A stretch of 64,000 nt of DNA from the NCBI GenBank assembly GCA_944320725.1, contig CALUIM010000004.1, positions 1 through 64,000 on the forward strand, given 5' to 3'. The translations under genes were made by a program, and so were the position numbers. Shown in pieces: positions 1-64,000 of this stretch; positions within the stretch are counted from its first letter, which is position 1; each line of letters opens with the position of its first letter. This DNA is from an uncultured Coriobacteriaceae bacterium. GTDB taxonomy: Bacteria; Actinomycetota; Coriobacteriia; Coriobacteriales; Coriobacteriaceae. The notes under the pieces are model-generated. The model searched no databases. It was given only the letters and a program-made list of their open reading frames with translations, and had not been told where the DNA came from.

Positions 1-10
1 CATACGACGG

Positions 11-43
11 GGGCCGCGCCCCTGGTCCCAGGGGGCGCGGCCC
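11..43. terminator. GC-rich hairpin, possible terminator
   Basis: Perfect 12-bp inverted repeat (11-22 with 32-43) around a 9-nt loop. It lies downstream of the leftward HTH gene ending at 112. No T-run follows on either strand, so a terminator role is plausible but not certain. Confidence 0.45.
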
Positions 44-111
44 TCATGCTCAAACTGCTCACTTTTCGATGCACGAGGCGCTCGGAAGCCGGTGCTCACT
101 CGGACCATTTC

Positions 112-693
112 TTATTGCACATCAACACGCGTGTACGGGTAGCAGCGGAGGACCTCGTGGAAGGCCCCCTCGATCCCCTCGCCGCGCGCTGCCGGTGTGC
201 CCCCGCCTTTGGTATGCGTGTCTAACCCTGTTCTATTGGGTGAGGCGCGCTCAGGGCACCCCTGAGATCTCTTCAGGGGTGGGGGTGAGGCGGCTTCAGG
301 GGAGACTCCTGCGCGGGGTGAGGCGGCTTCAGGGGTCGCCGCGCCCCCGCAGCGGGCTATCGCCTCCGCGACCGGGCCCGGCACGGCGACGTACATGTTC
401 GTCGTCCTCCCGCGCCACCTGTGCTCGCCGACGCAGTCGATGAGGCCCCTCCTCTCGAGCGCGTGCACGACGTCGATCGCGTGCCGCTCCGAGCAGCCGG
501 CGCGGTGGGCCGTCATCGCGTTGCTGCCGTAGTAGCAGCCGCCCTTCCCCTGGCTGTAGGAGTACACGAGCGCGTAGACCGCCAGCTCGACCCCCTTCAG
601 GGCGAGGCCGTCCCGGCTGCTCATGAACTCGAAGATGCAGTAGAAGCTCTCGGGCGGCACCCTCGGCGCCGCCCCGCTCTCCTTCTCTGGCAT
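112..693 (-). CDS. Winged-helix replication-initiator-like protein
   Basis: 193 residues, starting at 693 with a GGAGGAGG Shine-Dalgarno just upstream. Residues about 20-100 look like a winged helix as found in plasmid and ICE replication or regulatory proteins: an FMSSRDGLALKGVELAVYALVY-like helix pair, then a recognition region ending in ALERRGLI. The C-terminal third is a Pro/Ala/Ser-rich linker with three copies of a PEAASP-like motif, encoded by iteron-like DNA repeats. Initiator genes of some Gram-positive plasmids carry their origin inside the coding sequence, which would fit here. It is transcribed away from the rest of the element. A simple HTH regulator is the alternative. The winged helix is fairly clear; the replication role is inference. 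Confidence 0.55.
   Translation of the reverse strand: MPEKESGAAPRVPPESFYCIFEFMSSRDGLALKGVELAVYALVYSYSQGKGGCYYGSNAMTAHRAGCSERHAIDVVHALERRGLIDCVGEHRWRGRTTNMYVAVPGPVAEAIARCGGAATPEAASPRAGVSPEAASPPPLKRSQGCPERASPNRTGLDTHTKGGGTPAARGEGIEGAFHEVLRCYPYTRVDVQ
239..335. repeat. Iteron-like direct repeats and hairpin inside the HTH gene
   Basis: The 19-mer GGTGAGGCGGCTTCAGGGG occurs perfectly at 284-302 and 317-335, 33 bp apart (about three helical turns), with a degenerate copy at 239-257. Between them is a perfect 9-bp inverted repeat (257-265 with 273-281). The array lies within the coding sequence of the initiator-like gene. Exact identity over 19 bp at a turn-matched spacing suggests a protein-binding array rather than only a protein repeat. 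Confidence 0.6.
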
Positions 694-879
694 GGGGCCT
701 CCTCCTCCCGTTCCGTCGCGCTCCCGCGCGTCCCAGGGGTCGTCGCGCGCCGCCCCTTTTCGAGGCCGCCGCCGGGCGGCGAGCGCCCGCAGCTTTCGAA
801 AACGCGGCCGCCGCCGCGACCCCCGGGGCGAGGGCCGGGGCCGAGGAGGGCCCCGGAACGGGAGAGGAGGTGCGTGGGC

Positions 880-1086
880 ATGGGCGAGACGAGCGGGACG
901 AGGGACCTGGCGGACGTCGTCATCCCCGCCGGCCTGTCCGCGGAGGAGCGCGCCGCCAGCTTCGTCGAGCAGGTGGGGAGCCCCTACGAGTTCGAGAGCC
1001 ACGGCGTGAGGGTCCGCATCAGCTTCGCGGGACAGATCCCCATAGAGGACGCGGTCGCCCGAGTCCTGGGGCTGGGGACCGAGTGA
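880..1086 (+). CDS. DUF6870-like small protein, copy 1
   Basis: 68 residues, ATG at 880 with GGAGAGGAGG nine bases upstream. The pattern is RDLADV, then an SAEERAASF-like helix, then GSPYEFESHGVRVRISFAG and a short EDAV tail. This matches my recollection of the DUF6870 family found on conjugative elements next to recombinase or transfer genes. A clear paralogue lies at 6771-7023, on the other side of the recombinase operon. Function is unknown. Family assignment is from memory of the pattern. Confidence 0.6.
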   Translation: MGETSGTRDLADVVIPAGLSAEERAASFVEQVGSPYEFESHGVRVRISFAGQIPIEDAVARVLGLGTE

Positions 1087-1114
1087 GGCGCCGGGCCACT
1101 GCGCGCCCGGGCTG

Positions 1115-1155
1115 TGCTAGAATCTCGTCGAGGAAAAAACTGGACGACGGTTTTT
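1115..1155 (+). promoter_or_regulatory. Candidate promoter and inverted repeat before the recombinase operon
   Basis: An extended -10 (TGCTAGAAT, 1115-1123) is followed by an inverted repeat (AAAAAC 1135-1140, GTTTTT 1150-1155) about 60 bases before the first recombinase start. No convincing -35 is seen. The A/T tracts stand out in very GC-rich DNA and could be an operator or a recombinase-binding site. Confidence 0.4.
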
Positions 1156-1211
1156 GGTCGGCTCTCCGGGCGCGCCTGGTCGCGCGCCGTCAGAGGAGGG
1201 CCGATTTTTTC

Positions 1212-2843
1212 ATGCCAAGAACCAAGGGAAGGGCTGTCCGCCTGGGCAGCTACGCGCGCCTGTCGCGCGGTGACGACTCGGACGGCGTGTCCGGGAGCAT
1301 CGTCAACCAGCAGCAGATAATCCGGCAGTACTGCGAGAGGAGCCCCGAGGACCTGAGGATAGTCCGCGAGTACGCCGACGACGGGGTCTCGGGCACCACC
1401 TACGACCGCGAGGGGTGGAGGGCGCTCATGTCGGACCTCGAGTCCGGCGTCATCGAGGGCTTCGTCGTCAAGGACTCGAGCCGGTTCGGGCGCAACTCCA
1501 TCGAGAGCGGGCTGCTCCTGGAGAAGGAGTTCCCGAGGATGAACGGCGGCAGGGGCGTGCGCGTCATCATGATCTCGGAGGGCTACGACTCCGCCTCGAG
1601 CGACCCCTACACCTCGAGCATCATGCTCGCCTTCCGCGGGATGCTCAACGAGAACGTCAGCCGCGACACCTCCGTCAAGACCCGCGCGGGCCTCCACGCG
1701 AAGATGCAGCGCGGCGAGAGGGCGTGTGCCTTCGCGCCGTACGGTTACGCCGACGACCCCGAGAGGCGCGGGCGCCTGGTCGTAGACGGGCCGGCGGCCT
1801 CCAACGTCAGGAGGATATTCGCCATGAAGCTCGACGGGATGTCGCCCCAGGCGATCGCCGACGAGCTCAACCGCCTGGGCGAGCCGTGCCCGGGCGCGTA
1901 CAAGCGGGAGCGCGGGGTGAGCCTCGCGATGCCCTTCGCCGGCGCCGACGGCCCTCGGTGGCGCCCGGTCACCGTGGCGCGGATACTCTCCAACGAGGTG
2001 TACGCGGGCACGATGGTCCAGGGGAGGACCTACACCCCCAGCTTCCGCAGCAGGAAGACGCTCCCGCGCGCCCCCGAGGAGTGGTTCCGCAAGGAGGGGG
2101 CGCACGAGGCGATCGTGAGCCTCCACGAGTTCGAGCTGGTCCAGGACCTCATGGCGAGGGACACGCGGACCGCCCCCGGGTCGCGTGTCGTCGCCCTGTT
2201 CAGCGGCATCGCGTACTGCGCCGACTGCGGGCAGCAGATGCTCATCCGGACGGGCCGCAACGGCAACCGCTACCTCACCTGCTCGACCAACAAGCGAGAC
2301 GCGCGCCGCTGCAGCTCTCACCTGTTCAACGAGGCGCGCCTCCGCGCGATCGTCGCGGAGGCCGCCCAGGCCCTGGTCGACGTGAGTGTCGACACCTCAC
2401 GATTCGTGGCGTCCCACAGGGACGAGCTCGTGCGCGAGCGCACGGCCGACGTCGACCGCCGCATAGACGACGCGCGCAGGAGGCAGGAGCGGGCGCTTCA
2501 CTTCCGCCACGGCCTCGTCGACGACCTCGAGGCCGGGGTCATCACCAAGGAGGAGTACGGCCTGTTCGCCTCCGCCTACGCCTCGAGGATCGAGGAGGCG
2601 CGCTCGGCGGTGCTCGAGCTCGAGGCGGAGCGGGAGCGGGTCGCGGACCTCGTGACGGAGGCAGAGGCCGCCCTGGAGCGGTTCGCGGCGAGCGGGAGCA
2701 TCGGCGAGCTCACCAGGCGCAAGGTTGTCGAGCTCGTCGAGCGCGTCGACATCCACGAGGACAAGTCGGTCGAGGTCCGCTTCCGCGTCCAGGACGTGAT
2801 GGAGCGCGCGGGCGTCGCGTTCGCGGAGGGGGGATCCCGATGA
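1212..2843 (+). CDS. Large serine recombinase 1
   Basis: 543 residues. The N-terminal resolvase domain has the Y-x-R-x-S motif (YARLS, nucleophile Ser18) and the KDSSRFGRN motif. A recombinase domain follows (AFAPYGY, RWRPVTVARILSNEVYAG), then a zinc-ribbon motif with paired Cys (CADCG, later TCSTN and RRCSS). A long C-terminal coiled coil precedes the RKVVELVERVDIHEDKSVEVRF ending typical of the family. It probably acts in integration or excision of this element. ATG at 1212 is preceded by AGAGGAGGG. Its stop overlaps the next start (ATGA), so it heads a four-gene coupled operon. Which of the three recombinases is the active integrase cannot be told from sequence. Confidence 0.93.
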   Translation: MPRTKGRAVRLGSYARLSRGDDSDGVSGSIVNQQQIIRQYCERSPEDLRIVREYADDGVSGTTYDREGWRALMSDLESGVIEGFVVKDSSRFGRNSIESGLLLEKEFPRMNGGRGVRVIMISEGYDSASSDPYTSSIMLAFRGMLNENVSRDTSVKTRAGLHAKMQRGERACAFAPYGYADDPERRGRLVVDGPAASNVRRIFAMKLDGMSPQAIADELNRLGEPCPGAYKRERGVSLAMPFAGADGPRWRPVTVARILSNEVYAGTMVQGRTYTPSFRSRKTLPRAPEEWFRKEGAHEAIVSLHEFELVQDLMARDTRTAPGSRVVALFSGIAYCADCGQQMLIRTGRNGNRYLTCSTNKRDARRCSSHLFNEARLRAIVAEAAQALVDVSVDTSRFVASHRDELVRERTADVDRRIDDARRRQERALHFRHGLVDDLEAGVITKEEYGLFASAYASRIEEARSAVLELEAERERVADLVTEAEAALERFAASGSIGELTRRKVVELVERVDIHEDKSVEVRFRVQDVMERAGVAFAEGGSR

Positions 2844-3301
2844 GGGCGGAGGGCAGGGCGCTCAGAGCGGCCATCTACGCGAGCGCGTCGAACTGGGCGC
2901 CGCTGACGCGCCCCGACGTCCCGCTCGCGGAGCAGTCCAGGAGGTGCCGGGAGGCGATAGACGCCGACCCGACGCTCAGGCGCGCGGCGACCTATCGCAA
3001 CCGCTACGCGAACGGCGAGGCGGGCGACTACCGGCGCCTCGTCGAGGACGCCGTCAACCGGAGGTTCGACTGCCTCGTCGTGTGCGGGGGCAACCGGCTG
3101 GGCCCCTCGGAGCGGGCCGCCTTCTTCCTGGTCGGGCGCTTCCTCGCGCCGGCGGGCTTCCGCGTCGTCGACGTGGCGGAGGGCTGGGACACGGAGGCCT
3201 CGGGCGGGAGGGCGTACGCGTTCCACTTGCGCGGGATGTCGAGGGCCGAGAGACGGGCGGAGAGGAGGTCCGAGGATGGCGCGCAAGAGCAGGAGGACTG
3301 A
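2840..3301 (+). CDS. Short recombinase-domain protein, probably catalytically dead
   Basis: 153 residues, with only a resolvase-type N-terminal domain. The catalytic Y-x-R-x-S motif reads YASAS: the serine remains but the arginine is replaced. The S-R-x-G-R motif is degraded to NRLGPS. Downstream, GFRVVDVAEGWDTEASGGRAYAF keeps the fold seen in the neighbouring recombinases. Its start overlaps the upstream stop (ATGA) and its end overlaps the next gene by 26 bp, so it is kept in frame within a coupled operon. It may be a structural partner or directionality factor, or a decaying paralogue. No direct evidence decides. Confidence 0.75.
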   Translation: MRAEGRALRAAIYASASNWAPLTRPDVPLAEQSRRCREAIDADPTLRRAATYRNRYANGEAGDYRRLVEDAVNRRFDCLVVCGGNRLGPSERAAFFLVGRFLAPAGFRVVDVAEGWDTEASGGRAYAFHLRGMSRAERRAERRSEDGAQEQED

Positions 3302-4943
3302 CGCCCCGGCGACCGCGCCCGCGGCGAGGGCGAAGGTGTGCCGGATGGGCGTCTACGCACGCACCAGCAAGAGCTACGGCGACGACGGAAGCAGCATCGA
3401 GAACCAGAAACGCATCGTCGCCGACCACATCGGGAGGCTGCCGGACGCCGTGGTGGCCGGGTACTACGTCGACGACGGGGCGACGGGCACCAACCAGGAC
3501 CGGGAGGCGTTCCAGCGCATGGTCGGCGACCTCCGTGCCGGCAGGATCGACGGCGTGGCGGCCAAGGACGCCAGCCGCCTCGGGCGCGACTACGTCGAGT
3601 GCCAGACCTTCATTAGGGAGACCCTGCCCGCGCTCGGCGCCCGGCTCATCCTCGTGGCGGACGGGGTGGACAGCAAGGACGGCGCGTCCCCCGACGGGTT
3701 CGGGATGGACGTCAAGAGCCTCCTGAACTCCCTGTACAGCCGCGACCTCAGCAGGAAGATCCACGCCACCTTCGAGGCGGCGCGCCGGAGGGGCCCCATC
3801 GTCCTCGGGAACGTCCCGTACGGGTACCTTCGCGACCCCGCCGACGCGCACCACCTGGTCCCCGACCCCGAGACCGCGCCCCACGTGCGCGAGATGTTCC
3901 GCATGAAGCTCGCCGGCGCGCCCAACGCCGAGATCGCGCGGCGCCTCGAGGAGGCTGGCGCGCCGACCGCGGGGAGGGCGAAGTACGACCGCGCGGGCAA
4001 GCAGGCGACGAGCAGGGATTCCAGGCGCTGGCACGCCCGCAACGTCAACCGGATGCTCGCCAACCCCGTCTACGCGGGGCGGGTGGCCATGGGCAAGTGG
4101 ACCCAGAAGCTCTACCTCGGCATACCGCACGAGAAGAACTCCCCCGAGGAGTGGCTCGTCGTGGAGGGGGCGCACGAGCCCCTGGTCGACCCCGGCGACT
4201 TCGACAGGCTGCAGCGCGTGCACGAGGAGAGGGTCGCGAGGCGCAGGGAGGCCCTCGCCGCAACAGAAAGGATCAGGGAGCTGCACCCCGACCGGCTCGC
4301 CGGGAAGGTGCGCTGCGGCGTCTGCGGAGCCTCCATGCACATCTGCCGCTGGGTCGAGGACGGCGTGTTCTGGGGCGCCGAGTACATGTGCGGCAGGAAC
4401 GACGCCGGCGAGGGCGGCGGCAGGCACCGCGTCGCCGTGCCGCTGGTGGAGACCGTGTGCATGGACGTCATCCGCAGCCAGGTCGAGCAGCGCGTCGCGC
4501 TGGACGAGCTCGTCGCCTCGAGGGCCGTCGACGGCACGCTCGCGCGGCGGCTCGCCGAGGCGGCCGCGTCCCTGGCGGAGGCGGACGCCGAGATCGGCGA
4601 GATCGAGGAGAAGGCCGTCCAACTCAAGGCCGAGCACTCGCGTGGCGAAGTCTCCTCGGCCGACTACCGGCGCATCGAGCGCCTCCTCTGGTCGAGGCTC
4701 GAGGCAGCGAGGGCGCATCGGGCAGAGGCGGAGGCGCGCCGCGGACTGCTCGCGTCCCTCTCCGAGGGAGGGGCCGAGGCCGTCCTCGGCGAGGCGGGGC
4801 GCCTCCTCGGCAGCTTCAGCAAGGAGCTCGCGGACGCCGCCATCGAGTCGGTAACCCTCGAGGGCGACGGCTCCCTCTCGGTGCGCCTGCGGTTCACCGA
4901 CGCCTACCGAAAGGCCGAGACGATACGGGAGGCCCTGTCATGA
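3276..4943 (+). CDS. Large serine recombinase 2
   Basis: 555 residues. Catalytic motif YARTS with nucleophile about Ser31, then KDASRLGRD, a NVPYGYLRDP recombinase-domain motif, a NRMLANPVYAGRV motif, and a zinc ribbon (RCGVCGASMH plus a later Cys). A coiled coil and a beta-rich end (ESVTLEGDGSLSVRLRF) close the protein. The start at 3276 lies within the previous gene; GAGG just upstream serves as ribosome site. Its stop overlaps the next gene by four bases. A shorter start at Met24, directly before the resolvase fold, is possible. Probably one member of a multi-recombinase integration/excision machine. Confidence 0.93.
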   Translation: MARKSRRTDAPATAPAARAKVCRMGVYARTSKSYGDDGSSIENQKRIVADHIGRLPDAVVAGYYVDDGATGTNQDREAFQRMVGDLRAGRIDGVAAKDASRLGRDYVECQTFIRETLPALGARLILVADGVDSKDGASPDGFGMDVKSLLNSLYSRDLSRKIHATFEAARRRGPIVLGNVPYGYLRDPADAHHLVPDPETAPHVREMFRMKLAGAPNAEIARRLEEAGAPTAGRAKYDRAGKQATSRDSRRWHARNVNRMLANPVYAGRVAMGKWTQKLYLGIPHEKNSPEEWLVVEGAHEPLVDPGDFDRLQRVHEERVARRREALAATERIRELHPDRLAGKVRCGVCGASMHICRWVEDGVFWGAEYMCGRNDAGEGGGRHRVAVPLVETVCMDVIRSQVEQRVALDELVASRAVDGTLARRLAEAAASLAEADAEIGEIEEKAVQLKAEHSRGEVSSADYRRIERLLWSRLEAARAHRAEAEARRGLLASLSEGGAEAVLGEAGRLLGSFSKELADAAIESVTLEGDGSLSVRLRFTDAYRKAETIREALS

Positions 4944-6472
4944 TCGCGCTCTACTGCAGGCTCTCCGTCGCCGACGGCACCGGGGGCGAGTCCGACTCCA
5001 TAGCGAACCAGAGGCTGCTCCTCGCGGACTTCATCGCCTCGCGCGACGACCTCGCGGGCGAGGGCCACCTGTTCTTCGTGGACGACGGCATCAGCGGCAC
5101 CCACGCCGAGAACCGCCCCGCCCTCCAGAGGATGCTGGCCATGTGCCGGGAGGGGCGGATCAGCACGGTCGTGGTGAAGGACCTCTCGAGGCTCAGCCGC
5201 GACGGCCTCTACTGCGTGGGCCTCGTCGAGGACGAGCTGCCGTCGCTCGGGGTCCGCGTCATCGCGGTCACGGACAACTACGACTCCAAGCGCGACGGCA
5301 AGAGCCCCGCCGCCAGCACCGAGCTCGGCTTCCGGACGATCATGAACTCGTGGTACTCCAGGGACCTTTCTCACAAGGTGACCCAGTCCATAGAGAGCGA
5401 GCGCGCGGGCGGGACGAACCTCAACACGGTCCCGTTCGGCTATCGCAAGGGGAGGGGCGAGCGGGCCTGCGAGGTCGACGAGGAGGGCGCGGCGGTGGTC
5501 CGGAGGATATTCGAGCTCGCGTGCGAGGGGCTCGACCAGGGGGCGATCGCCGCCGCACTCAACGAGGTGGGCGCCGTTACCCCGCACAACCTCAGGGCCC
5601 TCAGGAACCCGGGAGGCAAGCTCGCGCCCAAGCCGAACCAGCGATGGACGGGCACGATGGTGAAGACCGTGGTGCGCAACCCCCACTACAAGGGGACCCT
5701 CGTCCTCGGCAAGAGCAAGAGGGTCGAGATGGGCCTCGGGGCGTCCCGCCCGACGGACCCGTCGGAGCGTCGGGTCTTCGAGGGCGCCCACGAGGCGGTC
5801 GTGGACGCCGGCACGTGGGAGCGCGCGCAGGCGTCCATGCGCGACACGCGCTGCGGCGGGAGGAGGGAGCCTCTCGGCCACCTGTTCTCAGGGCTCGTCT
5901 TCTGCCCCCACTGCGGGGCGGCGGTGTCCTTCAGGAGCGAGAGGCAGGCTCCCGTCGAGCGCTACACGGCCTACTGCGGGTGCTTCACGGAGCCGCCCTC
6001 CATCTCGCTCGCGGACCTTTCCGACGCCGTCGGGTGCGTGCTCCGCGCGCACGCCGACCTGGCGCTCGGACTGTCGGACGCGATCGCCGCCGCCGAGGCG
6101 GCGCCAGAGAGGGCCGAGGGGCTGAGGGCCGCGCTCGCGAGCCTCTCCGCGCGGAAGCTTCGGGTCTACGAGGCGTACCGCGCGGGCGGGACGGGGCCGG
6201 ACGCGTTCTCCGCGGCGCTCGAGGCGATCCGCCGCAAGGAGGCCTCCGTGCGCCGCGCGCTCGAGCTCGTCGAGGCCGAGGCGGAGCGCCGGGCGCCGGA
6301 CCTCGCGGAGGCGGCCCGGGCGCTTGAGATAGTACGGCGCCTCGGGAGGCGCGGGGTCACGCGCGAGGCGCTCGTGGCGCTCGTGGAGCGCATCGAGCTC
6401 ATGGGCGACGACGATGTGCACATCACGCTCAGGTACGCCGACCTGTTCGAGCGGCTGCGCCGACGCCCCTAG
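4940..6472 (+). CDS. Large serine recombinase 3
   Basis: 510 residues. Catalytic motif YCRLS with nucleophile Ser9, then VVKDLSRLSRDG, TVPFGYRKG, a VVRNPHYKGTLVLGK recombinase-domain motif, and a zinc ribbon (FCPHCGAAV). The C-terminal helical region ends in LVERIELMGDDDVHITLRY. It is the last gene of the recombinase operon and overlaps recombinase 2 by ATGA. Strong hairpins follow directly. The three large recombinases are clearly diverged from one another, so this is not a recent tandem duplication. Confidence 0.93.
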   Translation: MIALYCRLSVADGTGGESDSIANQRLLLADFIASRDDLAGEGHLFFVDDGISGTHAENRPALQRMLAMCREGRISTVVVKDLSRLSRDGLYCVGLVEDELPSLGVRVIAVTDNYDSKRDGKSPAASTELGFRTIMNSWYSRDLSHKVTQSIESERAGGTNLNTVPFGYRKGRGERACEVDEEGAAVVRRIFELACEGLDQGAIAAALNEVGAVTPHNLRALRNPGGKLAPKPNQRWTGTMVKTVVRNPHYKGTLVLGKSKRVEMGLGASRPTDPSERRVFEGAHEAVVDAGTWERAQASMRDTRCGGRREPLGHLFSGLVFCPHCGAAVSFRSERQAPVERYTAYCGCFTEPPSISLADLSDAVGCVLRAHADLALGLSDAIAAAEAAPERAEGLRAALASLSARKLRVYEAYRAGGTGPDAFSAALEAIRRKEASVRRALELVEAEAERRAPDLAEAARALEIVRRLGRRGVTREALVALVERIELMGDDDVHITLRYADLFERLRRRP

Positions 6473-6517
6473 GCGGGGGGCGCCCCCCGCGCGGGCGCCC
6501 AAGGGCGAGCCCTTGGG
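6473..6517. terminator. Double hairpin after the recombinase operon
   Basis: A perfect 18-bp palindrome (6473-6490) is followed by a second perfect 9-bp inverted repeat (6498-6506 with 6509-6517). Both lie immediately after the recombinase 3 stop. No T-run is present, as is common in such GC-rich DNA. Confidence 0.55.
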
Positions 6518-6530
6518 GATCCCCGGCCGA

Positions 6531-6646
6531 CCTCCGCGCCGGTCGGGCCGCACTTTCCGGCTCAGGCGCCGCCTGGGCTGTGGCGCGCGGGCCCCTCGGC
6601 TCCGCCCTCCCGCACGACATCCCCACAAACGCGCCTCGCGCGTTGG
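6531..6646. repeat. Dispersed noncoding repeat, copy A
   Basis: About 116 bp sharing three conserved blocks, in the same order and near-identical spacing, with 17714-17831: CCTCCGCGCCGG, then a GGCTCAG-CGCCGCC block ending GTGGCGCGCGGG, then CCCCACAAAC and GCGCGTTGG. GGCTCAG to CCCCACAAAC is 62 bp here and 64 bp in copy B. It precedes a small gene, as copy B does. No coding potential is evident. Confidence 0.65.
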
Positions 6647-6684
6647 ATGCGGATGGCGCCGACGGCTTCGTGCAGGAGCCCTCC

Positions 6685-6741
6685 GCCTCCGGGCCTGCGC
6701 GCCCGGAGGCAATCAACGGATGCGGGCGGGGCCTGCATCCG
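6685..6741. other. Two hairpins upstream of the second DUF6870-like gene
   Basis: Inverted repeats 6685-6694 with 6701-6710 (10 bp, perfect) and 6717-6723 with 6735-6741 (7 bp, perfect) end about 30 bases before the gene at 6771. Together with repeat copy A they fill the 300-base gap after the recombinase operon. They could terminate or regulate; I see no gene here. Confidence 0.45.
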
Positions 6742-6770
6742 GCGGTCCCGATGAGACGCGAGGAGGGCCA

Positions 6771-7023
6771 TATGGAAGCTGTCAGGGACCTGGCGGACGT
6801 CGCGGTTGACGCGAGCCTGCCGGTGGACGAGCGCGTCCGCTCGTTCGCGGAGCAGATCGGCGACCCGTACCACTTCACGGCGCACGGGGTGGAGGTGAGG
6901 CTGAGCTTCGCGGGGCAGGTGCCCGTCGAGGAGGCGGTCGCACGGCTGCTCGGCATCGGCGGGGCACCCATGGAAACGGAGGCCGCGGGGCCGGTGCGGG
7001 GGGCCGAGCCCGGCGCGGCGTAG
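6771..7023 (+). CDS. DUF6870-like small protein, copy 2
   Basis: 83 residues, ATG at 6771 behind GAGGAGGGCC. It aligns along its whole core with the protein at 880-1086: RDLADV, then a VDERVRSFAEQIGDPY-like segment, HGVEVRLSFAGQVPVEEAVARLLGI. A short Ala/Gly-rich tail is extra. The two copies bracket the recombinase operon. This one lies directly upstream of parA with a hairpin between them. Function unknown; the family is one I associate with conjugative elements. Confidence 0.6.
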
Positions 7024-7035
7024 CGGTCGAAACGC

Positions 7036-7071
7036 GGGGCGCGCCGCGACCACGGAACCGTGGCGCGCCCC
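7036..7071. promoter_or_regulatory. Nested palindrome upstream of parA
   Basis: An outer 10-bp inverted repeat (7036-7045 with 7062-7071) encloses an inner 6-bp one (CCACGG 7050-7055, CCGTGG 7058-7063). It sits 20 bases before parA. It could be a terminator for the upstream gene, a ParA operator or a centromere-like ParB site. No parS of the chromosomal type is present. Confidence 0.45.
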
Positions 7072-7091
7072 CGAGGGAAAGGACGGAAGGA

Positions 7092-7859
7092 ATGAGGGTC
7101 ATAACGGCAAGCAACTTCAAGGGAGGGGTGGGCAAGACCACCACGGCGGTGAACCTGGCGGTGCTCTGCGCCTCGCGTGGGCTCAGGACGCTGCTGGTCG
7201 ACCTGGACCCGCAGGCGTCGGCGACCGACTACTTCGGCCTCTACGACGCGGCGGGGGAGTCCGGGCGCAACGCGGTCTCCCTGCTCTACGGCGACATGCC
7301 CGCGCAGGAGGCAGCGCACCAGACGGGCATCGAGCGCCTGAGCTGCGTCCCGACGACGCTCGACCTCATCGACCAGAACGAGCTCATGCTGCGCGAGCAG
7401 CGGCTCAGGTTCGCCCTCGACGACGCGGAGGGGGCCTACGACGTCGCCATCCTCGACTGCGCGCCGAGCGCAAAGCAGCTCGCCATGTGCGCCTACGTTG
7501 CGACGAGCGGGCGCGGCACGGTCGTCATCCCGGTCAAGCTCGATTCGACGGTCATGAGGGGGACGGCGTCGGCGGTGGCGGCGGTGCGCGGCGTGGCGAC
7601 GAAGCTGCGGATGCCCCTGCCCGACTGGAGGATCCTGCGCACGTGCGTGCCGGGGCGGATGACGAGGGCGGAGGCGACGGGCGCCGCGGTGCTCGACCGC
7701 TTCTTCCCCGACCGCCAGTACGCGACCGTGATCCACCACTCGGCGAAGGTGATGGAGGGGAGCTGGGAGTGGAGGCCCATCGTGTCGTTCATGCCCGGCA
7801 ACCGCGCGGCGCTCGACTACGAGGAGCTCGGGAGGGAGATGGGGCTGTGGCGGGAGTAG
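7092..7859 (+). CDS. parA: ParA-type partition ATPase
   Basis: 255 residues. Deviant Walker A motif KGGVGKTT at residues 10-17, VDLDPQASAT (Walker A') at about 39, and AILDCAPS (Walker B) near 120. This is a Soj/ParA cytosolic ATPase used for segregation of plasmids and circularised elements. ATG at 7092 is preceded by GGAAGGA. It overlaps parB by 13 bp, a typical parAB operon. Presence on an integrated element implies an extrachromosomal stage that needs stabilising, in line with the initiator-like gene at the left. Confidence 0.92.
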   Translation: MRVITASNFKGGVGKTTTAVNLAVLCASRGLRTLLVDLDPQASATDYFGLYDAAGESGRNAVSLLYGDMPAQEAAHQTGIERLSCVPTTLDLIDQNELMLREQRLRFALDDAEGAYDVAILDCAPSAKQLAMCAYVATSGRGTVVIPVKLDSTVMRGTASAVAAVRGVATKLRMPLPDWRILRTCVPGRMTRAEATGAAVLDRFFPDRQYATVIHHSAKVMEGSWEWRPIVSFMPGNRAALDYEELGREMGLWRE

Positions 7860-8797
7860 AGGAGATCGCGCGCCGCTTCAGCCTGGCGGGCGTGCTGGAC
7901 GACGACGCCCGGGCACGCGAGAGGTACCCCATCAGCGAGATCGAGGTCGCCGACATCGCCGACCACCCGGGGAACGCGGCCTACAGCATGGACGAGGGGG
8001 CCATACGCTCCCTCGCCGAGTCCATACGGAGGGACGGGCTCACCGACATCCCCCTCGTCCGCAGGCTCGACGACGGTTCGTTCCAGATGATAAGCGGGCA
8101 CCGGCGCAAGGCCGCTTACGAGCTGCTCGCGCGCGAGGACCCGTCCTTCTCGAGGATGCCGTGCCGCGTCATCGAGGGCATCGGCGACGATGAGGCCCTC
8201 ACGCTGCTGCACACCGCGAACTACTTCACGCGCGAGCTCACCGTCATCGAGCGTGCCCGGGCTACCCAGGCGCTCGGCATCGAGGTGAGGCGGATGCGCG
8301 AGGCGGACCCCTCGCTCAGGGGCGTGCGCAGCTCCAGCCTCAAGGCGGCGATCATCAAGGCTCAGACGGGCCGCGACGTCGCCCCGAGGACGATCGAGCA
8401 CCACGAGCGCATCGCCCGCGTCGTCGAGGGGAGCCTGGAGCCGGTGTGGCGCGAGCGGGCCGAGAGGGGCGAGCTGAGCGACGCCGACATCCAGAGGCTC
8501 GCGAAGATGGGCAGGCCCGCCCAGGCCGAGGCGGCCGCCGCCGCGGCGGCCGGGAAGCCCGCGGCGGCGGCCATCAAGGAGGCGGCGAGGATGCGCGGCG
8601 GCCAGCCGAAGGGCGGCCGGGGGCGCAAGGCGGGCCCCACTGCGCAAAGTTTGCGCACCGACCCCACGGAGCTCGTCTCCAGGGCCGCCGGCCTCGTCCG
8701 AGAGGCGCGCACGGCGATGGCGCAGGGGGCTGAGCTCGACCCCGCCGCGCTCGACGAGCTCGAAAGGGAGGTGGCCGCGACGCGCGACGCGTCGTAG
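7847..8797 (+). CDS. parB: ParB-type DNA-binding partition protein
   Basis: 316 residues from a GTG at 7847, inside the end of parA, with GGGAGG upstream. N-terminal ParB/Srx domain: an ISEIEVADIADHPGN-like start, then LAESIRRDGLTDIPLVRRL and SGHRRKAAYELL, followed by a helical DNA-binding region and a low-complexity Ala-rich linker (about residues 225-245). A short C-terminal helix ends the protein. It should bind a centromere-like site on the element and work with ParA. A hairpin follows the stop. Confidence 0.88.
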   Translation: MAGVEEIARRFSLAGVLDDDARARERYPISEIEVADIADHPGNAAYSMDEGAIRSLAESIRRDGLTDIPLVRRLDDGSFQMISGHRRKAAYELLAREDPSFSRMPCRVIEGIGDDEALTLLHTANYFTRELTVIERARATQALGIEVRRMREADPSLRGVRSSSLKAAIIKAQTGRDVAPRTIEHHERIARVVEGSLEPVWRERAERGELSDADIQRLAKMGRPAQAEAAAAAAAGKPAAAAIKEAARMRGGQPKGGRGRKAGPTAQSLRTDPTELVSRAAGLVREARTAMAQGAELDPAALDELEREVAATRDAS

Positions 8798-8804
8798 CGG
8801 CCAC

Positions 8805-8838
8805 CCGGCGCGGGCGCGTAACCATGCGCCCGCGCCGG
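8805..8838. terminator. Hairpin after parB
   Basis: Perfect 13-bp inverted repeat (8805-8817 with 8826-8838) with an 8-nt loop, beginning eight bases after the parB stop. No T-run follows. Confidence 0.6.
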
Positions 8839-8850
8839 TCTTAGCAAGCT

Positions 8851-8902
8851 GCCTATTGCGTATCACGGCGCCCTCCCGGGCGCCGCTCAGGCCGCAATAG
8901 GC
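8851..8902. other. Candidate origin of transfer (oriT)
   Basis: Nested inverted repeats: GCCTATTGCG at 8851-8860 with its exact complement at 8893-8902, enclosing a second stem (8866-8873 with 8878-8885). The site lies between parB and the mobC-relaxase pair, where oriT is expected. The outer arms are AT-richer than their surroundings. The nic position is not identified. Confidence 0.5.
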
Positions 8903-9018
8903 CCCCTCCCGTCCGACGGGGCGCGCGGGAGGGGCGCCACCCCGCGGCCGCCCGGGCGCCGGCCGCCGGTGGCGCCGATGCGGGGGTGGCCCCCGCGCCC
9001 CAGGAAGGGAGGCGGCCC

Positions 9019-9423
9019 ATGCCCTACCGGAACATGGTCAGCCTGAGGCTCGACGACCGCGACCTGGACGCCCTGGAGGCGGCGTCCGAGAGGTCTGGGC
9101 TGTCGCGCTCGGAGCTCCTCCGCTCGCTGCTGCGCGTCCCGCCGGGGGCGGACCGGCAGAGGACCGTCTACGCCGTCGACGGTAGGACGCTCGGGAGGAT
9201 GGCGACCGAGCTGGTCCGCTGGGGCCGCCACTACAACCAGGCGGTCCACGCGCTCAACACCATCGCTCTCCTCGTCCGCAGGGGGAGCCCGCCCAAGCCG
9301 CCGGAGCTCGAGGCGATGCTCGGGCGGGCCCTCTCGGCGCTCGAGGAGGTCGAGGCGGGCAGGCGCGTCCTCGAGGCGGCGCTCACCGAGGTCGCGGACT
9401 CCATCGCCGTGAGGAGGGACTAG
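9019..9423 (+). CDS. mobC: MobC-like relaxosome accessory protein
   Basis: 134 residues, ATG at 9019 behind GGAAGGGAGG. The N-terminus is a ribbon-helix-helix (MVSLRLDDRDLDALEAASE, then SRSELLRSLL). The middle has the WGRHYNQAVHALN motif usual in MobC/MbeC-type proteins (compare G-x-N-L-N-Q), and the rest is helical. Such proteins bind oriT and help the relaxase nick. It is followed after two bases by the relaxase gene and preceded by the oriT candidate. Confidence 0.82.
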   Translation: MPYRNMVSLRLDDRDLDALEAASERSGLSRSELLRSLLRVPPGADRQRTVYAVDGRTLGRMATELVRWGRHYNQAVHALNTIALLVRRGSPPKPPELEAMLGRALSALEEVEAGRRVLEAALTEVADSIAVRRD

Positions 9424-9425
9424 CG

Positions 9426-10634
9426 GTGCCCGTCGTCAAGCCAATCAGCGGCCACACCGGGTGCGGCGGCATCATGCGCTACCTCACCAGGGGCGGGCGC
9501 GCGCTCGCCGTGGACCTCGCGAACCTCTCCTGGTCGCCCGAGCACCCCTGCGGGTTCCGGGACTGGGCGGAGGAGATGGACTTCACGCGAGTCGCCTACG
9601 GCAACCACACGCCGTGGAAGGGGAGGCCCGCGCGGACCTACAAGCACTACGTCCTGAGCCCCGACCCGAGGGACGGCATCTCCCTCGAGGCGCTCCGCGA
9701 CCTGGCGCGCGCGTGGGTCGCCGAGAACTTCGCGGGGTTCCAGGCGGCCGTCGTCTACCATGACGACAACGAGGGCGGCGTCATGCACGCCCACGTCGTG
9801 GTGAACAACACCAACCTCGAGACCGGGGCGCGCCTGCAGGACCCGGCGCCGCGGGAGCTCATGCGCTCCGCCCAGAGGCTTGCCGAGGAGCGCGGCCTGA
9901 GCTTCTTCGCCGACGGGCCCGGAGAGGGGGCCGCCCCGCTCCTCGCGGCGAGGGGGACGCGCGGCAGGGAGCGGGTCCACTTCCGCAGGGCCGAGAGGGA
10001 GCTCGCCGAGAGGGGCGCCTACTCGTGGGTGGCCGACATCAGGGCCCGCGTGACGGTCGCCAGGCGGGTCGCGCGCGACGAGGCCGACTTCGTCGCTGCG
10101 CTCTCCGAGCTCGGCGTGGAGGTCTCCGGCGCCGCGCCCGGAAACGGCGCCGCGGACTGGGTCTACGCGCTCTCGGGAGAGGGCGCGCGCAGGATCAGGG
10201 GAGAGAACCTCGGGACCTCGTTCGGGCGGAGGTCAGTGCTCCAGGAGCTCGCGCTGCGCTCGTCCCCGCGGAGGGCCGACGCGATCCGCGAGATCGCCCG
10301 CAACGCCGTCGCGGTCGACGACCTGGACGACCTGAGGCGGCTGGCCGACGCCCTCGACGCGTTCTCGCGGGAGGCCATCAGGAGCCTCGCCGACTGCGAG
10401 GCGCGCATCGGGGCGCTGGAGGCCGCGGGCGACTTCGGGGCGATGGAGCGCCTCGCGGGCCTGCGCGACTACGCCGAGGCGAAGGGCCTGCTCCCGGAGC
10501 GCGCCGCGACCCGTCGGAGGAGGCCCGCGCCGGACGACGGGAGCCCCCGGACGGGCGCCGCTCGGCGGCGCGGGGAGGATGCCCGGCGCCCCGACGTCGG
10601 GGGCGGAAGGGGAAGGGAAGGAAGGGAGAGGTAG
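9426..10634 (+). CDS. HUH relaxase / mobilization nuclease
   Basis: 402 residues from GTG at 9426, with GAGGAGGGAC upstream. N-terminal relaxase domain: a candidate catalytic Tyr in MRYLTRGGRA (Tyr19), YKHYVLSPDP, and the metal-binding histidines His112, His121 and His123 in MHAHVVVNNTN. This layout fits MOBP-class relaxases. The C-terminal half is helical and lower in complexity, ending in an Arg/Gly-rich tail; there is no helicase or primase domain. It should nick at oriT and lead the strand into a recipient through a type IV system encoded elsewhere. Confidence 0.88.
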   Translation: MPVVKPISGHTGCGGIMRYLTRGGRALAVDLANLSWSPEHPCGFRDWAEEMDFTRVAYGNHTPWKGRPARTYKHYVLSPDPRDGISLEALRDLARAWVAENFAGFQAAVVYHDDNEGGVMHAHVVVNNTNLETGARLQDPAPRELMRSAQRLAEERGLSFFADGPGEGAAPLLAARGTRGRERVHFRRAERELAERGAYSWVADIRARVTVARRVARDEADFVAALSELGVEVSGAAPGNGAADWVYALSGEGARRIRGENLGTSFGRRSVLQELALRSSPRRADAIREIARNAVAVDDLDDLRRLADALDAFSREAIRSLADCEARIGALEAAGDFGAMERLAGLRDYAEAKGLLPERAATRRRRPAPDDGSPRTGAARRRGEDARRPDVGGGRGREGRER

Positions 10635-10636
10635 GC

Positions 10637-11176
10637 ATGAGGGTCGAGATCGACTACGAGGACGGGAGGCTCGGCGTGTTCGACACCGCCAACCTGGTCG
10701 CCGGCCAGCCCTTCGGAGGGGCGTGCGTCGCGGCGGAGCTCGTGCTGCGGCTCGACGCCGCCGAGGGCGAGGGGATATGCCTCGACATACACCACCACGA
10801 CATCTCCGGCTCCGAGGAGGGCGGCGACGTACCGTATGCCGACCGCTGCAGGGGCTACAGGGTGTGCCTCGCCGACGCGGGCGAGCTCGACGGCATCGAG
10901 TGCGTCTCCGTGGACGGCAGGGCGGTAGCCTGGAAGCGCGCCGGACGGTTCGTGGACGGGGCGAGGTTCGAGCGGGCCCAGCGGCTGTGGTACTCCGAGT
11001 CGCCCAACGCGTGCGAGAACTACAGGGCGTGCAGGATCTACGACTACCTGGAGGCGTCCCGCCCCGACCTGCGCGGCGACCCGGAGGCTATCTGCGCGCT
11101 GTTCGGCTACCCGGCAGAGGCGCTCGCCGAGGCGCGGCGGGCCGAGGCCGCCCAGCCCGACGAAGAGGAGGAGTAG
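10637..11176 (+). CDS. Hypothetical protein of the mobilization operon
   Basis: 179 residues, ATG at 10637 two bases after the relaxase stop, with GGGAGAGG upstream. I do not recognise it. The N-terminus looks beta-rich (VEIDYEDGRLGVFDTANLV); a His/Asp cluster (DIHHHDISGSEE) lies at about residues 50-62. A CENYRACRIYDYLEA segment is in the middle, and the end is acidic (DEEEE). No signal peptide or membrane segment. Codon use matches the neighbours. Co-expression with the relaxase suggests a transfer-related or accessory role. Confidence 0.75.
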   Translation: MRVEIDYEDGRLGVFDTANLVAGQPFGGACVAAELVLRLDAAEGEGICLDIHHHDISGSEEGGDVPYADRCRGYRVCLADAGELDGIECVSVDGRAVAWKRAGRFVDGARFERAQRLWYSESPNACENYRACRIYDYLEASRPDLRGDPEAICALFGYPAEALAEARRAEAAQPDEEEE

Positions 11177-11179
11177 GCC

Positions 11180-11263
11180 ATGGGGATCGTCAAGGCGGCC
11201 CTGGCCGCGTGCGTCGCGTTCCTCGCATGGCTGTTCAGGGCGGTGTTCAGGTGGTTCATGTGA
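11180..11263 (+). CDS. 27-residue membrane peptide
   Basis: Short frame MGIVKAALAACVAFLAWLFR followed by a second aromatic stretch and stop. It starts three bases after the previous stop, with GGAGGAG nearby. Nearly the whole peptide is one hydrophobic helix with a basic patch. It could be a hydrophobic type I toxin-like or accessory membrane peptide. Good ribosome site and composition support it; no homologue is known to me. Confidence 0.5.
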   Translation: MGIVKAALAACVAFLAWLFRAVFRWFM

Positions 11264-11278
11264 GGACGGCGTCCGCAG

Positions 11279-11306
11279 TTGTCAGTTTGTCAGTTTGAAC
11301 TACAGT
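11279..11306 (+). promoter_or_regulatory. Candidate promoter of the HTH gene
   Basis: TTGTCA (11279-11284), 16-bp spacer, TACAGT (11301-11306). A second TTGTCA lies at 11287-11292, making an 8-bp direct repeat. The stretch is AT-rich compared with the flanks and precedes the gene at 11344. Confidence 0.45.
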
Positions 11307-11343
11307 ACAACCGATAAGACGGCGCGAAAGAAGGGAGGCCGGC

Positions 11344-11757
11344 ATGGCAGCGACGACGGCACCCGCCGCGACCATCGTGGACAACAGGACGGGCGACGCA
11401 ACCTCGATCGACGCGAGGGCCTTCGGCGCGCTGAAGGCGTTCCTGCGGGCGCTCGGCGCGGCCTACACCGACGAGGGCGAGGCCGACGCCCGGCTCACCA
11501 CGGGGCAGGCGGCGCAGATCGTGGGGACCTCCCCGCGGACGATCGCACGGCTGATAGACTCCGGCAGGCTTAAGGGCATGCGCACGGGAGGTGGGCATCG
11601 CTACGTTATGCTCTCCGACCTCATGGACTTCGACCGCCGGTCCCGGGAGGGGCGCTCCGCCGCCCTCGACGAGATGCGCGACGTCGCTGCCGAGGAGGGC
11701 CTCTACGGCAACGCCGACGCGGTGTCGGAGTACCTGAGGGGCCTCGGGCAGGGCTGA
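11344..11757 (+). CDS. Excisionase-family HTH protein, antitoxin-like
   Basis: 137 residues, ATG at 11344 with AGGGAGGCC upstream. Residues about 50-100 form a MerR/excisionase-type helix-turn-helix: LTTGQAAQIVGTSPRTIARL, then a GGGHRYVMLSDLMDF wing. The tail, RSAALDEMRDVAAEEGLY, resembles actinobacterial antitoxins normally followed by a PIN-domain toxin, but no toxin gene follows here. It may instead regulate excision or the defence operon starting 200 bases on. The DNA-binding fold is clear, the role is not. Confidence 0.75.
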   Translation: MAATTAPAATIVDNRTGDATSIDARAFGALKAFLRALGAAYTDEGEADARLTTGQAAQIVGTSPRTIARLIDSGRLKGMRTGGGHRYVMLSDLMDFDRRSREGRSAALDEMRDVAAEEGLYGNADAVSEYLRGLGQG

Positions 11758-11867
11758 CACGGCACCGCTGGGATAGTATTTGGCGACTGCAGAAAGATCA
11801 TCGGTTTCTGCGCCCATGCATTCGTCGAGCATCGACCTGCAATCCCCGCCCTCTCCTTCCCTGAGCG

Positions 11868-11915
11868 TTGACTTATGCTATTAGAAGCCTATAATCAGAA
11901 TTATCATCTGATAAT
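11868..11915 (+). promoter_or_regulatory. Consensus promoter with palindromic operator for the defence operon
   Basis: TTGACT (11868-11873), 16-bp spacer, TATAAT (11890-11895), then a perfect 7-bp inverted repeat ATTATCA/TGATAAT (11900-11906 with 11909-11915) at the likely transcription start. The region is strikingly AT-rich in this element. The rest of the 11,758-11,953 gap shows no gene. Confidence 0.75.
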
Positions 11916-11953
11916 AGCTTTCATGTAGCATCAATTGGAGGAAAGGGAATCGG

Positions 11954-13174
11954 ATGCTCTGCCAGTTCACGTTCAGCAATTACCGGTCCTACCGTGACGA
12001 GACGACGCTCACGATGCAGGCATCGGCGATGAGGGAGTTCTCACGGTCCCTCCTGCCCGGGGGAGACAGCCAGAGCTTCCTGCCCGTCGCCGCAGTGTAC
12101 GGGCCCAACGCCGGCGGCAAGTCGAACCTCCTCGAGGCTCTCGGCTACGTCTGGTCCGCTGTCGCGCGCCCCATCCTCTCCCTCAAGCGTGGGGCGGAGG
12201 CGCGCGAGGAGCCTTCGCTGCGCCTTTCCCGGTGCGCGCCGTTCGCGTTCGACGGGGAGCACGGCGCCATGCCGACCGAGTTCGAGGTCTACTACCGGGT
12301 CTCGGGCTATGAGTACCGCTACACGCTTTCGGTCAGCGCGTCCGAGATCGTCGGCGAGAGCCTGGCGCGGCGCAAGGTGGGCGCCTCGAGGACCGCGATG
12401 CTCTTCGAGCGTGAGGGGGACGAGGTCTCCCTCGGACCCTCGCTGCGGCGGGCGAACGTATCCACCGGGTTCAACCCCGATATCCCGTACCTCTCGTACC
12501 TTTACATGAACACCGACCTCGAGCCCGTCCGGGACGCGGCGAGCTGGTTCCTCGACTGCGTATTCCTCGACTACAACAGCTTCTACCTGGAGCACCTGCT
12601 GGAGAACATGCTCGACGAGAAGGACTCGCCGGAGATCACCCGGTTCCTCAGGGCCGTCGACGTCCACGTGGACGGGTTCCGCGTCGAGCGCGACGCCGAC
12701 GGGCGCCGCCAGCGCGTGTACGTCAAGCACAAGGTCGGGGGCTCCGAGTACGAGCTGCGCCTCTCCGAGGAGTCCGCCGGCACGCAGAAGCTCATGGGGC
12801 TGGCGCGCGTCGTCATGAGTGCCCTGGAGGAGGGCGGCACCGTGCTCGTGGACGAGCTCGACGCTAAGCTGCACCCCAAGCTGCTGCGCTACGTGATCCT
12901 TCTGTTCAAGGACCCCGAGGCCAATAAAGGCGGCGCCCAGCTGGTGTTCACGAGCCAGGACGTTTCGACCATGCGCAACGACGTGTTCCGCCGCGACGAG
13001 ATCTGGTTCGCGGCGCGCGACGGGGACGAGGCGAGCCGTCTGTGGTCGCTCTCCGACCTGCACGAGCCCAACGGCAACCTCGTGAGCAAGAACGCGGCGT
13101 TCGACAGGCAGTACCTCGCCGGCCGCTACGGCGCCGACCCGTACCTCACCCGCATCGAGGAGTGGGAGCAGTGA
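11954..13174 (+). CDS. AAA family ATPase, RloA-like defence protein
   Basis: 406 residues, ATG at 11954 behind GGAGGAAAGG. N-terminal F-S-N-Y-R-S-Y start of ABC-type/SMC-like ATPases, Walker A GPNAGGKSN at about residue 50, signature LSEESAGTQKL near 277, Walker B VLVDELDAKLHP, and a D-loop/His switch QLVFTSQD. This is the AAA_15/AAA_21 architecture of RloA/AbiLi-type ATPases. The next gene is RloB, overlapping by GTGA, so the pair forms an RloAB (AbiL-like) phage-defence module. The ATPase probably senses or gates the RloB effector. Confidence 0.88.
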   Translation: MLCQFTFSNYRSYRDETTLTMQASAMREFSRSLLPGGDSQSFLPVAAVYGPNAGGKSNLLEALGYVWSAVARPILSLKRGAEAREEPSLRLSRCAPFAFDGEHGAMPTEFEVYYRVSGYEYRYTLSVSASEIVGESLARRKVGASRTAMLFEREGDEVSLGPSLRRANVSTGFNPDIPYLSYLYMNTDLEPVRDAASWFLDCVFLDYNSFYLEHLLENMLDEKDSPEITRFLRAVDVHVDGFRVERDADGRRQRVYVKHKVGGSEYELRLSEESAGTQKLMGLARVVMSALEEGGTVLVDELDAKLHPKLLRYVILLFKDPEANKGGAQLVFTSQDVSTMRNDVFRRDEIWFAARDGDEASRLWSLSDLHEPNGNLVSKNAAFDRQYLAGRYGADPYLTRIEEWEQ

Positions 13175-13848
13175 CGGCCGCCAAAAGGCGCGGGTGGCGC
13201 AGCGGCAGGCGCGCCGTGGCCACCCGCCCCGTCCAGCTGACGCGCCACCTGATAGTCTGCGAGGGCACGGAGACCGAGCCGCGCTACTTCGAGGGGATGA
13301 AGGCGGCGCTTGGCGCGGCTAACGGGAGGAAGGTCGCGGTCGTCGTGCGCGGCAGCGGCAGGCACACCCTCGACCTGTTCGAGTGCGCTGAGGACCTCTG
13401 CCGGTACGCTCCCGAGGCGTTCGACCACGTGTGGCTCGTGTTCGACAAGGACGACTTCCCCGCGGAAGAGTTCGACCTCGTTGAGCGCAGGTGCGCCTCC
13501 GCGTCGGGTCCTTCCCGCACGTTCCACGCGCTCTGGTCGAACCCCTGCTTCGAGATCTGGCCCCTGCTCCACCTGCGCTACACCACGGCCCCGATGGACG
13601 CCGCGGGGTGCCAGCGGGCGCTGGCCGACGCCCTCAGGCGCGAATGCGGCGTCGACTACCGCAAGAACATGGAGGGGCTGTTCGGCGCCGTCGATCCCAG
13701 GCGCGACGACGCCGTCTCCAACGCCGCGAGGCTCCTCAGGCACCACGAGGCCATCGGCAACGTCAGGCCCTCCGCCATGAACCCGGCGACCCGGGTCGCC
13801 GACATCCTCGATGAGTTTGGCCCGTACCTTGAGAGGGGTGGCGATTGA
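13171..13848 (+). CDS. RloB family protein (AbiLii-like effector)
   Basis: 225 residues from a GTG overlapping the ATPase stop. Signature of RloB: a LIVCEGTETEPRYFEGM segment near the N-terminus, a VWLVFDKDDFP motif at about residue 90 and LWSNPCFEIWPLLHL at about 120. The acidic residues in these motifs suggest a TOPRIM-like metal site. In known RloAB/AbiL systems it is the presumed nuclease effector. Its last bases overlap the next start (TTGA), linking it directly to the CBASS genes, which I have not seen described. Confidence 0.85.
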   Translation: MTAAKRRGWRSGRRAVATRPVQLTRHLIVCEGTETEPRYFEGMKAALGAANGRKVAVVVRGSGRHTLDLFECAEDLCRYAPEAFDHVWLVFDKDDFPAEEFDLVERRCASASGPSRTFHALWSNPCFEIWPLLHLRYTTAPMDAAGCQRALADALRRECGVDYRKNMEGLFGAVDPRRDDAVSNAARLLRHHEAIGNVRPSAMNPATRVADILDEFGPYLERGGD

Positions 13849-14966
13849 GTAGACGAAAGAGTCCGACGCCCGCGACCATCGACCTTCTGTGGGCTCTGTC
13901 CGCAGGCCATTGCGAACTCTGCGGGTCCGACGTGACCAACGCCTTGGCCTCAGGAAAACGGGGGAAGTACGGCCAGGTTGCACATATCGAGGCCTACTCC
14001 CCAGGCGGCGCGCGGTACAACGCCAGTCAGTCCGAGAAGGAGCGCAACTCGCTAGACAACCTCATGCTGCTCTGCCCCACCTGCCACGCGCTCGTCGACA
14101 ACAACGCGCCCGACTTCGGAGTCGAGTTCCTCAGGGACCGGAAACGGTTCTTCGAGGCATCGGTGAAGGCGGCGGTGAGCGCAATCGGGCCAACGCGTTC
14201 CGACGTGCTCACCCTGGGCATGCGGATAGGGGGCAAAGACTTCCAGATTGCGGAGAAGGACTGGAAGAGGGCGATGGTCGACGCGGGGGTTAACGTTGGC
14301 GACACGCAATCATTTGACGCCGCCCGCGATGTTCCAGAAGGCTGCGGTCCAGAAACGCTTTGCTCGCTCAGGCGGCGCATCGAAAAGTACCGCGAGCTGG
14401 TTCACGGGGACGGATCGAGGCGGACAAGCGTGTTCGCGATTGCCCCGCAGCCTGTCCTGATAGGGCTTGGGGCCATGCTGGCCGATGACGGGAACGTCGA
14501 TGTATACCAGAAGCGCCGCGATACCGAGGGTTGGTCCTGGGCAAGCGACGGCACGCCAAACAGCTTTTCTTTCGAAATGTTGTCCTCGGGAGAATCCGAG
14601 GATTGCGCGATTGTAGTGTCCGTCTCGGGGCCAATCGGCCGCGAGACCTATTCCGGGGCAGTGCCTAGTTCGGTCGAAACGGTGTACGAGCTGCGAGCTT
14701 CGAGGACCGGGCCGACGGCGATTTTTCTGAGGGACGACTGGTACGAGTTCAAGCGCGCCGCGATCGCAGCTCTCTTTAAGATCCATGAGGGACATCCCGG
14801 GGTGCGAAGACTCCACGTGCTTCCGGCGATGCCCGTCTCGGCTTGTGTGGCGTTCGGCATGGCGTGGAACGAGCGGCTCATTCCGGAGCTTGTGATTTAC
14901 GAGAAACGCGACAGCGTCTTCTCGAGGGTGTTGACGATTGGGGGTCCGAATGGATATGGAGAATAA
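13845..14966 (+). CDS. HNH endonuclease-SAVED effector (Cap5-like)
   Basis: 373 residues from a TTG overlapping the RloB stop. Residues about 20-90 form an HNH nuclease: CELCG, AHIEAYSPGG, NLMLLCPTCHALVD. From about 190 to the end the pattern fits a SAVED domain (VFAIAPQPVLIGLGAML, CAIVVSVSGPI, HVLPAMPVSACVAFGMAWN). HNH-SAVED proteins are CBASS effectors: a cyclic nucleotide bound by SAVED drives assembly and DNA degradation. The cyclase follows with a 17-bp overlap. G+C is lower than in the preceding element genes, a sign of separate origin. Confidence 0.9.
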   Translation: MSRRKSPTPATIDLLWALSAGHCELCGSDVTNALASGKRGKYGQVAHIEAYSPGGARYNASQSEKERNSLDNLMLLCPTCHALVDNNAPDFGVEFLRDRKRFFEASVKAAVSAIGPTRSDVLTLGMRIGGKDFQIAEKDWKRAMVDAGVNVGDTQSFDAARDVPEGCGPETLCSLRRRIEKYRELVHGDGSRRTSVFAIAPQPVLIGLGAMLADDGNVDVYQKRRDTEGWSWASDGTPNSFSFEMLSSGESEDCAIVVSVSGPIGRETYSGAVPSSVETVYELRASRTGPTAIFLRDDWYEFKRAAIAALFKIHEGHPGVRRLHVLPAMPVSACVAFGMAWNERLIPELVIYEKRDSVFSRVLTIGGPNGYGE

Positions 14967-16080
14967 CGAGGGTCTGAACTGCATCTTCGACGAGCTCGCG
15001 GAGTCGCTGAACATATCAGAGACGATGCGCGACAAAGCGGAGAGGGCCTACACCGCGCTAGGAGAGTGGATCGAGGATAACCCGGAGGGGGAGGCTGTCG
15101 AGGCCTACACCCAGGGTTCCTTTGCCCTGGGGACCGTCGTTCGACCGCCGAGCGGGGAGGACCTGGACTATGACATCGATCTGGTGTGCCAGCTGCCGGG
15201 CATGGTCGAAAATGCCGCCAAGGAGATTAAGCTGTTCGTCGGCAAGAGGATCAGAGAGCATGGCACCTATGCGAAGAAGCTCTGCCCGGAGGGCAAGCGA
15301 TGCTGGACGCTCGACTACGGCGTCTTCCACGTCGACGTGCTCCCGTGCGCCGATGATTCCCAGAAAGGAGGGACGGCGGTCCGTCTCACCCACAAGGATC
15401 CTGGAACCGGCGAGTATTCCGACCGGTACAGCAACCCCAAAGGATATGCGAAATGGTTCGAAGAGCGAATGGGCGACAGCCTTACCGAGGCAAAACGTCG
15501 ATATTCCGGGAGGGTGTACTGCTCCGTCGAGGACGTCCCCACCTTTGCCGTGAGAACACCGCTCCAGAAGGCTATCCAGATACTGAAGCACCATCGCAAC
15601 CTGATGTTCGAGGGAGCGGACAACGCCCCCATCTCGATAATCATCTCGACTCTGGCGGCGTGGGCATATGGCGGAGAGCGGGGGACGTACGACGCCCTCG
15701 TCGGAATCCTTGAAAGGATGGACGCCCACATCTCCGGAGGCCCTGGGAGGTACCGAATCGCAAACCCGGTCGACGAGAAGGAGAACTTCGCCGAGAAGTG
15801 GAACGAGAGCCCCGAGAAGGCGGCCGCGTTCTTTTCGTGGCTCGATAGGGCGAGAAAGGACTTCCGTGGGCTATCTGGCGTTCGAGGACTCGATGCCATC
15901 ACCCGTTCCCTCGAGTACTCGTGTGGAAAGGCCGTAGCCTCCCGCGCCATGAACCAGTACGGAGATCGCTTGCGCGAAGCAAGGGGATCGTCCTCCCTGT
16001 TCGCCTCTTCTGCGGGCCTAACATATGCCGCCTCGCCCTCTGCTCGCGCCGTTCCGCGACATGAGTTCTATGGCGCCTAG
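14950..16080 (+). CDS. CBASS CD-NTase (cyclic oligonucleotide synthase)
   Basis: 376 residues, ATG at 14950 inside the effector gene. Nucleotidyltransferase core: QGSFALGT (Gly56-Ser57), DLDYDIDLV with the metal-binding pair Asp75/Asp77, and a third acidic residue in FHVDVLPC. Further helices (TPLQKAIQILKHHRN) follow the usual CD-NTase pattern. On phage infection it would make a cyclic nucleotide that activates the HNH-SAVED effector. The product cannot be predicted safely from sequence. A second ATG at 14956 is possible. Its end overlaps the E2-like gene, which should modify or regulate it. Confidence 0.9.
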   Translation: MDMENNEGLNCIFDELAESLNISETMRDKAERAYTALGEWIEDNPEGEAVEAYTQGSFALGTVVRPPSGEDLDYDIDLVCQLPGMVENAAKEIKLFVGKRIREHGTYAKKLCPEGKRCWTLDYGVFHVDVLPCADDSQKGGTAVRLTHKDPGTGEYSDRYSNPKGYAKWFEERMGDSLTEAKRRYSGRVYCSVEDVPTFAVRTPLQKAIQILKHHRNLMFEGADNAPISIIISTLAAWAYGGERGTYDALVGILERMDAHISGGPGRYRIANPVDEKENFAEKWNESPEKAAAFFSWLDRARKDFRGLSGVRGLDAITRSLEYSCGKAVASRAMNQYGDRLREARGSSSLFASSAGLTYAASPSARAVPRHEFYGA

Positions 16081-16513
16081 GATCCCCTCGTTCCTCAGGC
16101 GGCGTAGGAGGTTGTCATCGGCTATCCAGCTCGTGGGCCTGAGAAGGCTGTTTCCCGGGTCTGCAGGATCAGTCGACAAGGGGAGGCTCAAATGGTCCTT
16201 CGACCGCTTCCAAGGATCCCCGATTTCCAGGGTATACAAGATAGAAATCGAGGGCAGGCCCGGGGAGAAACCATCTGTCTGGTTGTCCGGCGGCGCTATC
16301 AACGCAGGCAACGCCGTGGATGCGCCCCATAAGTACGGTATTGACGACGATGGTCCCAGAATCAAGGTTTGCCTAGACAGGTTCGACTGGAAGTCCGACC
16401 AGCTGTACGCCGATACGTACGTACCATGGGCGATGGAATGGATAGTGCACTTCGAGATATGGTGCGCCACAGGGGAATGGAACGGCGGGGGGATTCATCC
16501 GCCGCCACGATAA
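16061..16513 (+). CDS. E2-like ubiquitin-conjugating-fold protein of CBASS
   Basis: 150 residues with this start. The order of motifs matches E2-only CBASS proteins: a helix ending LRRLFP, VYKIEIEG, a PHKYG motif (His90), RIKVCLDR with candidate catalytic Cys104, then a WAMEWIVHFEIWCATGEWNGGG end. No E1 or JAB-protease gene follows, so this is the short type II (E2-only) form, in which E2 acts on the C-terminus of the cyclase. No start has a good ribosome site; 16025 (162 residues) and 16070 are alternatives. It is coupled to the cyclase stop at 16080. Confidence 0.82.
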   Translation: MSSMAPRIPSFLRRRRRLSSAIQLVGLRRLFPGSAGSVDKGRLKWSFDRFQGSPISRVYKIEIEGRPGEKPSVWLSGGAINAGNAVDAPHKYGIDDDGPRIKVCLDRFDWKSDQLYADTYVPWAMEWIVHFEIWCATGEWNGGGIHPPPR

Positions 16514-16527
16514 CAGCGGCCGTTGCG

Positions 16528-17589
16528 CTAGCGCTCGTGCTCGCCGACGCGTGACGCATGCGTCCGCTCGCCTATTGAGGCGAGCCGGGCCGTGCCTACG
16601 CGCTCTGCTAGACGCCTGGAGCCGCGCCCCGGCTCCCTTTCGATTTCCTTGGCACGCTCCCGCTCTCCCGGCTCGCGCGCCTTCGAGGCCTCCTTCTCGA
16701 TAGTATCGATTATCCCGTGCGAGGCGCTGCGTATCTCGTCGAGCGACGCCCTGAGCTCGCCAACGTCCCTCCCGTCGCTCCACGACGCGATGTAGCCGAA
16801 GCTGTAGTCGCTCGTGTCGAGCCCCAGCCAGCTGGAGACGACGTAGGCGACGCTCTCCGCCTGCACCTCCCGCGTGCCGCGGTCGGGGAGGGAGGCCCTC
16901 TCGCTGCTCGGCCCGTCGTCGTGCATGACGCTGTGGGCGAGCTCGTGGACGGCGGTCTTGAGCGTCTGGGCCTGCGACATCCCCTTCTGTACGGCGATGC
17001 GCTTGGGCTCGGCGCGGGAGAAGTACCCCTTCGCGCCTCCCTCGATGTCCTCGAAGACGATGGGGTACCTGCTCGCCTTGCGGATGGCCCCCATGACGGC
17101 CTCGTACCCCTCGACGTCGCCCCTCAGCTCGTCGATGCCCAGGGAGGGCAGCTCCTTGCCCTCGGTCTGGCTCACGTCGAAGACCGTCCCCATCCGGAAG
17201 CCGGCGAGCCTCTTCTCGGGGGCCTTCTCCTCGCCCGGGTCGTCCTCCTCCCTCGGGGAGTCCCCGGCGGGCCTCGCCCTCACGACGACGGGGCAGAGGA
17301 TCCTGATGCCGCGCTCGCCCTTGCGGACGTGCCTTCCGAACTTGTCCTGCCAGGCGCGGTACCCCGCGACCAGGGTCGCCCCGGGCTTCTGCATGGCTAT
17401 GAGCAGGCAGTTGTTGAGGCTGTAGTCGTGGAAGCGCGACATCACGGCGAGGTACTCCGCGTACCTCCCCGAGGAGAACACGTCCCTCACGCCCTTCTCC
17501 AGGCGCTCGAGGGTCTGCTGCAGCTCCTCGCCCCGCCTGTCAGCCGCCTCGGAGCCCCTCTTGTCTCTCTTTCCCGCCATCGCCGCCAT
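16528..17589 (-). CDS. ArdC-like antirestriction protein with metallopeptidase domain
   Basis: 353 residues from 17589 (17580 is an alternative ATG). The N-terminal ArdC ssDNA-binding domain is recognisable: YSLNNCLLIAMQKPGATLV, then GYRAWQDKFGRHVRKGERGI and ILCPVV. An acidic insert follows, then a zinc metallopeptidase motif HELAHSVMHDD with a downstream Glu in QAESVAYVVSSWLGLD. The C-terminus is a highly charged helix. Such proteins protect incoming single-stranded DNA during conjugation from restriction. It is convergent with the defence operon, with 14 bp between the two stops. Confidence 0.87.
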   Translation of the reverse strand: MAAMAGKRDKRGSEAADRRGEELQQTLERLEKGVRDVFSSGRYAEYLAVMSRFHDYSLNNCLLIAMQKPGATLVAGYRAWQDKFGRHVRKGERGIRILCPVVVRARPAGDSPREEDDPGEEKAPEKRLAGFRMGTVFDVSQTEGKELPSLGIDELRGDVEGYEAVMGAIRKASRYPIVFEDIEGGAKGYFSRAEPKRIAVQKGMSQAQTLKTAVHELAHSVMHDDGPSSERASLPDRGTREVQAESVAYVVSSWLGLDTSDYSFGYIASWSDGRDVGELRASLDEIRSASHGIIDTIEKEASKAREPGERERAKEIEREPGRGSRRLAERVGTARLASIGERTHASRVGEHER

Positions 17590-17713
17590 CCCCGATAGAT
17601 CGTGGTCTTTCTCCCACGGGGTCGGGAGGGCGCGTGGGATTTCGACGGCCCTGCGAGGGGCTGCCGCCCCTCGCGCTCCCCGGCAGGGGGAGCCCCCTGC
17701 ACCCTGCTCCCGC

Positions 17714-17841
17714 CCTCCGCGCCGGGCGGGCGCCCCCGGCTCAGTCGCCGCCGGGGCTCGTGGCGCGCGGGACGCAGCCGTAAAGGGCGCTCTCGCGGTT
17801 TCCCCACAAACCCGCCCGACCTGCGCGTTGGTGGGGAAACC
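17714..17841. repeat. Dispersed noncoding repeat, copy B, with long inverted repeat
   Basis: Shares three ordered blocks with 6531-6646. In this copy the CCCCAC block is one arm of a perfect 11-bp inverted repeat (17797-17807 with 17831-17841, loop 23 nt). Copy A keeps the left arm only. It lies in the 374-base gap between the ArdC gene and the gene at 17964, where I see no gene. Confidence 0.65.
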
Positions 17842-17906
17842 GGACCGGGGCCTCCGCGAACCGGCCCTTGACTGCCGCGCTCCTCGCGCGCCTCCCGGCA
17901 GGCATG

Positions 17907-17933
17907 CCGGAAGCAAGCGGCGCTTGCTTCCGG
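17907..17933. other. Perfect 12-bp hairpin upstream of a small gene
   Basis: 12-bp inverted repeat (17907-17918 with 17922-17933) around a 3-nt loop, 30 bases before the start at 17964. Position and shape parallel the hairpins at 6685-6741 downstream of repeat copy A. It may stop readthrough or structure the leader. Confidence 0.5.
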
Positions 17934-17963
17934 CGGCGCCGAATCGAGGGATAGGAGAAGCCC

Positions 17964-18341
17964 ATGGGAACGTACCTGTACGGCGACGAGTGCCGATTCA
18001 GCCTGGTCGTGAACGAGGACATGCTCGACGCATTCGCCGATGCGGCGATGAGGGAGTGGGGCTATGAGTGGGGGCGGGGCGACTTCGCCGATGCGCTGCC
18101 CGGATCGAGTACCGTGCGCCGCGTCGGGCCACGGGAACGGTTCTGGCTCGGCGACGCGTCCTGGGGATACGGCGACGCCCTGGGAGCCCTCCTCGAGCCC
18201 TGCGAGCCGGGCAGCTTCGTCGAGGTGATGACGCTCGACGATGGCCTGATATTCGAGCGATTCGAGCGCACCGAGTCCGGAATCGAGCGCTCCGTCGAGC
18301 GCGGAATCAACCCGTTCTGCAAAGGCGGGGCCGCCTGCTAG
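17964..18341 (+). CDS. Hypothetical acidic protein
   Basis: 125 residues, ATG at 17964 with GGATAGGAG upstream. Not recognised. It is acidic and aromatic-rich: VVNEDMLDAFADAAMREWGYEW near the start, then RERFWLGDASWGYGDALGALL and EPGSFVEVMTLDDGLIFERF. No membrane segment. Small acidic proteins on mobile elements are often DNA mimics or antirestriction factors; its place next to the ArdC gene allows that reading, but nothing proves it. Confidence 0.65.
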   Translation: MGTYLYGDECRFSLVVNEDMLDAFADAAMREWGYEWGRGDFADALPGSSTVRRVGPRERFWLGDASWGYGDALGALLEPCEPGSFVEVMTLDDGLIFERFERTESGIERSVERGINPFCKGGAAC

Positions 18342-18442
18342 TAGCCGCGGGTGTTAAGAGGCCTCGGCGCAAGATCACGCACGAAGCTGAAGGGGAAGAT
18401 CTTCGCGCCCGGATAGGGAAGCGGCCCGGGCCGAGAACGACC

Positions 18443-18470
18443 GAGGGGGCGGCGCAATGGCCGCCCCCTC
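18443..18470. terminator. Strong hairpin between small convergent genes
   Basis: Perfect 11-bp inverted repeat (18443-18453 with 18460-18470) with a 6-nt loop. It lies after the rightward gene ending at 18341 and after the leftward small gene ending at 18495, so it can serve both. Confidence 0.65.
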
Positions 18471-18494
18471 GTCTACTTGATGACAGCGTTGGCG

Positions 18495-18605
18495 TTAGTC
18501 GTCGCCGTCTTCTCCGTCAGGCTCCTCGAAGCGATCCTCCTCGGGGATTGGCCCCGCGTCGCTCGTGCAGACGCGCCCGTACTCGTCTCTCTCTGGCTCT
18601 GGCAT
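18495..18605 (-). CDS. 36-residue acidic small protein
   Basis: Reads MPEPERDEYGRVCTSDAGPI and continues with an acidic end (EEDRFEEPDGEDGDD). It starts at 18605 behind an AAGGAGG ribosome site five bases away and ends just before a strong hairpin. It lies downstream of the AbiE pair on the same strand. The ribosome site and the non-random acidic composition support translation; function unknown. Confidence 0.5.
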   Translation of the reverse strand: MPEPERDEYGRVCTSDAGPIPEEDRFEEPDGEDGDD

Positions 18606-18667
18606 ATTTGCCTCCTTCGACGTGGCGGCATTGCCGCCGCCTCTCCATGCCGCTTTCTCTTGCGGCC

Positions 18668-18742
18668 TCACTTACAGGGTCGCGGATCCGGCGTCATTTC
18701 GACGTCGATCTTCCTGTTGCGCCTGCCGGCGAGATCATCCAT
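18668..18742 (-). CDS. Possible 24-residue peptide overlapping the abiEii stop
   Basis: A short frame (MDDLAGRRNRKIDVEMTPDP and four more residues) whose ATG overlaps the abiEii stop (ATGGATGA). It has no ribosome site of its own and would depend on coupling. Weak; listed because the overlap type recurs in this element. The rest of the 18,606-18,734 gap shows nothing else. Confidence 0.22.
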   Translation of the reverse strand: MDDLAGRRNRKIDVEMTPDPRPCK

Positions 18743-19664
18743 TCATGCGCCTCAGGTTCCGTAGCTTCCAGAGCGCAGCCGGGCTCCGCTCGGCGGCTGC
18801 GGCCATCCTCTCGTCGGGGAAGAGCAGACCGGGGCGGTAGTCTCCTGCGGCGAGGCGGTCGAGATACTCGCGCTCAGCGTCGGTGCGCGGCAGGACGTGC
18901 GCCTCTATGAACCTTTCGGCGGTCTCCATGAGTCCCTGGAGGCTCGGGCGCTCGTCCGCCGCCCGCAGCATGGGAAGGAGCTGGCTCTCGAGCTCCCCCT
19001 GCCTGTCGGCGAACCTCTTCGTCCGGCCCTCGAAGGGCTGCGGGAACCGCGCCGAGATCGAGGCGTAGTAGAGCATCGCCCGGTGGGCGAGGGCCTCGTA
19101 GTCTGCGTCGGCGCTCGCGAGGACGCCCTCGAGGTTGCAGACATCGTAGAGGTCGCGCACCTTGACCCGGTCGAAGAAGGCCTTGACCTTGCCGCCGGCG
19201 AGCTCCGCGTCGCAGAAGGTCACGACATTTGCGTCCGGCCTGACGGCGCAGGGCCTGGGCTCGGGCGGGACGAGCGGGGAGCGGTTGAGGAACACGCAGT
19301 CGACCTTCACGTGGTCCGGGCCCCAGTCGCCCCGGTAGCGCAGCATGAACGTCCTGCCCGCGTGCTCCGACCTCGTGGGCGGCACGTCGTAGCCGAGGTA
19401 GCGGGCCACCTCCTCGATGCCGCGCTCGACGCGGGGCCGCTCTGCGAGCGTCTCGTCGCGGTCCACGGCGCCCACGTAGGAGACGTCGATGTCGACCGAC
19501 AGCCTCGGCGCGTCGAGCATGAACAGGTTGATCGCCGTGCCGCCGTGCATCGCGAGCCTGCCCTCGAGGTCGGGGTGGCGGCCCATCTCCTCCATCAGGT
19601 CGAGCAGGCGCTCCACCTTGTCGACCGTCCTCGGGGAGAACCCCTCCATGCTCACCGCGCCCAC
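18735..19664 (-). CDS. abiEii: AbiEii-like nucleotidyltransferase toxin
   Basis: 309 residues from a GTG at 19664, chosen because GGAGGAGG lies seven bases upstream; ATG at 19649 is the alternative. The MHGGTAINLF and RLSVDIDVSY motifs (G-G-T plus D-x-D-x-S/Y) mark the AbiEii/AbiGii toxin family. VKVDCVFLNRSPL and KVKAFFDRVKVRDLYDVCNL complete the pattern. In studied family members the toxin transfers nucleotides to tRNA and stops growth. The start overlaps the end of abiEi, the usual antitoxin-first order, so this is a type IV AbiE system. Confidence 0.9.
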   Translation of the reverse strand: MGAVSMEGFSPRTVDKVERLLDLMEEMGRHPDLEGRLAMHGGTAINLFMLDAPRLSVDIDVSYVGAVDRDETLAERPRVERGIEEVARYLGYDVPPTRSEHAGRTFMLRYRGDWGPDHVKVDCVFLNRSPLVPPEPRPCAVRPDANVVTFCDAELAGGKVKAFFDRVKVRDLYDVCNLEGVLASADADYEALAHRAMLYYASISARFPQPFEGRTKRFADRQGELESQLLPMLRAADERPSLQGLMETAERFIEAHVLPRTDAEREYLDRLAAGDYRPGLLFPDERMAAAAERSPAALWKLRNLRRMNG

Positions 19665-20410
19665 GATGCGACCTCCTCCTCCGATTCCGGCAGCCTCATG
19701 TTCCACTCCCTCGACCAGCCCCTGGTCGCGGTAGCCCTCTTGTTGAGCTTGGACACCGTCCCCGCGCTCGCTTCGCGCAGGCGCTCGATCACGCCCTCGG
19801 GCACGCGCCACGCCTCGGACCTCGCCTCCAGCAGCCAGCCCGCGCGCGCAGCCATGGACGCGCTGTCGGCGAGCGCAAGGTCGGCCGCTTTCTCGGCGTC
19901 GAGGTAGGGCATCGCCGAGAGGGACCGCACCGCCTCCTCGATGCCGCCCGCCCACTCCGGGTGCTTCAGGCAGTCGAAGAGCGTCTGCTCCCTCGTCGTG
20001 ACGAGAACCGACCCGAACGCCCTGCCGCGCAGCCTCTGGCTCAGGACGTCGGCGCCTGCGGGATGAGGGACGTAGCGCATGCTCCGGAACGAGAACGGCG
20101 AGCGCGCCGCGTCGGTGCGGAAGCGGCACTCGAAGCCGACGTTATGTGCGACGCCGTGCGCCTCGAGGGCGCTGTGGTAGGAGAGGATCGCCCCTGCGTC
20201 GAGAGCCGCCACGACCTCGTAGGGATCGACCCCCGCCCCCTCGAATCTGCCCGAGTTGGAGGCGTAGAGCCCCCTGCGCACGCGCTCGACCGAGCCCGAG
20301 GCGGCCGCCTCCTTCAGCTGCTGCTTCGCGGCGGCGGGCGAGTCCGACGCCGCCAGCAGGTCCTCGACGGTGAACACGTGGTGGCTGCGTATGTACTCGC
20401 TGAACTTCAT
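19652..20410 (-). CDS. abiEi: AbiEi-like antitoxin and autorepressor
   Basis: 252 residues, ATG at 20410. N-terminal winged helix (FTVEDLLAASDSPAAAKQQL, then SVERVRRGLYASN), middle ALDAGAILSYHSALEAHGVAH, and a VLVTTREQTLFDCLKHPEWAGG segment typical of AbiEi/TIGR02147-like antitoxins. The frame stays open to 20890, but the residues beyond Met1 are Arg-rich and the operator lies there, so the shorter start is preferred. AbiEi proteins repress their own promoter by binding inverted repeats; a large one lies exactly at the start. Confidence 0.9.
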   Translation of the reverse strand: MKFSEYIRSHHVFTVEDLLAASDSPAAAKQQLKEAAASGSVERVRRGLYASNSGRFEGAGVDPYEVVAALDAGAILSYHSALEAHGVAHNVGFECRFRTDAARSPFSFRSMRYVPHPAGADVLSQRLRGRAFGSVLVTTREQTLFDCLKHPEWAGGIEEAVRSLSAMPYLDAEKAADLALADSASMAARAGWLLEARSEAWRVPEGVIERLREASAGTVSKLNKRATATRGWSREWNMRLPESEEEVASWAR

Positions 20411-20473
20411 ACTTACGGATTTAAGCACAAAAGGTAGTAAATAGCTACCTTTAGCATCTGAATCCGTAAGTAT
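20409..20473 (-). promoter_or_regulatory. Nested palindromic operator of abiE
   Basis: Outer perfect 13-bp inverted repeat (20409-20421 with 20461-20473) and inner perfect 8-bp repeat AAAGGTAG/CTACCTTT (20430-20437 with 20445-20452). The region is AT-rich and reaches the abiEi start codon. It fits AbiEi autorepression. Confidence 0.75.
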
Positions 20474-20899
20474 TCGAGAACCTGCGATAGGTCGCACGGT
20501 TCTCCCGTTGCCGCTGCGCGTGCGAGGGGATTGTCTTTCGGCCAATTTCGGCCATCTTCGGGCGACTACGGCCGTTTCGGCTCCTCCGAACGGGTCCTTT
20601 CGATGGAGGGCAGCGCGGGAACCACCGGCCATGTGCTCGAGCATGCGGCGGACCCGGAAGTCCTTCCCGGTCACCGCGGGGCGCGCCGTCGCGATCTCCC
20701 TCGCTCCGCTTGCGATGCATCCCTTCCCTTCGAAATGATGAAAATAGTGGACAATATTTTCATCGTATGCATCGACGGGGGAGAGGGCTCGGGCAAATCT
20801 GCGGTTTCGGCGAATCGCGTGTGGTCGACGCGTTATTCGCGCGCCGGCGCCGTTCGCCTCGCGTCCCGCCACGCTTTTCATCTTTTTCATCGACGCCTC
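20474..20899. other. Gap without a convincing gene; two unexplained repeats
   Basis: No supported gene. It holds two copies of TTTCGGCCA ten bases apart (20536-20544, 20546-20554). It also holds a perfect 10-bp inverted repeat GATGAAAATA/TATTTTCATC (20737-20746 with 20755-20764) in a local AT-rich pocket. The latter looks like a repressor operator, but no gene start lies next to it. Confidence 0.5.
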
Positions 20900-21295
20900 C
20901 TAGTCGTCGAAGGGGATGCGCAGCTCGAAGGCGACCTGCCCGAGGAACAGGTGAACCAGCGCGTTCGGGGTGATGCACATCTCCCTGCAGTAGCTTCTCA
21001 TCTCCCTCTTGAACTCCGGCGTCATCTTCACGACGATCCCCGTCACGACGCCGGTGCGTGGCGACGAGGACTTGTCTATGCCGTACCTCTCGGCGACGCA
21101 GTCCGCCATGCCCGCCCCCGCGAAGACCGGGTCGCGCGTCACCTCGAACGGGATCCTGTGCTCGAGAATGCCGAGCGTGACCATCCTCCTGATCGCGCCG
21201 GAAAGCGTCATCCCCTTAGCCTCGAGGACCGCCATCGCGCGCCTCTTGATACCGGAATCGACCTCGAGGCTGATGTTCGCCGTCTTTGCAGTCAT
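20900..21295 (-). CDS. Tandem RelB/DinJ-like antitoxin-domain protein
   Basis: 131 residues, ATG at 21295 with GGAGAGG upstream. Residues 1-52 read like a RelB/DinJ ribbon-helix-helix (ANISLEVDSGIKRRAMAVLE, then GMTLSGAIRRMVTLGI, ending RIPFEV). Residues about 82-131 repeat the same plan (VVKMTPEFKREMRSYCREM, then CITPNALVHLFLGQVAF, ending RIPFDD). The two halves could act as a covalent dimer. No RelE/YafQ-type toxin is adjacent, so it is an orphan antitoxin or a plain repressor. Confidence 0.72.
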   Translation of the reverse strand: MTAKTANISLEVDSGIKRRAMAVLEAKGMTLSGAIRRMVTLGILEHRIPFEVTRDPVFAGAGMADCVAERYGIDKSSSPRTGVVTGIVVKMTPEFKREMRSYCREMCITPNALVHLFLGQVAFELRIPFDD

Positions 21296-21550
21296 CGCCA
21301 CCTCTCCTTTCTCAACTTGGACGTCTCCTCGGATACATGGTCGGGAAAGCACATCCGAATTCGGGGGACTTCGCTTCTTCGTGAAGAAAGACAAGGACGA
21401 AGTTCAGCTGCGCACTTCCTTCCTCTAAGAACGTCCGCCTTTTCCGAGGGCGCCCGTTTCTGTCGCGGCGGCTCCTTCATGCCCAACATCCTCTCAGCGC
21501 GTCGAGCAACGCTCATCCCGGGGCTTCTTACCCTTCCGATGTGTCGGGCG

Positions 21551-21593
21551 AATCAATTCCCATTGCGGTCGAGTAACCGCTAACAAGTTGATT
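21551..21593. other. Dyad-symmetric site at the comEC junction, candidate att site
   Basis: Two inverted repeats share almost the same centre (about 21,572): AATCAA 21551-21556 with TTGATT 21588-21593, and GCGGT 21565-21569 with ACCGC 21576-21580. The site covers 43 bp, the size usual for serine-recombinase attachment sites, and sits where the comEC frame resumes. The crossover point is not defined. Confidence 0.4.
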
Positions 21594-22604
21594 GATTCTG
21601 CCCGCCCCGAAGCGATCGATGTGCTTTCGCAGCTGTGTTTGTTTACGGTCGAGGTACTCGCGAACGTACCGGCGGCTTCGATAGCCGTAGATGGCTCAAG
21701 CTTGCAGCTGCCGCTCATGCTTGCTGCGGGAATGGCTGCGGTGGTGGTTTACCGCGTGTGGCGCGCGCCGCCCCCAAGGGTGATCGCTGCGGCGGTATGC
21801 GTGGCCGCCGTGCTTTGCTGCGCGCATGTGGTCCGTTGGACGCACTTCGCTCCTACCTCAATTACCGTGCTCGATGTCGGTCAGGCCGATGCGATACTCG
21901 TGAGAAGTGGCGCTACGTGTGTGCTCGTTGACGCGGGCGTCGATGATGCTGCGGCGCGAGCGCTTGCCCGCAACAACGTGTTCAGGCTCGATGCGGTGGT
22001 CGTGACGCATTGGGACCGCGATCATTGGGGCGGCCTTCCGAGCATTTGCGAAACGATTACGGTCGATACGCTCATCGTTGCCGAGGGTGCCGCCGACGCG
22101 ATGCCAGAAGAGGTGCGGGCGCTCGATATCGCGCAAACACAGGAGATCGCGTATGACGATATGCTTGCTGTGGGTGGGATTGAGCTTCGTGCGATATGGC
22201 CGCGCGAAGTGGTGGCGGGCACTGAGAACAGCGAGTCGCTTGTGTTGGCAGCACACTGCGCCGAGGATACGGGCTCATTCGATATGTTGCTCACCGGGGA
22301 TGCCGAGGCACCTGAGGCTGCCCTGTTTGCCGAGGACGTGGGAAAGGTGGACGTTTTGAAGCTCGGCCACCATGGCTCTGCTGTCTCAGTTGACGAGGAG
22401 ATGCTGAGCGTGCTCGATCCTGCGGTCGGCATCGCGAGCGCAGGGGAGGGCAATGCCTATGGTCATCCCGATCCCGCGTGCGAGGAGGCGGTTCGTGCAT
22501 CGGGTGCCTATTTCCTGTGCACCATCGTCTGTGGCGACATCACGGTCGCGCCTGCGCGCGGAGGCGTTGAGGTGTCGACACAGCATGGTCAGACGGTAGA
22601 ATAG
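21588..22604 (+). pseudogene. comEC: comEC 3' fragment (DNA-uptake channel, metallo-beta-lactamase domain)
   Basis: 338 residues remain. First come the last hydrophobic segments (VLSQLCLFTVEVLANVPAAS, then LPLMLAAGMAAVVVYRVW and VIAAAVCVAAVLCCAHVV). Then follows the ComEC C-terminal metallo-beta-lactamase domain: LDVGQADAIL, THWDRDHWGG, LLTGDAE, LKLGHHGS. Intact ComEC proteins are much longer (roughly 700-800 residues) with an N-terminal OB-fold and a membrane competence domain. Those parts are missing here and presumably lie left of the element. The frame is open back to 21,429 without a start better than TTG at 21588. Precise excision would be expected to restore the gene. Confidence 0.88.
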
Positions 22605-22644
22605 AGCGTTGTATCGAGTTGTCATTCTCGTAGGGGAGGTTGTT

Positions 22645-23625
22645 GTGGCGCAGCCTGCGTTGCTTCCAGCATATCTGGCGTTTGGCGCCGACGAAGTGAA
22701 GCGCGAAGCGGCGCGTGACCGCCTGGTGAAGCGCCTTGAGGCGTCCGGTATGGCCGATTTCAACCTCGATGTGCGCGATATGACGCATGATCAGGATGTC
22801 GATGCGCTCATCTCGTCGCTCAACACCTTTCCCATGGGGGCCGACTTCCGACTTGTCATTCTCGAGGGATGCGACCGGCTCACAGAACCCGTGCGCAGCG
22901 CGCTCGTGGCGTATCTTGCGAATCCTGCGCCTACGACGGTGGTGCTCCTTGCGGCAACATCTTTAGCGAAGAGCACGAAACTCTATAAGGCGGTGGCGAA
23001 CCTCGGCGCCAAGGCCATCATCGACTGCTCTGCCAAGAAGCGCCGCGATCTGCCCGTGCTCGTGCAGGGCATGGCCCGCCGGCACGGGCGCGACATCACC
23101 CTCGACGCTGCGGAAGAGCTCATCTCGCGCGCGGGTGAGGGTACGCGCATGCTCGATAACGAACTCAAAAAGCTTGCGAGCATGGTGAGTGCCCCTACCA
23201 TTAGCAAGGCGGATGTCGAGCGCCATGTGGTCCGTACGGCCGAGGTTAAGCCGTGGGATCTGCTGAACGCGGTAAGCGCTCGCGACCTGCCGCGTGCGCT
23301 CGAGCTGCTGCGCCTGCAGCCGGCACGCAGCGAAGTACGCATCTACGCGCTTCTGCTCACACGTGTGCGAGAGCTCATGTGCGCGAAAGCGCTCGATGCG
23401 CGGGGGAGGGGGCGCGAGCTCGCCGCGCATCTCGGCATGCAGCAATGGCAGGTACGCAACCATCTTACGTGGGCACGACGTTTCACGGCTGATGAGCTTG
23501 AAGAGGCGCTTCGCCGTGCGGTCGATGTGGAGCAAGCGCTCAAAGGCTCGCGCGATTCCATGAATGCGCTCACGGTATGGATTGCGCAGATTGCCGGCGG
23601 CTCGCGCGATATACGTTCGCGGTGA
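22645..23625 (+). CDS. holA: DNA polymerase III delta subunit
   Basis: 326 residues from a GTG at 22645, with GGGGAGG five bases upstream. Features of HolA: AYLAFGADEVKREAARDRLV near the start, then FRLVILEGCDRL, VVLLAATSL, CSAKKRRDLP and RAGEGTRMLDNELKKLA, with the helical clamp-opening region after. It loads the sliding clamp with the delta-prime/tau complex. Its usual neighbours comEC (upstream) and rpsT (downstream) are both here, which supports the comEC call. Confidence 0.92.
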   Translation: MAQPALLPAYLAFGADEVKREAARDRLVKRLEASGMADFNLDVRDMTHDQDVDALISSLNTFPMGADFRLVILEGCDRLTEPVRSALVAYLANPAPTTVVLLAATSLAKSTKLYKAVANLGAKAIIDCSAKKRRDLPVLVQGMARRHGRDITLDAAEELISRAGEGTRMLDNELKKLASMVSAPTISKADVERHVVRTAEVKPWDLLNAVSARDLPRALELLRLQPARSEVRIYALLLTRVRELMCAKALDARGRGRELAAHLGMQQWQVRNHLTWARRFTADELEEALRRAVDVEQALKGSRDSMNALTVWIAQIAGGSRDIRSR

Positions 23626-23644
23626 TTCTTCACATCATCTGCAC

Positions 23645-23673
23645 TTTATCTGCCGCGTGCAACGTGCTACACT
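23645..23673 (+). promoter_or_regulatory. Promoter of rpsT
   Basis: TTTATC (23645-23650), 17-bp spacer, TACACT (23668-23673) with an extended -10 TGC directly before it. About 70 bases of leader follow. Confidence 0.5.
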
Positions 23674-23744
23674 AGGCAATCGTGACCTCACCGTGTCTCA
23701 GAGGCCGGATAGTTGATAGCTATCTTATGAAAGGAACACCGCAA

Positions 23745-24011
23745 GTGGCAAACATCAAGTCGCAGAAGAAACGCATCCGCACCAGCGAGAAGGCTCGCGT
23801 CCGCAATCGCGCTGTCCGCTCTGAGCTCAAGACGCTCGTTCGTCGCGTGCACGAGGCTGTCGAGGAGGGTAACGTCGAGGCTGCTCAGGCTGCTGCCAGC
23901 CGTGCTTACAAGCGTCTCGATCAGGCTGCTTCCAAGGGCATCATCCACAAGAACCAGGCTGCCAACCGTAAGTCGGGCGTGGCTCACCTCGTCAATGGTA
24001 TGAACGCCTAA
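23745..24011 (+). CDS. rpsT: 30S ribosomal protein S20
   Basis: 88 residues, GTG start at 23745 with AAAGGAAC upstream. A typical basic S20 sequence: [20 protein letters not shown] near the start, then [13 protein letters not shown], and [15 protein letters not shown] near the end. It binds 16S rRNA early in 30S assembly. A longer frame upstream lacks the family pattern. Transcribed alone between its own promoter and terminator. Confidence 0.96.
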
Positions 24012-24035
24012 GCGTCTACGAAAACGTGTTGTGCG

Positions 24036-24062
24036 AGAGCCCGCTTATGCGGGCTCTTTTCG
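24036..24062 (+). terminator. Rho-independent terminator of rpsT
   Basis: 9-bp stem (24036-24044 with 24049-24057), 4-nt loop, then a T-rich tail. Confidence 0.85.
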
Positions 24063-24073
24063 TTTGAATCCGG

Positions 24074-24079
24074 TACAAT
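24074..24079 (+). promoter_or_regulatory. -10 element of lepA, likely leaderless start
   Basis: TACAAT ends only seven bases before the lepA ATG at 24087, and no Shine-Dalgarno lies between. Transcription would begin at or next to the start codon, giving a leaderless mRNA. No clear -35 is seen. Confidence 0.45.
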
Positions 24080-24086
24080 TGCCCCT

Positions 24087-25895
24087 ATGAATACTCAAGA
24101 CACCTCACATATCCGCAACTTTTCAATCGTTGCGCACATCGATCACGGCAAGTCGACCATCTCCGACCGCATCCTTGAGCTCACGCATACGGTCGAGGAG
24201 CGCGACATGGCCTCCCAGCTGCTCGACTCGATGGATATCGAGCGCGAGCGCGGCATCACGATCAAGTCGAATGCCGTGCGCGTGATGTACGAGGCCGATG
24301 ACGGCGACACCTATCAATTCAATCTCATTGATACGCCGGGTCATGTCGACTTCACCTACGAGGTTTCGCGTTCGCTCGCTGCCTGCGAGGGCGCGGTGCT
24401 CGTGGTTGACGCCACGCAGGGCGTCGAGGCCCAGACGGTTTCAAACGCCAACCTCGCCATGAATGCGAACCTCGATATCGTGCCCGCCATCAACAAGATC
24501 GATCTGCCCTCCGCGCATCCCGAGGAGGTCAAGACCGAGATCGAAGATGAGCTCGCCATCCCCGCCGATGACGCGGTCTGTGTGTCGGGCAAGACGGGCG
24601 AGGGCATCCATGATTTGCTTGAGGCAATCGTTTACTTGGTTTCTCCGCCAAAGGGTGACGCTACCGCTCCGCTCAAAGCGCTCATCCTCGATTCATACTT
24701 CGATGAGTACCGTGGCGTTGTGGCGACGGTGCGTATCTTCGACGGTGCTATCAAGAAGGGCGACCAGCTCACGATGATGCAGGCCGGTCAGTCCTTTTTG
24801 GTGGACGGCGTTGGCGTCAAGCGACCCGCCGAGGTACTGCTCGATGAGCTTACCGTGGGTGAGGTGGGCTTCGTGGTCACCGGGCTCAAAGATCCGGGCG
24901 CCGTTCGCGTGGGCGATACCTTGACCTATCGCGATCGTCCCTGCGCTGAGGCGCTTCCGGGATATCGCGAGGCAAAGCCCATGGTCTATACGGGCATATT
25001 TCCCATCGACAACAAGGACTACGAGAGCCTGCGCGACGCCCTCGAGAAGCTTCGTGTGAACGATCCCTCGCTCGTGTGGAGCCCCGAGACGAGCGTTGCG
25101 CTTGGCTTCGGGTTCCGCGTGGGCTTTTTGGGCCTATTGCACATGGAGGTTGTGAAGGAGCGCTTGGAGCGCGAGTTCGATCTCGACCTTATCGCGACGA
25201 GTCCTTCCGTGGACTACCACGTCTACAAGACCGACGGCGAGATGATATGCGTGCGCAGCCCGCAGGATCTCCCTGATGTTACGCGTATCGACCATATCGA
25301 GGAGCCGTATCTCAAGGCGAAGATCATCGTGCCGCCTGCGTATACCGGTGCCGTGATGCAGCTCGCCATCGAGCATCGCGCCATGATGACCGACATGATT
25401 CATCTGTCCGAGAAATCGGTTGAGATGCGTTTCGACATCCCGCTTGCCGAGCTCATTCTCGACTTCTTCGACCAGCTGAAAAGTCGTACCAAGGGCTATG
25501 CGAGCCTCGATTACGAATTCGCGGACTACCGTGCTTCCGAGCTGGTCAAACTCGATATTTTGCTTTCGGGTGATGAGGTTGATGCGCTCTCCTTCATCGT
25601 GCATAAAGACAAGGCCTATCCGCTTGCCCGCGGTCTGTGCGACAAGTTGAAGGAAATCATTCCGCGCCAGCAGTTCGAGGTTCCCATCCAAGGGGCGATC
25701 GGTAACAAGATCATCGCGCGTTCGACGGTGAAGGCGGTGCGCAAAGATGTGCTTGCCAAATGCTACGGCGGCGACATCTCGCGTAAGCGCAAGCTCCTCG
25801 AGAAGCAGAAAGAGGGCAAGAAGCGCATGAAGGCGGTTGGCTCGGTTGAGGTCCCGCAAGAGGCGTTCCTCGCCATTCTCAAAGTCGACGAGTAG
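24087..25895 (+). CDS. lepA: Elongation factor 4 (back-translocating GTPase LepA)
   Basis: 602 residues, the usual length. G-domain: [14 protein letters not shown] (G1), [10 protein letters not shown] (G2), IDTPGHVDF (G3), NKIDLPSA (G4). It is followed by EF-G-like domains II, III and V and the LepA-specific C-terminal domain ([34 protein letters not shown]). It acts on stalled or mistranslocated ribosomes. The start lacks a ribosome site, consistent with a leaderless transcript. Confidence 0.97.
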
Positions 25896-25943
25896 CTCTG
25901 CGGTACGTAGCGACGACGATTACGCCTTCGATTCGAGGTTTTC

Positions 25944-26930
25944 ATGGGATATGCTGATACCATACGAGGGCTGCTTGCTGAGCAGCCGTTTCTCCTCGCG
26001 CCTATGGCGGGCGTGACCGATGCGGCGTACCGCATCATGTGCCGCCGACGTGGCGCGCGTCTGGCGTATTCCGAGATGGTCAGCGTGGCCGGTCTCGCTT
26101 ATGCGAGCAACAAGACCTGGCGGCTGGTTTTGCCTGAAGATGAGGAGCCTCAGATCTGTGTGCAGCTCTTTGGCTCAAAGCCCGACCAGTTTGCTGGCGC
26201 CGTCGAGGCGGTTGCGGAGCGCGTGGGCTCGCGCCTGACGCTCATCGACATCAACATGGCGTGTCCGGCGCGCAAGGTGATTACGAAGGGCGAGGGCTGT
26301 GCACTCATGGAGACGCCTGAGCTCGCCGAAGAGATTGTGCGTGCCTGCGTTAGCCGAGCGAGCGTGCCGGTCACCGTTAAGATGCGCACCGCGTTTCGCC
26401 AAGGGGAGCGCACCGCGCCGGAGCTCGCGCGGCGTCTTGAGGCTGCGGGCGCAGCGGCGGTGGCGGTTCATGGCCGTTCTGCCAAGCAACTCTATACCGG
26501 CCAGGCTGATTGGACGGTCATCGATGATGTTGCGCGCGCGGTCGATATCCCCGTGATCGGATCGGGCGATGTCTTCTCGGCAGCAGACGCCTCCCGTATG
26601 CTTGCCGAAACCGCCGCGGAGGGCGTCTTTATAGCGCGCGGCACCTATGGCAACCCGTGGGTGTTTGACGATGCGCTCAAGCTTGCGCGTGAGGGCGATG
26701 CCCCGGCTGAGCGCAGCTTTGTCGAGCGCCTTGACGCGCTGCGCGAGCACCTTGGGCTGACGCATCGCTACCTACCCCTCATGTCGCGTGCGCGCACGTA
26801 TGCCACGTGGTATCTCAAGGGCATGCCGCATGCCGCCTCGTGGCGCGGAAGCGTTGTGCGTTGCAGCACCTATGAGGAGTTCATGGCGCTGGTCGATGAG
26901 ATTGAGGCGGACGTCGCGGCATGTCAGTAA
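25944..26930 (+). CDS. dusB: tRNA-dihydrouridine synthase
   Basis: 328 residues. FMN-binding TIM-barrel motifs: LLAPMAGVTDAAYR at the start, INMACPARKV with the catalytic Cys, KMRTAFRQ, VHGRSAKQLYTG and GSGDVFSAAD. It reduces uridines in the tRNA D-loop. Its end overlaps the hemW start by 10 bp, so the two are co-transcribed. Assignment to DusB rather than another Dus is by general similarity. Confidence 0.92.
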   Translation: MGYADTIRGLLAEQPFLLAPMAGVTDAAYRIMCRRRGARLAYSEMVSVAGLAYASNKTWRLVLPEDEEPQICVQLFGSKPDQFAGAVEAVAERVGSRLTLIDINMACPARKVITKGEGCALMETPELAEEIVRACVSRASVPVTVKMRTAFRQGERTAPELARRLEAAGAAAVAVHGRSAKQLYTGQADWTVIDDVARAVDIPVIGSGDVFSAADASRMLAETAAEGVFIARGTYGNPWVFDDALKLAREGDAPAERSFVERLDALREHLGLTHRYLPLMSRARTYATWYLKGMPHAASWRGSVVRCSTYEEFMALVDEIEADVAACQ

Positions 26931-28111
26931 GCGCGCTGTATCTGCACATCCCGTTTTGTCATGCGAAATGCGCATATTGCGATTTCGATTCTTGTGGGCT
27001 CACCGGCGCCGCGCTTGATGGTGCCATCGCGTCCTATCTTCCTCAACTGTTCGAACGCATCGATGCCTTTGGGCGCACGGGCGCGTTGGACCATATTGAG
27101 ACCGTGTATGTGGGAGGCGGCACGCCCTCGGTGCTCGGTCGTTCGCTTGTAGATGTGGTGGCGCGGGTGCGCACATGGTGTGATCCTGTTGAGATGACCT
27201 GCGAGGTGAATCCAGAATCCTTTGACATGCCTCTGGCGGAAGGCTTGGCGCGTGCCGGGGTGACGCGGATTTCATGCGGTGTGCAGAGTCTGCATGATGA
27301 TGAGCTTGCTGAGATAGGTCGCCTGCACACGCGCGCGACGGCCCTGGAGGCGCTGCGCTGCGCCCGCGCCGCTGGTTTCGACGTTTCCTGCGATCTGATG
27401 TGCGGGCTTCCCGGCCAGACGTACGAAAGCTGGCTTGAGACGTTGCAGGGCATCATCGCAGAGGAGCCGGATCATGTATCGGTGTATCCGCTCACGCTTG
27501 AGGCGGGGACGCCACTCGCACAACGGGCCGTACGTGATGGGTCGCTTATGCCCGATGAGGATCTTCAAGCCGATTGCATGGAAGCAGCCGAGCGGCGGCT
27601 TGGGCGTGCCGGCTATGCGCGCTATGAGGTGGCAAGCTATGCGCGACCCGGTCATGCATGCATGCACAACCAGGCATATTGGACGGGACGAAGCTACCTG
27701 GGCATCGGGCGCTCGGCAGCGGGCATGCTCAGCCGCTCAGAAGCTACTCGCTACGCAGCGCTGCTGCCCGGCCTTTCCGAGCAGCTCGATGCGTCTTGGG
27801 ATGCAGCGCGCGTGCGCTTCGTGCAACTTGATGATGCAGCTGAGCACGTTGCATATGAGCTGCTCACAGCGCGAGAGGCGGCGGCCGAAGACCTGATGCT
27901 CGGGATGCGGCGCTCATGTGGCGTGCACGCCTCTGATATTGCGCACGCGGCCCATGTGATTGGTGAGGATGCCGTCGATGAGGTAGCGCGCATCGCGTGC
28001 CGGCGCGGCCTTGCACGCTGGTGCGATGCGCGCTTGGTGCCAACAGAGCAAGGATGGCTTTTGGGAAACGAGCTCTATGGTCTTATGTGGGACCTTGCCG
28101 ATCCCGCGTGA
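26921..28111 (+). CDS. hemW: Radical SAM heme chaperone HemW-like protein
   Basis: 396 residues. The N-terminal radical SAM motif is HIPFCHAKCAYCDFD (Cys-x3-Cys-x2-Cys, with the extra Cys of the HemW/HemN group expected just after). YVGGGTPSVL, SCGVQSLHDDEL and CDLMCGLPGQTYESW follow, then the HemN C-terminal domain. It overlaps dusB. HemW proteins bind and deliver heme, whereas true HemN oxidises coproporphyrinogen; neither activity has been shown for this protein. Confidence 0.88.
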   Translation: MSVSALYLHIPFCHAKCAYCDFDSCGLTGAALDGAIASYLPQLFERIDAFGRTGALDHIETVYVGGGTPSVLGRSLVDVVARVRTWCDPVEMTCEVNPESFDMPLAEGLARAGVTRISCGVQSLHDDELAEIGRLHTRATALEALRCARAAGFDVSCDLMCGLPGQTYESWLETLQGIIAEEPDHVSVYPLTLEAGTPLAQRAVRDGSLMPDEDLQADCMEAAERRLGRAGYARYEVASYARPGHACMHNQAYWTGRSYLGIGRSAAGMLSRSEATRYAALLPGLSEQLDASWDAARVRFVQLDDAAEHVAYELLTAREAAAEDLMLGMRRSCGVHASDIAHAAHVIGEDAVDEVARIACRRGLARWCDARLVPTEQGWLLGNELYGLMWDLADPA

Positions 28112-28213
28112 TGCCATCATCTGGGGAATCAGTCGAGATTGATGCGGTCGTGGTCGCGTTGGGTACAATAGCCCACGTCTGATTTTGAGACTCCACGGGA
28201 GGAACATCGCGGT

Positions 28214-29323
28214 ATGGCGACGATGAACGAGAAAGACTATTACGCCATCTTGGGTGTGTCCAAGGATGCGACGGCGAAGGAGATTCAGAAGGCGTTTCAG
28301 CAAAAAGCGCGCAAGCTGCATCCCGATGTGAACAAGGCACCCGATGCCGAAGAGAAGTTTAAAGAGGTCTCCGAGGCATACGCGGTACTCTCGGATGAGC
28401 AGAAGCGCGCTCGCTATGATGCGATGCGCTCGGGCAACCCCTTTGCCGGTGCGTCTGGTCCCAGCACGGCTCCGTACGGTGGTGGGTATGCGGGAGGTTA
28501 CGGCGGCATGCCGTTTGACGGGTTCCCCTTCGGCGGCGCATGGTCTTCGCGTCGCCAGGGGCGTCAGGGCAGCTCGGCGTACAACCCGGAGGAGGGTTCC
28601 GACATCATCGTCGATGTCGAGCTTTCGGCCGAGCAAGTCAAAGAGGGCGTGCGCAAGGGGATAAAATATCGTCGTTACGAGCCTTGTGCTCAGTGCGGCG
28701 GCTCGGGATCGGTATCCTCCGAGCACGCACACACCTGTCCCAGCTGCGGCGGCACGGGCGCTATCGGTGTCGATATGTCGTTTCTGTTCGGAGGCGGCAT
28801 GTTCCAGATGGTCTGTCCTGAGTGTGGGGGCAGCGGCAAGGTTGTCGCCGACCCGTGTCCCACGTGCGGTGGTTCGGGTCGCAGCCAGGTGATGGCGGAA
28901 ACCGTGATTGAGTTTCCCGCAGGCACGCACGACGGAGACACCGTGCGCGTTGCCGGTATGGGGCATGCCGGTACCAACGGCGCCGCTGCGGGCGATCTTG
29001 TGGGACGCGCACGTGTGGCGGCCGAGCGCCTTGAGGGCAAGCCGGCGCAGGGCTTCCATATCATGGGATTCATGGCACCGTTTCTCGCGCTCGCCGCGCT
29101 CTCGGGCGTCTTCTCCATCATGGCGCTCATCTGCCTGGTGCCGTTTCTCTTCGGCGCATACCTGGTCATTACGGCTGATATCCGTCATCGCACGTCGCTG
29201 TGGTGGAAACGCGGCGGTGCGCGCTTTTTGAACGGCTTCAGCCAAGCGCTCTTCTATGCGCTTATCGCGGTCTGGTTCATCAGCTGCAGCTCCGGCTTGC
29301 TGTACCGGCCGTATTTGTTCTAG
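28214..29323 (+). CDS. DnaJ-like protein with a membrane C-terminus
   Basis: 369 residues, GGAGGAAC upstream. J-domain with the HPD motif at residues 36-38, a Gly/Phe-rich linker, and all four CxxCxGxG zinc repeats ([32 protein letters not shown]). The second client-binding domain and dimerisation region of DnaJ are replaced from about residue 275 by two or three hydrophobic helices, including [20 protein letters not shown] and a C-terminal span. The region before it still has the [10 protein letters not shown] motif. It probably recruits DnaK to the membrane. A canonical dnaJ follows. Confidence 0.85.
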
Positions 29324-29434
29324 TTTTCATGAGCTGTTTTATCGCTCGTGCTCGGGGTACCATCTGAGATGGTCCGGTTCATGTGTGAACAGTACGGGCG
29401 ATAACAAGGTGATAGGTGGGGGAAGGTTCCAACG

Positions 29435-30583
29435 GTGCCCGATAAGCGAGATTACTATGAGGTGCTCGGCGTCGATCGCGATGCCGACCAGCGTACCATC
29501 AAGCGCGCGTTTCTGAAGAAGGCGCGCACGGTTCATCCCGATGTTTCGGATGATCCTGATGCAGAGGAGAAGTTCAAGGAGCTCAACGAGGCGTACTCGG
29601 TGCTCTCCGATGAGCAGAAGCGCGCCAACTACGATCGCTATGGCACCGCAGACGGCCCCATGGGCTCGGGGTATGTTGATTTCAGGGATATCTTCGGCGG
29701 CATGGGCATGGACGATATCTTCTCCTCGTTCTTCGGCGGAGGCTCCGCAGGTGGCGGACGAAGCCGTCAGACGCGCCGTCAGGGGCGCGATATGGCCATC
29801 AGCATGTCGGTCACGCTTGAGGAGGCGGCACTCGGCTGCACCAAGACCATCAGCTATGATCGCCTTGCCCCGTGCGAGGATTGCCATGGGACGGGAAGCC
29901 CCGAAGGCGCTTCCGAGAAGCCGTGCCCGCGTTGTCACGGCACCGGATTCGTCACGACGGTCCAGCGCTCCATCTTCGGGCAGGTGCAGTCCTCTTCTCC
30001 GTGCCCCGATTGCGGTGGCGAGGGCACGGTGCTCGATCAGCCCTGTGAGATGTGCGACGGCCAGGGTCGCACGCCTACGCATGAGAAGGTCGAAGTTAAG
30101 ATTCCGGCTGGTATCTCAACAGGTCGCCAGCTGCGCGTACGCGGCTATGGCGAGGCAGGATATCGCGGCGCCGCTTCAGGTGATCTGATTGTCTCGGTGA
30201 GCGTTGAGCCTCATGAGCGCTTTGAGCGCACGGGAGACGATTTGCTTTGCACCCTTGAGATCTCGATGGTTCAAGCGGCGCTGGGCTGCACGATCGAGGT
30301 CGCGGGCATCATGCCCGATGAGCGCATCGTCTTCACGATTCCCGCTGGCACGCAATACGGTGACACGATTGCCGTAGATGGCCTGGGCATGCCTCGTATG
30401 GGTGGCGGCGGCTCGCGCGGTCGCGCGCTCGGTCGCGTCAAGGTTGTGGTTCCGCAGCGGCTGACTGGCGAGCAGCGCGAACTGCTCATGAAATACGCCA
30501 AGGCAGCGGGAGAGAGCGTTGCCGAGGGCAAGCGCAGCGTAGGCGAGAAGATCCGCGACGCGCTCGATGACATCTTGGACTAA
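29435..30583 (+). CDS. dnaJ: Chaperone protein DnaJ
   Basis: 382 residues, GTG start at 29435. J-domain with HPD, Gly-rich linker, four zinc repeats (CEDCHGTG, CPRCHGTG, CPDCGGEG, CEMCDGQG), and both C-terminal client-binding domains. It ends with a typical LTGEQRELLMKYAKAAGE segment. Cochaperone of DnaK. It follows the membrane DnaJ-like gene and is closely followed by mtaB. The gene is not next to dnaK or grpE in this window. Confidence 0.94.
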   Translation: MPDKRDYYEVLGVDRDADQRTIKRAFLKKARTVHPDVSDDPDAEEKFKELNEAYSVLSDEQKRANYDRYGTADGPMGSGYVDFRDIFGGMGMDDIFSSFFGGGSAGGGRSRQTRRQGRDMAISMSVTLEEAALGCTKTISYDRLAPCEDCHGTGSPEGASEKPCPRCHGTGFVTTVQRSIFGQVQSSSPCPDCGGEGTVLDQPCEMCDGQGRTPTHEKVEVKIPAGISTGRQLRVRGYGEAGYRGAASGDLIVSVSVEPHERFERTGDDLLCTLEISMVQAALGCTIEVAGIMPDERIVFTIPAGTQYGDTIAVDGLGMPRMGGGGSRGRALGRVKVVVPQRLTGEQRELLMKYAKAAGESVAEGKRSVGEKIRDALDDILD

Positions 30584-30586
30584 CCC

Positions 30587-31885
30587 GTGGCACGCCCGTT
30601 TGTCTGTGTCGTCAATCTTGGTTGCCGTGTCAACCGCGTGGAAAGCGACCGTATCTCCGAGTCGCTCGCACGTGCAGGCCTTACCTTGGTTGATCCCGAT
30701 GAAGCCGATTTGATTGTTGTCAACACGTGCGCGGTTACCGGTGAAGCCGAGGCGAAGACGCGCAAGGCCGTTCGCCATGCGCTCGGTCGTGCGCGCGAGC
30801 CGTATGTGATCGCAACCGGATGTGCGACGAACTTGCATCCGGAGATGCTGAGTGAGCTTTCTGATCGCGTGTGCATTGAGCCGCTTAAGACCGATATCGC
30901 ACCGCGTGCGCTCGAGTTGCTGGGATATACCTCCGATGGCGAGGAGGCAGAGCTTGATGCACAGGATGTTGCGGCGCTGCTGGGCAGGTCGCGTTGGGGC
31001 GTGAAGATTCAAGACGGTTGCAACAACCGGTGCACGTACTGCATTGTGTGGAAGGCGCGCGGCCCCGAGCGCTCGGTACCGGTTGACGCGGTACTCGAGC
31101 AGGTACGCGAGGCCCATGCCGCCGGTATTCCCGAGGTTGTCCTTACGGGCGTGAATCTCGGCGCCTATGATGGCACCAGTGATTCTGATACGCATGTCGA
31201 GATCGACGAGCTTCTGCGCATCATCCTCGAGGAGACCTCCATCGAGCACGTTCGCCTCTCGTCGATCGAGCCCATGGATGTAACGGATCGCCTGCTCGAC
31301 CAGATGGCGGCTCATCCTGAGCGTGTGGCGCCATTTTTGCATCTACCTGTGCAGTCGGGCAGCTCATCGGTGCTCGAGCGCATGGGCCGGCCCTATACGG
31401 CCGACGATATGCGTGAGCTCGCCGCGCGTATTCGCGCCAAGCTCCCTTGCGCTTCGATCTCATCTGACATGATTGTGGGGTTCCCGGGTGAGACTGACGA
31501 GGAGTTTGAGGCTACGCTCGAGCTGGCTCGCGCGATGCGTTTTTCTCGCATTCATGTCTTTCGCTATAGCGCCCGTCCCGCAACGCCTGCCGCCATCATG
31601 CCAAATCAGGTGCCGCCCGAGGTGATGGCAGCGCGCTCGCAACGTCTTCGCGCGCTTGCATCCGAGCTTGCACGGCGCGATGCACATGAGCGCGTGGGCA
31701 CCCGCGAACGGGCGGTTATCGAGCAAGACGCTATCGGCACGCTGGCGTCTTTTCATAAGGTGCGGATTGATGATGCGCCTGCGTTCGTGCGCCCGCGCAT
31801 CGTAGATGTTGCTATCATCGGTATCGATGATGATGGGTTGTTGCATGCACGCATGTGCGATGCCAACATGAGCGAGAGGCGATAG
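30587..31885 (+). CDS. mtaB: MtaB-type tRNA methylthiotransferase
   Basis: 432 residues, GTG at 30587. N-terminal UPF0004 domain with NLGCRVNRVESD and VNTCAVTGEAEAKTRK cysteines, a third Cys in ATGCA, then the radical SAM motif IQDGCNNRCTYCIVWKARG and a C-terminal TRAM-like region. The family adds a methylthio group to t6A37 of tRNAs. The LGCRVN start separates it from MiaB and RimO, both also present in this window. The next gene begins at the following base. Confidence 0.9.
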   Translation: MARPFVCVVNLGCRVNRVESDRISESLARAGLTLVDPDEADLIVVNTCAVTGEAEAKTRKAVRHALGRAREPYVIATGCATNLHPEMLSELSDRVCIEPLKTDIAPRALELLGYTSDGEEAELDAQDVAALLGRSRWGVKIQDGCNNRCTYCIVWKARGPERSVPVDAVLEQVREAHAAGIPEVVLTGVNLGAYDGTSDSDTHVEIDELLRIILEETSIEHVRLSSIEPMDVTDRLLDQMAAHPERVAPFLHLPVQSGSSSVLERMGRPYTADDMRELAARIRAKLPCASISSDMIVGFPGETDEEFEATLELARAMRFSRIHVFRYSARPATPAAIMPNQVPPEVMAARSQRLRALASELARRDAHERVGTRERAVIEQDAIGTLASFHKVRIDDAPAFVRPRIVDVAIIGIDDDGLLHARMCDANMSERR

Positions 31886-32875
31886 ATGGAGCAGGCCAAG
31901 GTACGTTTGAGCATACCGTCCGATCTTGATGCCGTCGATGTAACGGGGAGCGGCGACGTGCTGCTGCGTGCCATAGAACGTGCTTCAACTGCCTCGATTG
32001 TTGTGCGGGGCGATGCTATCTCCATTAGCGGTACTCCTGATGAGGTCGAGCTTCTCACCCGTGTGTTTACCTATATCATAAAGGCCGCAGCGTCTGGAGA
32101 CGCCCCGTCTGAAGATGATGTCATGCGCTTGCTCGACACCCTTCGTGAGCGCGAGCAGGGCCTAGCCGGGCTGCGCGACGACATCTTGCTTACCTATCGC
32201 AGCAAGGCAATTCGGCCTAAAACTGTAGGCCAGCAACGCTACATCGATGCGATTCGCAACAATACCGTCACGTTTTGCATGGGTCCGGCGGGTACGGGCA
32301 AGACCTATCTCGCGATGGCCATGGCGGTAGCCGCCCTCAAGCGCCACGAGGTGGGTCGTATTGTGCTCACCCGTCCGGTTGTCGAGGCGGGCGAGAATCT
32401 GGGGTATCTGCCGGGTACGCTTCAGGAAAAAATCGATCCCTATGTGCGTCCTCTGTTCGATGCGCTTTTCGATATGACCGATATGGAGCGTGCGGGCGAG
32501 CTTATCGAGCAGGGCATCATCGAGATTGCACCGCTCGCGTACATGCGTGGCCGCACCTTGAACGACGCGTTCGTGGTGCTTGACGAAGCGCAGAATACCA
32601 CGCCGGAGCAGATGAAAATGTTCCTCACGCGCCTTGGCTTCAATTCGACCTTCATAATCACGGGTGATTCAACGCAGCGCGACCTCATGGGACGCAAAGG
32701 CGGTCTCACCGATATCGAGCGCATCCTCGATGGTGTACGGGATATCGCCTTCATCCATCTCGATCGCGCCGATGTGGTGCGCCACGCGCTCGTGGGGCGC
32801 ATTGTCGAGGCGTATGATGCATTCGAGGCAACGACCAAGGAGGAACGTCATGAACGTGCTCATCGCACGCGATGA
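31886..32875 (+). CDS. phoH: PhoH-like ATPase
   Basis: 329 residues. N-terminal KH-like part, then the PhoH P-loop FCMGPAGTGKTYLAMAMAV, TRPVVEAGENLGYLPGTLQEK, and Walker B VVLDEAQNTTPEQMKMFLTR. The phoH-ybeY-era order is widespread and linked to ribosome maturation and RNA metabolism. Its end overlaps ybeY by 26 bp. Confidence 0.93.
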   Translation: MEQAKVRLSIPSDLDAVDVTGSGDVLLRAIERASTASIVVRGDAISISGTPDEVELLTRVFTYIIKAAASGDAPSEDDVMRLLDTLREREQGLAGLRDDILLTYRSKAIRPKTVGQQRYIDAIRNNTVTFCMGPAGTGKTYLAMAMAVAALKRHEVGRIVLTRPVVEAGENLGYLPGTLQEKIDPYVRPLFDALFDMTDMERAGELIEQGIIEIAPLAYMRGRTLNDAFVVLDEAQNTTPEQMKMFLTRLGFNSTFIITGDSTQRDLMGRKGGLTDIERILDGVRDIAFIHLDRADVVRHALVGRIVEAYDAFEATTKEERHERAHRTR

Positions 32876-33359
32876 AAATACCGAGCTGTTGTTGGAAGAC
32901 GCCGAGGTGCGCGACATCTGTGCCCAGGTCCTCGAAGCGGAAGGGGTCGCACGTCCCGTTGAGATCTCGGTGAGCTTTGTCGTTGACGATACCATTCACG
33001 AGCTCAATCGCACCTGGCGCGGCATTGATCGCGTCACGGACGTCTTGTCGTTTGAATGCGACGCTGCAGATGACCCCGCTATTCCAAACAACGAGCTTGT
33101 TGAGCTGGGTGATATCATCCTTGCTCCGGCGCAGATCGCTCGCCAGGCGCCAGGATTTAACAACACGCCTGCCGATGAGTGCCGCCTTATGCTCGTGCAC
33201 GGTTTGCTGCACCTGCTGGGATACGACCATATTGCAGATGATGAAGCCGTTGTCATGGAGGCTCGTGAGGACGAGCTGCTGCGCGCGCTGGCAGTGGCGC
33301 GTGGCGACGATGCGGACGCGGTGAGCGTGGGGCCCACGACGAACCATGCGCACGATTAA
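32850..33359 (+). CDS. ybeY: Endoribonuclease/rRNA maturation factor YbeY
   Basis: 169 residues, ATG at 32850 within phoH, with AAGGAGG upstream. Family motifs: NRTWRGIDRVTDVLSF and the metal site HGLLHLLGYDH. It functions in 16S rRNA 3'-end maturation and ribosome quality control. The C-terminus carries an extra acidic tail of about 25 residues. Co-transcribed with phoH, dgkA and era. Confidence 0.95.
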   Translation: MNVLIARDENTELLLEDAEVRDICAQVLEAEGVARPVEISVSFVVDDTIHELNRTWRGIDRVTDVLSFECDAADDPAIPNNELVELGDIILAPAQIARQAPGFNNTPADECRLMLVHGLLHLLGYDHIADDEAVVMEAREDELLRALAVARGDDADAVSVGPTTNHAHD

Positions 33360-33373
33360 GGTAGGGAGGCATC

Positions 33374-33751
33374 ATGATTCCCGGTTCGAATAAAGACCAC
33401 CCTGGATTTCTTGAATCGTTTCGCTATGCCCTCGAAGGGTTTATCACCGCGGTCGCAACTGAGCGCAACATCAAGGTGCAGCTCCTCGTTGGGGCGCTTG
33501 CCATCATCGCCGGTATCGTGCTGAGGATCGACGCGTTGTCGTGGGCACTCATAACGCTCTGCATTGGCTTGGTGCTCTTTGCCGAGCTTGTGAACACCGC
33601 GATCGAGGCAATCGTCGACCTGGCAACGCAGGAGATCCATCCCTTGGCGAAGCGGGCGAAGGATATCGCGGCGGCGAGCGTGTTCATGCTCGCTATCATG
33701 GCGGCGATTGTGGGGTTGATCGTGTTTGGCCATGCGCTTGGCCTGTGCTAG
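33374..33751 (+). CDS. dgkA: Diacylglycerol/undecaprenol kinase family protein
   Basis: 125 residues with three hydrophobic helices. Family motif NTAIEAIVDLATQEIHPLAKRAKDIAAASV with the catalytic Glu and metal-binding residues. In Gram-positive bacteria members of this family mostly phosphorylate undecaprenol for cell-wall precursor recycling. The location between ybeY and era is common in Gram-positives. Confidence 0.92.
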   Translation: MIPGSNKDHPGFLESFRYALEGFITAVATERNIKVQLLVGALAIIAGIVLRIDALSWALITLCIGLVLFAELVNTAIEAIVDLATQEIHPLAKRAKDIAAASVFMLAIMAAIVGLIVFGHALGLC

Positions 33752-33768
33752 CACATGAGGAGCATAAC

Positions 33769-34770
33769 GTGGACGAGATGATTGAATTTGATCCGTTTGA
33801 GGGTATGAGCGACGACGAGATCGATGCCATGGCATCTGAGGCGGAGGCCCCGTGTTTTGCGCCGCAGGACGGCTCCGGGTTTCGCAGCGGCTTCGTTGCG
33901 CTGGTTGGCAGACCCAATTCGGGCAAATCCACCCTGCTGAATGCGTTGCTGGGGGAGAAGGTTGCCATTACCTCGCCGGTGGCGCAGACCACGCGTCGGC
34001 GCATGCGCGGCGTCATCAACCGCGACGACTGCCAGATCGTCTTCGTGGATACGCCGGGTTTGCATAAGCCCAAAGACTCGCTTGGAAGCGAGCTCAACCG
34101 CAGCGCCCTTGCCGAACTTGGCGATGTCGACGTGGTTGCGCTGCTCATCGATGCAACTAAGCCTATCGGTCGTGGCGACACGTGGGTGGCCGAGCGCGTG
34201 GCAAAGAGTCCGGCGGCAAAGGTCTTGGTGCTCACGAAGCTCGATCTTGCTACGCCCGAGATGGTGGCCCGCCAGCTTGATGCCGCGCGTGAGCTCATGG
34301 AATTTGACGACGAAATCGCCACGTCGTCGGTTGCGGGGTTCAACGTCGATGCGTTTGTCGACGTAGTTGCAAAGTACCTGCCATACGGACCGCATTGGTT
34401 CCCGGTTGGCATGTCTACCGATGCCACCGACGAGTCCATCGTGGCAGAGTTTGTGCGCGAAAAGGTGCTGCTCCGTACGAAGGAGGAGGTGCCGCATGCG
34501 GTTGGCGTTGCCTGCGACGAGCTCTCGTTCAAGAAAGGCGGGCGCGTGCTCGTGGCGCGTGCGACCATCTATGTGGAGCGTGAGGGGCAGAAGGGCATCA
34601 TCATCGGCAAGCGCGGACATGTCTTGAAATCCATTGGCATCGATGCCCGTCGTGATCTTGAGCGTCTTTTCAACTGCACGGTCTCGCTTGAGCTCGAGGT
34701 ACGCGTCAAACCCGATTGGCGCCAGGATGCCCGTGAGATTCGCCGCTTTGGCTACAGCGCCGACGATTAA
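33769..34770 (+). CDS. era: GTPase Era
   Basis: 333 residues from a GTG at 33769 with GAGGAGC upstream. An acidic N-terminal extension of about 40 residues precedes the G domain: LVGRPNSGKSTLLNAL (G1), VDTPGLHKPKD (G3), LTKLDLATPE (G4). The C-terminal KH domain has IIIGKRGHVLKSIGIDARRDLE. It binds 16S rRNA and the 30S subunit during assembly. The acidic extension is longer than in most Era proteins. Confidence 0.93.
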   Translation: MDEMIEFDPFEGMSDDEIDAMASEAEAPCFAPQDGSGFRSGFVALVGRPNSGKSTLLNALLGEKVAITSPVAQTTRRRMRGVINRDDCQIVFVDTPGLHKPKDSLGSELNRSALAELGDVDVVALLIDATKPIGRGDTWVAERVAKSPAAKVLVLTKLDLATPEMVARQLDAARELMEFDDEIATSSVAGFNVDAFVDVVAKYLPYGPHWFPVGMSTDATDESIVAEFVREKVLLRTKEEVPHAVGVACDELSFKKGGRVLVARATIYVEREGQKGIIIGKRGHVLKSIGIDARRDLERLFNCTVSLELEVRVKPDWRQDAREIRRFGYSADD

Positions 34771-34772
34771 CC

Positions 34773-35531
34773 ATGGCGAGCCGGACGTATCGTTGCGAAG
34801 CGCTCGTCCTCGACAAGACGAAGTTGGGGGAGAGCGACGTCATCTTCACGATGCTCGCCGCCTCGGGCGAGCAGATTCGCGCCGTGGGCAAGGGGGCGCG
34901 CAAGCCGGGAAGCCGCCTGGCGGCCCGACTTGAGCTGGGATGTTCCGCAGATGTGCTCTTTGCTCGCGGCAAAAGCCTCGATATCGTCTCGCAAGCGGAG
35001 CTGGTTGCCGCCCCGTTGGGTGCTGCGCCATCGTATGCGCTGCTTTCGGCTGCCAGCGCCGTGCTGGAAATCGCGCGCATTTGCTCGTTTGAAGATGCAC
35101 AGGATCCGTTCGTCTATCCCATAACAGCGCGCGCGCTCGAGGTGCTGGGAGGTACCCTGTGCGGAGAGCTTGATAGCGCGCATCTTGATCTCCTTGTTGC
35201 TGCCTATGCCTTCAAACTGCTGTCGCATATGGGGTATCGACCCGATCTTTCGTGCTGTGTTGCCTGCGGTGATGAGGCGGTGAGCTATTTCTCGGCTGCG
35301 GCGGGAGGGCTGTTGTGCGCGTCCTGCGCAACAAGCATCCCCGGCGCCGAAGCGATCGACGCGGCAACCGTAGCATGGCTGCGCGCCCTCATGAACTATC
35401 GATTCGACGAGCTCGCTGCATGCGCCATCGAAGCGTCGCAGGCAACCTTGCTGCTCGCCTTTGCGCACACCTGGTGCGCTACCCATCTCGATGCGCATCT
35501 GCGCGCGTTCGAATTTCTCCTTGGTTTTTAG
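34773..35531 (+). CDS. recO: DNA repair protein RecO
   Basis: 252 residues, start two bases after era. N-terminal OB-fold (YRCEALVLDKTKLGESDVIF, then AVGKGARKPGSRLAARLEL), helical middle, and a zinc finger (CCVACGDE with a later LCASCA). RecO loads RecA onto SSB-coated DNA with RecR. The era-recO pairing is common. Confidence 0.93.
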   Translation: MASRTYRCEALVLDKTKLGESDVIFTMLAASGEQIRAVGKGARKPGSRLAARLELGCSADVLFARGKSLDIVSQAELVAAPLGAAPSYALLSAASAVLEIARICSFEDAQDPFVYPITARALEVLGGTLCGELDSAHLDLLVAAYAFKLLSHMGYRPDLSCCVACGDEAVSYFSAAAGGLLCASCATSIPGAEAIDAATVAWLRALMNYRFDELAACAIEASQATLLLAFAHTWCATHLDAHLRAFEFLLGF

Positions 35532-35544
35532 TATTTTGTGCAGG

Positions 35545-35574
35545 TTACGAGGACGACGCGCGTTGTGGTACCAT
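35545..35574 (+). promoter_or_regulatory. Candidate promoter of rpsO
   Basis: TTACGA (35545-35550), 18-bp spacer, TACCAT (35569-35574) with TG one base before it. About 85 bases of leader precede rpsO. Confidence 0.4.
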
Positions 35575-35660
35575 ATCGAGCTGTTGGTTTACCCGCACTT
35601 AGAGGTTCGCTGCACCGGCGGCCTCCCAGTGACGGGCGGATATGAGAGAAAGGTGTACAG

Positions 35661-35939
35661 ATGACCGTATCCAAGGAGCGCAAGGCGGAGCTCACCGCCG
35701 AGTATGGTAAGAACGCCCAGGACACCGGTAACCCCAAGGTCCAGGTTGCTATTGCCACCGAGCGCATTCGCGAGCTCACCGAGCACATGAAGACCCACCC
35801 GAAGGACTTCCACACACGCCGCGGTCTGCTCATGATCGTTGGTCGCCGTCGTCGTCTTCTGTCCTACATCAAGAAGAACGACATCATCGAGTATCGTGAA
35901 CTCATCGCGAAGCTCGGTATCCGCGACAACATCCAGTAA
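35661..35939 (+). CDS. rpsO: 30S ribosomal protein S15
   Basis: 92 residues with a typical S15 sequence (KVQVAIATERIRELTEHMKT, RGLLMIVGRRRRLLSYIKK). AGAAAGGTG precedes the start. It binds the central domain of 16S rRNA. It is followed by a terminator and then pnp, the common rpsO-pnp arrangement. Confidence 0.97.
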   Translation: MTVSKERKAELTAEYGKNAQDTGNPKVQVAIATERIRELTEHMKTHPKDFHTRRGLLMIVGRRRRLLSYIKKNDIIEYRELIAKLGIRDNIQ

Positions 35940-35950
35940 GTCGTGCATGC

Positions 35951-35974
35951 AGGAGCCCCACGGGGCTCCTTTTC
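35951..35974 (+). terminator. Terminator between rpsO and pnp
   Basis: 9-bp stem (35951-35959 with 35962-35970) followed by a short T-run. Partial readthrough into pnp is likely, as in other bacteria. Confidence 0.8.
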
Positions 35975-36073
35975 ATGTAGGGGCCTAAGTGAGATGGTCC
36001 TACACCGCCCGGCAATGGTGCTGGGCCCGAAGAAGCCCGTGCACAACGGGGTGCACGGAGATGAAGGAGAGAA

Positions 36074-38344
36074 ATGTCACTTGTAAGCAAAACGTTCGAG
36101 CTGTACGGCAAGACCTATACGCTCGAGGCAGGCGAGCTCGCCAAGCAGGCAACGGGTGCTGCCCTTGTTAAGCAGGGCGACACCACCGCGCTCGTGACCG
36201 TGGTGGTCTCGAAGGAGCGTAAGAACTACGACTTCTTCCCGCTCACGGTCGATTTCAACGAGAAGATGTACGCTGTTGGCCGCATTCCCGGCGGCTATCT
36301 CAAGCGTGAGGGCCGTCCGTCCGAGAAGGCGACGCTGACCGCTCGTATGATCGACCGCCCCATCCGTCCGAGCTTCCCCGATGGCTTCCGTAACGAGGTA
36401 CAGATCGTCGCGACCTCGCTCGTGGCCGATCAGGTGAACCCCATCGATGTCATCTGCACCATGGGCGCTTCGCTCTCGCTCACCTTGGGCGGCGTGCCCT
36501 TCGAGGGCCCGCTTGCATGCGTCCGCATCGCGCGCAACACCGAGACGGGCGAGTTCATCGTGAACCCCACCTACGAGGAGCGCGAGGCGTCTGATCTCGA
36601 TCTCGAGCTCGCCGGCACGCGCGACTTCATCTCCATGGTCGAGGCCGGTGCCAACGAGGTGACCGAGGACGACATGCTCGCCGCCATGAGCTTCGGCCAG
36701 GAGGCCATCGGTGCCTTCTGCGACGCGCAGCTCGCCTTCGTGGAGGAGTGGGAGCGCGTCAACGGCCCGATCGTGCGCAAGGAGTACATCCTCGATGAGC
36801 CGGTGCCCGAGGTTGAGGAGCGCATCTTCGCTCACTACGACGAGATGTACGCCGCGCTTTCCGATGCCGACAAACTCTCCCGCATCGCGCATGTCGAGGA
36901 GCTCAAAGAGCGCATCCGCGCCGAGTTCACCGAGGAGGAGCAGCTCGCATGGGAGCGTGAGATTCCGGTGAACCTTAAGAAGCTCGAAAAGAAGGCCATG
37001 CGCACCATGGTCGTCGAGACCGGTGAGCGCGTTGACGGTCGTGCCGCGAACGAGATTCGTCCCATCATGGTGAAAGATTCGTATCTGCCGCTCGTGCATG
37101 GTTCGGGCCTCTTCCAGCGCGGTCAGACCCAGGTGCTCTCGGTGCTCTCCCTCGGTATGCTGAACGAAGGCCAGCGCCTCGACACCATCGAGCCGGTCGA
37201 TGGCAAGCGCTATATGCACCAGTACAACTTCCCGCCGTTCTGCACCGGTGAGACCGGTCGCATTGGCGCTCCGAAGCGTCGCGAGATTGGCCACGGCAAT
37301 CTTGCTGAGCGCGCCCTGCTGCCCGTCCTTCCCGACGAGAACGAGTTCCCGTACGCTATCCGCGTGGTCTCCGAGGTCATGGAGTCCAACGGCTCGTCTT
37401 CCATGGCGTCCACGTGCGCAAGCTGCCTGGCGCTCATGGACGGCGGCGTGCCCATCAAGCGCCCCGTTTCCGGTATCGCCATGGGCCTCATTCAGGAGGA
37501 GGGCAAGACCGTTGTGCTCTCCGATATCCAGGGTATCGAGGACTTCCTCGGTGATATGGACTTCAAGGTCACCGGTACCGAGCGCGGCATCACGGCGCTC
37601 CAGATGGACAACAAGGCCACCGGTCTTACGTTTGAGATCCTGAAGGCAGCACTTCAGCAGGCCAAGGAAGGCCGCGCGTTCATCTTGGGCAAGATGCTCG
37701 AGGTCATCCCTGCTCCGCGTGAGCAGCTCCGCTCGAGCGCGCCGCGCATCGAGACCATGACCGTGCCCGTGGGCAAGATCCGCGACATCATTGGCAAGGG
37801 CGGCGACACCATCCGCAGCATCCAGGACGAGACGGGCGCCACCATCAACGTCGAGCAGGACGGCACCGTCGTCGTTGGCGGCGTGGGCGAGGCTGCCGAT
37901 ATGGCCATTGCGCGCATCAAGGAGATCGTCCGCGAGCCCGAGGTGGGCGAGGTCTTCGACGGCCGCGTGGTCACGGTTGAGAAGTTTGGTGCCTTCGTGC
38001 GTCTCTTCGGCGATAAGGACGGCCTGCTGCACATCTCCCGTGTTGCCGAGGGCCGTGTTGATCGCGTTGAGGACGTGCTGAACGTTGGCGACGAAGTCAA
38101 GGTGAAGGTCATCGAGGTTAACGATGACGGCAAGGTCTCGCTCGATCGCCTTGATAAGCCTGCTGCGCCTGCTGGTTCCGGTAACGGCGGCAGCCATGAT
38201 GACGGTCGCGGCTTTGGTGGCCGCCCGCGTCGCGATTCCAAGGATCGCGAACATCGTGGCCATGGTCGTGGCAACGGCGATCGCCCGCGTCGTCGTCCGG
38301 GCGACAACGGCAACCGTGCGCCGCGCCGCCATCACGAGGGGTAA
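36074..38344 (+). CDS. pnp: Polyribonucleotide nucleotidyltransferase (PNPase)
   Basis: 756 residues. Two RNase PH domains ([16 protein letters not shown] in the first, [15 protein letters not shown]-type motif and [19 protein letters not shown] in the second), then KH ([16 protein letters not shown]) and S1 ([19 protein letters not shown]). A Gly/Arg-rich basic tail of about 60 residues follows, probably RNA-binding. Phosphorolytic 3'-5' exoribonuclease of the degradosome. AGGAGAG precedes the start. Confidence 0.97.
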
Positions 38345-38390
38345 GATCTGCTCCATAACCCGGTGCAACGCCGCATGACATGTCATGAAG

Positions 38391-38425
38391 GCAGCCGCAT
38401 GCAGAGATGTGTGCGGCTGCTTTTT
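38391..38425 (+). terminator. Terminator of pnp
   Basis: 9-bp stem (38391-38399 with 38412-38420) followed by five T. Confidence 0.8.
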
Positions 38426-38474
38426 GCATAGCCGCGTGGGCCATGCGCTCATCCTGTGGTACACAGGTGCGCGG

Positions 38475-38504
38475 TGGTTCTGCGTGCGTGAACTTGGATA
38501 CAAT
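38475..38504 (+). promoter_or_regulatory. Candidate promoter of the RNase J gene
   Basis: TACAAT at 38499-38504 in an AT-rich stretch; a weak TGGTTC at 38475-38480 lies 18 bp upstream. The leader to the start at 38591 is about 80 bases. Confidence 0.4.
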
Positions 38505-38590
38505 ATATGTATCTATGCTCAACCTATGACTTGATTCACGGGATTGACCGTGTGCAAAACGTAGATCAAACGAAAGGATATTGCGAAAAC

Positions 38591-40258
38591 ATGGCAAAAA
38601 AGAATCCGCCGTTGCGCGTTATTCCCCTTGGTGGCTTGGACGGCATCGGCAAGAACATGACCGTCATCGAGTGCGGCCCCGATATGGTGCTCATCGACGC
38701 CGGTCTCATGTTTCCCGATGACTCTCAGCCCGGTATCGATTTGGTGTTGCCCGATTACACCTATGTGCTCGAGCATGAGGACAAGCTCCGCGGTATTGTG
38801 GTGACGCACGGCCACGAGGACCATACCGGTGCGTTGCCCTACCTGCTTCAGGACCTCAACAACAAGGTGCCCATCTTCTCGAGTAAGCTCACGCTCGGAT
38901 TCATCGAGGGCAAACTCGCCGAATTCCGCATCAAGGCGCCCAAGTTCCGTGAAGTGAAGGATGGCTCGCATATCGCGTTGGGGCAGATCTCGCTCGATTT
39001 CTTCTCCATGACGCACTCCATTCCTGGTGCGCTGGGTGTCTACATCAAGACGCCGCAGGGCACGGTCATGCACACGGGCGACTTCAAGCTCGATCAGACC
39101 CCCATCGACGGCGTCCGTCCCAACTACGCTGCCATCAACCGGTTCGCCAAGCAAGGCGTTGACCTGCTGCTTTCCGATTCCACCAACGCAACGGTCCCGG
39201 GGTTCACGAAGTCCGAGGCCGAGGTTGGCCCCTCGCTGTACGCTGCCATCAAAAACGCTCCCGGTCGCGTCTTCGTTGCGAGCTTCTCGAGCCACATCCA
39301 TCGTCTCCAGCAGATTTGCGATGCCGCGAAGAGCTGCGGTCGCAAGATCGTGGTCACGGGGCGCTCGATGCTCACGAACACGCGCGTTGCCCGCGAGTTG
39401 GGCTATCTCATGATCGACGAGAAGGACCTCATCGACGCTTACGAGATCAATAACATTCCGGAAGATCAGATCGTGGTCATGTGCACCGGGTCTCAGGGCG
39501 AGCCGCTGTCAGCCCTTTCGCGCATGGCGAACGGCGAGCACAAAACGCTGTCCATGCATGAGGGCGATACCGTCATCATCTCTGCCACGCCAATTCCTGG
39601 CAACGAGAAGGGCGTGCAGCAGGTGATTAACAGCCTCGCCAAGATTGGATGCGACGTGTACGACAAGAGCCGCACACTCGTGCATGTTTCGGGTCATGGC
39701 AGCCAGGAGGAGCTCAAGCTCATGCTCGCCATGGCTAAGCCCACCTACTTCATGCCCGTCCACGGCGAGGCAGTCCATCTTCGCGCGCATGCAGCGCTCG
39801 GTCGCAAGATGGGGATCCCGGCCGATCACATCTTTATTCTCGACAACGGAGATACGCTTGAGATGCGCGGTGGTGTGGTGAAGCTCGGTCCTGCCGTAGA
39901 GTCCGGCGTGGTCTATGTCGACGGCCTGCGCATCGGCGACACCGATCCCATCGTGCTGCGTGACCGCCAGAAGCTCGCGAACGACGGCATGGTCACCGTT
40001 GTCGCGACGGTTTCCCAGAAGCACAAGAAAATCGATGCGGTCGAGTTCTCCGGACGCGGCGTCTCCTTCATCATCGACGATGCTTTCTCCGCCGATGCGA
40101 CGGCAGCCATTCAGAAGATGGTTGCCAAGGGTTCGTTCAACTTCACGAGCAGCGGTACCGATGCGCTGCGCAAGGCAGTGCGCGATTCGGTGTCGAACTT
40201 CATCTGGAACCGCACGCATACGCGTCCCATGATCATCCCGGTTGTCATGGAGGTCTAG
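38591..40258 (+). CDS. rnj: Ribonuclease J
   Basis: 555 residues. Metallo-beta-lactamase/beta-CASP fold: LIDAGLMFPDD, THGHEDHTGALPYLL, HTGDFKLDQTP, SDSTNATVPGFTKSE, and the beta-CASP HVSGHGSQEELKLMLAMAKP and PVHGEAVHLRAHAAL motifs, with the RNase J C-terminal domain. It carries out 5'-3' exo- and endonucleolytic RNA decay. Start chosen at 38591 (MAKKN); an upstream in-frame start at 38507 would sit on the promoter. The ribosome site is distant (AAAGGA about 13 bases away). Confidence 0.94.
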   Translation: MAKKNPPLRVIPLGGLDGIGKNMTVIECGPDMVLIDAGLMFPDDSQPGIDLVLPDYTYVLEHEDKLRGIVVTHGHEDHTGALPYLLQDLNNKVPIFSSKLTLGFIEGKLAEFRIKAPKFREVKDGSHIALGQISLDFFSMTHSIPGALGVYIKTPQGTVMHTGDFKLDQTPIDGVRPNYAAINRFAKQGVDLLLSDSTNATVPGFTKSEAEVGPSLYAAIKNAPGRVFVASFSSHIHRLQQICDAAKSCGRKIVVTGRSMLTNTRVARELGYLMIDEKDLIDAYEINNIPEDQIVVMCTGSQGEPLSALSRMANGEHKTLSMHEGDTVIISATPIPGNEKGVQQVINSLAKIGCDVYDKSRTLVHVSGHGSQEELKLMLAMAKPTYFMPVHGEAVHLRAHAALGRKMGIPADHIFILDNGDTLEMRGGVVKLGPAVESGVVYVDGLRIGDTDPIVLRDRQKLANDGMVTVVATVSQKHKKIDAVEFSGRGVSFIIDDAFSADATAAIQKMVAKGSFNFTSSGTDALRKAVRDSVSNFIWNRTHTRPMIIPVVMEV

Positions 40259-40259
40259 G

Positions 40260-42890
40260 GTGGCGCAGCGCAAGAGTACGGCTTCCGGACAAGCAAAGCG
40301 GGGTGGAGCGGCCGCCTCGAAGAAGCTGCGTGCCAACGCACAGCAGCCTAAGGAAGCGGCCGAGGTACAACCGCTTGTCGACGCAACGTTTGGACGCGAT
40401 ATCGCGGGGCTCGCGCTGGCGGTATTCGCCGTCACATCGCTTATCGCGGTGGTGGCGCCTTCGACTGCACCGGTGACGAGCGCCATCGCCTCGTTTTATC
40501 ACCTTGGCTTCGGCTTAGGCGGCTTCGTGCTGCCCGTGGCGCTGTTGCTCGTCGCGGCGCTCGTGTTTGCACGGCACGAGTCGGCGTTGACCTTCCGGAC
40601 ATCTGTTGGCGTGCTCATCATCTTCTTGTCTGTGATCGCACTGTTGGTGTTACTGCTCATTCCCGGCGAGCTTTCGCTTGCCACGGCGGTTTCTGAGGGG
40701 CAGATCGCTGCAAGCGGGGGTTATATCGGCTTTTTCATTGCTGCCGCGCTTGCCGGTGCCGTGGGAAAGCCCATTGCGATCGTGCTGCTCGTTGGCGCAC
40801 TGCTTGCTGGCGCGATGCTCATCGGCTTCTCGCTGACGGGGTTCGCGCGTGGTGTATATGAACGTGCCTCGGCCCTGTCCGATCGCTGGCATATCGATGT
40901 CAACGAGCATCCCTGGGGAGATGAGATGCCCGAGGAGGCGCCGCGCCGCGCTCGCTCGCTCCATCTTCCGCATCTGTCGTTTGGTCGCAGTGACGATGAT
41001 GCGCTTGAAACGACGGTGCTCGATAACGCGCCGACAACGCTTCTGGATGAACTTGACCAGGAGGATGAGGATGACGATCCGTTCGTAGACGTTTCAGACC
41101 AGGTGGAGCTGGAGCGTGCAAAGACGACCCTCATTCCTGTCGAGGATCGCTATCCTACCGAGCCCGCCGCACCCACCACGGTGCTTGGGCACGACAATGA
41201 TGCCGCGCCTACAACCCTTATCGATCGCTCTTCCGAGCCTCCCATTCCGGCGTTCTTGCGAAAATCGGCGGCTGCGTCAGCCCAGCCGGCCCAAGAGAGC
41301 GCTCAAGAGTCTGCGCGCGCTGTGCCGCCTGAGGCGAGCGAAGATGCCAAGCATTCGCAGGCGCGTCCTGCTGCAACGTCGGATGCAACAGACGCGGCCG
41401 AGGGTGCGCTTGAGCTGCCTCCGGTGTCGATGTTGCGCCATAATCCGCAATCGGCGTCGTCGGCGTCTTCCGATAGCGAGCTTGCTCAGACGGCCGAGTC
41501 GCTTCAGTCCACGCTTGCCGAGTTCAACTTGCATTCACGCGTGGTGGGGTGGATTTCCGGGCCCACGGTTACCACCTTTAAGGTCCAGCCGGGTGAGGGC
41601 GAGCGCGTGAGCCGCATCTCAAGCCTTGAGGACGACATCGCGCTTACGCTCGCCGCCCAGTCGGTGCGCATCTTCGCCCCGATTCCCGGGACATCGCTCG
41701 TGGGTATCGAGATTCCCAATCGCAAGCGCCAAAACGTGTACTTGGGCGATGTGCTGCCGTATGTGAAGGGCGGTCCGCTCGAGCTTGCCATCGGCCGCGA
41801 CGCCGAGGGCTCGCCTATTGTTGCCGATCTCGCCAAGATGCCGCACCTGCTCATTGCTGGTACCACTGGTTCGGGTAAGTCGGTCATGATCAACACCATC
41901 GTCACCACGCTGCTCATGCGTACGCGCCCCGATGACGTGCGGCTGATCATGGTGGACCCCAAGCGCGTCGAGCTCGCGGGATACAACGGTCTACCTCATC
42001 TCTACGTACCGGTGGTCACCGAGCCCAAGCAGGCGGCGAGCGCGCTGCAGTGGGGCGTGTCCGAGATGGAGCGCCGCCTGAAGGTCTTTGAGCGCATCGG
42101 CGTGCGCAATATCGCGACGTTCAACGCCAAGCAACAGGCCGGCGCCTTCGAGCACTACGATAACCCGCCCTCGAAGATGCCCTATCTCGTCATCATCATC
42201 GACGAGCTGTCGGATCTTATGATGGTTGCCGGCAAGGATGTTGAGGCGTCGATTGTTCGTATCGCCCAACTTGGCCGTGCTGCCGGTATTCACCTTATCG
42301 TCGCCACGCAGCGCCCCAGCTCGAACGTCGTTACGGGCCTTATCAAGGCGAACATCACGAACCGCATCGCATTCAATGTCGCGACCGGTATCGATAGCCG
42401 TGTCATCATCGACCAGGTGGGAGCCGAGAAGCTTACGGGTTACGGTGACATGCTGTTCTCTAAGGTCGATTGGGGTAAGCCCAAGCGCATCCAAGGCTGC
42501 TTTGTCTCCGATGAGGAGATCAACGAGATCGTTGAGTTCGTAAAGAGTCAAGGCGAGGCCGACTATCATGAGGAGATCCTTTCGGCAGTGGCTCCGGCCG
42601 CCATGGCAGGCGGCGGGGGAGGGCACGACTCTTCAGATGACGACCCATTAGTGTGGGAGGCTGCACACATTGTTGTGGAGACCGGACTCGGTTCTACCTC
42701 GGGTTTGCAGCGCCGCCTGAAGGTCGGGTATGCTCGTGCTGGTAGAATCATGGATATGCTTGAGGAAAAGGGCATCGTTGGTCCGCCCGATGGTTCGAAG
42801 CCGCGTGAGGTCCTCCTCGACGAGGAAGGTCTTGCCGAGCTCCAGTCCTTCGAACAGCAAGCTCGTGATGATGGGTTAGGAGGCATTTGA
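40260..42890 (+). CDS. ftsK: DNA translocase FtsK/SpoIIIE
   Basis: 876 residues from GTG at 40260 with GGAGG six bases upstream; ATG at 40242 is the alternative. Four hydrophobic helices in the first 200 residues, then a long acidic, Ala/Pro/Thr-rich linker. The motor domain follows: IAGTTGSGKSVMINTI (Walker A), IIIDELSDLMMV (Walker B), ATQRPSSNVVTGLIKANI. A winged-helix gamma domain lies at the end. It pumps chromosome ends out of the closing septum. The stop shares one base with the next start. Confidence 0.95.
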   Translation: MAQRKSTASGQAKRGGAAASKKLRANAQQPKEAAEVQPLVDATFGRDIAGLALAVFAVTSLIAVVAPSTAPVTSAIASFYHLGFGLGGFVLPVALLLVAALVFARHESALTFRTSVGVLIIFLSVIALLVLLLIPGELSLATAVSEGQIAASGGYIGFFIAAALAGAVGKPIAIVLLVGALLAGAMLIGFSLTGFARGVYERASALSDRWHIDVNEHPWGDEMPEEAPRRARSLHLPHLSFGRSDDDALETTVLDNAPTTLLDELDQEDEDDDPFVDVSDQVELERAKTTLIPVEDRYPTEPAAPTTVLGHDNDAAPTTLIDRSSEPPIPAFLRKSAAASAQPAQESAQESARAVPPEASEDAKHSQARPAATSDATDAAEGALELPPVSMLRHNPQSASSASSDSELAQTAESLQSTLAEFNLHSRVVGWISGPTVTTFKVQPGEGERVSRISSLEDDIALTLAAQSVRIFAPIPGTSLVGIEIPNRKRQNVYLGDVLPYVKGGPLELAIGRDAEGSPIVADLAKMPHLLIAGTTGSGKSVMINTIVTTLLMRTRPDDVRLIMVDPKRVELAGYNGLPHLYVPVVTEPKQAASALQWGVSEMERRLKVFERIGVRNIATFNAKQQAGAFEHYDNPPSKMPYLVIIIDELSDLMMVAGKDVEASIVRIAQLGRAAGIHLIVATQRPSSNVVTGLIKANITNRIAFNVATGIDSRVIIDQVGAEKLTGYGDMLFSKVDWGKPKRIQGCFVSDEEINEIVEFVKSQGEADYHEEILSAVAPAAMAGGGGGHDSSDDDPLVWEAAHIVVETGLGSTSGLQRRLKVGYARAGRIMDMLEEKGIVGPPDGSKPREVLLDEEGLAELQSFEQQARDDGLGGI

Positions 42891-44248
42891 TGGCTGCGCG
42901 CTTTGGCGAAATGCTGCTGAACAGACGCCGCGAGCTCGGTATGTCGATTCAGCAGGTCGCGAATGTCATCAAGATTCGCCCCCAAATTATCGAGTTCTTC
43001 GAGATGGGGGACTTCGCCTCCATGCCGCCGCGCGGCTATGCGCAGGGCATGATTTCCAGCTATGCACGGTATTTGGGCTTGAATCCGCGCGAAGTGGTCA
43101 ATGCCTACTTTGATGATCTCTATGCCTATGAGCAAGCCACCGATCGCCCCGGCGGTCGCTTGCAAGATGCCGCCGGCTACGCCAACCCGCGCTCAGCTTC
43201 GGTTACCGGCCGCTTTTTGATGGTGAACAATCCAAAGCCGCCTTCGCGCTATGGGCAGCGTCCTCCACAGGCGGGCTATGTTTCAGAGTCGGCATCGCCG
43301 CATGAGCCGCAGCGTCCTAACCTTCCGCGGAGAAGCTCTGCTGCGCTGGCACCGTCGGCGGCGGCGCGGCGCGGCGCTCCTCGCCGGCAACCCGATCGAC
43401 GTGGCGCGTATGACGATCATCCTGCCGTGACGTCGCAGCTCGATCGGACGCGTCTCGATCGTCGTCCGCGTCAGGCGCCAGAGCGCACCGGACGTGACCG
43501 CGGCACCGGGCGGCGTCCAAGCGATGCACGTGCCGCGTCACGTTCTGCACGCGATCGGCGCGGCGCTTCGCGGCCGGCTCGTGGCCAGAACTCGAATCGC
43601 TCCGCGCAGACCCCTTCGATCGGTATCGATAACCGCATCCTGCTCGCCGGGCTCGGCATCATTGCCATCCTGCTCATTGCACTCATTGTCATCGCGTTGC
43701 GCGGCTGCTCCTCGGCCGAGGAAACGCCAACAACTCAGAACCCCTCGGCAACGGTTGTCCAATCGCAAGAGGATGATCAGGATGCAGCGCAGACGGATGA
43801 CACCACAGGCACCGATGCCGATGCTACCGACGATTCCGCTGCTGATGCTGCCGCCACGGACGAGCCCGCTGAGCCTCAAGAGACCATCGTCACGGTCTCT
43901 GTTGCCGACGGGGAATCCACGTGGATCGAAATCATGCTGGATGGCAAATCGGTCTATGCCGACGACGCAATCGGCCCCTTTGAGCAAACGTTTACCGTGA
44001 CTGATTCGATTCGTATCACGGTGACCGATCCCAGCAAGGTGACCGTCACGCATAACGGGGAGAAGGTGCGATGGGATACCAGCACCTCTGGTGTCGCGCG
44101 CATCAGCATCACTGCGCCCGAACCCGCACCCGCCACGACCGATGATGCGAATGCAACGGGCACGGACGCACAGGCCCAGACGGGGGATAGCACGGGAACT
44201 GACGACAACTCGGGTGCTTCCGCGGATACGACTACCACCGAGGGCTGA
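42890..44248 (+). CDS. RodZ-like membrane HTH protein
   Basis: 452 residues, ATG at 42890 with AGGAGG upstream. N-terminal helix-turn-helix of the RodZ type (LNRRRELGMSIQQVANVIKI, then PRGYAQGMISSYARYLGL). A long Arg/Pro-rich cytoplasmic linker precedes one transmembrane helix (ILLAGLGIIAILLIALIVIA, about residue 245). The outside has a Thr/Asp/Ala-rich spacer and a small beta domain (DUF4115-like: ESTWIEIMLDGKSVYADDAIGPFE). RodZ links MreB to the wall machinery; here the role in shape is inferred. It follows ftsK directly. Confidence 0.85.
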   Translation: MAARFGEMLLNRRRELGMSIQQVANVIKIRPQIIEFFEMGDFASMPPRGYAQGMISSYARYLGLNPREVVNAYFDDLYAYEQATDRPGGRLQDAAGYANPRSASVTGRFLMVNNPKPPSRYGQRPPQAGYVSESASPHEPQRPNLPRRSSAALAPSAAARRGAPRRQPDRRGAYDDHPAVTSQLDRTRLDRRPRQAPERTGRDRGTGRRPSDARAASRSARDRRGASRPARGQNSNRSAQTPSIGIDNRILLAGLGIIAILLIALIVIALRGCSSAEETPTTQNPSATVVQSQEDDQDAAQTDDTTGTDADATDDSAADAAATDEPAEPQETIVTVSVADGESTWIEIMLDGKSVYADDAIGPFEQTFTVTDSIRITVTDPSKVTVTHNGEKVRWDTSTSGVARISITAPEPAPATTDDANATGTDAQAQTGDSTGTDDNSGASADTTTTEG

Positions 44249-44265
44249 TACAGAAAGGATACGCT

Positions 44266-44763
44266 ATGGCTAAGGAATCGAGCTTCGATGTTGTTTCTCA
44301 GGTTGATATGCAGGAGGTTGATAACGCCTACCAACAGACCGCGCGCGAGCTTACCCAGCGCTACGATCTGAAAGGTTCAGGCGCCACGATTGAGCTCTCG
44401 AAGGCCGATCGTACCGTGACCATCTGTGCTCCTGCCGACTTTGTGGCGAAGCAGATCACCGATATCCTCAACACCAAGCTCATCAAGCGCGGTATCGATA
44501 TCAAGGCGCTGTCCTGGGATGCTCCGCAGGCCGCGTCGGGCGGTACCGTTCGCGTAGTCGGTCATATTGTCGAGGGTATCGACCAGCCTACGGCCAAGAA
44601 GATCAACAAAGACGTCAAGGACCTGAAATTAAAGGTTAAGGTTACGATTGAGGCTGATAAGCTGCGTGTCTCTTCGGCATCGAAAGACGCCTTGCAGAGC
44701 GTTATCGCCTATCTGCGCGACCAGGATTACGGACAGCCGCTGCAGTTCACGAACTATCGCTAA
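44266..44763 (+). CDS. YajQ family nucleotide-binding protein (DUF520)
   Basis: 165 residues of the YajQ family: SSFDVVSQVDMQEVDNAYQQ at the start, RYDLKGSGATIEL, and the DKLRVSSASKDALQ and DYGQPLQFTNYR ending. Members have two RNP-like folds and have been linked to c-di-GMP binding and RNA. AGAAAGGA precedes the start. Full family length. Confidence 0.93.
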   Translation: MAKESSFDVVSQVDMQEVDNAYQQTARELTQRYDLKGSGATIELSKADRTVTICAPADFVAKQITDILNTKLIKRGIDIKALSWDAPQAASGGTVRVVGHIVEGIDQPTAKKINKDVKDLKLKVKVTIEADKLRVSSASKDALQSVIAYLRDQDYGQPLQFTNYR

Positions 44764-44786
44764 TCGCGATCGCGAAAGGATCATCG

Positions 44787-46133
44787 ATGGATAAGAGCCT
44801 AGGCTCGATTCTCTATATTACGCTCGGTTGCGCAAAGAACGAGGTTGATACCGATCGTATGCGCTCGCTGCTTGCTGCGTCGGGCTATACCGAGGCTTCT
44901 TCTGCGTCTGAGGCGGACCTCGCCATTATCAACACCTGTTCGTTTCTTGCGTCGGCCACCTCTGAGAGCATCGAGTGCACGCTCGAGCTTGCCGATGAGG
45001 TGAGTGAAGGTGTGCGCGCTACGCCCATCGTTATGTGTGGGTGTGTTCCTTCGCGCTATGGCGACGATCTGCCCCCGGAGCTTCCTGAAGTGGCTGCCTT
45101 TGTAAAGACGGATGAGGAAGATGGCATTGTGAGCGTGGTTGACGGCCTGCTTGGGGTAAGCCGCACCGAGCCTGCGCATGTTCCGCAGGTCAAGCGCACC
45201 GTTGAGGGTGCGGTTGCCTACGTGAAGATCTCCGATGGCTGCGATCGCATGTGCAGCTTCTGTGCCATTCCCTACATTCGTGGTCGCTACCACTCGCGTC
45301 CTGCTGAACGCATCATTGCCGAGGCTCACGAGCTCGTTTGTGGTGGCGTCTCTGAGATTGTGCTCATCGGCCAGGATACCGGTGTGTGGGGGAATGACCT
45401 TTCGCCTGAGGAGCGCGGCGACGGTCCGGCTAACCTCGCCCAGCTGCTCGTTGCCGTTGCAGAGGCGCTGCGACCGCACCATGTGTGGATCCGCGTCCTC
45501 TATCTCCAGCCCGAGGGCATGACCGATGAACTTATTTCGGCGATTCGCGATACGCCCGAGGTGCTGCCTTATATCGATATTCCTATTCAGCATTGCTCGT
45601 CGCGCGTCCTGGAGAAGATGCGTCGCGAGGGGTCGCCCGAGGAGTATGAGGGGCTGTTCGCACGACTTCGCGAGCAGATTCCCGGGATGGTGATTCGTTC
45701 GACGGCGCTTGTGGGCTTTCCCACCGAGACCGATGACGAGTTCGAAGAGCTGCTTTCTTTCGTGGACCGCATTGGGTTCGACTATATGAGCGTGTTTGCG
45801 TATTCCCAGGAAGACGGAACGCTTGCGGCACGCATGGAAGGGCAGATTCCCGAAGAGGTCAAGCTCGAACGCGCGCAGGCTGCGACCGATCTTGCCGAGG
45901 CGCTTGGCTTTGCAGCCACGGCTGCGCACGTGGGGGAGACGGCTGAGGTTATCGTCGACGGTATCGAGGAGACCGAGGACGGCCCTGAGCTCATTGGCCA
46001 TGCATGGTTCCAGGCTCCCGATTCCGATGGTGCCGTTCACCTTGATATCGATGAGGCGAGCGTTGGTGATATTCTTGAGGTCGAGTTCACAGACAGCTTC
46101 TGCTATGAGCTGATCGGAAAGGTTGTGAGATAG
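44787..46133 (+). CDS. rimO: Ribosomal protein S12 methylthiotransferase
   Basis: 448 residues. UPF0004 domain (TLGCAKNEVDTDRM and NTCSFL), radical SAM motif KISDGCDRMCSFCAIPYIRGRYHSR, and a TRAM domain at the end. The LGCAKN start and GRYHSRP motif mark RimO, which methylthiolates the conserved Asp of S12. Ribosome site AAAGGAT. Third methylthiotransferase in the window besides mtaB and miaB. Confidence 0.94.
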   Translation: MDKSLGSILYITLGCAKNEVDTDRMRSLLAASGYTEASSASEADLAIINTCSFLASATSESIECTLELADEVSEGVRATPIVMCGCVPSRYGDDLPPELPEVAAFVKTDEEDGIVSVVDGLLGVSRTEPAHVPQVKRTVEGAVAYVKISDGCDRMCSFCAIPYIRGRYHSRPAERIIAEAHELVCGGVSEIVLIGQDTGVWGNDLSPEERGDGPANLAQLLVAVAEALRPHHVWIRVLYLQPEGMTDELISAIRDTPEVLPYIDIPIQHCSSRVLEKMRREGSPEEYEGLFARLREQIPGMVIRSTALVGFPTETDDEFEELLSFVDRIGFDYMSVFAYSQEDGTLAARMEGQIPEEVKLERAQAATDLAEALGFAATAAHVGETAEVIVDGIEETEDGPELIGHAWFQAPDSDGAVHLDIDEASVGDILEVEFTDSFCYELIGKVVR

Positions 46134-46137
46134 CATC

Positions 46138-46749
46138 GTGTCTTCTCGTAACGAGCAGGGGGACCTAACCAGCATTTGGACGCCGGCGAATATCGTCACC
46201 TGCGTGCGTATCCTCTTCATTCCTGTGTTTATGCTCTTCGCTACCGACGCGTTTGCGGGCGTTGGCATGTCTGTGCATGCGCAAGCGATCGCCGCGTTCG
46301 GTATCTATGTGGTGCTGAGTCTCACCGACAAGGTCGATGGTTCGCTTGCGCGTAGCCGCAACGAGATTACCGACTTTGGTAAGTTTCTCGATCCCATTGC
46401 CGATAAGCTGCTTGTGTTTTCGGCGCTGCTCGTGTTTCTTGCACAGGGCATGGTGAACGTTTGGGTCGTGTTCATCATTTTGCTGCGCGAGTTTTTGGTG
46501 AGCGCTCTTCGTATGGTTGCGAGCGCCAACGGGTCGGTGATCGCCGCCGACTCGCTTGGCAAGGCGAAAACGGCCGTCACCATGGTCGCGCTCTGCACGC
46601 TGCTCTTTGTACGTTGTGCCGCTTCGTGGGGCATGGCGTATGAGCTTTGGATCGCAGGCCAAGCGCTTATGATCGCCGCGGTGGTGCTCACCGTGGTATC
46701 GGGCATTCAGTACTTCTGGAACTGCCGCGATATCGTGTTTCGGGTGTAG
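46138..46749 (+). CDS. pgsA: CDP-diacylglycerol-glycerol-3-phosphate 3-phosphatidyltransferase
   Basis: 203 residues, GTG start four bases after rimO. CDP-alcohol phosphotransferase motif DKVDGSLARSRNEITDFGKFLDPIADK (D-G-x2-A-R-x8-G-x3-D-x3-D), preceded by NIVTCVRILFIPVFML and several membrane helices. It makes phosphatidylglycerol phosphate. The rimO-pgsA-cinA-recA order is common in Gram-positives. Confidence 0.93.
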   Translation: MSSRNEQGDLTSIWTPANIVTCVRILFIPVFMLFATDAFAGVGMSVHAQAIAAFGIYVVLSLTDKVDGSLARSRNEITDFGKFLDPIADKLLVFSALLVFLAQGMVNVWVVFIILLREFLVSALRMVASANGSVIAADSLGKAKTAVTMVALCTLLFVRCAASWGMAYELWIAGQALMIAAVVLTVVSGIQYFWNCRDIVFRV

Positions 46750-46754
46750 CCGGC

Positions 46755-47243
46755 ATGTCAGAGAGTATCGAGCTTGCCCGCAGTTTGGTCCGTGAGGCGT
46801 ACGCGCGTGGTGTTACCGTAGCCACGGCCGAATCGCTCACAGCGGGCATGGTTGCTGCGACCATCGCCTCGATTCCCGGAGCATCTGCTGTGCTTAACGG
46901 CGGCGCCGCGACCTATACCGATGCCATTAAGCACCGTGTGCTCGGCGTGTCTGAAGATACGCTTGCAACGTACACCGCCGTATCTGAACAGACGGCACGT
47001 GAGATGGCACGCGGTGCGCGCGAGCTCTTTGAAGCCGATATCGCCGTGAGTCTTACCGGCTATGCTGGGCCAGACGGCGGGACCGAAGATGATCCAGTGG
47101 GTACGGTTTACGTTGGGCTTGCGACATCGCGCAATGTTATCGCGCGGCGCGTGGTATTTCAAGGTTCGCGTAATGAGGTTCGAGATGCCGCGACCTGTTG
47201 TGCGCTCGAGCTCCTGCTTGAGGCGTGTGTGCAATCTTTATGA
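46755..47243 (+). CDS. CinA C-terminal-domain protein (nicotinamide nucleotide amidase-like)
   Basis: 162 residues: only the C-terminal CinA domain (VATAESLTAGMVAATIASIPGAS, YTDAIKHRVLGV, SLTGYAGPDGG). The family deamidates NMN. The N-terminal COG1058 half of full-length CinA is absent, as in stand-alone PncC/YgaD proteins. It lies upstream of recA, the classic competence-induced neighbourhood. A weak hairpin (47257-47263 with 47284-47290) follows the stop. Confidence 0.92.
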   Translation: MSESIELARSLVREAYARGVTVATAESLTAGMVAATIASIPGASAVLNGGAATYTDAIKHRVLGVSEDTLATYTAVSEQTAREMARGARELFEADIAVSLTGYAGPDGGTEDDPVGTVYVGLATSRNVIARRVVFQGSRNEVRDAATCCALELLLEACVQSL

Positions 47244-47374
47244 TGGATGGTGCGTGAACGTGCTTCTTTTATGAAGCCGCGGCGCACGTTGAGCTCCATC
47301 CTATTATTTCTCGTTGATCACTCTAGTGGTTTTACCAGCGCAAATGGGAAGAGCTTTAGGTAGCGCTGTGTCGT

Positions 47375-47426
47375 GTTAGATGTAGCAGGTTGTCCTGTTA
47401 GACATTTCAGCTTTTCTGTTAGATGT
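47375..47426. repeat. Direct-repeat array upstream of the recA promoter
   Basis: GTTAGATGT at 47375-47383, GTTAGACAT at 47397-47405 and GTTAGATGT at 47418-47426, spaced 22 and 21 bp (two helical turns). A degenerate fourth GTAAGACA lies at 47439. The array ends about 45 bp before the recA -35. It looks like a binding array for an unknown regulator. Nothing else is seen in the 286-base gap besides the SOS promoter. Confidence 0.6.
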
Positions 47427-47471
47427 TGCCGTCTGTTTGTAAGACACGCGCAGTATGCTTCCAATATCGTC

Positions 47472-47500
47472 TTGACCGCGAACAGCTGTTCGTTTAGTAT
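47472..47500 (+). promoter_or_regulatory. SOS-regulated promoter of recA
   Basis: TTGACC (47472-47477), 17-bp spacer, TAGTAT (47495-47500). A perfectly symmetric LexA box CGAACAGCTGTTCG (47479-47492) fills the spacer. Confidence 0.85.
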
Positions 47501-47529
47501 CAAAGCAACGATGTCCAAGGAGGAAGCAG

Positions 47530-48612
47530 ATGGCTAAGAATTCCGGTCCCGTCAAGCAGGTTCATGAGCGCACCACGGGTGAAGAGCGCGAAAAGATGAT
47601 CGAGGCCACCAAGGCCGAGATCGAGAAGAAGTTCGGGAACGGCTCCATCATGAAATTCGGCGACGGTGGCCCGCAGCTCGAGGTGGAAGCTATTCCCACG
47701 GGCGCCCTTGCGCTCGATGCTGCGCTTGGCATCGGCGGCGTTCCGCGCGGCCGCATTATCGAGATCTATGGCCCGGAGTCGTCGGGTAAGACCACGCTTT
47801 CACTCGAGATCCTTGCCGAGGCTCAGGCTGCCGGTGGTGTCGTGGCCTTTATCGACGCCGAGCACGCACTCGATCCTTCATATGCGGCTCGTATCGGTGT
47901 CGATATTGACGAGGTGCTGATCTCTCAGCCAGATACCGGTGAACAGGCGCTCGAAATCTGCGACATGCTTGTTCGCTCTGGTGCCATCGATGCCGTTGTT
48001 ATCGACTCAGTCGCCGCGCTCGTTCCGCGCGCCGAGATTGAAGGCGAAATCGGTGATACCACGGTCGGCTTGCAGGCTCGTTTGATGAGTCAGGCACTGC
48101 GTAAACTTGCCGGTTCCCTCGCGAAGTCCAACACCACGTGCATCTTCATCAATCAGCTCCGCGAGAAGATCGGCGTTATGTTCGGCAACCCCGAAACCAC
48201 CACGGGCGGCCGTGCGCTCAAATTCTTCTCGACGGTTCGTATCGATATTCGGCGTGTCGACAGCATCAAGAACGGTTCTGAGGTCGTTGGTAATCGCGTT
48301 CGCGCCAAGGTTGTGAAAAACAAGGTAGCCGCTCCCTTTAAGACCGCTGAGTTCGACATCATGTATGGAACCGGCATCTCCAAAGAAGGCTCCATCCTCG
48401 ATATGGGTGTTGAGTACGGCATTGTCAAGAAGTCGGGCGCGTGGTACACCTACGGCACCGAGCGCCTCGGGCAGGGGCGTGAGGCGGCAAAGGAGAACCT
48501 GCGCAAGCATCCCGATCTATCTCAGGAGATTGAGCATCAGGTGCGCGTCGCCTGCGGTCTTGAGCTGTCGGATGAGCCGGTAGGGGATATTACCGATCTT
48601 GATGCCGAGTAG
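47530..48612 (+). CDS. recA: Recombinase RecA
   Basis: 360 residues. Walker [26 protein letters not shown], Walker [21 protein letters not shown], loop 2 [20 protein letters not shown]. Preceded by AAGGAGG and an SOS promoter; recX follows after three bases. Catalyses strand exchange and stimulates LexA self-cleavage; also needed for recombination of DNA taken up through ComEC, which is interrupted in this genome. Confidence 0.98.
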
Positions 48613-48615
48613 GCC

Positions 48616-49284
48616 ATGCCGCGTATCGTCGATATCGACATCGAACTGCCCAAGCGCTCTGAGGCGGCGGCAGCGCAGTATCGCGTAAACAAGCCGCTCG
48701 CCAAGGTTCGTTTCATCGATGATGCGAGCAGCGAACATGTCTATCCGGTTCCGCCGCGTGTCGCACGAGCCGCTCTCAAGGAGCTTCCCGATCTGCCATG
48801 TGAGCTTCACAGTCTCTCTGAATGGCTGCTCGGTATCGATGAGCGTCTGTGTTACGCAGCGATGCTCGAAATGCTTGCTCGTCGCGATCATGCGGTGCTC
48901 GAGGTGGAGCAAAAGCTTGCGCGAACAGGATACCGACGATCCTCGATTGAGGCTGCTGTTGCGCGTGCGCAACAGCAGCGATTTCTCAATGATGAGAGAT
49001 TTAGCGACTACTTCATTCGAGAGCGCGTACAGCGCGGGTGGGGAAGGCGCAAGATTGAGCTTGAACTGAAACGGAGGGGTGTCGACGTGTCGATGCTCCC
49101 CGGGTATCCCGAAACGTATTTTTCCCGTGAAGATGATTTAGAGCGAGCGTCTGCGCTCCTTGAGCGCAAGCGGATTCCCGACCGCGATCCATATCCGAAG
49201 CTCATACGATTCCTTGTGGGGAAGGGGTTTGATTACGCGGTTGCTTCTCAGGCCGCGCGCGACCGTCTTGATACAGATTCATAG
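48616..49284 (+). CDS. recX: Regulatory protein RecX
   Basis: 222 residues, directly after recA. The RecX triple-helical repeats are visible: AAMLEMLARRDHAVLEVEQKL, then RRSSIEAAVARAQQQRFLNDERFSDYFI, RGWGRRKIELELKRRGV, and a final KLIRFLVGKGFDYAVASQAA. It modulates RecA filament growth. The N-terminal about 60 residues are an extension with no clear motif. Confidence 0.92.
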   Translation: MPRIVDIDIELPKRSEAAAAQYRVNKPLAKVRFIDDASSEHVYPVPPRVARAALKELPDLPCELHSLSEWLLGIDERLCYAAMLEMLARRDHAVLEVEQKLARTGYRRSSIEAAVARAQQQRFLNDERFSDYFIRERVQRGWGRRKIELELKRRGVDVSMLPGYPETYFSREDDLERASALLERKRIPDRDPYPKLIRFLVGKGFDYAVASQAARDRLDTDS

Positions 49285-49317
49285 GCATGAAGCTGGCACT
49301 TTGATGTGCTCCTTACA

Positions 49318-49333
49318 ATTGACACGTGTCAAT
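49318..49333. promoter_or_regulatory. Perfect 16-bp palindrome between recX and rny
   Basis: ATTGACACGTGTCAAT is fully self-complementary. It lies 34 bases after recX and about 110 before the terminator preceding rny. It resembles a dimeric repressor operator but no matching gene start is next to it. Confidence 0.55.
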
Positions 49334-49442
49334 CTTCCACGTAGGATGGGTATGTCATTTGTTTTGTGATATGCGCTCATCGTGGATGAGATCGATATAA
49401 CACATGAGATATTCATTGCGGGGACCATACCACGCAAATGTC

Positions 49443-49471
49443 CTGCTCGACGGGTTCGAGCAGTCTTTTTT
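49443..49471 (+). terminator. Terminator upstream of rny
   Basis: 7-bp stem (49443-49449 with 49457-49463), 7-nt loop, then a run of six T after TC. It ends 25 bases before the rny start, so it may be an attenuator in the rny leader rather than a simple recX terminator. Confidence 0.75.
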
Positions 49472-49495
49472 GTCTTGAATTGATAAGGAGTGAAC

Positions 49496-51046
49496 ATGGA
49501 GATCGTTATCGGTATCGTGGGCCTGGTTATAGGCGCCATCGCTGCCGTGATCGCTATGCGCACCGCTAAGCAGGGAAGTCTTCGTGAAGCCGATTCGCGC
49601 CTTGAGTCGGCACGCGCTCAGGCTGATCAGCTACTCGGTGACGCACAGCGACAGGCTGAGACGTTGAAAAAAGAGGCGCTCCTCGAAGCGAAAGAGGAGA
49701 TCATTCAGAACAAGCAGGCTGCTGAGGCAGAGGAGAAGCAGCGCAAGCGCGAGCTTCGTACGCTTGAGAACAGGATGATGCAGCGCGAGGAGTCGCTCGA
49801 TCGCCGCAATGATGCGCTCGATAAGCGCGAGCATCAGCTTTCCAGCCAGGCTGGCCAGGTGGAAAAGCGCAGCCGCGAGCTCGAGGAGCTCATGAGCAAG
49901 CAGACCGCCGAGCTTGAGCGCATTTCCGATCTTACCCGCGAGGATGCACACAAGGAGCTGCTCGACAAGGTTCGTGGCGAGGTTACCCACGAGGCCGCCG
50001 CTATCATTCGCGAGTCCGAGCAGCAGGTCAAAGCCGAGTGCCACAAGACCGCCCAAGAGATCATCTCGCTCGCTATCCAGCGCTGCGCAGCCGATCACAC
50101 CGCTGAGGTTACCGTTACCTCAGTGCACATTCCCTCTGACGATCTGAAGGGTCGCATCATTGGTCGTGAGGGTCGCAACATCCGTACATTCGAGCAGGTT
50201 TCCGGCGTGAATCTTGTTATCGACGATACGCCTGAGACTGTGGTGCTTTCGAGCTTCGATCCGGTTCGTCGCGAGACGGCGCGTGTTGCGCTCGAGAACC
50301 TCATCGCCGACGGCCGTATTCATCCGGCGCGCATCGAAGAGATGTACCACAAGGCATCCGATCTCGTGCAACAGCGCGTCCGTGAGGCCGGCGAACAGGC
50401 CGCATTTGATACCGGCATCCACGATCTGCATCCCGAGATCATCAAGACGCTCGGCGCTCTGCGCTATCGTACCTCGTTTGGACAAAATGTTCTGAATCAC
50501 TCGCGTGAGGTCGCAGAGCTCGCGGGCATCATGGCATCCGAGCTCGGACTCGATGCCAAGGTTGCACGTCGCGCCGGCCTGCTCCACGACCTTGGCAAAG
50601 CCATTGATCATGATGTTGAGGGTCCGCACGCCGTCATTGGTGCCGATCTTGCGCGTCGCTATGGCGAAAAGCCGTTTATTGTCCATGCCATCGAAGCGCA
50701 TCATGGCGATGTTGATCCCGATTCGGTCCTTGCCGTGCTTGTGATGGCTGCTGATGCCATTTCCGCCTCCCGTCCCGGTGCTCGCCGTGAGTCTGCCGAG
50801 AACTACATCAAGCGCCTTGAGAAGCTTGAGGAGATTGCCAACGCCCACGACGGCGTCGAGCGCACCTACGCCATGCAGGCCGGTCGCGAGATCCATGTCA
50901 TGGTGCAGCCCGATAAGATCTCCGATGCGCAGTCTACAGTGCTGGCGCACGATATCGCCCATCAAATCGAAGAGGAGATGGAGTATCCCGGCCAGGTCCG
51001 CGTCGTCGTTATCCGTGAGAGCCGCGCGGTCGATATCGCGAAGTAA
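49496..51046 (+). CDS. rny: Ribonuclease Y
   Basis: 516 residues, ATG at 49496 with AAGGAG five bases upstream. N-terminal transmembrane anchor ([19 protein letters not shown]), long coiled coil to about residue 200, KH domain ([17 protein letters not shown]), and HD domain ([33 protein letters not shown]). Membrane-bound endoribonuclease that starts mRNA decay. The next gene follows after five bases. Confidence 0.96.
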
Positions 51047-51051
51047 CGCAC

Positions 51052-52134
51052 ATGTCTGACGCAAACGAACTCATATCCTTCATCGAATCCATGACCGGCG
51101 AGGGCAACCTCAGGGTCGAGGAGAATCTCGGTGAAGGATATGTTCGTCTGCGCGTCTCTGAAGCGGAACGCCGACAGGCGAAGCACGATATCCAGCACGT
51201 TGAGGATATCGTGATCGAGATGTTACGCAATGCACGAGATGCCGGTGCAACCCGCATGTATCTCGCAACGAGCCGAAGCGATACCGAGCGCACGCTTTTG
51301 TTCTTCGACAATGGCTGCGGTGTCCCTGCCGATATGCATGAGGCTATTTTTGAGGCGCGTGTCACTTCCAAGCTTGAGAGCATGAAGATGGATCGGTGGG
51401 GCGTGCATGGTCGTGGCATGGCGCTGTTCTCCATTCGTGAGAACACGCGGGAGGCTCGGGTTGTTACCGCCGACACCGGTCTTGGCTCTGCATTCAAGGT
51501 GCTTGCCGATGTCGAGCTTTTGCCGGAACGCGCCGATCAGTCCACGTGGCCTGAGGTTGAGAAGGACGAGGGCGGTCAGTTTCACCTCGTTCGCGGTCCC
51601 CATAACATCATTCGCTCTGCCTGCGCCGTGGCGCTCGACGAGCTCCACGGATGCGACGTATATCTCGGTACCCCAACTGAGATCGCCGCGACGCTCTACG
51701 CTCATGCCAACACCGCGGTTGACGCGTTGCAGATGCTCTTTGTAGATGACCCGGCGGTTTTGCCTGTGGTGGATCGCTTGGGACTTGCTACCGATGCGCA
51801 GGATTTTATCGATATTGCTCAATCCATCGGCATCGACATCTCAGAACGCACCGCGCACCGTATCCTCAGCGGCACCATCAAGCCGTTGCGTAGCGTGACG
51901 GCACGCCTTCTGCGTGAGCGCACTAAGCCATCGACGCAAAAGCCGGTTGATCTGTCCCGTGATCGCCGTGGTCTTAAAATTTCGCGCGATGATCTCGCCG
52001 CGTTCTCTCGTGCTGTTGAACGCGATTTCGCGGAGCTGGCTTCAAAATACTATCTCTCCTCAACGGCCGATCCAAAGGTTCGCGTGAGTCACGATCGCAT
52101 TACCATCACCTTCGAGGTTGCAAAGGAAGAATGA
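51052..52134 (+). CDS. GHKL-fold ATP-binding protein of unknown role
   Basis: 360 residues, just after rny. The Bergerat ATP fold is visible: N-box EMLRNARDAG (Asn60), FFDNGCGVP (Asp86 to Gly90), and WGVHGRGMALFS (G2 box, about 116-126). An HTH-like helix region (DIAQSIGIDISERTAHRILS) and a basic C-terminal stretch follow. It is not MutL, HtpG or a histidine kinase, since no H-box or partner domain is seen. Its position between rny and spoVS suggests a link to RNA turnover. Function unknown. Confidence 0.8.
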   Translation: MSDANELISFIESMTGEGNLRVEENLGEGYVRLRVSEAERRQAKHDIQHVEDIVIEMLRNARDAGATRMYLATSRSDTERTLLFFDNGCGVPADMHEAIFEARVTSKLESMKMDRWGVHGRGMALFSIRENTREARVVTADTGLGSAFKVLADVELLPERADQSTWPEVEKDEGGQFHLVRGPHNIIRSACAVALDELHGCDVYLGTPTEIAATLYAHANTAVDALQMLFVDDPAVLPVVDRLGLATDAQDFIDIAQSIGIDISERTAHRILSGTIKPLRSVTARLLRERTKPSTQKPVDLSRDRRGLKISRDDLAAFSRAVERDFAELASKYYLSSTADPKVRVSHDRITITFEVAKEE

Positions 52135-52209
52135 TTCCTTGTGCCGTTCTCGACCTTACGGTAAGCTCAAAGAGCTGCACATTATTTGAACTACATTCGC
52201 AGGAGTATC

Positions 52210-52530
52210 ATGGAATATCTGAAGGTTTCGAGTAAGTCGTCACCCGCTTCGGTGGCAGGCGCCATTGCCGGCATGGTGAAAGACGGCGTTCCCGTTAATA
52301 TGCAGTGCGTGGGTGCTGGAGCGGTCAATCAGGCGATTAAAGCCATGGCGATTGCGCGCGGCTTCCTCATCCCCACGGGCTTTGATATTTCGTGCGCTCC
52401 TACGTTTTCCGACATTCTCATCAACGGCGAGTCGCGTACCGCAATTCGACTTGCCGTCTATGTACACCCGCTCTCGATGTCTGGCACCGATCGTATCGAG
52501 CATGTCGACGAAGCCTACCCCGCTGCGTAG
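52210..52530 (+). CDS. spoVS: Stage V sporulation protein S (Alba-like)
   Basis: 106 residues, ATG at 52210 with AGGAG upstream. The core is typical SpoVS (LKVSSKSSPASVAGAIAGMV, then GAGAVNQAIKAMAIARGFL and AIRLAVYVHP), with about 20 extra C-terminal residues. Alba-like nucleic-acid binding fold. It occurs outside spore formers, where its role is not settled; no sporulation genes accompany it here. Confidence 0.93.
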   Translation: MEYLKVSSKSSPASVAGAIAGMVKDGVPVNMQCVGAGAVNQAIKAMAIARGFLIPTGFDISCAPTFSDILINGESRTAIRLAVYVHPLSMSGTDRIEHVDEAYPAA

Positions 52531-52544
52531 ATAAGGGGGAGCAC

Positions 52545-53903
52545 ATGGCTATGCGAGCGCTGCAGGGTAAAACCTATTTCATTCGTACCTTTGGTTGCCA
52601 GATGAACCTTCACGACGCCGAGCGCGTTAGTGGTGAGCTCGATGCGTGCGGGTGCCTTTCGGTTTCAGATCCGGCCGAGGCAGATATCGTTGTCTTCATG
52701 ACGTGCTGCGTTCGCGAGGCGGCAGATCAGCGCCTGTATGGTCAGTGCAACTCCTGCAAGAGCCTTCCGGCGCCTCCATCTGGCAAACGCGTGGTTGCCG
52801 TTGGCGGCTGCATCGCACAACGTGACGGTGAAGGACTGCTCGTTAACGTCGATAATGTGAACGTTATTTTCGGCACGCATGCCATTGCTCATGTCTCTGA
52901 GCTCATCGAGGCGGCATTCGAAGATGACGAGCGGCATATCCTCACCGCAGAAGATGCCTCGGGCTCTGCAACCGCTATGCCGTGGCATCGAGCAACCTCG
53001 TATCATGCCTGGGTTCCCATCATGACGGGTTGCAATAACTTCTGCAGCTACTGCATCGTTCCCTACGTGCGCGGCAGGGAGAAGAGCCGTACCTTCGAGG
53101 AGATTGTCGATGAGGTTACCGGCTTGGCCCGCATTGGTGTACGTGAGGTCACGCTGTTAGGCCAGAACGTGAACTCCTATGGGCGCGACCGGTATGGAGC
53201 GCCGCGTTTCGCTGAGCTGCTGCGTGCCGTGGGGGAAACAGGTGTTGAGCGCATCCGGTTTACCTCATCGCATCCTAAAGACTTGCTTCCCGAGACCATT
53301 GCGGCCATGGCTGAGGTTCCTGCGGTTATGCCGCATCTGCATCTTGCTGTGCAATCGGGTTCGACGAGGATACTTCATGAGATGAATCGTCGCTACACAC
53401 GCGAGGACTATCTATCGCTTGTCCACCAGGTTCGCGAGCGCATCCCCGAGATTGCCCTTACAACCGACATCATCGTTGGGTTTCCGGGGGAGACGGAAGA
53501 GGATTTCCTAGAAACCCTCTCCTTGGCTCGTGAAGTGGGCTACGCTCAGGCGTTCACCTTCATCTATTCGCGTCGCGAAGGAACGCCAGCGGCTCGCATT
53601 CCCGACGACACGCCTCGCGAGGTTATCCTCGACCGGTTTGATCGCTTGGTTTCGGTGATTGAAGATACCGCCTTCGCCTTCAACCAGGTTGAACTCGGTC
53701 GCCGTGTTCCGGTACTTGTTGAGGGGACTTCGAAGAAAAACCCGCATATGCTGCAGGGCAAGAGCCCCAAAAACCAAACCGTTCATGCACCGTTGCCCGA
53801 GGGCGCATCGCTCGACGATTACCTCGGTCGCATCGTTGATATCGATGTCGACACGGCGCGCACGTGGTATCTTTCTGGCTCGTTGGCGAGCGATCCGCGA
53901 TGA
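52545..53903 (+). CDS. miaB: tRNA-2-methylthio-N6-dimethylallyladenosine synthase
   Basis: 452 residues, ATG at 52545 with AAGGGGGAG upstream. UPF0004 domain TFGCQMNLHDAERVSG and MTCCVREAADQR, Cys in GGCIAQ, then the radical SAM motif IMTGCNNFCSYCIVPYVRGREKSR and a TRAM domain. It adds the methylthio group to i6A37, the product of MiaA, whose gene overlaps the stop by ATGA. Confidence 0.95.
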   Translation: MAMRALQGKTYFIRTFGCQMNLHDAERVSGELDACGCLSVSDPAEADIVVFMTCCVREAADQRLYGQCNSCKSLPAPPSGKRVVAVGGCIAQRDGEGLLVNVDNVNVIFGTHAIAHVSELIEAAFEDDERHILTAEDASGSATAMPWHRATSYHAWVPIMTGCNNFCSYCIVPYVRGREKSRTFEEIVDEVTGLARIGVREVTLLGQNVNSYGRDRYGAPRFAELLRAVGETGVERIRFTSSHPKDLLPETIAAMAEVPAVMPHLHLAVQSGSTRILHEMNRRYTREDYLSLVHQVRERIPEIALTTDIIVGFPGETEEDFLETLSLAREVGYAQAFTFIYSRREGTPAARIPDDTPREVILDRFDRLVSVIEDTAFAFNQVELGRRVPVLVEGTSKKNPHMLQGKSPKNQTVHAPLPEGASLDDYLGRIVDIDVDTARTWYLSGSLASDPR

Positions 53904-54817
53904 TCGACGCCGTTGCCATCGTAGGTCCTACGGCTGTTGGCAAAAGCGCTGTCGCCGATCGCGTGGCACGCCAGCTCGATTCGTGTGTCATTTCGGCTGA
54001 CTCGATGCAAATCTATCGCGGCATGGATATCGGCACCGCGAAAACACCATCTGAGGAACGGCTTGTTCCCTTGCTTATGGTCGATGTCGTCGATCCTGGT
54101 GTTCCATATTCCGCTGCGCTTTATCAACGTGATGCCCGCGCTTGCATCGACAACGTACGCCAGGATGGAAAGCTCCCCGTTGTCTGTGGAGGAACGGGGC
54201 TTTATCTTCGTGCTGCTCTCGACGATATGTCGTTTCCCTCGGGCGAGCTCGATTCCGTGATGCGCCATCACTATGATGCGCTGGCCGAGCAGCTTGGGCC
54301 TCAGGGCATCCATGACCTGCTTGCGCAGCGCGATCCCGCTAGCGCTGCCGTGATTCATCCCCACAACGTTAAACGGACTATCCGTGCTCTTGAGATGCTC
54401 GATGAGGGCATTTCGTACGCGAAGCAAAAACAGGGCTTTGCTGCGCATACGCCTTGGTATGAGACGCGGTATTTAGGGCTAACAATGGAGCGCGCCGTAC
54501 TCTATGAGCGCATCGATGCACGTGTTGACCTCATGATGGATCAAGGCCTTCTTGATGAGGTGCGCGCGCTTGTTGCGCGTGGCCTTGGCGATGCGCTTAC
54601 CGCCCAGCAAGCGATCGGGTATAAAGAGCTCATTGACCACCTCAACGGCTCGATCTCTCTTGCGGAGGCAGTTGAGCTCATCAAGATGCGTTCGCGCCGC
54701 TATGCTAAACGCCAGCTATCATGGTTCCGTCGCGATGAACGCATTACGTGGATCGATATGGATGACTATTCGGTCGATGATGCTGCACGCTTGATTCTTG
54801 AAGCGATTGAGGCGTAA
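53900..54817 (+). CDS. miaA: tRNA dimethylallyltransferase
   Basis: 305 residues. P-loop VGPTAVGKSAVAD, SADSMQIYRGMDIGTAK, VVCGGTGLYLRAALDD, then NVKRTIRALEM and AIGYKELIDHL, KMRSRRYAKRQLSWFRRD. It prenylates A37 of tRNAs reading U-starting codons. Translationally coupled to miaB. Confidence 0.96.
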   Translation: MIDAVAIVGPTAVGKSAVADRVARQLDSCVISADSMQIYRGMDIGTAKTPSEERLVPLLMVDVVDPGVPYSAALYQRDARACIDNVRQDGKLPVVCGGTGLYLRAALDDMSFPSGELDSVMRHHYDALAEQLGPQGIHDLLAQRDPASAAVIHPHNVKRTIRALEMLDEGISYAKQKQGFAAHTPWYETRYLGLTMERAVLYERIDARVDLMMDQGLLDEVRALVARGLGDALTAQQAIGYKELIDHLNGSISLAEAVELIKMRSRRYAKRQLSWFRRDERITWIDMDDYSVDDAARLILEAIEA

Positions 54818-54820
54818 ATC

Positions 54821-56119
54821 ATGGCGCGGTTTCCCTTTGTTTCTACTACGCCTGCTCCCGAACGTGCCGTACTTGTTGGTATTGAGCGCCATGATGATAC
54901 GTGGCCTCTTGAGCGATCACTTGACGAGTTGTGTCGCCTGGCCGAAACGGCAGGAGCGCAAGAGGTCGCACGCATCACGCAGCGTCTCGATCGACCCAGT
55001 CCGCGTACGCTCATCGGCTCAGGTAAAGTTGTAGAGCTCTGTTCGTTGGTTCGTCGCGTTGATGCTGACGTTGTCATATTTGATGACGAACTATCTCCGT
55101 CCCAGCAATCGAATCTTGAGCGAGCAGTAGGGGAGCCGGTTAAGATCATCGATCGCACGGCGCTCATTCTTGATATCTTCGGCCTGCATGCGCGTACGCG
55201 TGAAGGTCGTCTTCAGGTTCAGCTCGCTCAGCTGCAATATCTGCTACCTCGCCTGCGGGGCATGTGGAGTCACCTGGCTAAAGAACAAACGAGAGGCGGA
55301 ATTGGCTCTCGCTTTGGTCAGGGTGAAAGCCAGCTTGAAGTTGATCGACGTCTTATCAGAAACCGTATTTCCGCGCTCAGGCGCGAGCTCCGTGACCTTG
55401 AAAAGCGTCGTTGTGTGCAATCTAAGAGTCGCGTTGCATCTCCTGCGCTCCGCGTTGCACTTGCAGGATATACCAATGCTGGCAAATCAACCTTGCTGAA
55501 CAAGCTCACCGGTTCTCGTGTCCTGGCTCAAGATAAGCTCTTCGCTACGCTTGATCCCACAACGCGTGCCTATAAGCTTCCCGGCGGCAGGGTGATTACG
55601 ATTACCGACACGGTCGGGTTTATCCAGAAGCTTCCCCACGGGTTGGTCGAAGCGTTTAAATCGACGCTATCAGAGGTGCGCGAAGCAGATGTGATTTTGA
55701 CCGTGGTTGATGCATCCGATGACGATTTTCCGCGTCATATCGAGGCTGTTGAGCACGTTCTTCGCGAGATCGATGCGCATGAGATACCCACGATCATTGT
55801 TTTCAATAAGGTTGATCTCTGTTCCTGTGACGAGCTTGGGCGTCTCGAGCTGCGTTATCGTGATGCATGCTTTGTATCCTCGGTTACCGGTTATGGAATC
55901 GATGCCCTCTGTGAGCAGATTGCGAGCAAGGCAACGGCGCTTGATGAAGCTATCGACGTCTTAATCCCGTTTCAAGAAGGCGCACTCCGTACCTTGATTC
56001 ACGAACAAGGTACCGTGATGGCGGAAACGTTCGAGGAGGACGGGTACCACCTTGTAGCACGCGTACCGAAGCGTATTGCATCACCGCTGCGCCGTTTCGA
56101 CGTGCATTCAGTTGAATAG
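54821..56119 (+). CDS. hflX: Ribosome-associated GTPase HflX
   Basis: 432 residues. N-terminal HflX domain (GSGKVVELCSLVRRVDADVV, FDDELSPSQQSNLE, then LQVQLAQLQYLLPRL), coiled coil, and G domain (ALAGYTNAGKSTLLNKL, FATLDPTTRAYKLP, TDTVGFIQKLPHGLVEAFKSTL, NKVDL). It splits stalled 70S ribosomes. It follows miaA by three bases. Its end overlaps the convergent membrane gene by 12 bp. Confidence 0.95.
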   Translation: MARFPFVSTTPAPERAVLVGIERHDDTWPLERSLDELCRLAETAGAQEVARITQRLDRPSPRTLIGSGKVVELCSLVRRVDADVVIFDDELSPSQQSNLERAVGEPVKIIDRTALILDIFGLHARTREGRLQVQLAQLQYLLPRLRGMWSHLAKEQTRGGIGSRFGQGESQLEVDRRLIRNRISALRRELRDLEKRRCVQSKSRVASPALRVALAGYTNAGKSTLLNKLTGSRVLAQDKLFATLDPTTRAYKLPGGRVITITDTVGFIQKLPHGLVEAFKSTLSEVREADVILTVVDASDDDFPRHIEAVEHVLREIDAHEIPTIIVFNKVDLCSCDELGRLELRYRDACFVSSVTGYGIDALCEQIASKATALDEAIDVLIPFQEGALRTLIHEQGTVMAETFEEDGYHLVARVPKRIASPLRRFDVHSVE

Positions 56120-56839
56120 GATGCTGCACATAAGAAGAAGTATCGGCTGGTGCGCAAGGTAGATCACCAAGCTATGACGTCCTATAAAGGCAAGTGGCGG
56201 GATACGGTTCACATACATCCAGGTTGGATAGGCTGCAACGTGCTCACGATGCCATCGAGCCCCACATGCTCCTATGAGATAGAGAAAGCAATAGGGGAGC
56301 AGTGGGTAGTAATCGCCCGAGGAAAAGGATGCTGAGGGAAGCCCCAACCAAGCAAGGCACTCAACCTCATAACACCCCTGAGGAACCGTATAGGTAGCTA
56401 CAAAAAGCACAAGGAATAGAACGATAAGCAACCGCGCTTCGATATGTTTGAGAGCACGCTCTGCAGCACACCAAAGAAGCGTGCAGGCGCTCATGCAGTA
56501 GAGGATGCCGAAGCTCACAGCAGTATCGACGCTTGCTACTGATGTTACACCAAATACTATGAAAGCAGCTGCACCATACAGAAATCCTCGCTTGAGATTG
56601 TTGCGGGAAAGCGACGTCATCCATCCGGCAAGCACTAAAAAGGTCCAGCTAATTGAGGCGCGCCATATCGTTTGGAAGATGGTCCCCGCGAACCAGGGCA
56701 TCGGCACGGCGTACAGATAGGCAAGGTCATAGCATGCGTGAAACAACACCATCGAGATGATGGTGAAACCGCGCAGCACATCAAAGAAGACGATGCGCTG
56801 CGCGTGTTGAATCTCAGTGGACATTCCGTGCTTAGCCAT
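56108..56839 (-). CDS. Multi-pass membrane protein, HGSNAT-catalytic/DUF1624-like
   Basis: 243 residues with six or seven hydrophobic helices. The start FFDVLRGFTIISMVLFHACYDL and the ending FIGRHSLVIYLAHQPIL match the heparan-alpha-glucosaminide N-acetyltransferase-like (DUF1624) family, which overlaps with acyltransferase-3 proteins. The substrate is unknown. Its start overlaps the lexA stop (TAATG), so it is probably co-transcribed with lexA and hence SOS-responsive, an unexpected partner. Confidence 0.8.
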   Translation of the reverse strand: MAKHGMSTEIQHAQRIVFFDVLRGFTIISMVLFHACYDLAYLYAVPMPWFAGTIFQTIWRASISWTFLVLAGWMTSLSRNNLKRGFLYGAAAFIVFGVTSVASVDTAVSFGILYCMSACTLLWCAAERALKHIEARLLIVLFLVLFVATYTVPQGCYEVECLAWLGLPSASFSSGDYYPLLPYCFLYLIGACGARWHREHVAAYPTWMYVNRIPPLAFIGRHSLVIYLAHQPILLLMCSILFN

Positions 56840-57480
56840 TACGAGAAGCGTCTCATGAGCGCGACAACTTTGCCAAGAATGACTGGATTCTTAACGTAGA
56901 TGGGCTCCATCGTGTCGTTCTCCGGTTGGAGACGAACGACACCCTGCTCCTTGTAAAAGGTTTTTACGGTTGCCTCGCCGTCGATCATGGCAACAACGAT
57001 TTCGCCGTTCATAGCGCTTTTCTGCTCTCGAACCACAATGTAGTCTCCATTGTAGATGCCAACATTGATCATCGAGTTGCCGTGAACCTCAAGAACAAAT
57101 GAACAGGAATCGGTCGTGATTTCCGTAGGAAGCGTAAAGGTGTCCTCTACGTTTTGCTCAGCAAGGATGGGCATCCCAGCGGCAACCCTCCCAACAAGTG
57201 GTAGAGAAACGGTTCCGCGATCTGGCGACTCTTTTACCTCTGCAAGCGAAGCCGATGTCCCATCCTCATTGAAGAGCTCGAGTGCGCGCGGCTTGGTGGC
57301 ATCGCGCTTGATGAGCCCTCGAGCCTCAAGAGCGGATAGATGTGCGTGCACCGTAGAAGGAGAGGAGAGACCAACCGCGGCCGCCATCTCGCGTACGCTG
57401 GGCGGATATCCCTTTTCAAGTTGATACGAGCGTATGAAGTCGTAGATTTGCTGTTGGCGCTTCGTGATTTTCCGTGCCAT
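56839..57480 (-). CDS. lexA: SOS repressor LexA
   Basis: 213 residues from 57480. N-terminal winged HTH (KRQQQIYDFIRSYQLEKGYP, then PSVREMAAAVGLSSPSTVHAHLSAL), cleavage-site region VAAGMPILAEQ, and the Ser/Lys catalytic dyad in VHGNSMIN and DGEATVKTF. It represses recA, itself and the divergent gene through the boxes just upstream. Confidence 0.97.
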   Translation of the reverse strand: MARKITKRQQQIYDFIRSYQLEKGYPPSVREMAAAVGLSSPSTVHAHLSALEARGLIKRDATKPRALELFNEDGTSASLAEVKESPDRGTVSLPLVGRVAAGMPILAEQNVEDTFTLPTEITTDSCSFVLEVHGNSMINVGIYNGDYIVVREQKSAMNGEIVVAMIDGEATVKTFYKEQGVVRLQPENDTMEPIYVKNPVILGKVVALMRRFS

Positions 57481-57496
57481 GGTGACTCCTCTCACT

Positions 57497-57570
57497 CGAA
57501 CAAACATTTGTTCGTTTTTTCCTTGACAGGAACAACTGTTCGAGCATAATAATATACGAACACTCGTTCT
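57497..57570. promoter_or_regulatory. Divergent lexA/yneA SOS promoter with LexA boxes
   Basis: Three LexA-type sites: an extended dyad CGAAC-N8-GTTCG (57497-57514), GGAACAACTGTTCG (57529-57542) and CGAACACTCGTTCT (57557-57570). A rightward promoter overlaps them: TTGACA (57523-57528), 16-bp spacer, CATAAT (57545-57550). The second box sits in the spacer. Confidence 0.8.
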
Positions 57571-57633
57571 CGCGCTACAAGAATTTGTCCGAACGGTGCG
57601 ATATACCTCATATCACCGAAGAGAGGAGCTCAC

Positions 57634-58065
57634 ATGACTACGCAATATCCAACCGTTCACGGCAATCTCGCACTGAAGGCAGAATCCGCTTCTGCGCCTC
57701 GATTTACGGTTATTAACGGTTCTGGCGCTGGTCGTCGCACGATATGCACGCAAGCGCCTGTCGCAGCACCTGTACATCTTCCACGTGCGCTGGCAGCCGC
57801 TATTATTATTGCAATCGTGCTCGCATGCCTTGCAACCGCATATGCGGTCCTTCATACAGAGCAGCAGGCATTCAACGCTGCAATTTCGAGCGAGCAGCTC
57901 GAAAGGGTCGAGGTAACAGGCGGAGATTCCCTGTGGTCAATCGCCGCGACACATCCTATCGCGGGGCTTAACACCTCTGAGGTTGCAGACGCTATTCAAT
58001 CGATCAACGGCCTTGATTCTGGCACGCTGCAGCCTGGCATGGAGCTGCAGGTTCCGGTCTCGTAG
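57634..58065 (+). CDS. YneA-like SOS cell-division suppressor (LysM protein)
   Basis: 143 residues, GAGAGGAG upstream. A cytoplasmic N-terminus of about 50 residues, one membrane helix (ALAAAIIIAIVLACLATAYA), and a LysM-like domain (VTGGDSLWSIAATHP, then INGLDSGTLQPGMELQVP). Gene position opposite lexA, LexA boxes in the promoter and membrane-LysM architecture match YneA/DivS-type division inhibitors. Sequence identity to a specific family member is not claimed. Confidence 0.8.
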   Translation: MTTQYPTVHGNLALKAESASAPRFTVINGSGAGRRTICTQAPVAAPVHLPRALAAAIIIAIVLACLATAYAVLHTEQQAFNAAISSEQLERVEVTGGDSLWSIAATHPIAGLNTSEVADAIQSINGLDSGTLQPGMELQVPVS

Positions 58066-58163
58066 CCTCTTTGTTTCCGTCATGCACAATATATAGTGAA
58101 ATAGGCGGTATTTACCTCAACCTGTGCTATCCTTGTCAAGTTATTATCCGGCAAGGAGGTTTG

Positions 58164-58607
58164 ATGCGCTGTCCTAAATGTGGTCATGAGGATACGAGAG
58201 TCATCGATTCCCGCATGCAGGACACGACGAACGCCATCAAGCGCCGGCGTGAATGCCGTTCCTGCGGATACCGGTTTACCACGTTCGAGCGCTGCGAAGA
58301 TCCCATCGAGGTCATTAAAAGTGACGGTTCTACGCAGCCCTTTGATCGAAACAAGCTGCTCGTTGGCCTCATGAGAGCAACTTCCAAGCGCGATATAGAT
58401 CTTACCGAGCTCAACGCACTTATCGACGATATTGAGCTTGAGCTCAGAGGTCGTACCTTGCGCGCGGTCTCATCGCACGATATTGGCGACATGGTGCTCA
58501 AACGTCTTGAGCGCCTTGACAAGGTCGCCTATATTCGCTTTGCATCGGTCTATCGCGATTTTAAAGATATCGATGAGTTTCTTGAAGAACTCGATAAGTT
58601 AAGGTGA
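58164..58607 (+). CDS. nrdR: Transcriptional repressor NrdR
   Basis: 147 residues, ATG at 58164 behind AAGGAGG. Zinc ribbon MRCPKCGHEDTRVIDSR with the second pair CRSCGYRFTTFER, then the ATP-cone (VIKSDGSTQPFDRNKLLVGL). It represses ribonucleotide reductase genes in response to dATP. dut follows after three bases, so dNTP control and dUTP removal are co-transcribed. Confidence 0.96.
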   Translation: MRCPKCGHEDTRVIDSRMQDTTNAIKRRRECRSCGYRFTTFERCEDPIEVIKSDGSTQPFDRNKLLVGLMRATSKRDIDLTELNALIDDIELELRGRTLRAVSSHDIGDMVLKRLERLDKVAYIRFASVYRDFKDIDEFLEELDKLR

Positions 58608-58610
58608 CCT

Positions 58611-59054
58611 ATGGCTGCTATTGATGTGCGTATTAAGCGGCTCGACGACACTGTCGAGCTCCCGAGTTATGCCTATACCGGAGATGCCGGACTGGATCTA
58701 CGTGCGAATGAATCGGTGGACATCCGCCCTTATGAGCGTGTGCTGATTTCTACAGGCTTGGCTATCGCGCTTCCTGATGGCTATGCGGGCTTTGTTCAGC
58801 CGCGCAGTGGCATGGCGCTCAAGCAGGGCCTTTCTATAGCGAATACACCCGGCTTGATCGATGCGCATTATCGTGGTGAACTTAAAATCATCGCTGTAAA
58901 TCTCGATGCGCACAACACGATTCATATCGAGCGCGGTGAGCGTATCGCGCAGCTTGTTATTCAAGAGGTGCCAGTCGTTACCCTCGTTGAAGTTGATGAA
59001 CTCGACGAGACAGACCGTGGCGCCGGCGGTTTTGGTTCCAGCGGCGTTCAGTAA
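58611..59054 (+). CDS. dut: dUTP diphosphatase
   Basis: 147 residues. Trimeric dUTPase motifs: AGDAGLDLRANE-like motif 1, QPRSGMALKQGLSIANTPGLID (motifs 2-3), ERIAQLVIQ (motif 4) and the C-terminal RGAGGFGSSG (motif 5). It removes dUTP and makes dUMP. Coupled to nrdR. Confidence 0.96.
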   Translation: MAAIDVRIKRLDDTVELPSYAYTGDAGLDLRANESVDIRPYERVLISTGLAIALPDGYAGFVQPRSGMALKQGLSIANTPGLIDAHYRGELKIIAVNLDAHNTIHIERGERIAQLVIQEVPVVTLVEVDELDETDRGAGGFGSSGVQ

Positions 59055-59102
59055 ACGCCGGAACATAGATCGAAGAACAAACATCAAGGAAAAGGGGAGT
59101 AG

Positions 59103-60416
59103 ATGGATACGTTCTTCAAATTATCCGAGCGCGGCTCGAGCTCAGCTACTGAGGTGCGCGCCGGCCTGACCACGTTTTTGGCCATGGCCTACATCATCGT
59201 GGTCAACCCGAGCATTCTTTCTGCTGCGGGCATCCCGAGCGGCGCCGCCGTTACGGCGACCTGCATCGGCGCCGCGATCATGACGATTGCGATGGGTATT
59301 TTCTCGAATCGTCCGCTTGCGTGCGCTTCCGGCATGGGCATCAACTCGATCGTTGCCTTCACGCTCTGTGGCGCGATGGGATATGGATGGCAGACCGCCA
59401 TGGCCGTCATCTTCATCGAGGGCATCGCGATTCTCATCCTGGTGCTTTGTGGTCTGCGCGAAGCAATCATGGACGCAATTCCTGTCTCGCTGCGTCATGG
59501 CATCTCCATTGGTCTCGGCCTTTTCATCGCGATGATCGGTCTCAAGGATGCCGGCATCATCGTTGCCAACGAGTCCACGATGGTTGCCCTTGGCGACGTG
59601 ACCTCCGGTGCGTTCATCGTGGGCGTCATCTCGATCGTGCTCTCGGTCATCCTGTACTCGATGAAGGTCAAGGGCGCCCTGCTGTGGGGCATCGTCATTG
59701 CTGCCGTCATTGGTATTCCGCTGCAGGTCACGCCGATCCCGACTGGTATCGTGGCTCCGCTTGACTTTTCGACTTTCGCTGCGCCTATGCAGGATGCCGG
59801 CAACGGCGTCATGGGCATCGTTGAGGCCGCGACCACGCCGTCGCTTCTGTTGTTTGCGTTCTCGCTTATGATGAGCGACTTCTTTGACACCATGGGTACC
59901 GCCATGGCTGTTGCGAAGCAGGGCGAGTTCCTCACCGAGGATGGCAAGGTTGAGGACATCCGTCCCATTCTCGTGGTCGACTCGATTGCCGCTGCTGTGG
60001 GTGGTTTCTTCGGCGCTTCGTCCATCACCACGTTCGTTGAGAGCTCTTCGGGTGCCGCTGACGGCGGTCGCACGGGTCTTACCTCGATCGTCACGGGCGT
60101 GCTCTTCCTGCTCGCCGCATTCCTTTCGCCGGTTATCAGCTGCATTCCTTCTGCGGCCACCTGCGGCGCGCTTGTTTTCGTGGGCTTCTTGATGATGAGC
60201 GATGTCGTTGATATCGACTGGAGCGACGTCCTCGAGGGCTTCCCGACGTTCATGATCATCGCGGGCATTCCGTTCACGTACTCCATTTCGAACGGCATTG
60301 GCCTTGGTTTCATCACCTACATCATCGTTGCTGTGGTGACCGGCAAGGTTAAGGAGATCCGTCCGCTCATGTGGGTCGCAGGCGTCGCGTTCCTGGCGTA
60401 CTTCTTGATGCTCTAA
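59103..60416 (+). CDS. NCS2-family purine permease (AzgA-like)
   Basis: 437 residues with about 12-14 hydrophobic helices. AzgA-type motifs: EVRAGLTTFLAMAYIIVVNP at the start, ACASGMGINSIVAF, FSLMMSDFFDTMGTAMAVA, and FFGASSITTFVESSSGAADGGRTGLTS. This COG2252 group takes up adenine, guanine or hypoxanthine by proton symport. AGGAAAAGGGGAG precedes the start. No purine riboswitch fits into the 48-base gap after dut. Confidence 0.93.
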   Translation: MDTFFKLSERGSSSATEVRAGLTTFLAMAYIIVVNPSILSAAGIPSGAAVTATCIGAAIMTIAMGIFSNRPLACASGMGINSIVAFTLCGAMGYGWQTAMAVIFIEGIAILILVLCGLREAIMDAIPVSLRHGISIGLGLFIAMIGLKDAGIIVANESTMVALGDVTSGAFIVGVISIVLSVILYSMKVKGALLWGIVIAAVIGIPLQVTPIPTGIVAPLDFSTFAAPMQDAGNGVMGIVEAATTPSLLLFAFSLMMSDFFDTMGTAMAVAKQGEFLTEDGKVEDIRPILVVDSIAAAVGGFFGASSITTFVESSSGAADGGRTGLTSIVTGVLFLLAAFLSPVISCIPSAATCGALVFVGFLMMSDVVDIDWSDVLEGFPTFMIIAGIPFTYSISNGIGLGFITYIIVAVVTGKVKEIRPLMWVAGVAFLAYFLML

Positions 60417-60441
60417 GCATCTCATAGCGAATTTGCTTATG

Positions 60442-60470
60442 TGGGGATCCGTTCATACGGGTCCCCATTT
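60442..60470. terminator. Terminator between the permease and convergent glycosyltransferase
   Basis: 6-bp core stem (60442-60447 with 60462-60467), partly extended, followed by a T-run on the plus strand. Confidence 0.65.
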
Positions 60471-60478
60471 TCATGCGA

Positions 60479-61732
60479 TTAGCGTGTGTGAGCTGGTTTT
60501 CCACCGAGATAGAACTCGGCAAAATGCTTCTCTCGCTGCTTATTCACACCTACAAGCTGCATCGTGGCTGCAACGATGTCATCAGCAGCCGATGGTCTCC
60601 GCAGTGCGTTTGCGTTGATAAGCATGGCACGAATTGACTCAGGGTTCTTGTGCAGATGCTTAAGAGCAATGATGAGCTCGCGTGCAGTCGTGGCATGCAT
60701 GGCGGCGCCAAACGATGTGAGCATCGTGGTATTCGCCTTCTCTTGTCCATAGGACTTACCCAGCAAGATCATGGGTAGCTGTGCGCATAGGCACTCAGTA
60801 ACCGAGAGACCGCCTGATTTAAGAATTGCCAAGCTCGAGGCATGCATGAGTGCCGCCATATCTTCAACGTAGTCCATAACGCGCACGTTATCGAGCTTCA
60901 TGGCCCCAAAGAGCGTTTTGAGTCGATTCGAATATTCAGCATCTTTACCTGGCAAAAAGACAAAATACATGTCTTCAAGTCCACGTAAAAACGGAATCGT
61001 TTGTTCAATTGCGGTACGGAATCGGACGTAAGGCTGGGGGAGACTCGCTCCGGCTAGCACAAGCACAATCGTCTTATCCTGGGGCAGCCCAAATTTCTCT
61101 CGGCATGCTTCGGCGGATTCAGAAACTTCAAACCCCTGTCGTACGGGAATGCCGGTTATCTTGATACAAGACTCGGGAACTTTGCGCGGACGCAGCGTTT
61201 CTGCCATGAACTCGGTGCCCACACAGAACAAATCGGTCTCAAGATGAGGCCACCAGCCCTCGATTTCGTAATCCGTTGGCACGCAGACAATGGGGTAGTC
61301 GACATCGCAGATCATGCGCGCGCCAACCGCTACATTTGCTGCGGTGATATGCGTAGCGATAACGGCAAGGGGACGTTTCTGTTCAACATAGTCATTGAAA
61401 CTAGGAAACATGATACGCGACCACCCGGTGCCGCCGCCCCAAAGGATTCGTCCCGTGAGCGTATAGCGCCAGGTGATATCGTAGATGGGTCTCGTTGCCC
61501 CCGTAAACGATGCCGCCGTTTTATTGCCATCGAATTTGATGCGACCAAAGTCGAGGATGTCTAAGACGTCAACCTCGACATCCTCGGGCACGCCAAGCTG
61601 GCCTCGAAGACGATCGACTGCTTGAGCTACCGCTTGTGCTGCGGCTTTATGACCAGAGCCCACCGAGGCATGCATGATGGTGATGACGGGGCGCCGAGCG
61701 GACGCGATATCATCTTCCAACTTGTCTGTCAT
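60479..61732 (-). CDS. MGDG synthase-like glycosyltransferase
   Basis: 417 residues. N-terminal MGDG-synthase motif HASVGSGHKAAAQAVAQAV, then VPTDYEIEGWWPHLETDLF and a GT28-type C-terminal donor site (AILKSGGLSVTECLCAQLPMIL). This architecture is shared by processive diacylglycerol glucosyltransferases (UgtP) that make glycolipid anchors for lipoteichoic acid-like polymers. The exact sugar is not predictable. Divergent from trxB. Confidence 0.87.
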   Translation of the reverse strand: MTDKLEDDIASARRPVITIMHASVGSGHKAAAQAVAQAVDRLRGQLGVPEDVEVDVLDILDFGRIKFDGNKTAASFTGATRPIYDITWRYTLTGRILWGGGTGWSRIMFPSFNDYVEQKRPLAVIATHITAANVAVGARMICDVDYPIVCVPTDYEIEGWWPHLETDLFCVGTEFMAETLRPRKVPESCIKITGIPVRQGFEVSESAEACREKFGLPQDKTIVLVLAGASLPQPYVRFRTAIEQTIPFLRGLEDMYFVFLPGKDAEYSNRLKTLFGAMKLDNVRVMDYVEDMAALMHASSLAILKSGGLSVTECLCAQLPMILLGKSYGQEKANTTMLTSFGAAMHATTARELIIALKHLHKNPESIRAMLINANALRRPSAADDIVAATMQLVGVNKQREKHFAEFYLGGKPAHTR

Positions 61733-61858
61733 AGGTTCTCCTCGGACGGGTACACGAATAGATATTGTACGTCATCAACCGAACCCGTTCGTATCGATGG
61801 CGCGATATATTAAGAGAACGTACAAGTTGGATTCATACCTTAAAGGGGTGACGAGGAT

Positions 61859-62794
61859 ATGCACACCAATGTTGATCTCGCTATTCTCGGAGGCGGAGCC
61901 GCTGGCTATTCCGCTGCCATTTATGCCGCGCGTGCAAATCTGTCGACTGTGGTGTTTGAGCAAGCAATGCCCGGAGGCCAGATTACGACAACCGACATCA
62001 TAGAAAACTATCCCGGAATTCCAAGCATTTCCGGCGCTGAACTTGGCATGCGTTTTCAGGAACACGCTGATGCGGCAGGCGCTGAAACGCGGTATTCTTC
62101 GGTCGGTGCGATTGCGCACAATGCTGATGGCTCGTTTACGCTGACGTACGACGCTGGTGAAACCCTTTCGGCTAAAGCGCTTATCGTGGCTACGGGAGCG
62201 GTCCCGCGCCCAGTAGGGTTTACCGGTGAGGATACCTATAAGGGACGGGGCGTTTCTTACTGCGCAACCTGCGATGGGATGTTCTACAAGAACAAACAGG
62301 TGTTCGTAATTGGCGGCGGAAATGCCGCTTGTGAAGAAGGATTATTCTTAACGAACTTTGCCAGCCACGTCACGATGGTCATTCGTCGAGATGAGTTTCG
62401 GGCACCTCAGGGTATCGTAAATCGTCTGCTTGCCAATGAAAAGATTTCGGTGAAGTATGAAACGTCGATTGTTGAGCTTACTGGCGATGCGCTGCCGTCT
62501 GCGATTACGTTTCAGAATAATGCGACGGGTGAAGGATATACCGAGGAGTATGAACCCGGCTCGTTTGGGATCTTCGTCTTTGCCGGCACTGATCCTGTGA
62601 CGAATCTGGTTACCGACTTTGTCGAACTTGGTCGCGATGGCGGAATTCAAACAGACGATACCATGGGCACAAAGACGCCTGGTGTGTTTGCGGCAGGCGA
62701 CGTTCGTTCAAAGCGTCTACGTCAAGTCATAACGGCAGCATCTGATGGTGCGATTGCCGCAACATCGGCCTATGAGTATATCAAGTCACTCTAA
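61859..62794 (+). CDS. trxB: Thioredoxin reductase
   Basis: 311 residues. FAD-binding LGGGAAGYSAAIYAARA, redox pair CATCDG, NADPH-binding VIGGGNAACEEG, and C-terminal FAAGDVRSKRLRQVITAASDGAIAA. It reduces thioredoxin with NADPH. No thioredoxin gene is adjacent in the window. Confidence 0.94.
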   Translation: MHTNVDLAILGGGAAGYSAAIYAARANLSTVVFEQAMPGGQITTTDIIENYPGIPSISGAELGMRFQEHADAAGAETRYSSVGAIAHNADGSFTLTYDAGETLSAKALIVATGAVPRPVGFTGEDTYKGRGVSYCATCDGMFYKNKQVFVIGGGNAACEEGLFLTNFASHVTMVIRRDEFRAPQGIVNRLLANEKISVKYETSIVELTGDALPSAITFQNNATGEGYTEEYEPGSFGIFVFAGTDPVTNLVTDFVELGRDGGIQTDDTMGTKTPGVFAAGDVRSKRLRQVITAASDGAIAATSAYEYIKSL

Positions 62795-62869
62795 CATGAC
62801 GCAGAGTAAGCTGAATGCGTTTATATTCACGATAATATATCTTATGTAAAGTTAGCTTGAGTAAGAGAA

Positions 62870-62893
62870 AGGGCGGTCACAAGGCCGCCCTTC
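62870..62893. terminator. Bidirectional hairpin between trxB and the degV-family gene
   Basis: 8-bp perfect inverted repeat (62870-62877 with 62886-62893) around an 8-nt loop. It lies between two convergent genes and can stop both. Confidence 0.75.
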
Positions 62894-62909
62894 CCGGTTG
62901 AGCATGTAC

Positions 62910-63758
62910 CTACGCGTCTGTTCTGCCATACCCGATAATCAGACCAGACTGCTCGGCGTAATACGAACAAAGTCCGCCGCATGGAAGAATCTGGATCTCA
63001 GCACTGGGCCATGTCTCATGAATCTTATCTGCAAGCTCTTGAGCGCCTTTCTCGTTCTCAACATGATCGATAAAGACGAGCCCGCCCTGATATCCATCGC
63101 TCTTCATAGCGCTCACGATCTTGGCGACCGTCTTCTTGGAGCCACGCGTTGGCGCAACGATTTTAATCGTTCCCTCGCTGCTCGCAATACCCAAGATACG
63201 AATGCTGAGCTTGTTGGCAATCAGGCCCGCGGCTTTAGGCATGCGTCCCGATTTTGTGAGATTGTCATAGCTGCTCAACGAGAACAGTACTTGGGACGCT
63301 TCTTCAGCTTGGTCAATGAACGCACACGCGCCCTCGAATGTAGGATTGGTAGTTAGGTACCTATCTAATACCGTTACGAGATATTCAAGCTTGCCACCAG
63401 CCGCACGCGAATTGACGATATGGATGTTCCGCGGGCCCTCCTCTTCAACCAGCCCCTTGGCTATGACGGCGGCCTCGTAGCTTCCTGAAAGATTCGCCGA
63501 AATCGTGACGACGATGACGTTGTCCGCTAAGCGGAAGCGCTCCGCCCACTCCCCTGCGCTGGGGCACGCACTCGAGGATGCCGTGCTTTCAGCAGCTACC
63601 GCCCTGTTCAACGCGGAAACATCAAGCTGTTCGTTATCAACATACTCTTGAGATCCAACAAGCACTTTCAACGGTGCAACGGCATAGACGGTATCTGGCG
63701 CCTGAGGCGTGAATCCACGCAGATTGCAGCTTGAATCAGCAACGATTGCCCAGCTCAT
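62910..63758 (-). CDS. DegV family fatty-acid-binding protein
   Basis: 282 residues from 63758 (MSWAIVADSSCNL) with GAAAGG upstream; a longer frame to 63866 crosses the AT-rich promoter region. DegV motifs: VADSSCNLR, SSACPSAGEWAERF, VVTISANLSGSYEAA, SYDNLTKSGRMPKAAGLI. Members bind fatty acids and act with fatty-acid kinase FakA. The protein is cytosolic. The AT-rich 63,759-63,866 gap probably holds divergent promoters. Confidence 0.9.
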   Translation of the reverse strand: MSWAIVADSSCNLRGFTPQAPDTVYAVAPLKVLVGSQEYVDNEQLDVSALNRAVAAESTASSSACPSAGEWAERFRLADNVIVVTISANLSGSYEAAVIAKGLVEEEGPRNIHIVNSRAAGGKLEYLVTVLDRYLTTNPTFEGACAFIDQAEEASQVLFSLSSYDNLTKSGRMPKAAGLIANKLSIRILGIASSEGTIKIVAPTRGSKKTVAKIVSAMKSDGYQGGLVFIDHVENEKGAQELADKIHETWPSAEIQILPCGGLCSYYAEQSGLIIGYGRTDA

Positions 63759-63866
63759 GGTGCAGCCTTTCCGTAATGAATATCTACAGCAGCAGTATAT
63801 TCCATACGTAGTATTAATTACTAGATGATATGATACAGGATATTCGAATGCTATGCCGTTATTCAT

Positions 63867-64000
63867 ATGATTGAGAAGGTGAGCGGTATGCAGACTCCAA
63901 AAGTTATTCCGATGTCCGATTCTTCTGATCCCATTACGCAGCAGGATGTAACGCCGACGTTGCTACCCGATGCATTTCTTCAATCTGACATCTGCAATGT
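63867..64000 (+). CDS. Start of an unidentified gene, cut by the window end
   Basis: An open frame begins at ATG 63867 or, more likely, ATG 63888 behind GAGAAGGTGAGC and runs off the window. The visible residues (MQTPKVIPMSDSSDPITQQD onward) are polar and low in complexity; no family is recognisable. Divergent from the degV-family gene. Confidence 0.45.
   Translation, partial: MIEKVSGMQTPKVIPMSDSSDPITQQDVTPTLLPDAFLQSDICN

Follow-up and report, generated by a model that had tools for sequence, protein, structure and literature searches.

The window, that is, the whole 64,000-nucleotide stretch of DNA analysed here, is contig C4 of a source genome assembled as 2.07 Mb in 20 contigs. A frame at 21588-22604 matched metallo-beta-lactamase (Lactamase_B) domains in a profile search, and it also matched ComEC in the seven genus relatives that were compared over their whole frame. 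The first-pass annotation had placed at this locus the right edge of a mobile element, at which comEC resumes with its metallo-beta-lactamase end alone. Both the domain matches and the ComEC alignments confirmed that resumption, but the position given for the edge (21429) was ~186 bp too early. Window 21429-21614 is element sequence and not comEC, the edge lies at 21615-21617, and the first base of the comEC 3' part is 21617 (+), from where it runs through 22604 with the metallo-beta-lactamase end.

The 5' half of comEC, for which a search had been proposed, turned up elsewhere in the source genome, on the minus strand of contig C8: a frame of 572 aa lies at 34813-36144, of which 34818-36144 is comEC sequence, and a comEA-like frame, assigned by sequence motif and not by profile, lies directly upstream. 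Both halves of the gene exist, with an element of ~56 kb between them, which supports the view that comEC is split by mobile DNA. Against an intact ComEC frame in a relative (genome G005), residues 34-476 are covered by the upstream part and residues 475-804 by the downstream part, each at ~70% identity. When the two flanks were joined at the dinucleotide AT that they share, the product was a stop-free ComEC of 771 aa with 543 residues (70%) identical to the G005 protein and zero internal gaps, while a join moved by 3 or 6 bp scored more poorly. The ends of the element thus fit the earlier suggestion that precise excision would restore the frame. The cut separates the membrane-channel part of the protein from its metallo-beta-lactamase part, and what is generally known of ComEC predicts that DNA uptake would be lost. 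Each of the 67 family genomes searched carries exactly one Competence-domain gene. The shortest frame is that of the source genome, at 572 aa (665-1024 aa in the others), and the split is absent from the other 66 genomes, whose unsplit comEC genes provide the empty sites in relatives that had been called for. The features of the locus are as follows, with coordinates in the window unless C8 is named.

1..127: end of the IS-like insertion at the C4/C8 break; the target duplication CGCGTGT starts at 128
128..21614: right arm of the element, delimited by contiguity in stretches L035/L036 and by complete relatives of 54.7 and 56.5 kb in G067/G068
1212..2843, +: large serine recombinase A (Resolvase, Recombinase and Zn ribbon domains)
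3276..4943, +: large serine recombinase B (Resolvase and Recombinase domains)
4928..6472, +: large serine recombinase C (Resolvase and Recombinase domains in frame 4097-6472, with the match at 4928-6460)
7487..8797, +: ParB-like protein (ParB_N, E=1.9e-5, just under the curated cut-off)
8986..9423, +: ribbon-helix-helix / NikA-like mobilization protein (RHH_1 above cut-off, NikA-like below)
9426..10634, +: relaxase of MobA/VirD2 type (PF03432, E=1.6e-12)
11954..13848, +: AbiL-type pair, AAA ATPase AbiLi and RloB-like AbiLii (profile matches)
13845..16080, +: CBASS, HNH-SAVED effector and CD-NTase (SAVED1--SAVED_HNH, 1.6e-77; oligonucleotide cyclase, 9e-113)
16528..17916, -: ArdC-like antirestriction protein (ArdcN and Peptidase_M78)
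18735..20129, -: AbiEii-type nucleotidyltransferase (profile match; the called frame start is probably too early)
20900..21394, -: RelB-like ribbon-helix-helix protein adjoining attR (RelB matches)
21615..21616, +: attR crossover dinucleotide AT (best-scoring gap-free ComEC join)
21617..22604, +: comEC 3' part, in frame after the crossover site (Lactamase_B matches; gap-free join with the C8 half)
C8:34817-34818: attL, the matching AT and partner of the attR AT at comEC
C8:1-34816: left arm of the element, joined to the right arm through the IS-like insertion

Recombinases A, B and C are adjacent on the same strand and form a tandem triplet, which sits ~15-20 kb inside the right end of the element and not at the end itself. 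The left arm on C8 contributes VirD4 (CD1115 family) and VirB4 (CD1110 family), each scoring over the curated cut-off, together with PrgI, TrbL-like and NlpC/P60 proteins, a sortase and a surface protein of 1311 aa that bears T-Q ester repeats. It also holds a 16.4-kb glycan cluster of glycosyltransferases, a flippase and nucleotide-sugar enzymes, whose first gene, adjoining attL, is an intact priming glycosyltransferase (PF02397). The G+C content is 69-71% in the element backbone, 58.5% in this cassette and 59.4% in the chromosomal flank. A site-specific integration module is thus present in the three large serine recombinases, with attL and attR defined in four insertions of the family, and the transfer genes include a relaxase, the coupling protein VirD4 and a VirB4-type ATPase. 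Judged by this gene content, the ~56 kb between the comEC halves is an integrative and conjugative element (ICE), which would be capable of excision and transfer. A search of 126 kb against Rfam gave zero matches. The 1311-aa surface protein (L003:10261-14196) combines SpaA and T-Q ester (VaFE) repeats with an NlpC/P60 domain and adjoins the sortase in the conjugation module. A conserved protein of 546-601 aa (L003:16409-18136; L030:179-1819) occurs in all family elements with backbone, the source copy having no Pfam match, and beside it lies a protein of 328-358 aa with a weakly sigma-factor-like C-terminus.

In Olsenella uli An733 and an Atopobiaceae MAG (G067 and G068; stretches L035/L036), the final 9 kb of the C8 arm and window 128-11176 form one unbroken stretch, at 95-99% identity. 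The C8 and C4 ends each have ~126 bp of IS-like sequence, with the 7-bp CGCGTGT as a direct repeat on either side. This 7-bp target is present once in the two relatives, and the insertion breaks up an element frame whose G067 counterpart is longer (440 aa). The IS-like insertion with its 7-bp target duplication accounts both for the contig break and for the absence of any direct overlap between the C8 and C4 contig ends. The insertion (window 1-134, C8:1-133) has terminal TGTT and repeated TGAGCAG motifs and an IS21-like look by its ends; no transposase was found in its assembled stretch. C8 and C4 do flank one insertion. If the comEC halves had instead come apart through misassembly, or through a rearrangement between two element copies, then their location on separate contigs would be explained, and the source genome does contain two left ends that share 108 bp at 93% identity. 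We regard such an artefact or inversion as scarcely credible, since the arms are contiguous in two other genomes, the break is an IS-like insertion with a target duplication, and the comEC halves tile without a gap.

We then asked where else elements of this family reside. The left end of the element (~100-185 bp, 90-96% identical) was located once in comEC and five times in priming glycosyltransferase genes, namely on contig C19 of the source genome and in G009, G028, G067 and G068. In those five genes the insertion point is a conserved (I/L)DE(L/I)PQ (DELPQ-type) motif. The left ends in G009 and G028 came from a family-wide search and lie in the same gene at the same motif; partial glycosyltransferase matches at contig ends in G011 and G018 were left out of the count of insertions. 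The priming glycosyltransferase gene is therefore the site of five of the six known left ends, and comEC of one. Over its first ~100 bp (C8:34711-34818 and its counterparts on C19 and in G009, G028, G067 and G068), the left end stays 93-96% identical. The left end of the comEC element also holds a CCGGGCGAC...GTCGCCCGG inverted repeat, for which a recombinase-binding arm and an RNA signal are both candidates.

In the hosts G067 and G068, the 5' and 3' glycosyltransferase halves stand on either side of a complete element, 54.7 kb long in G067 and 56.5 kb in G068; Atopobiaceae are the nearest named element hosts of the source genome. Their element backbone has 93-95% DNA identity to that of the comEC element, which suggests recent spread, and their recombinase A copies are 99% identical to the one in the window. 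The G067 and G068 elements may share common descent from one insertion. In G009 and G028, neither recombinase A nor a 3' glycosyltransferase half was detected, and the element backbone was not seen in the 20 kb examined; the left end and the cassette are present. Across the insertions with both ends defined, the attL and attR dinucleotides are identical (2 bp) in three of four pairs, the G068 pair being CT at attL and TT at attR, which leaves 1 bp in common, or 3 bp (TGG) under another alignment. No meaningful terminal repeats of at least 8 bp were found between the two ends of the element, which is consistent with the 2-bp overlap of a serine recombinase; the triplet would supply the acting enzyme.

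The C19 site belongs to a second element of the same family within the source genome, spanning C13:1-5650 (L030) and C19:56098-56224 (L016). It splits a priming glycosyltransferase gene, with profile positions 1-88 on C19 and 88-178 on C13 (a cut at 88 of 179), and the flanks rejoin in frame to give RKHSIDELPQLL at AT, the same crossover dinucleotide as in comEC. A DNA search found no second copy of the right end in the source genome; this element was located through the split glycosyltransferase. At its right end lie a Pycsar pair (PycC cyclase with PycTM) and homologues of three backbone proteins, namely the 575-aa, the sigma-like and the RelB-like one, and no recombinase or conjugation genes were seen in it. 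Like the elements in G009 and G028, it may be a derivative mobilised in trans, or there may be gaps. PF02397 matches in the source genome number three, two of which are the halves of the split host gene and the third the copy on the comEC element, so that the sole intact priming glycosyltransferase in the assembly is element cargo. The genes shared by the two elements of the source genome have only ~55% protein identity despite the conserved left end. The RelB-like protein beside attR of the comEC element has 57% aa identity to a copy at C13:4853-5263, which adjoins attR of the second element. Single or paired RelB-like copies occupy this place in the other elements, and in the G068 element a run of several related RelB-like ribbon-helix-helix genes (58422-61536; L055-L058) adjoins attR. 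These genes possibly serve in excision control or are solitary antitoxins.

We scored comEC against a weight matrix built from the glycosyltransferase sites only. Over 136 kb of the source genome, the comEC right half-site ranked 5th of 272,282 positions, and two of the four positions that outranked it are glycosyltransferases; the comEC left half-site showed no similarity to the glycosyltransferase target by the same matrix. Such right-side resemblance is what a secondary site would be expected to show. With five of the six left ends in the glycosyltransferase gene, comEC is most likely a secondary site of the element and ComEC loss a by-product.

An element adapted to competence genes, which would block its own curing by transformation or excise to turn comEC back on, had been the reading offered at first, and the clean split with a frame restorable by excision is what such an element would leave. 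There are also precedents, in that AbaR and CBASS-bearing elements insert into comM of Acinetobacter (PMC11472951) and transposable elements disrupt comEC of Piscirickettsia (PMC12955456). Those cases resemble the present one in that mobile DNA, some of it with CBASS, disrupts a transformation gene, but there the competence gene is a recurrent site, whereas here comEC is the exception among six insertions. The other five left ends all lie in the priming glycosyltransferase gene, the split occurs in no other of the 67 family genomes, and both hosts of the near-identical element, G067 and G068, keep an intact comEC (832 and 835 aa). We therefore do not retain adaptation to competence genes or an on/off switch, and judge it very unlikely. 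On the secondary-site reading, comEC would be a case of DNA uptake lost to an element aimed at another gene, a caution against taking each competence-gene insertion for an adaptation. A less demanding version, that an off-target landing in comEC was afterwards kept by selection because the loss shields the element, or because the species makes no use of transformation, is a possibility to which we give some weight while still doubting it. The half-site ranking and the intact comEC in G067 and G068 support an off-target landing, and loss of comEC would be neutral or useful if competence were unused. Against retention by selection, the insertion was seen in one genome only, and the presence of comEC throughout the family suggests that the gene is maintained.

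At the left end the geometry of the insertions is constant. In each of the five complete copies, the interrupted host frame reads on for exactly 81 codons, and its stop abuts the next ATG (TAAATG or TAGATG), which is the start of the new intact priming glycosyltransferase. From this geometry in the main, we infer that the new gene may be expressed by read-through or coupling from the host promoter. The probability that the leader is free of stops by chance is ~0.07-0.14. A conserved leader peptide was considered and rejected, because substitutions are spread evenly over the three codon positions. The gene split in G067 has NusG-like genes ahead of it (by Pfam), as do those in G068 and G009 (by sequence only).

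Behind the leader lie cassettes of 16.4 kb in the comEC element, 16.3 kb in G067 and 13.2 kb in G068, each of which opens with an intact PF02397 enzyme and has a G+C content of 58-61%. The three have almost no nucleotide similarity outside a portion of the glycosyltransferase and some brief stretches, and have thus been swapped within a closely similar backbone. Insertion into the glycosyltransferase gene together with an intact replacement and glycan genes was found in G009, G028, G067 and G068. Of the genes in the comEC-element cassette, three have 70-83% identity to the host cluster displaced in G068, suggesting that cassettes and chromosomal loci trade sequence. If the glycan cluster were simply host sequence picked up by chance beside the insertion, and not coat-switching cargo, then this likeness would be expected, as would a cassette G+C of 58.5%, near the 59.4% of the flank and far from the 70% of the backbone. 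At comEC, though, the cassette lies inside the element and is bounded by attL, and the left end, leader and new glycosyltransferase follow one another in the same order in five hosts. Likeness to host clusters fits with cassettes recombining into the element, and we consider a chance pick-up improbable.

Taken together, we think it probable that the element is an ICE that normally targets the priming glycosyltransferase gene and replaces the surface glycan, and that the hit in comEC was a by-product. By this mechanism, an ICE of ~56 kb with a tandem serine recombinase triplet would have entered comEC by site-specific recombination at the 2-bp AT. Its usual target is the gene for the priming (polyprenyl-phosphate) glycosyltransferase, the starter of surface-polysaccharide synthesis, and landing there would destroy the host priming enzyme. 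The element's own priming glycosyltransferase and glycan cluster would then come directly behind the host promoter, with the truncated host frame continuing through the 81-codon leader to a stop at the ATG of the new enzyme. The predicted outcome is that the surface glycan of the cell is replaced and the old cluster pushed ~55 kb downstream. In the source genome the element entered comEC, whose site resembles the glycosyltransferase target on its right side. With more reserve, we favour the broader proposal of a conjugative family whose attachment site is the most conserved priming glycosyltransferase motif. Such elements would disable glycan initiation by the host, bring in an initiating enzyme of their own with an exchangeable cassette, and switch the coat in one step, through the host promoter and open leader, in a manner reversible by excision. 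If this is true, coat and defence would be replaced in combination, the coat often governing phage adsorption and conjugation, with CBASS, AbiL, AbiE and ArdC also aboard.

The closest known systems by organisation are streptococcal ICEs with serine integrase triplets, which insert within the coding genes mutT, traG and hsdM and have 2-8 bp repeats and reported secondary sites; their conjugation modules belong to the Tn1549/Tn5252 superfamily (Ambroset et al. 2016, PMC4701971). The present element is likened to them in its three tandem large serine recombinases and its insertion into a coding gene; unlike them, it targets the priming glycosyltransferase, bears cargo that replaces the destroyed function and has an Atopobiaceae host. 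With the Clostridioides difficile CTn / Tn1549-type module it shares the VirB4 CD1110 and VirD4 CD1115 families, and it differs in host class, target gene and glycan/defence cargo. We found no description of an ICE in a priming glycosyltransferase gene in the literature (open-licence papers). What is new relative to the known triplet ICEs is the target, the cargo replacing what the insertion destroys, and the swapped cassettes. Integrated elements that alter surface polysaccharide include SPI-7 (the Vi capsule island) and serotype-converting phages, which integrate at tRNA or other sites and bring additional genes, whereas the insertion described here disrupts the host priming enzyme and sets a replacement in the same operon position. 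When bacteria exchange surface polysaccharides, homologous recombination at the capsule locus is the usual explanation; if our interpretation is true, a dedicated mobile vehicle would be aimed at the conserved motif of the initiating enzyme, disabling it and supplying a new one. Two more recombinase triplets, 29-40% identical, were observed at G048:C30:11255-17016 and G018:C11:84550-89344.
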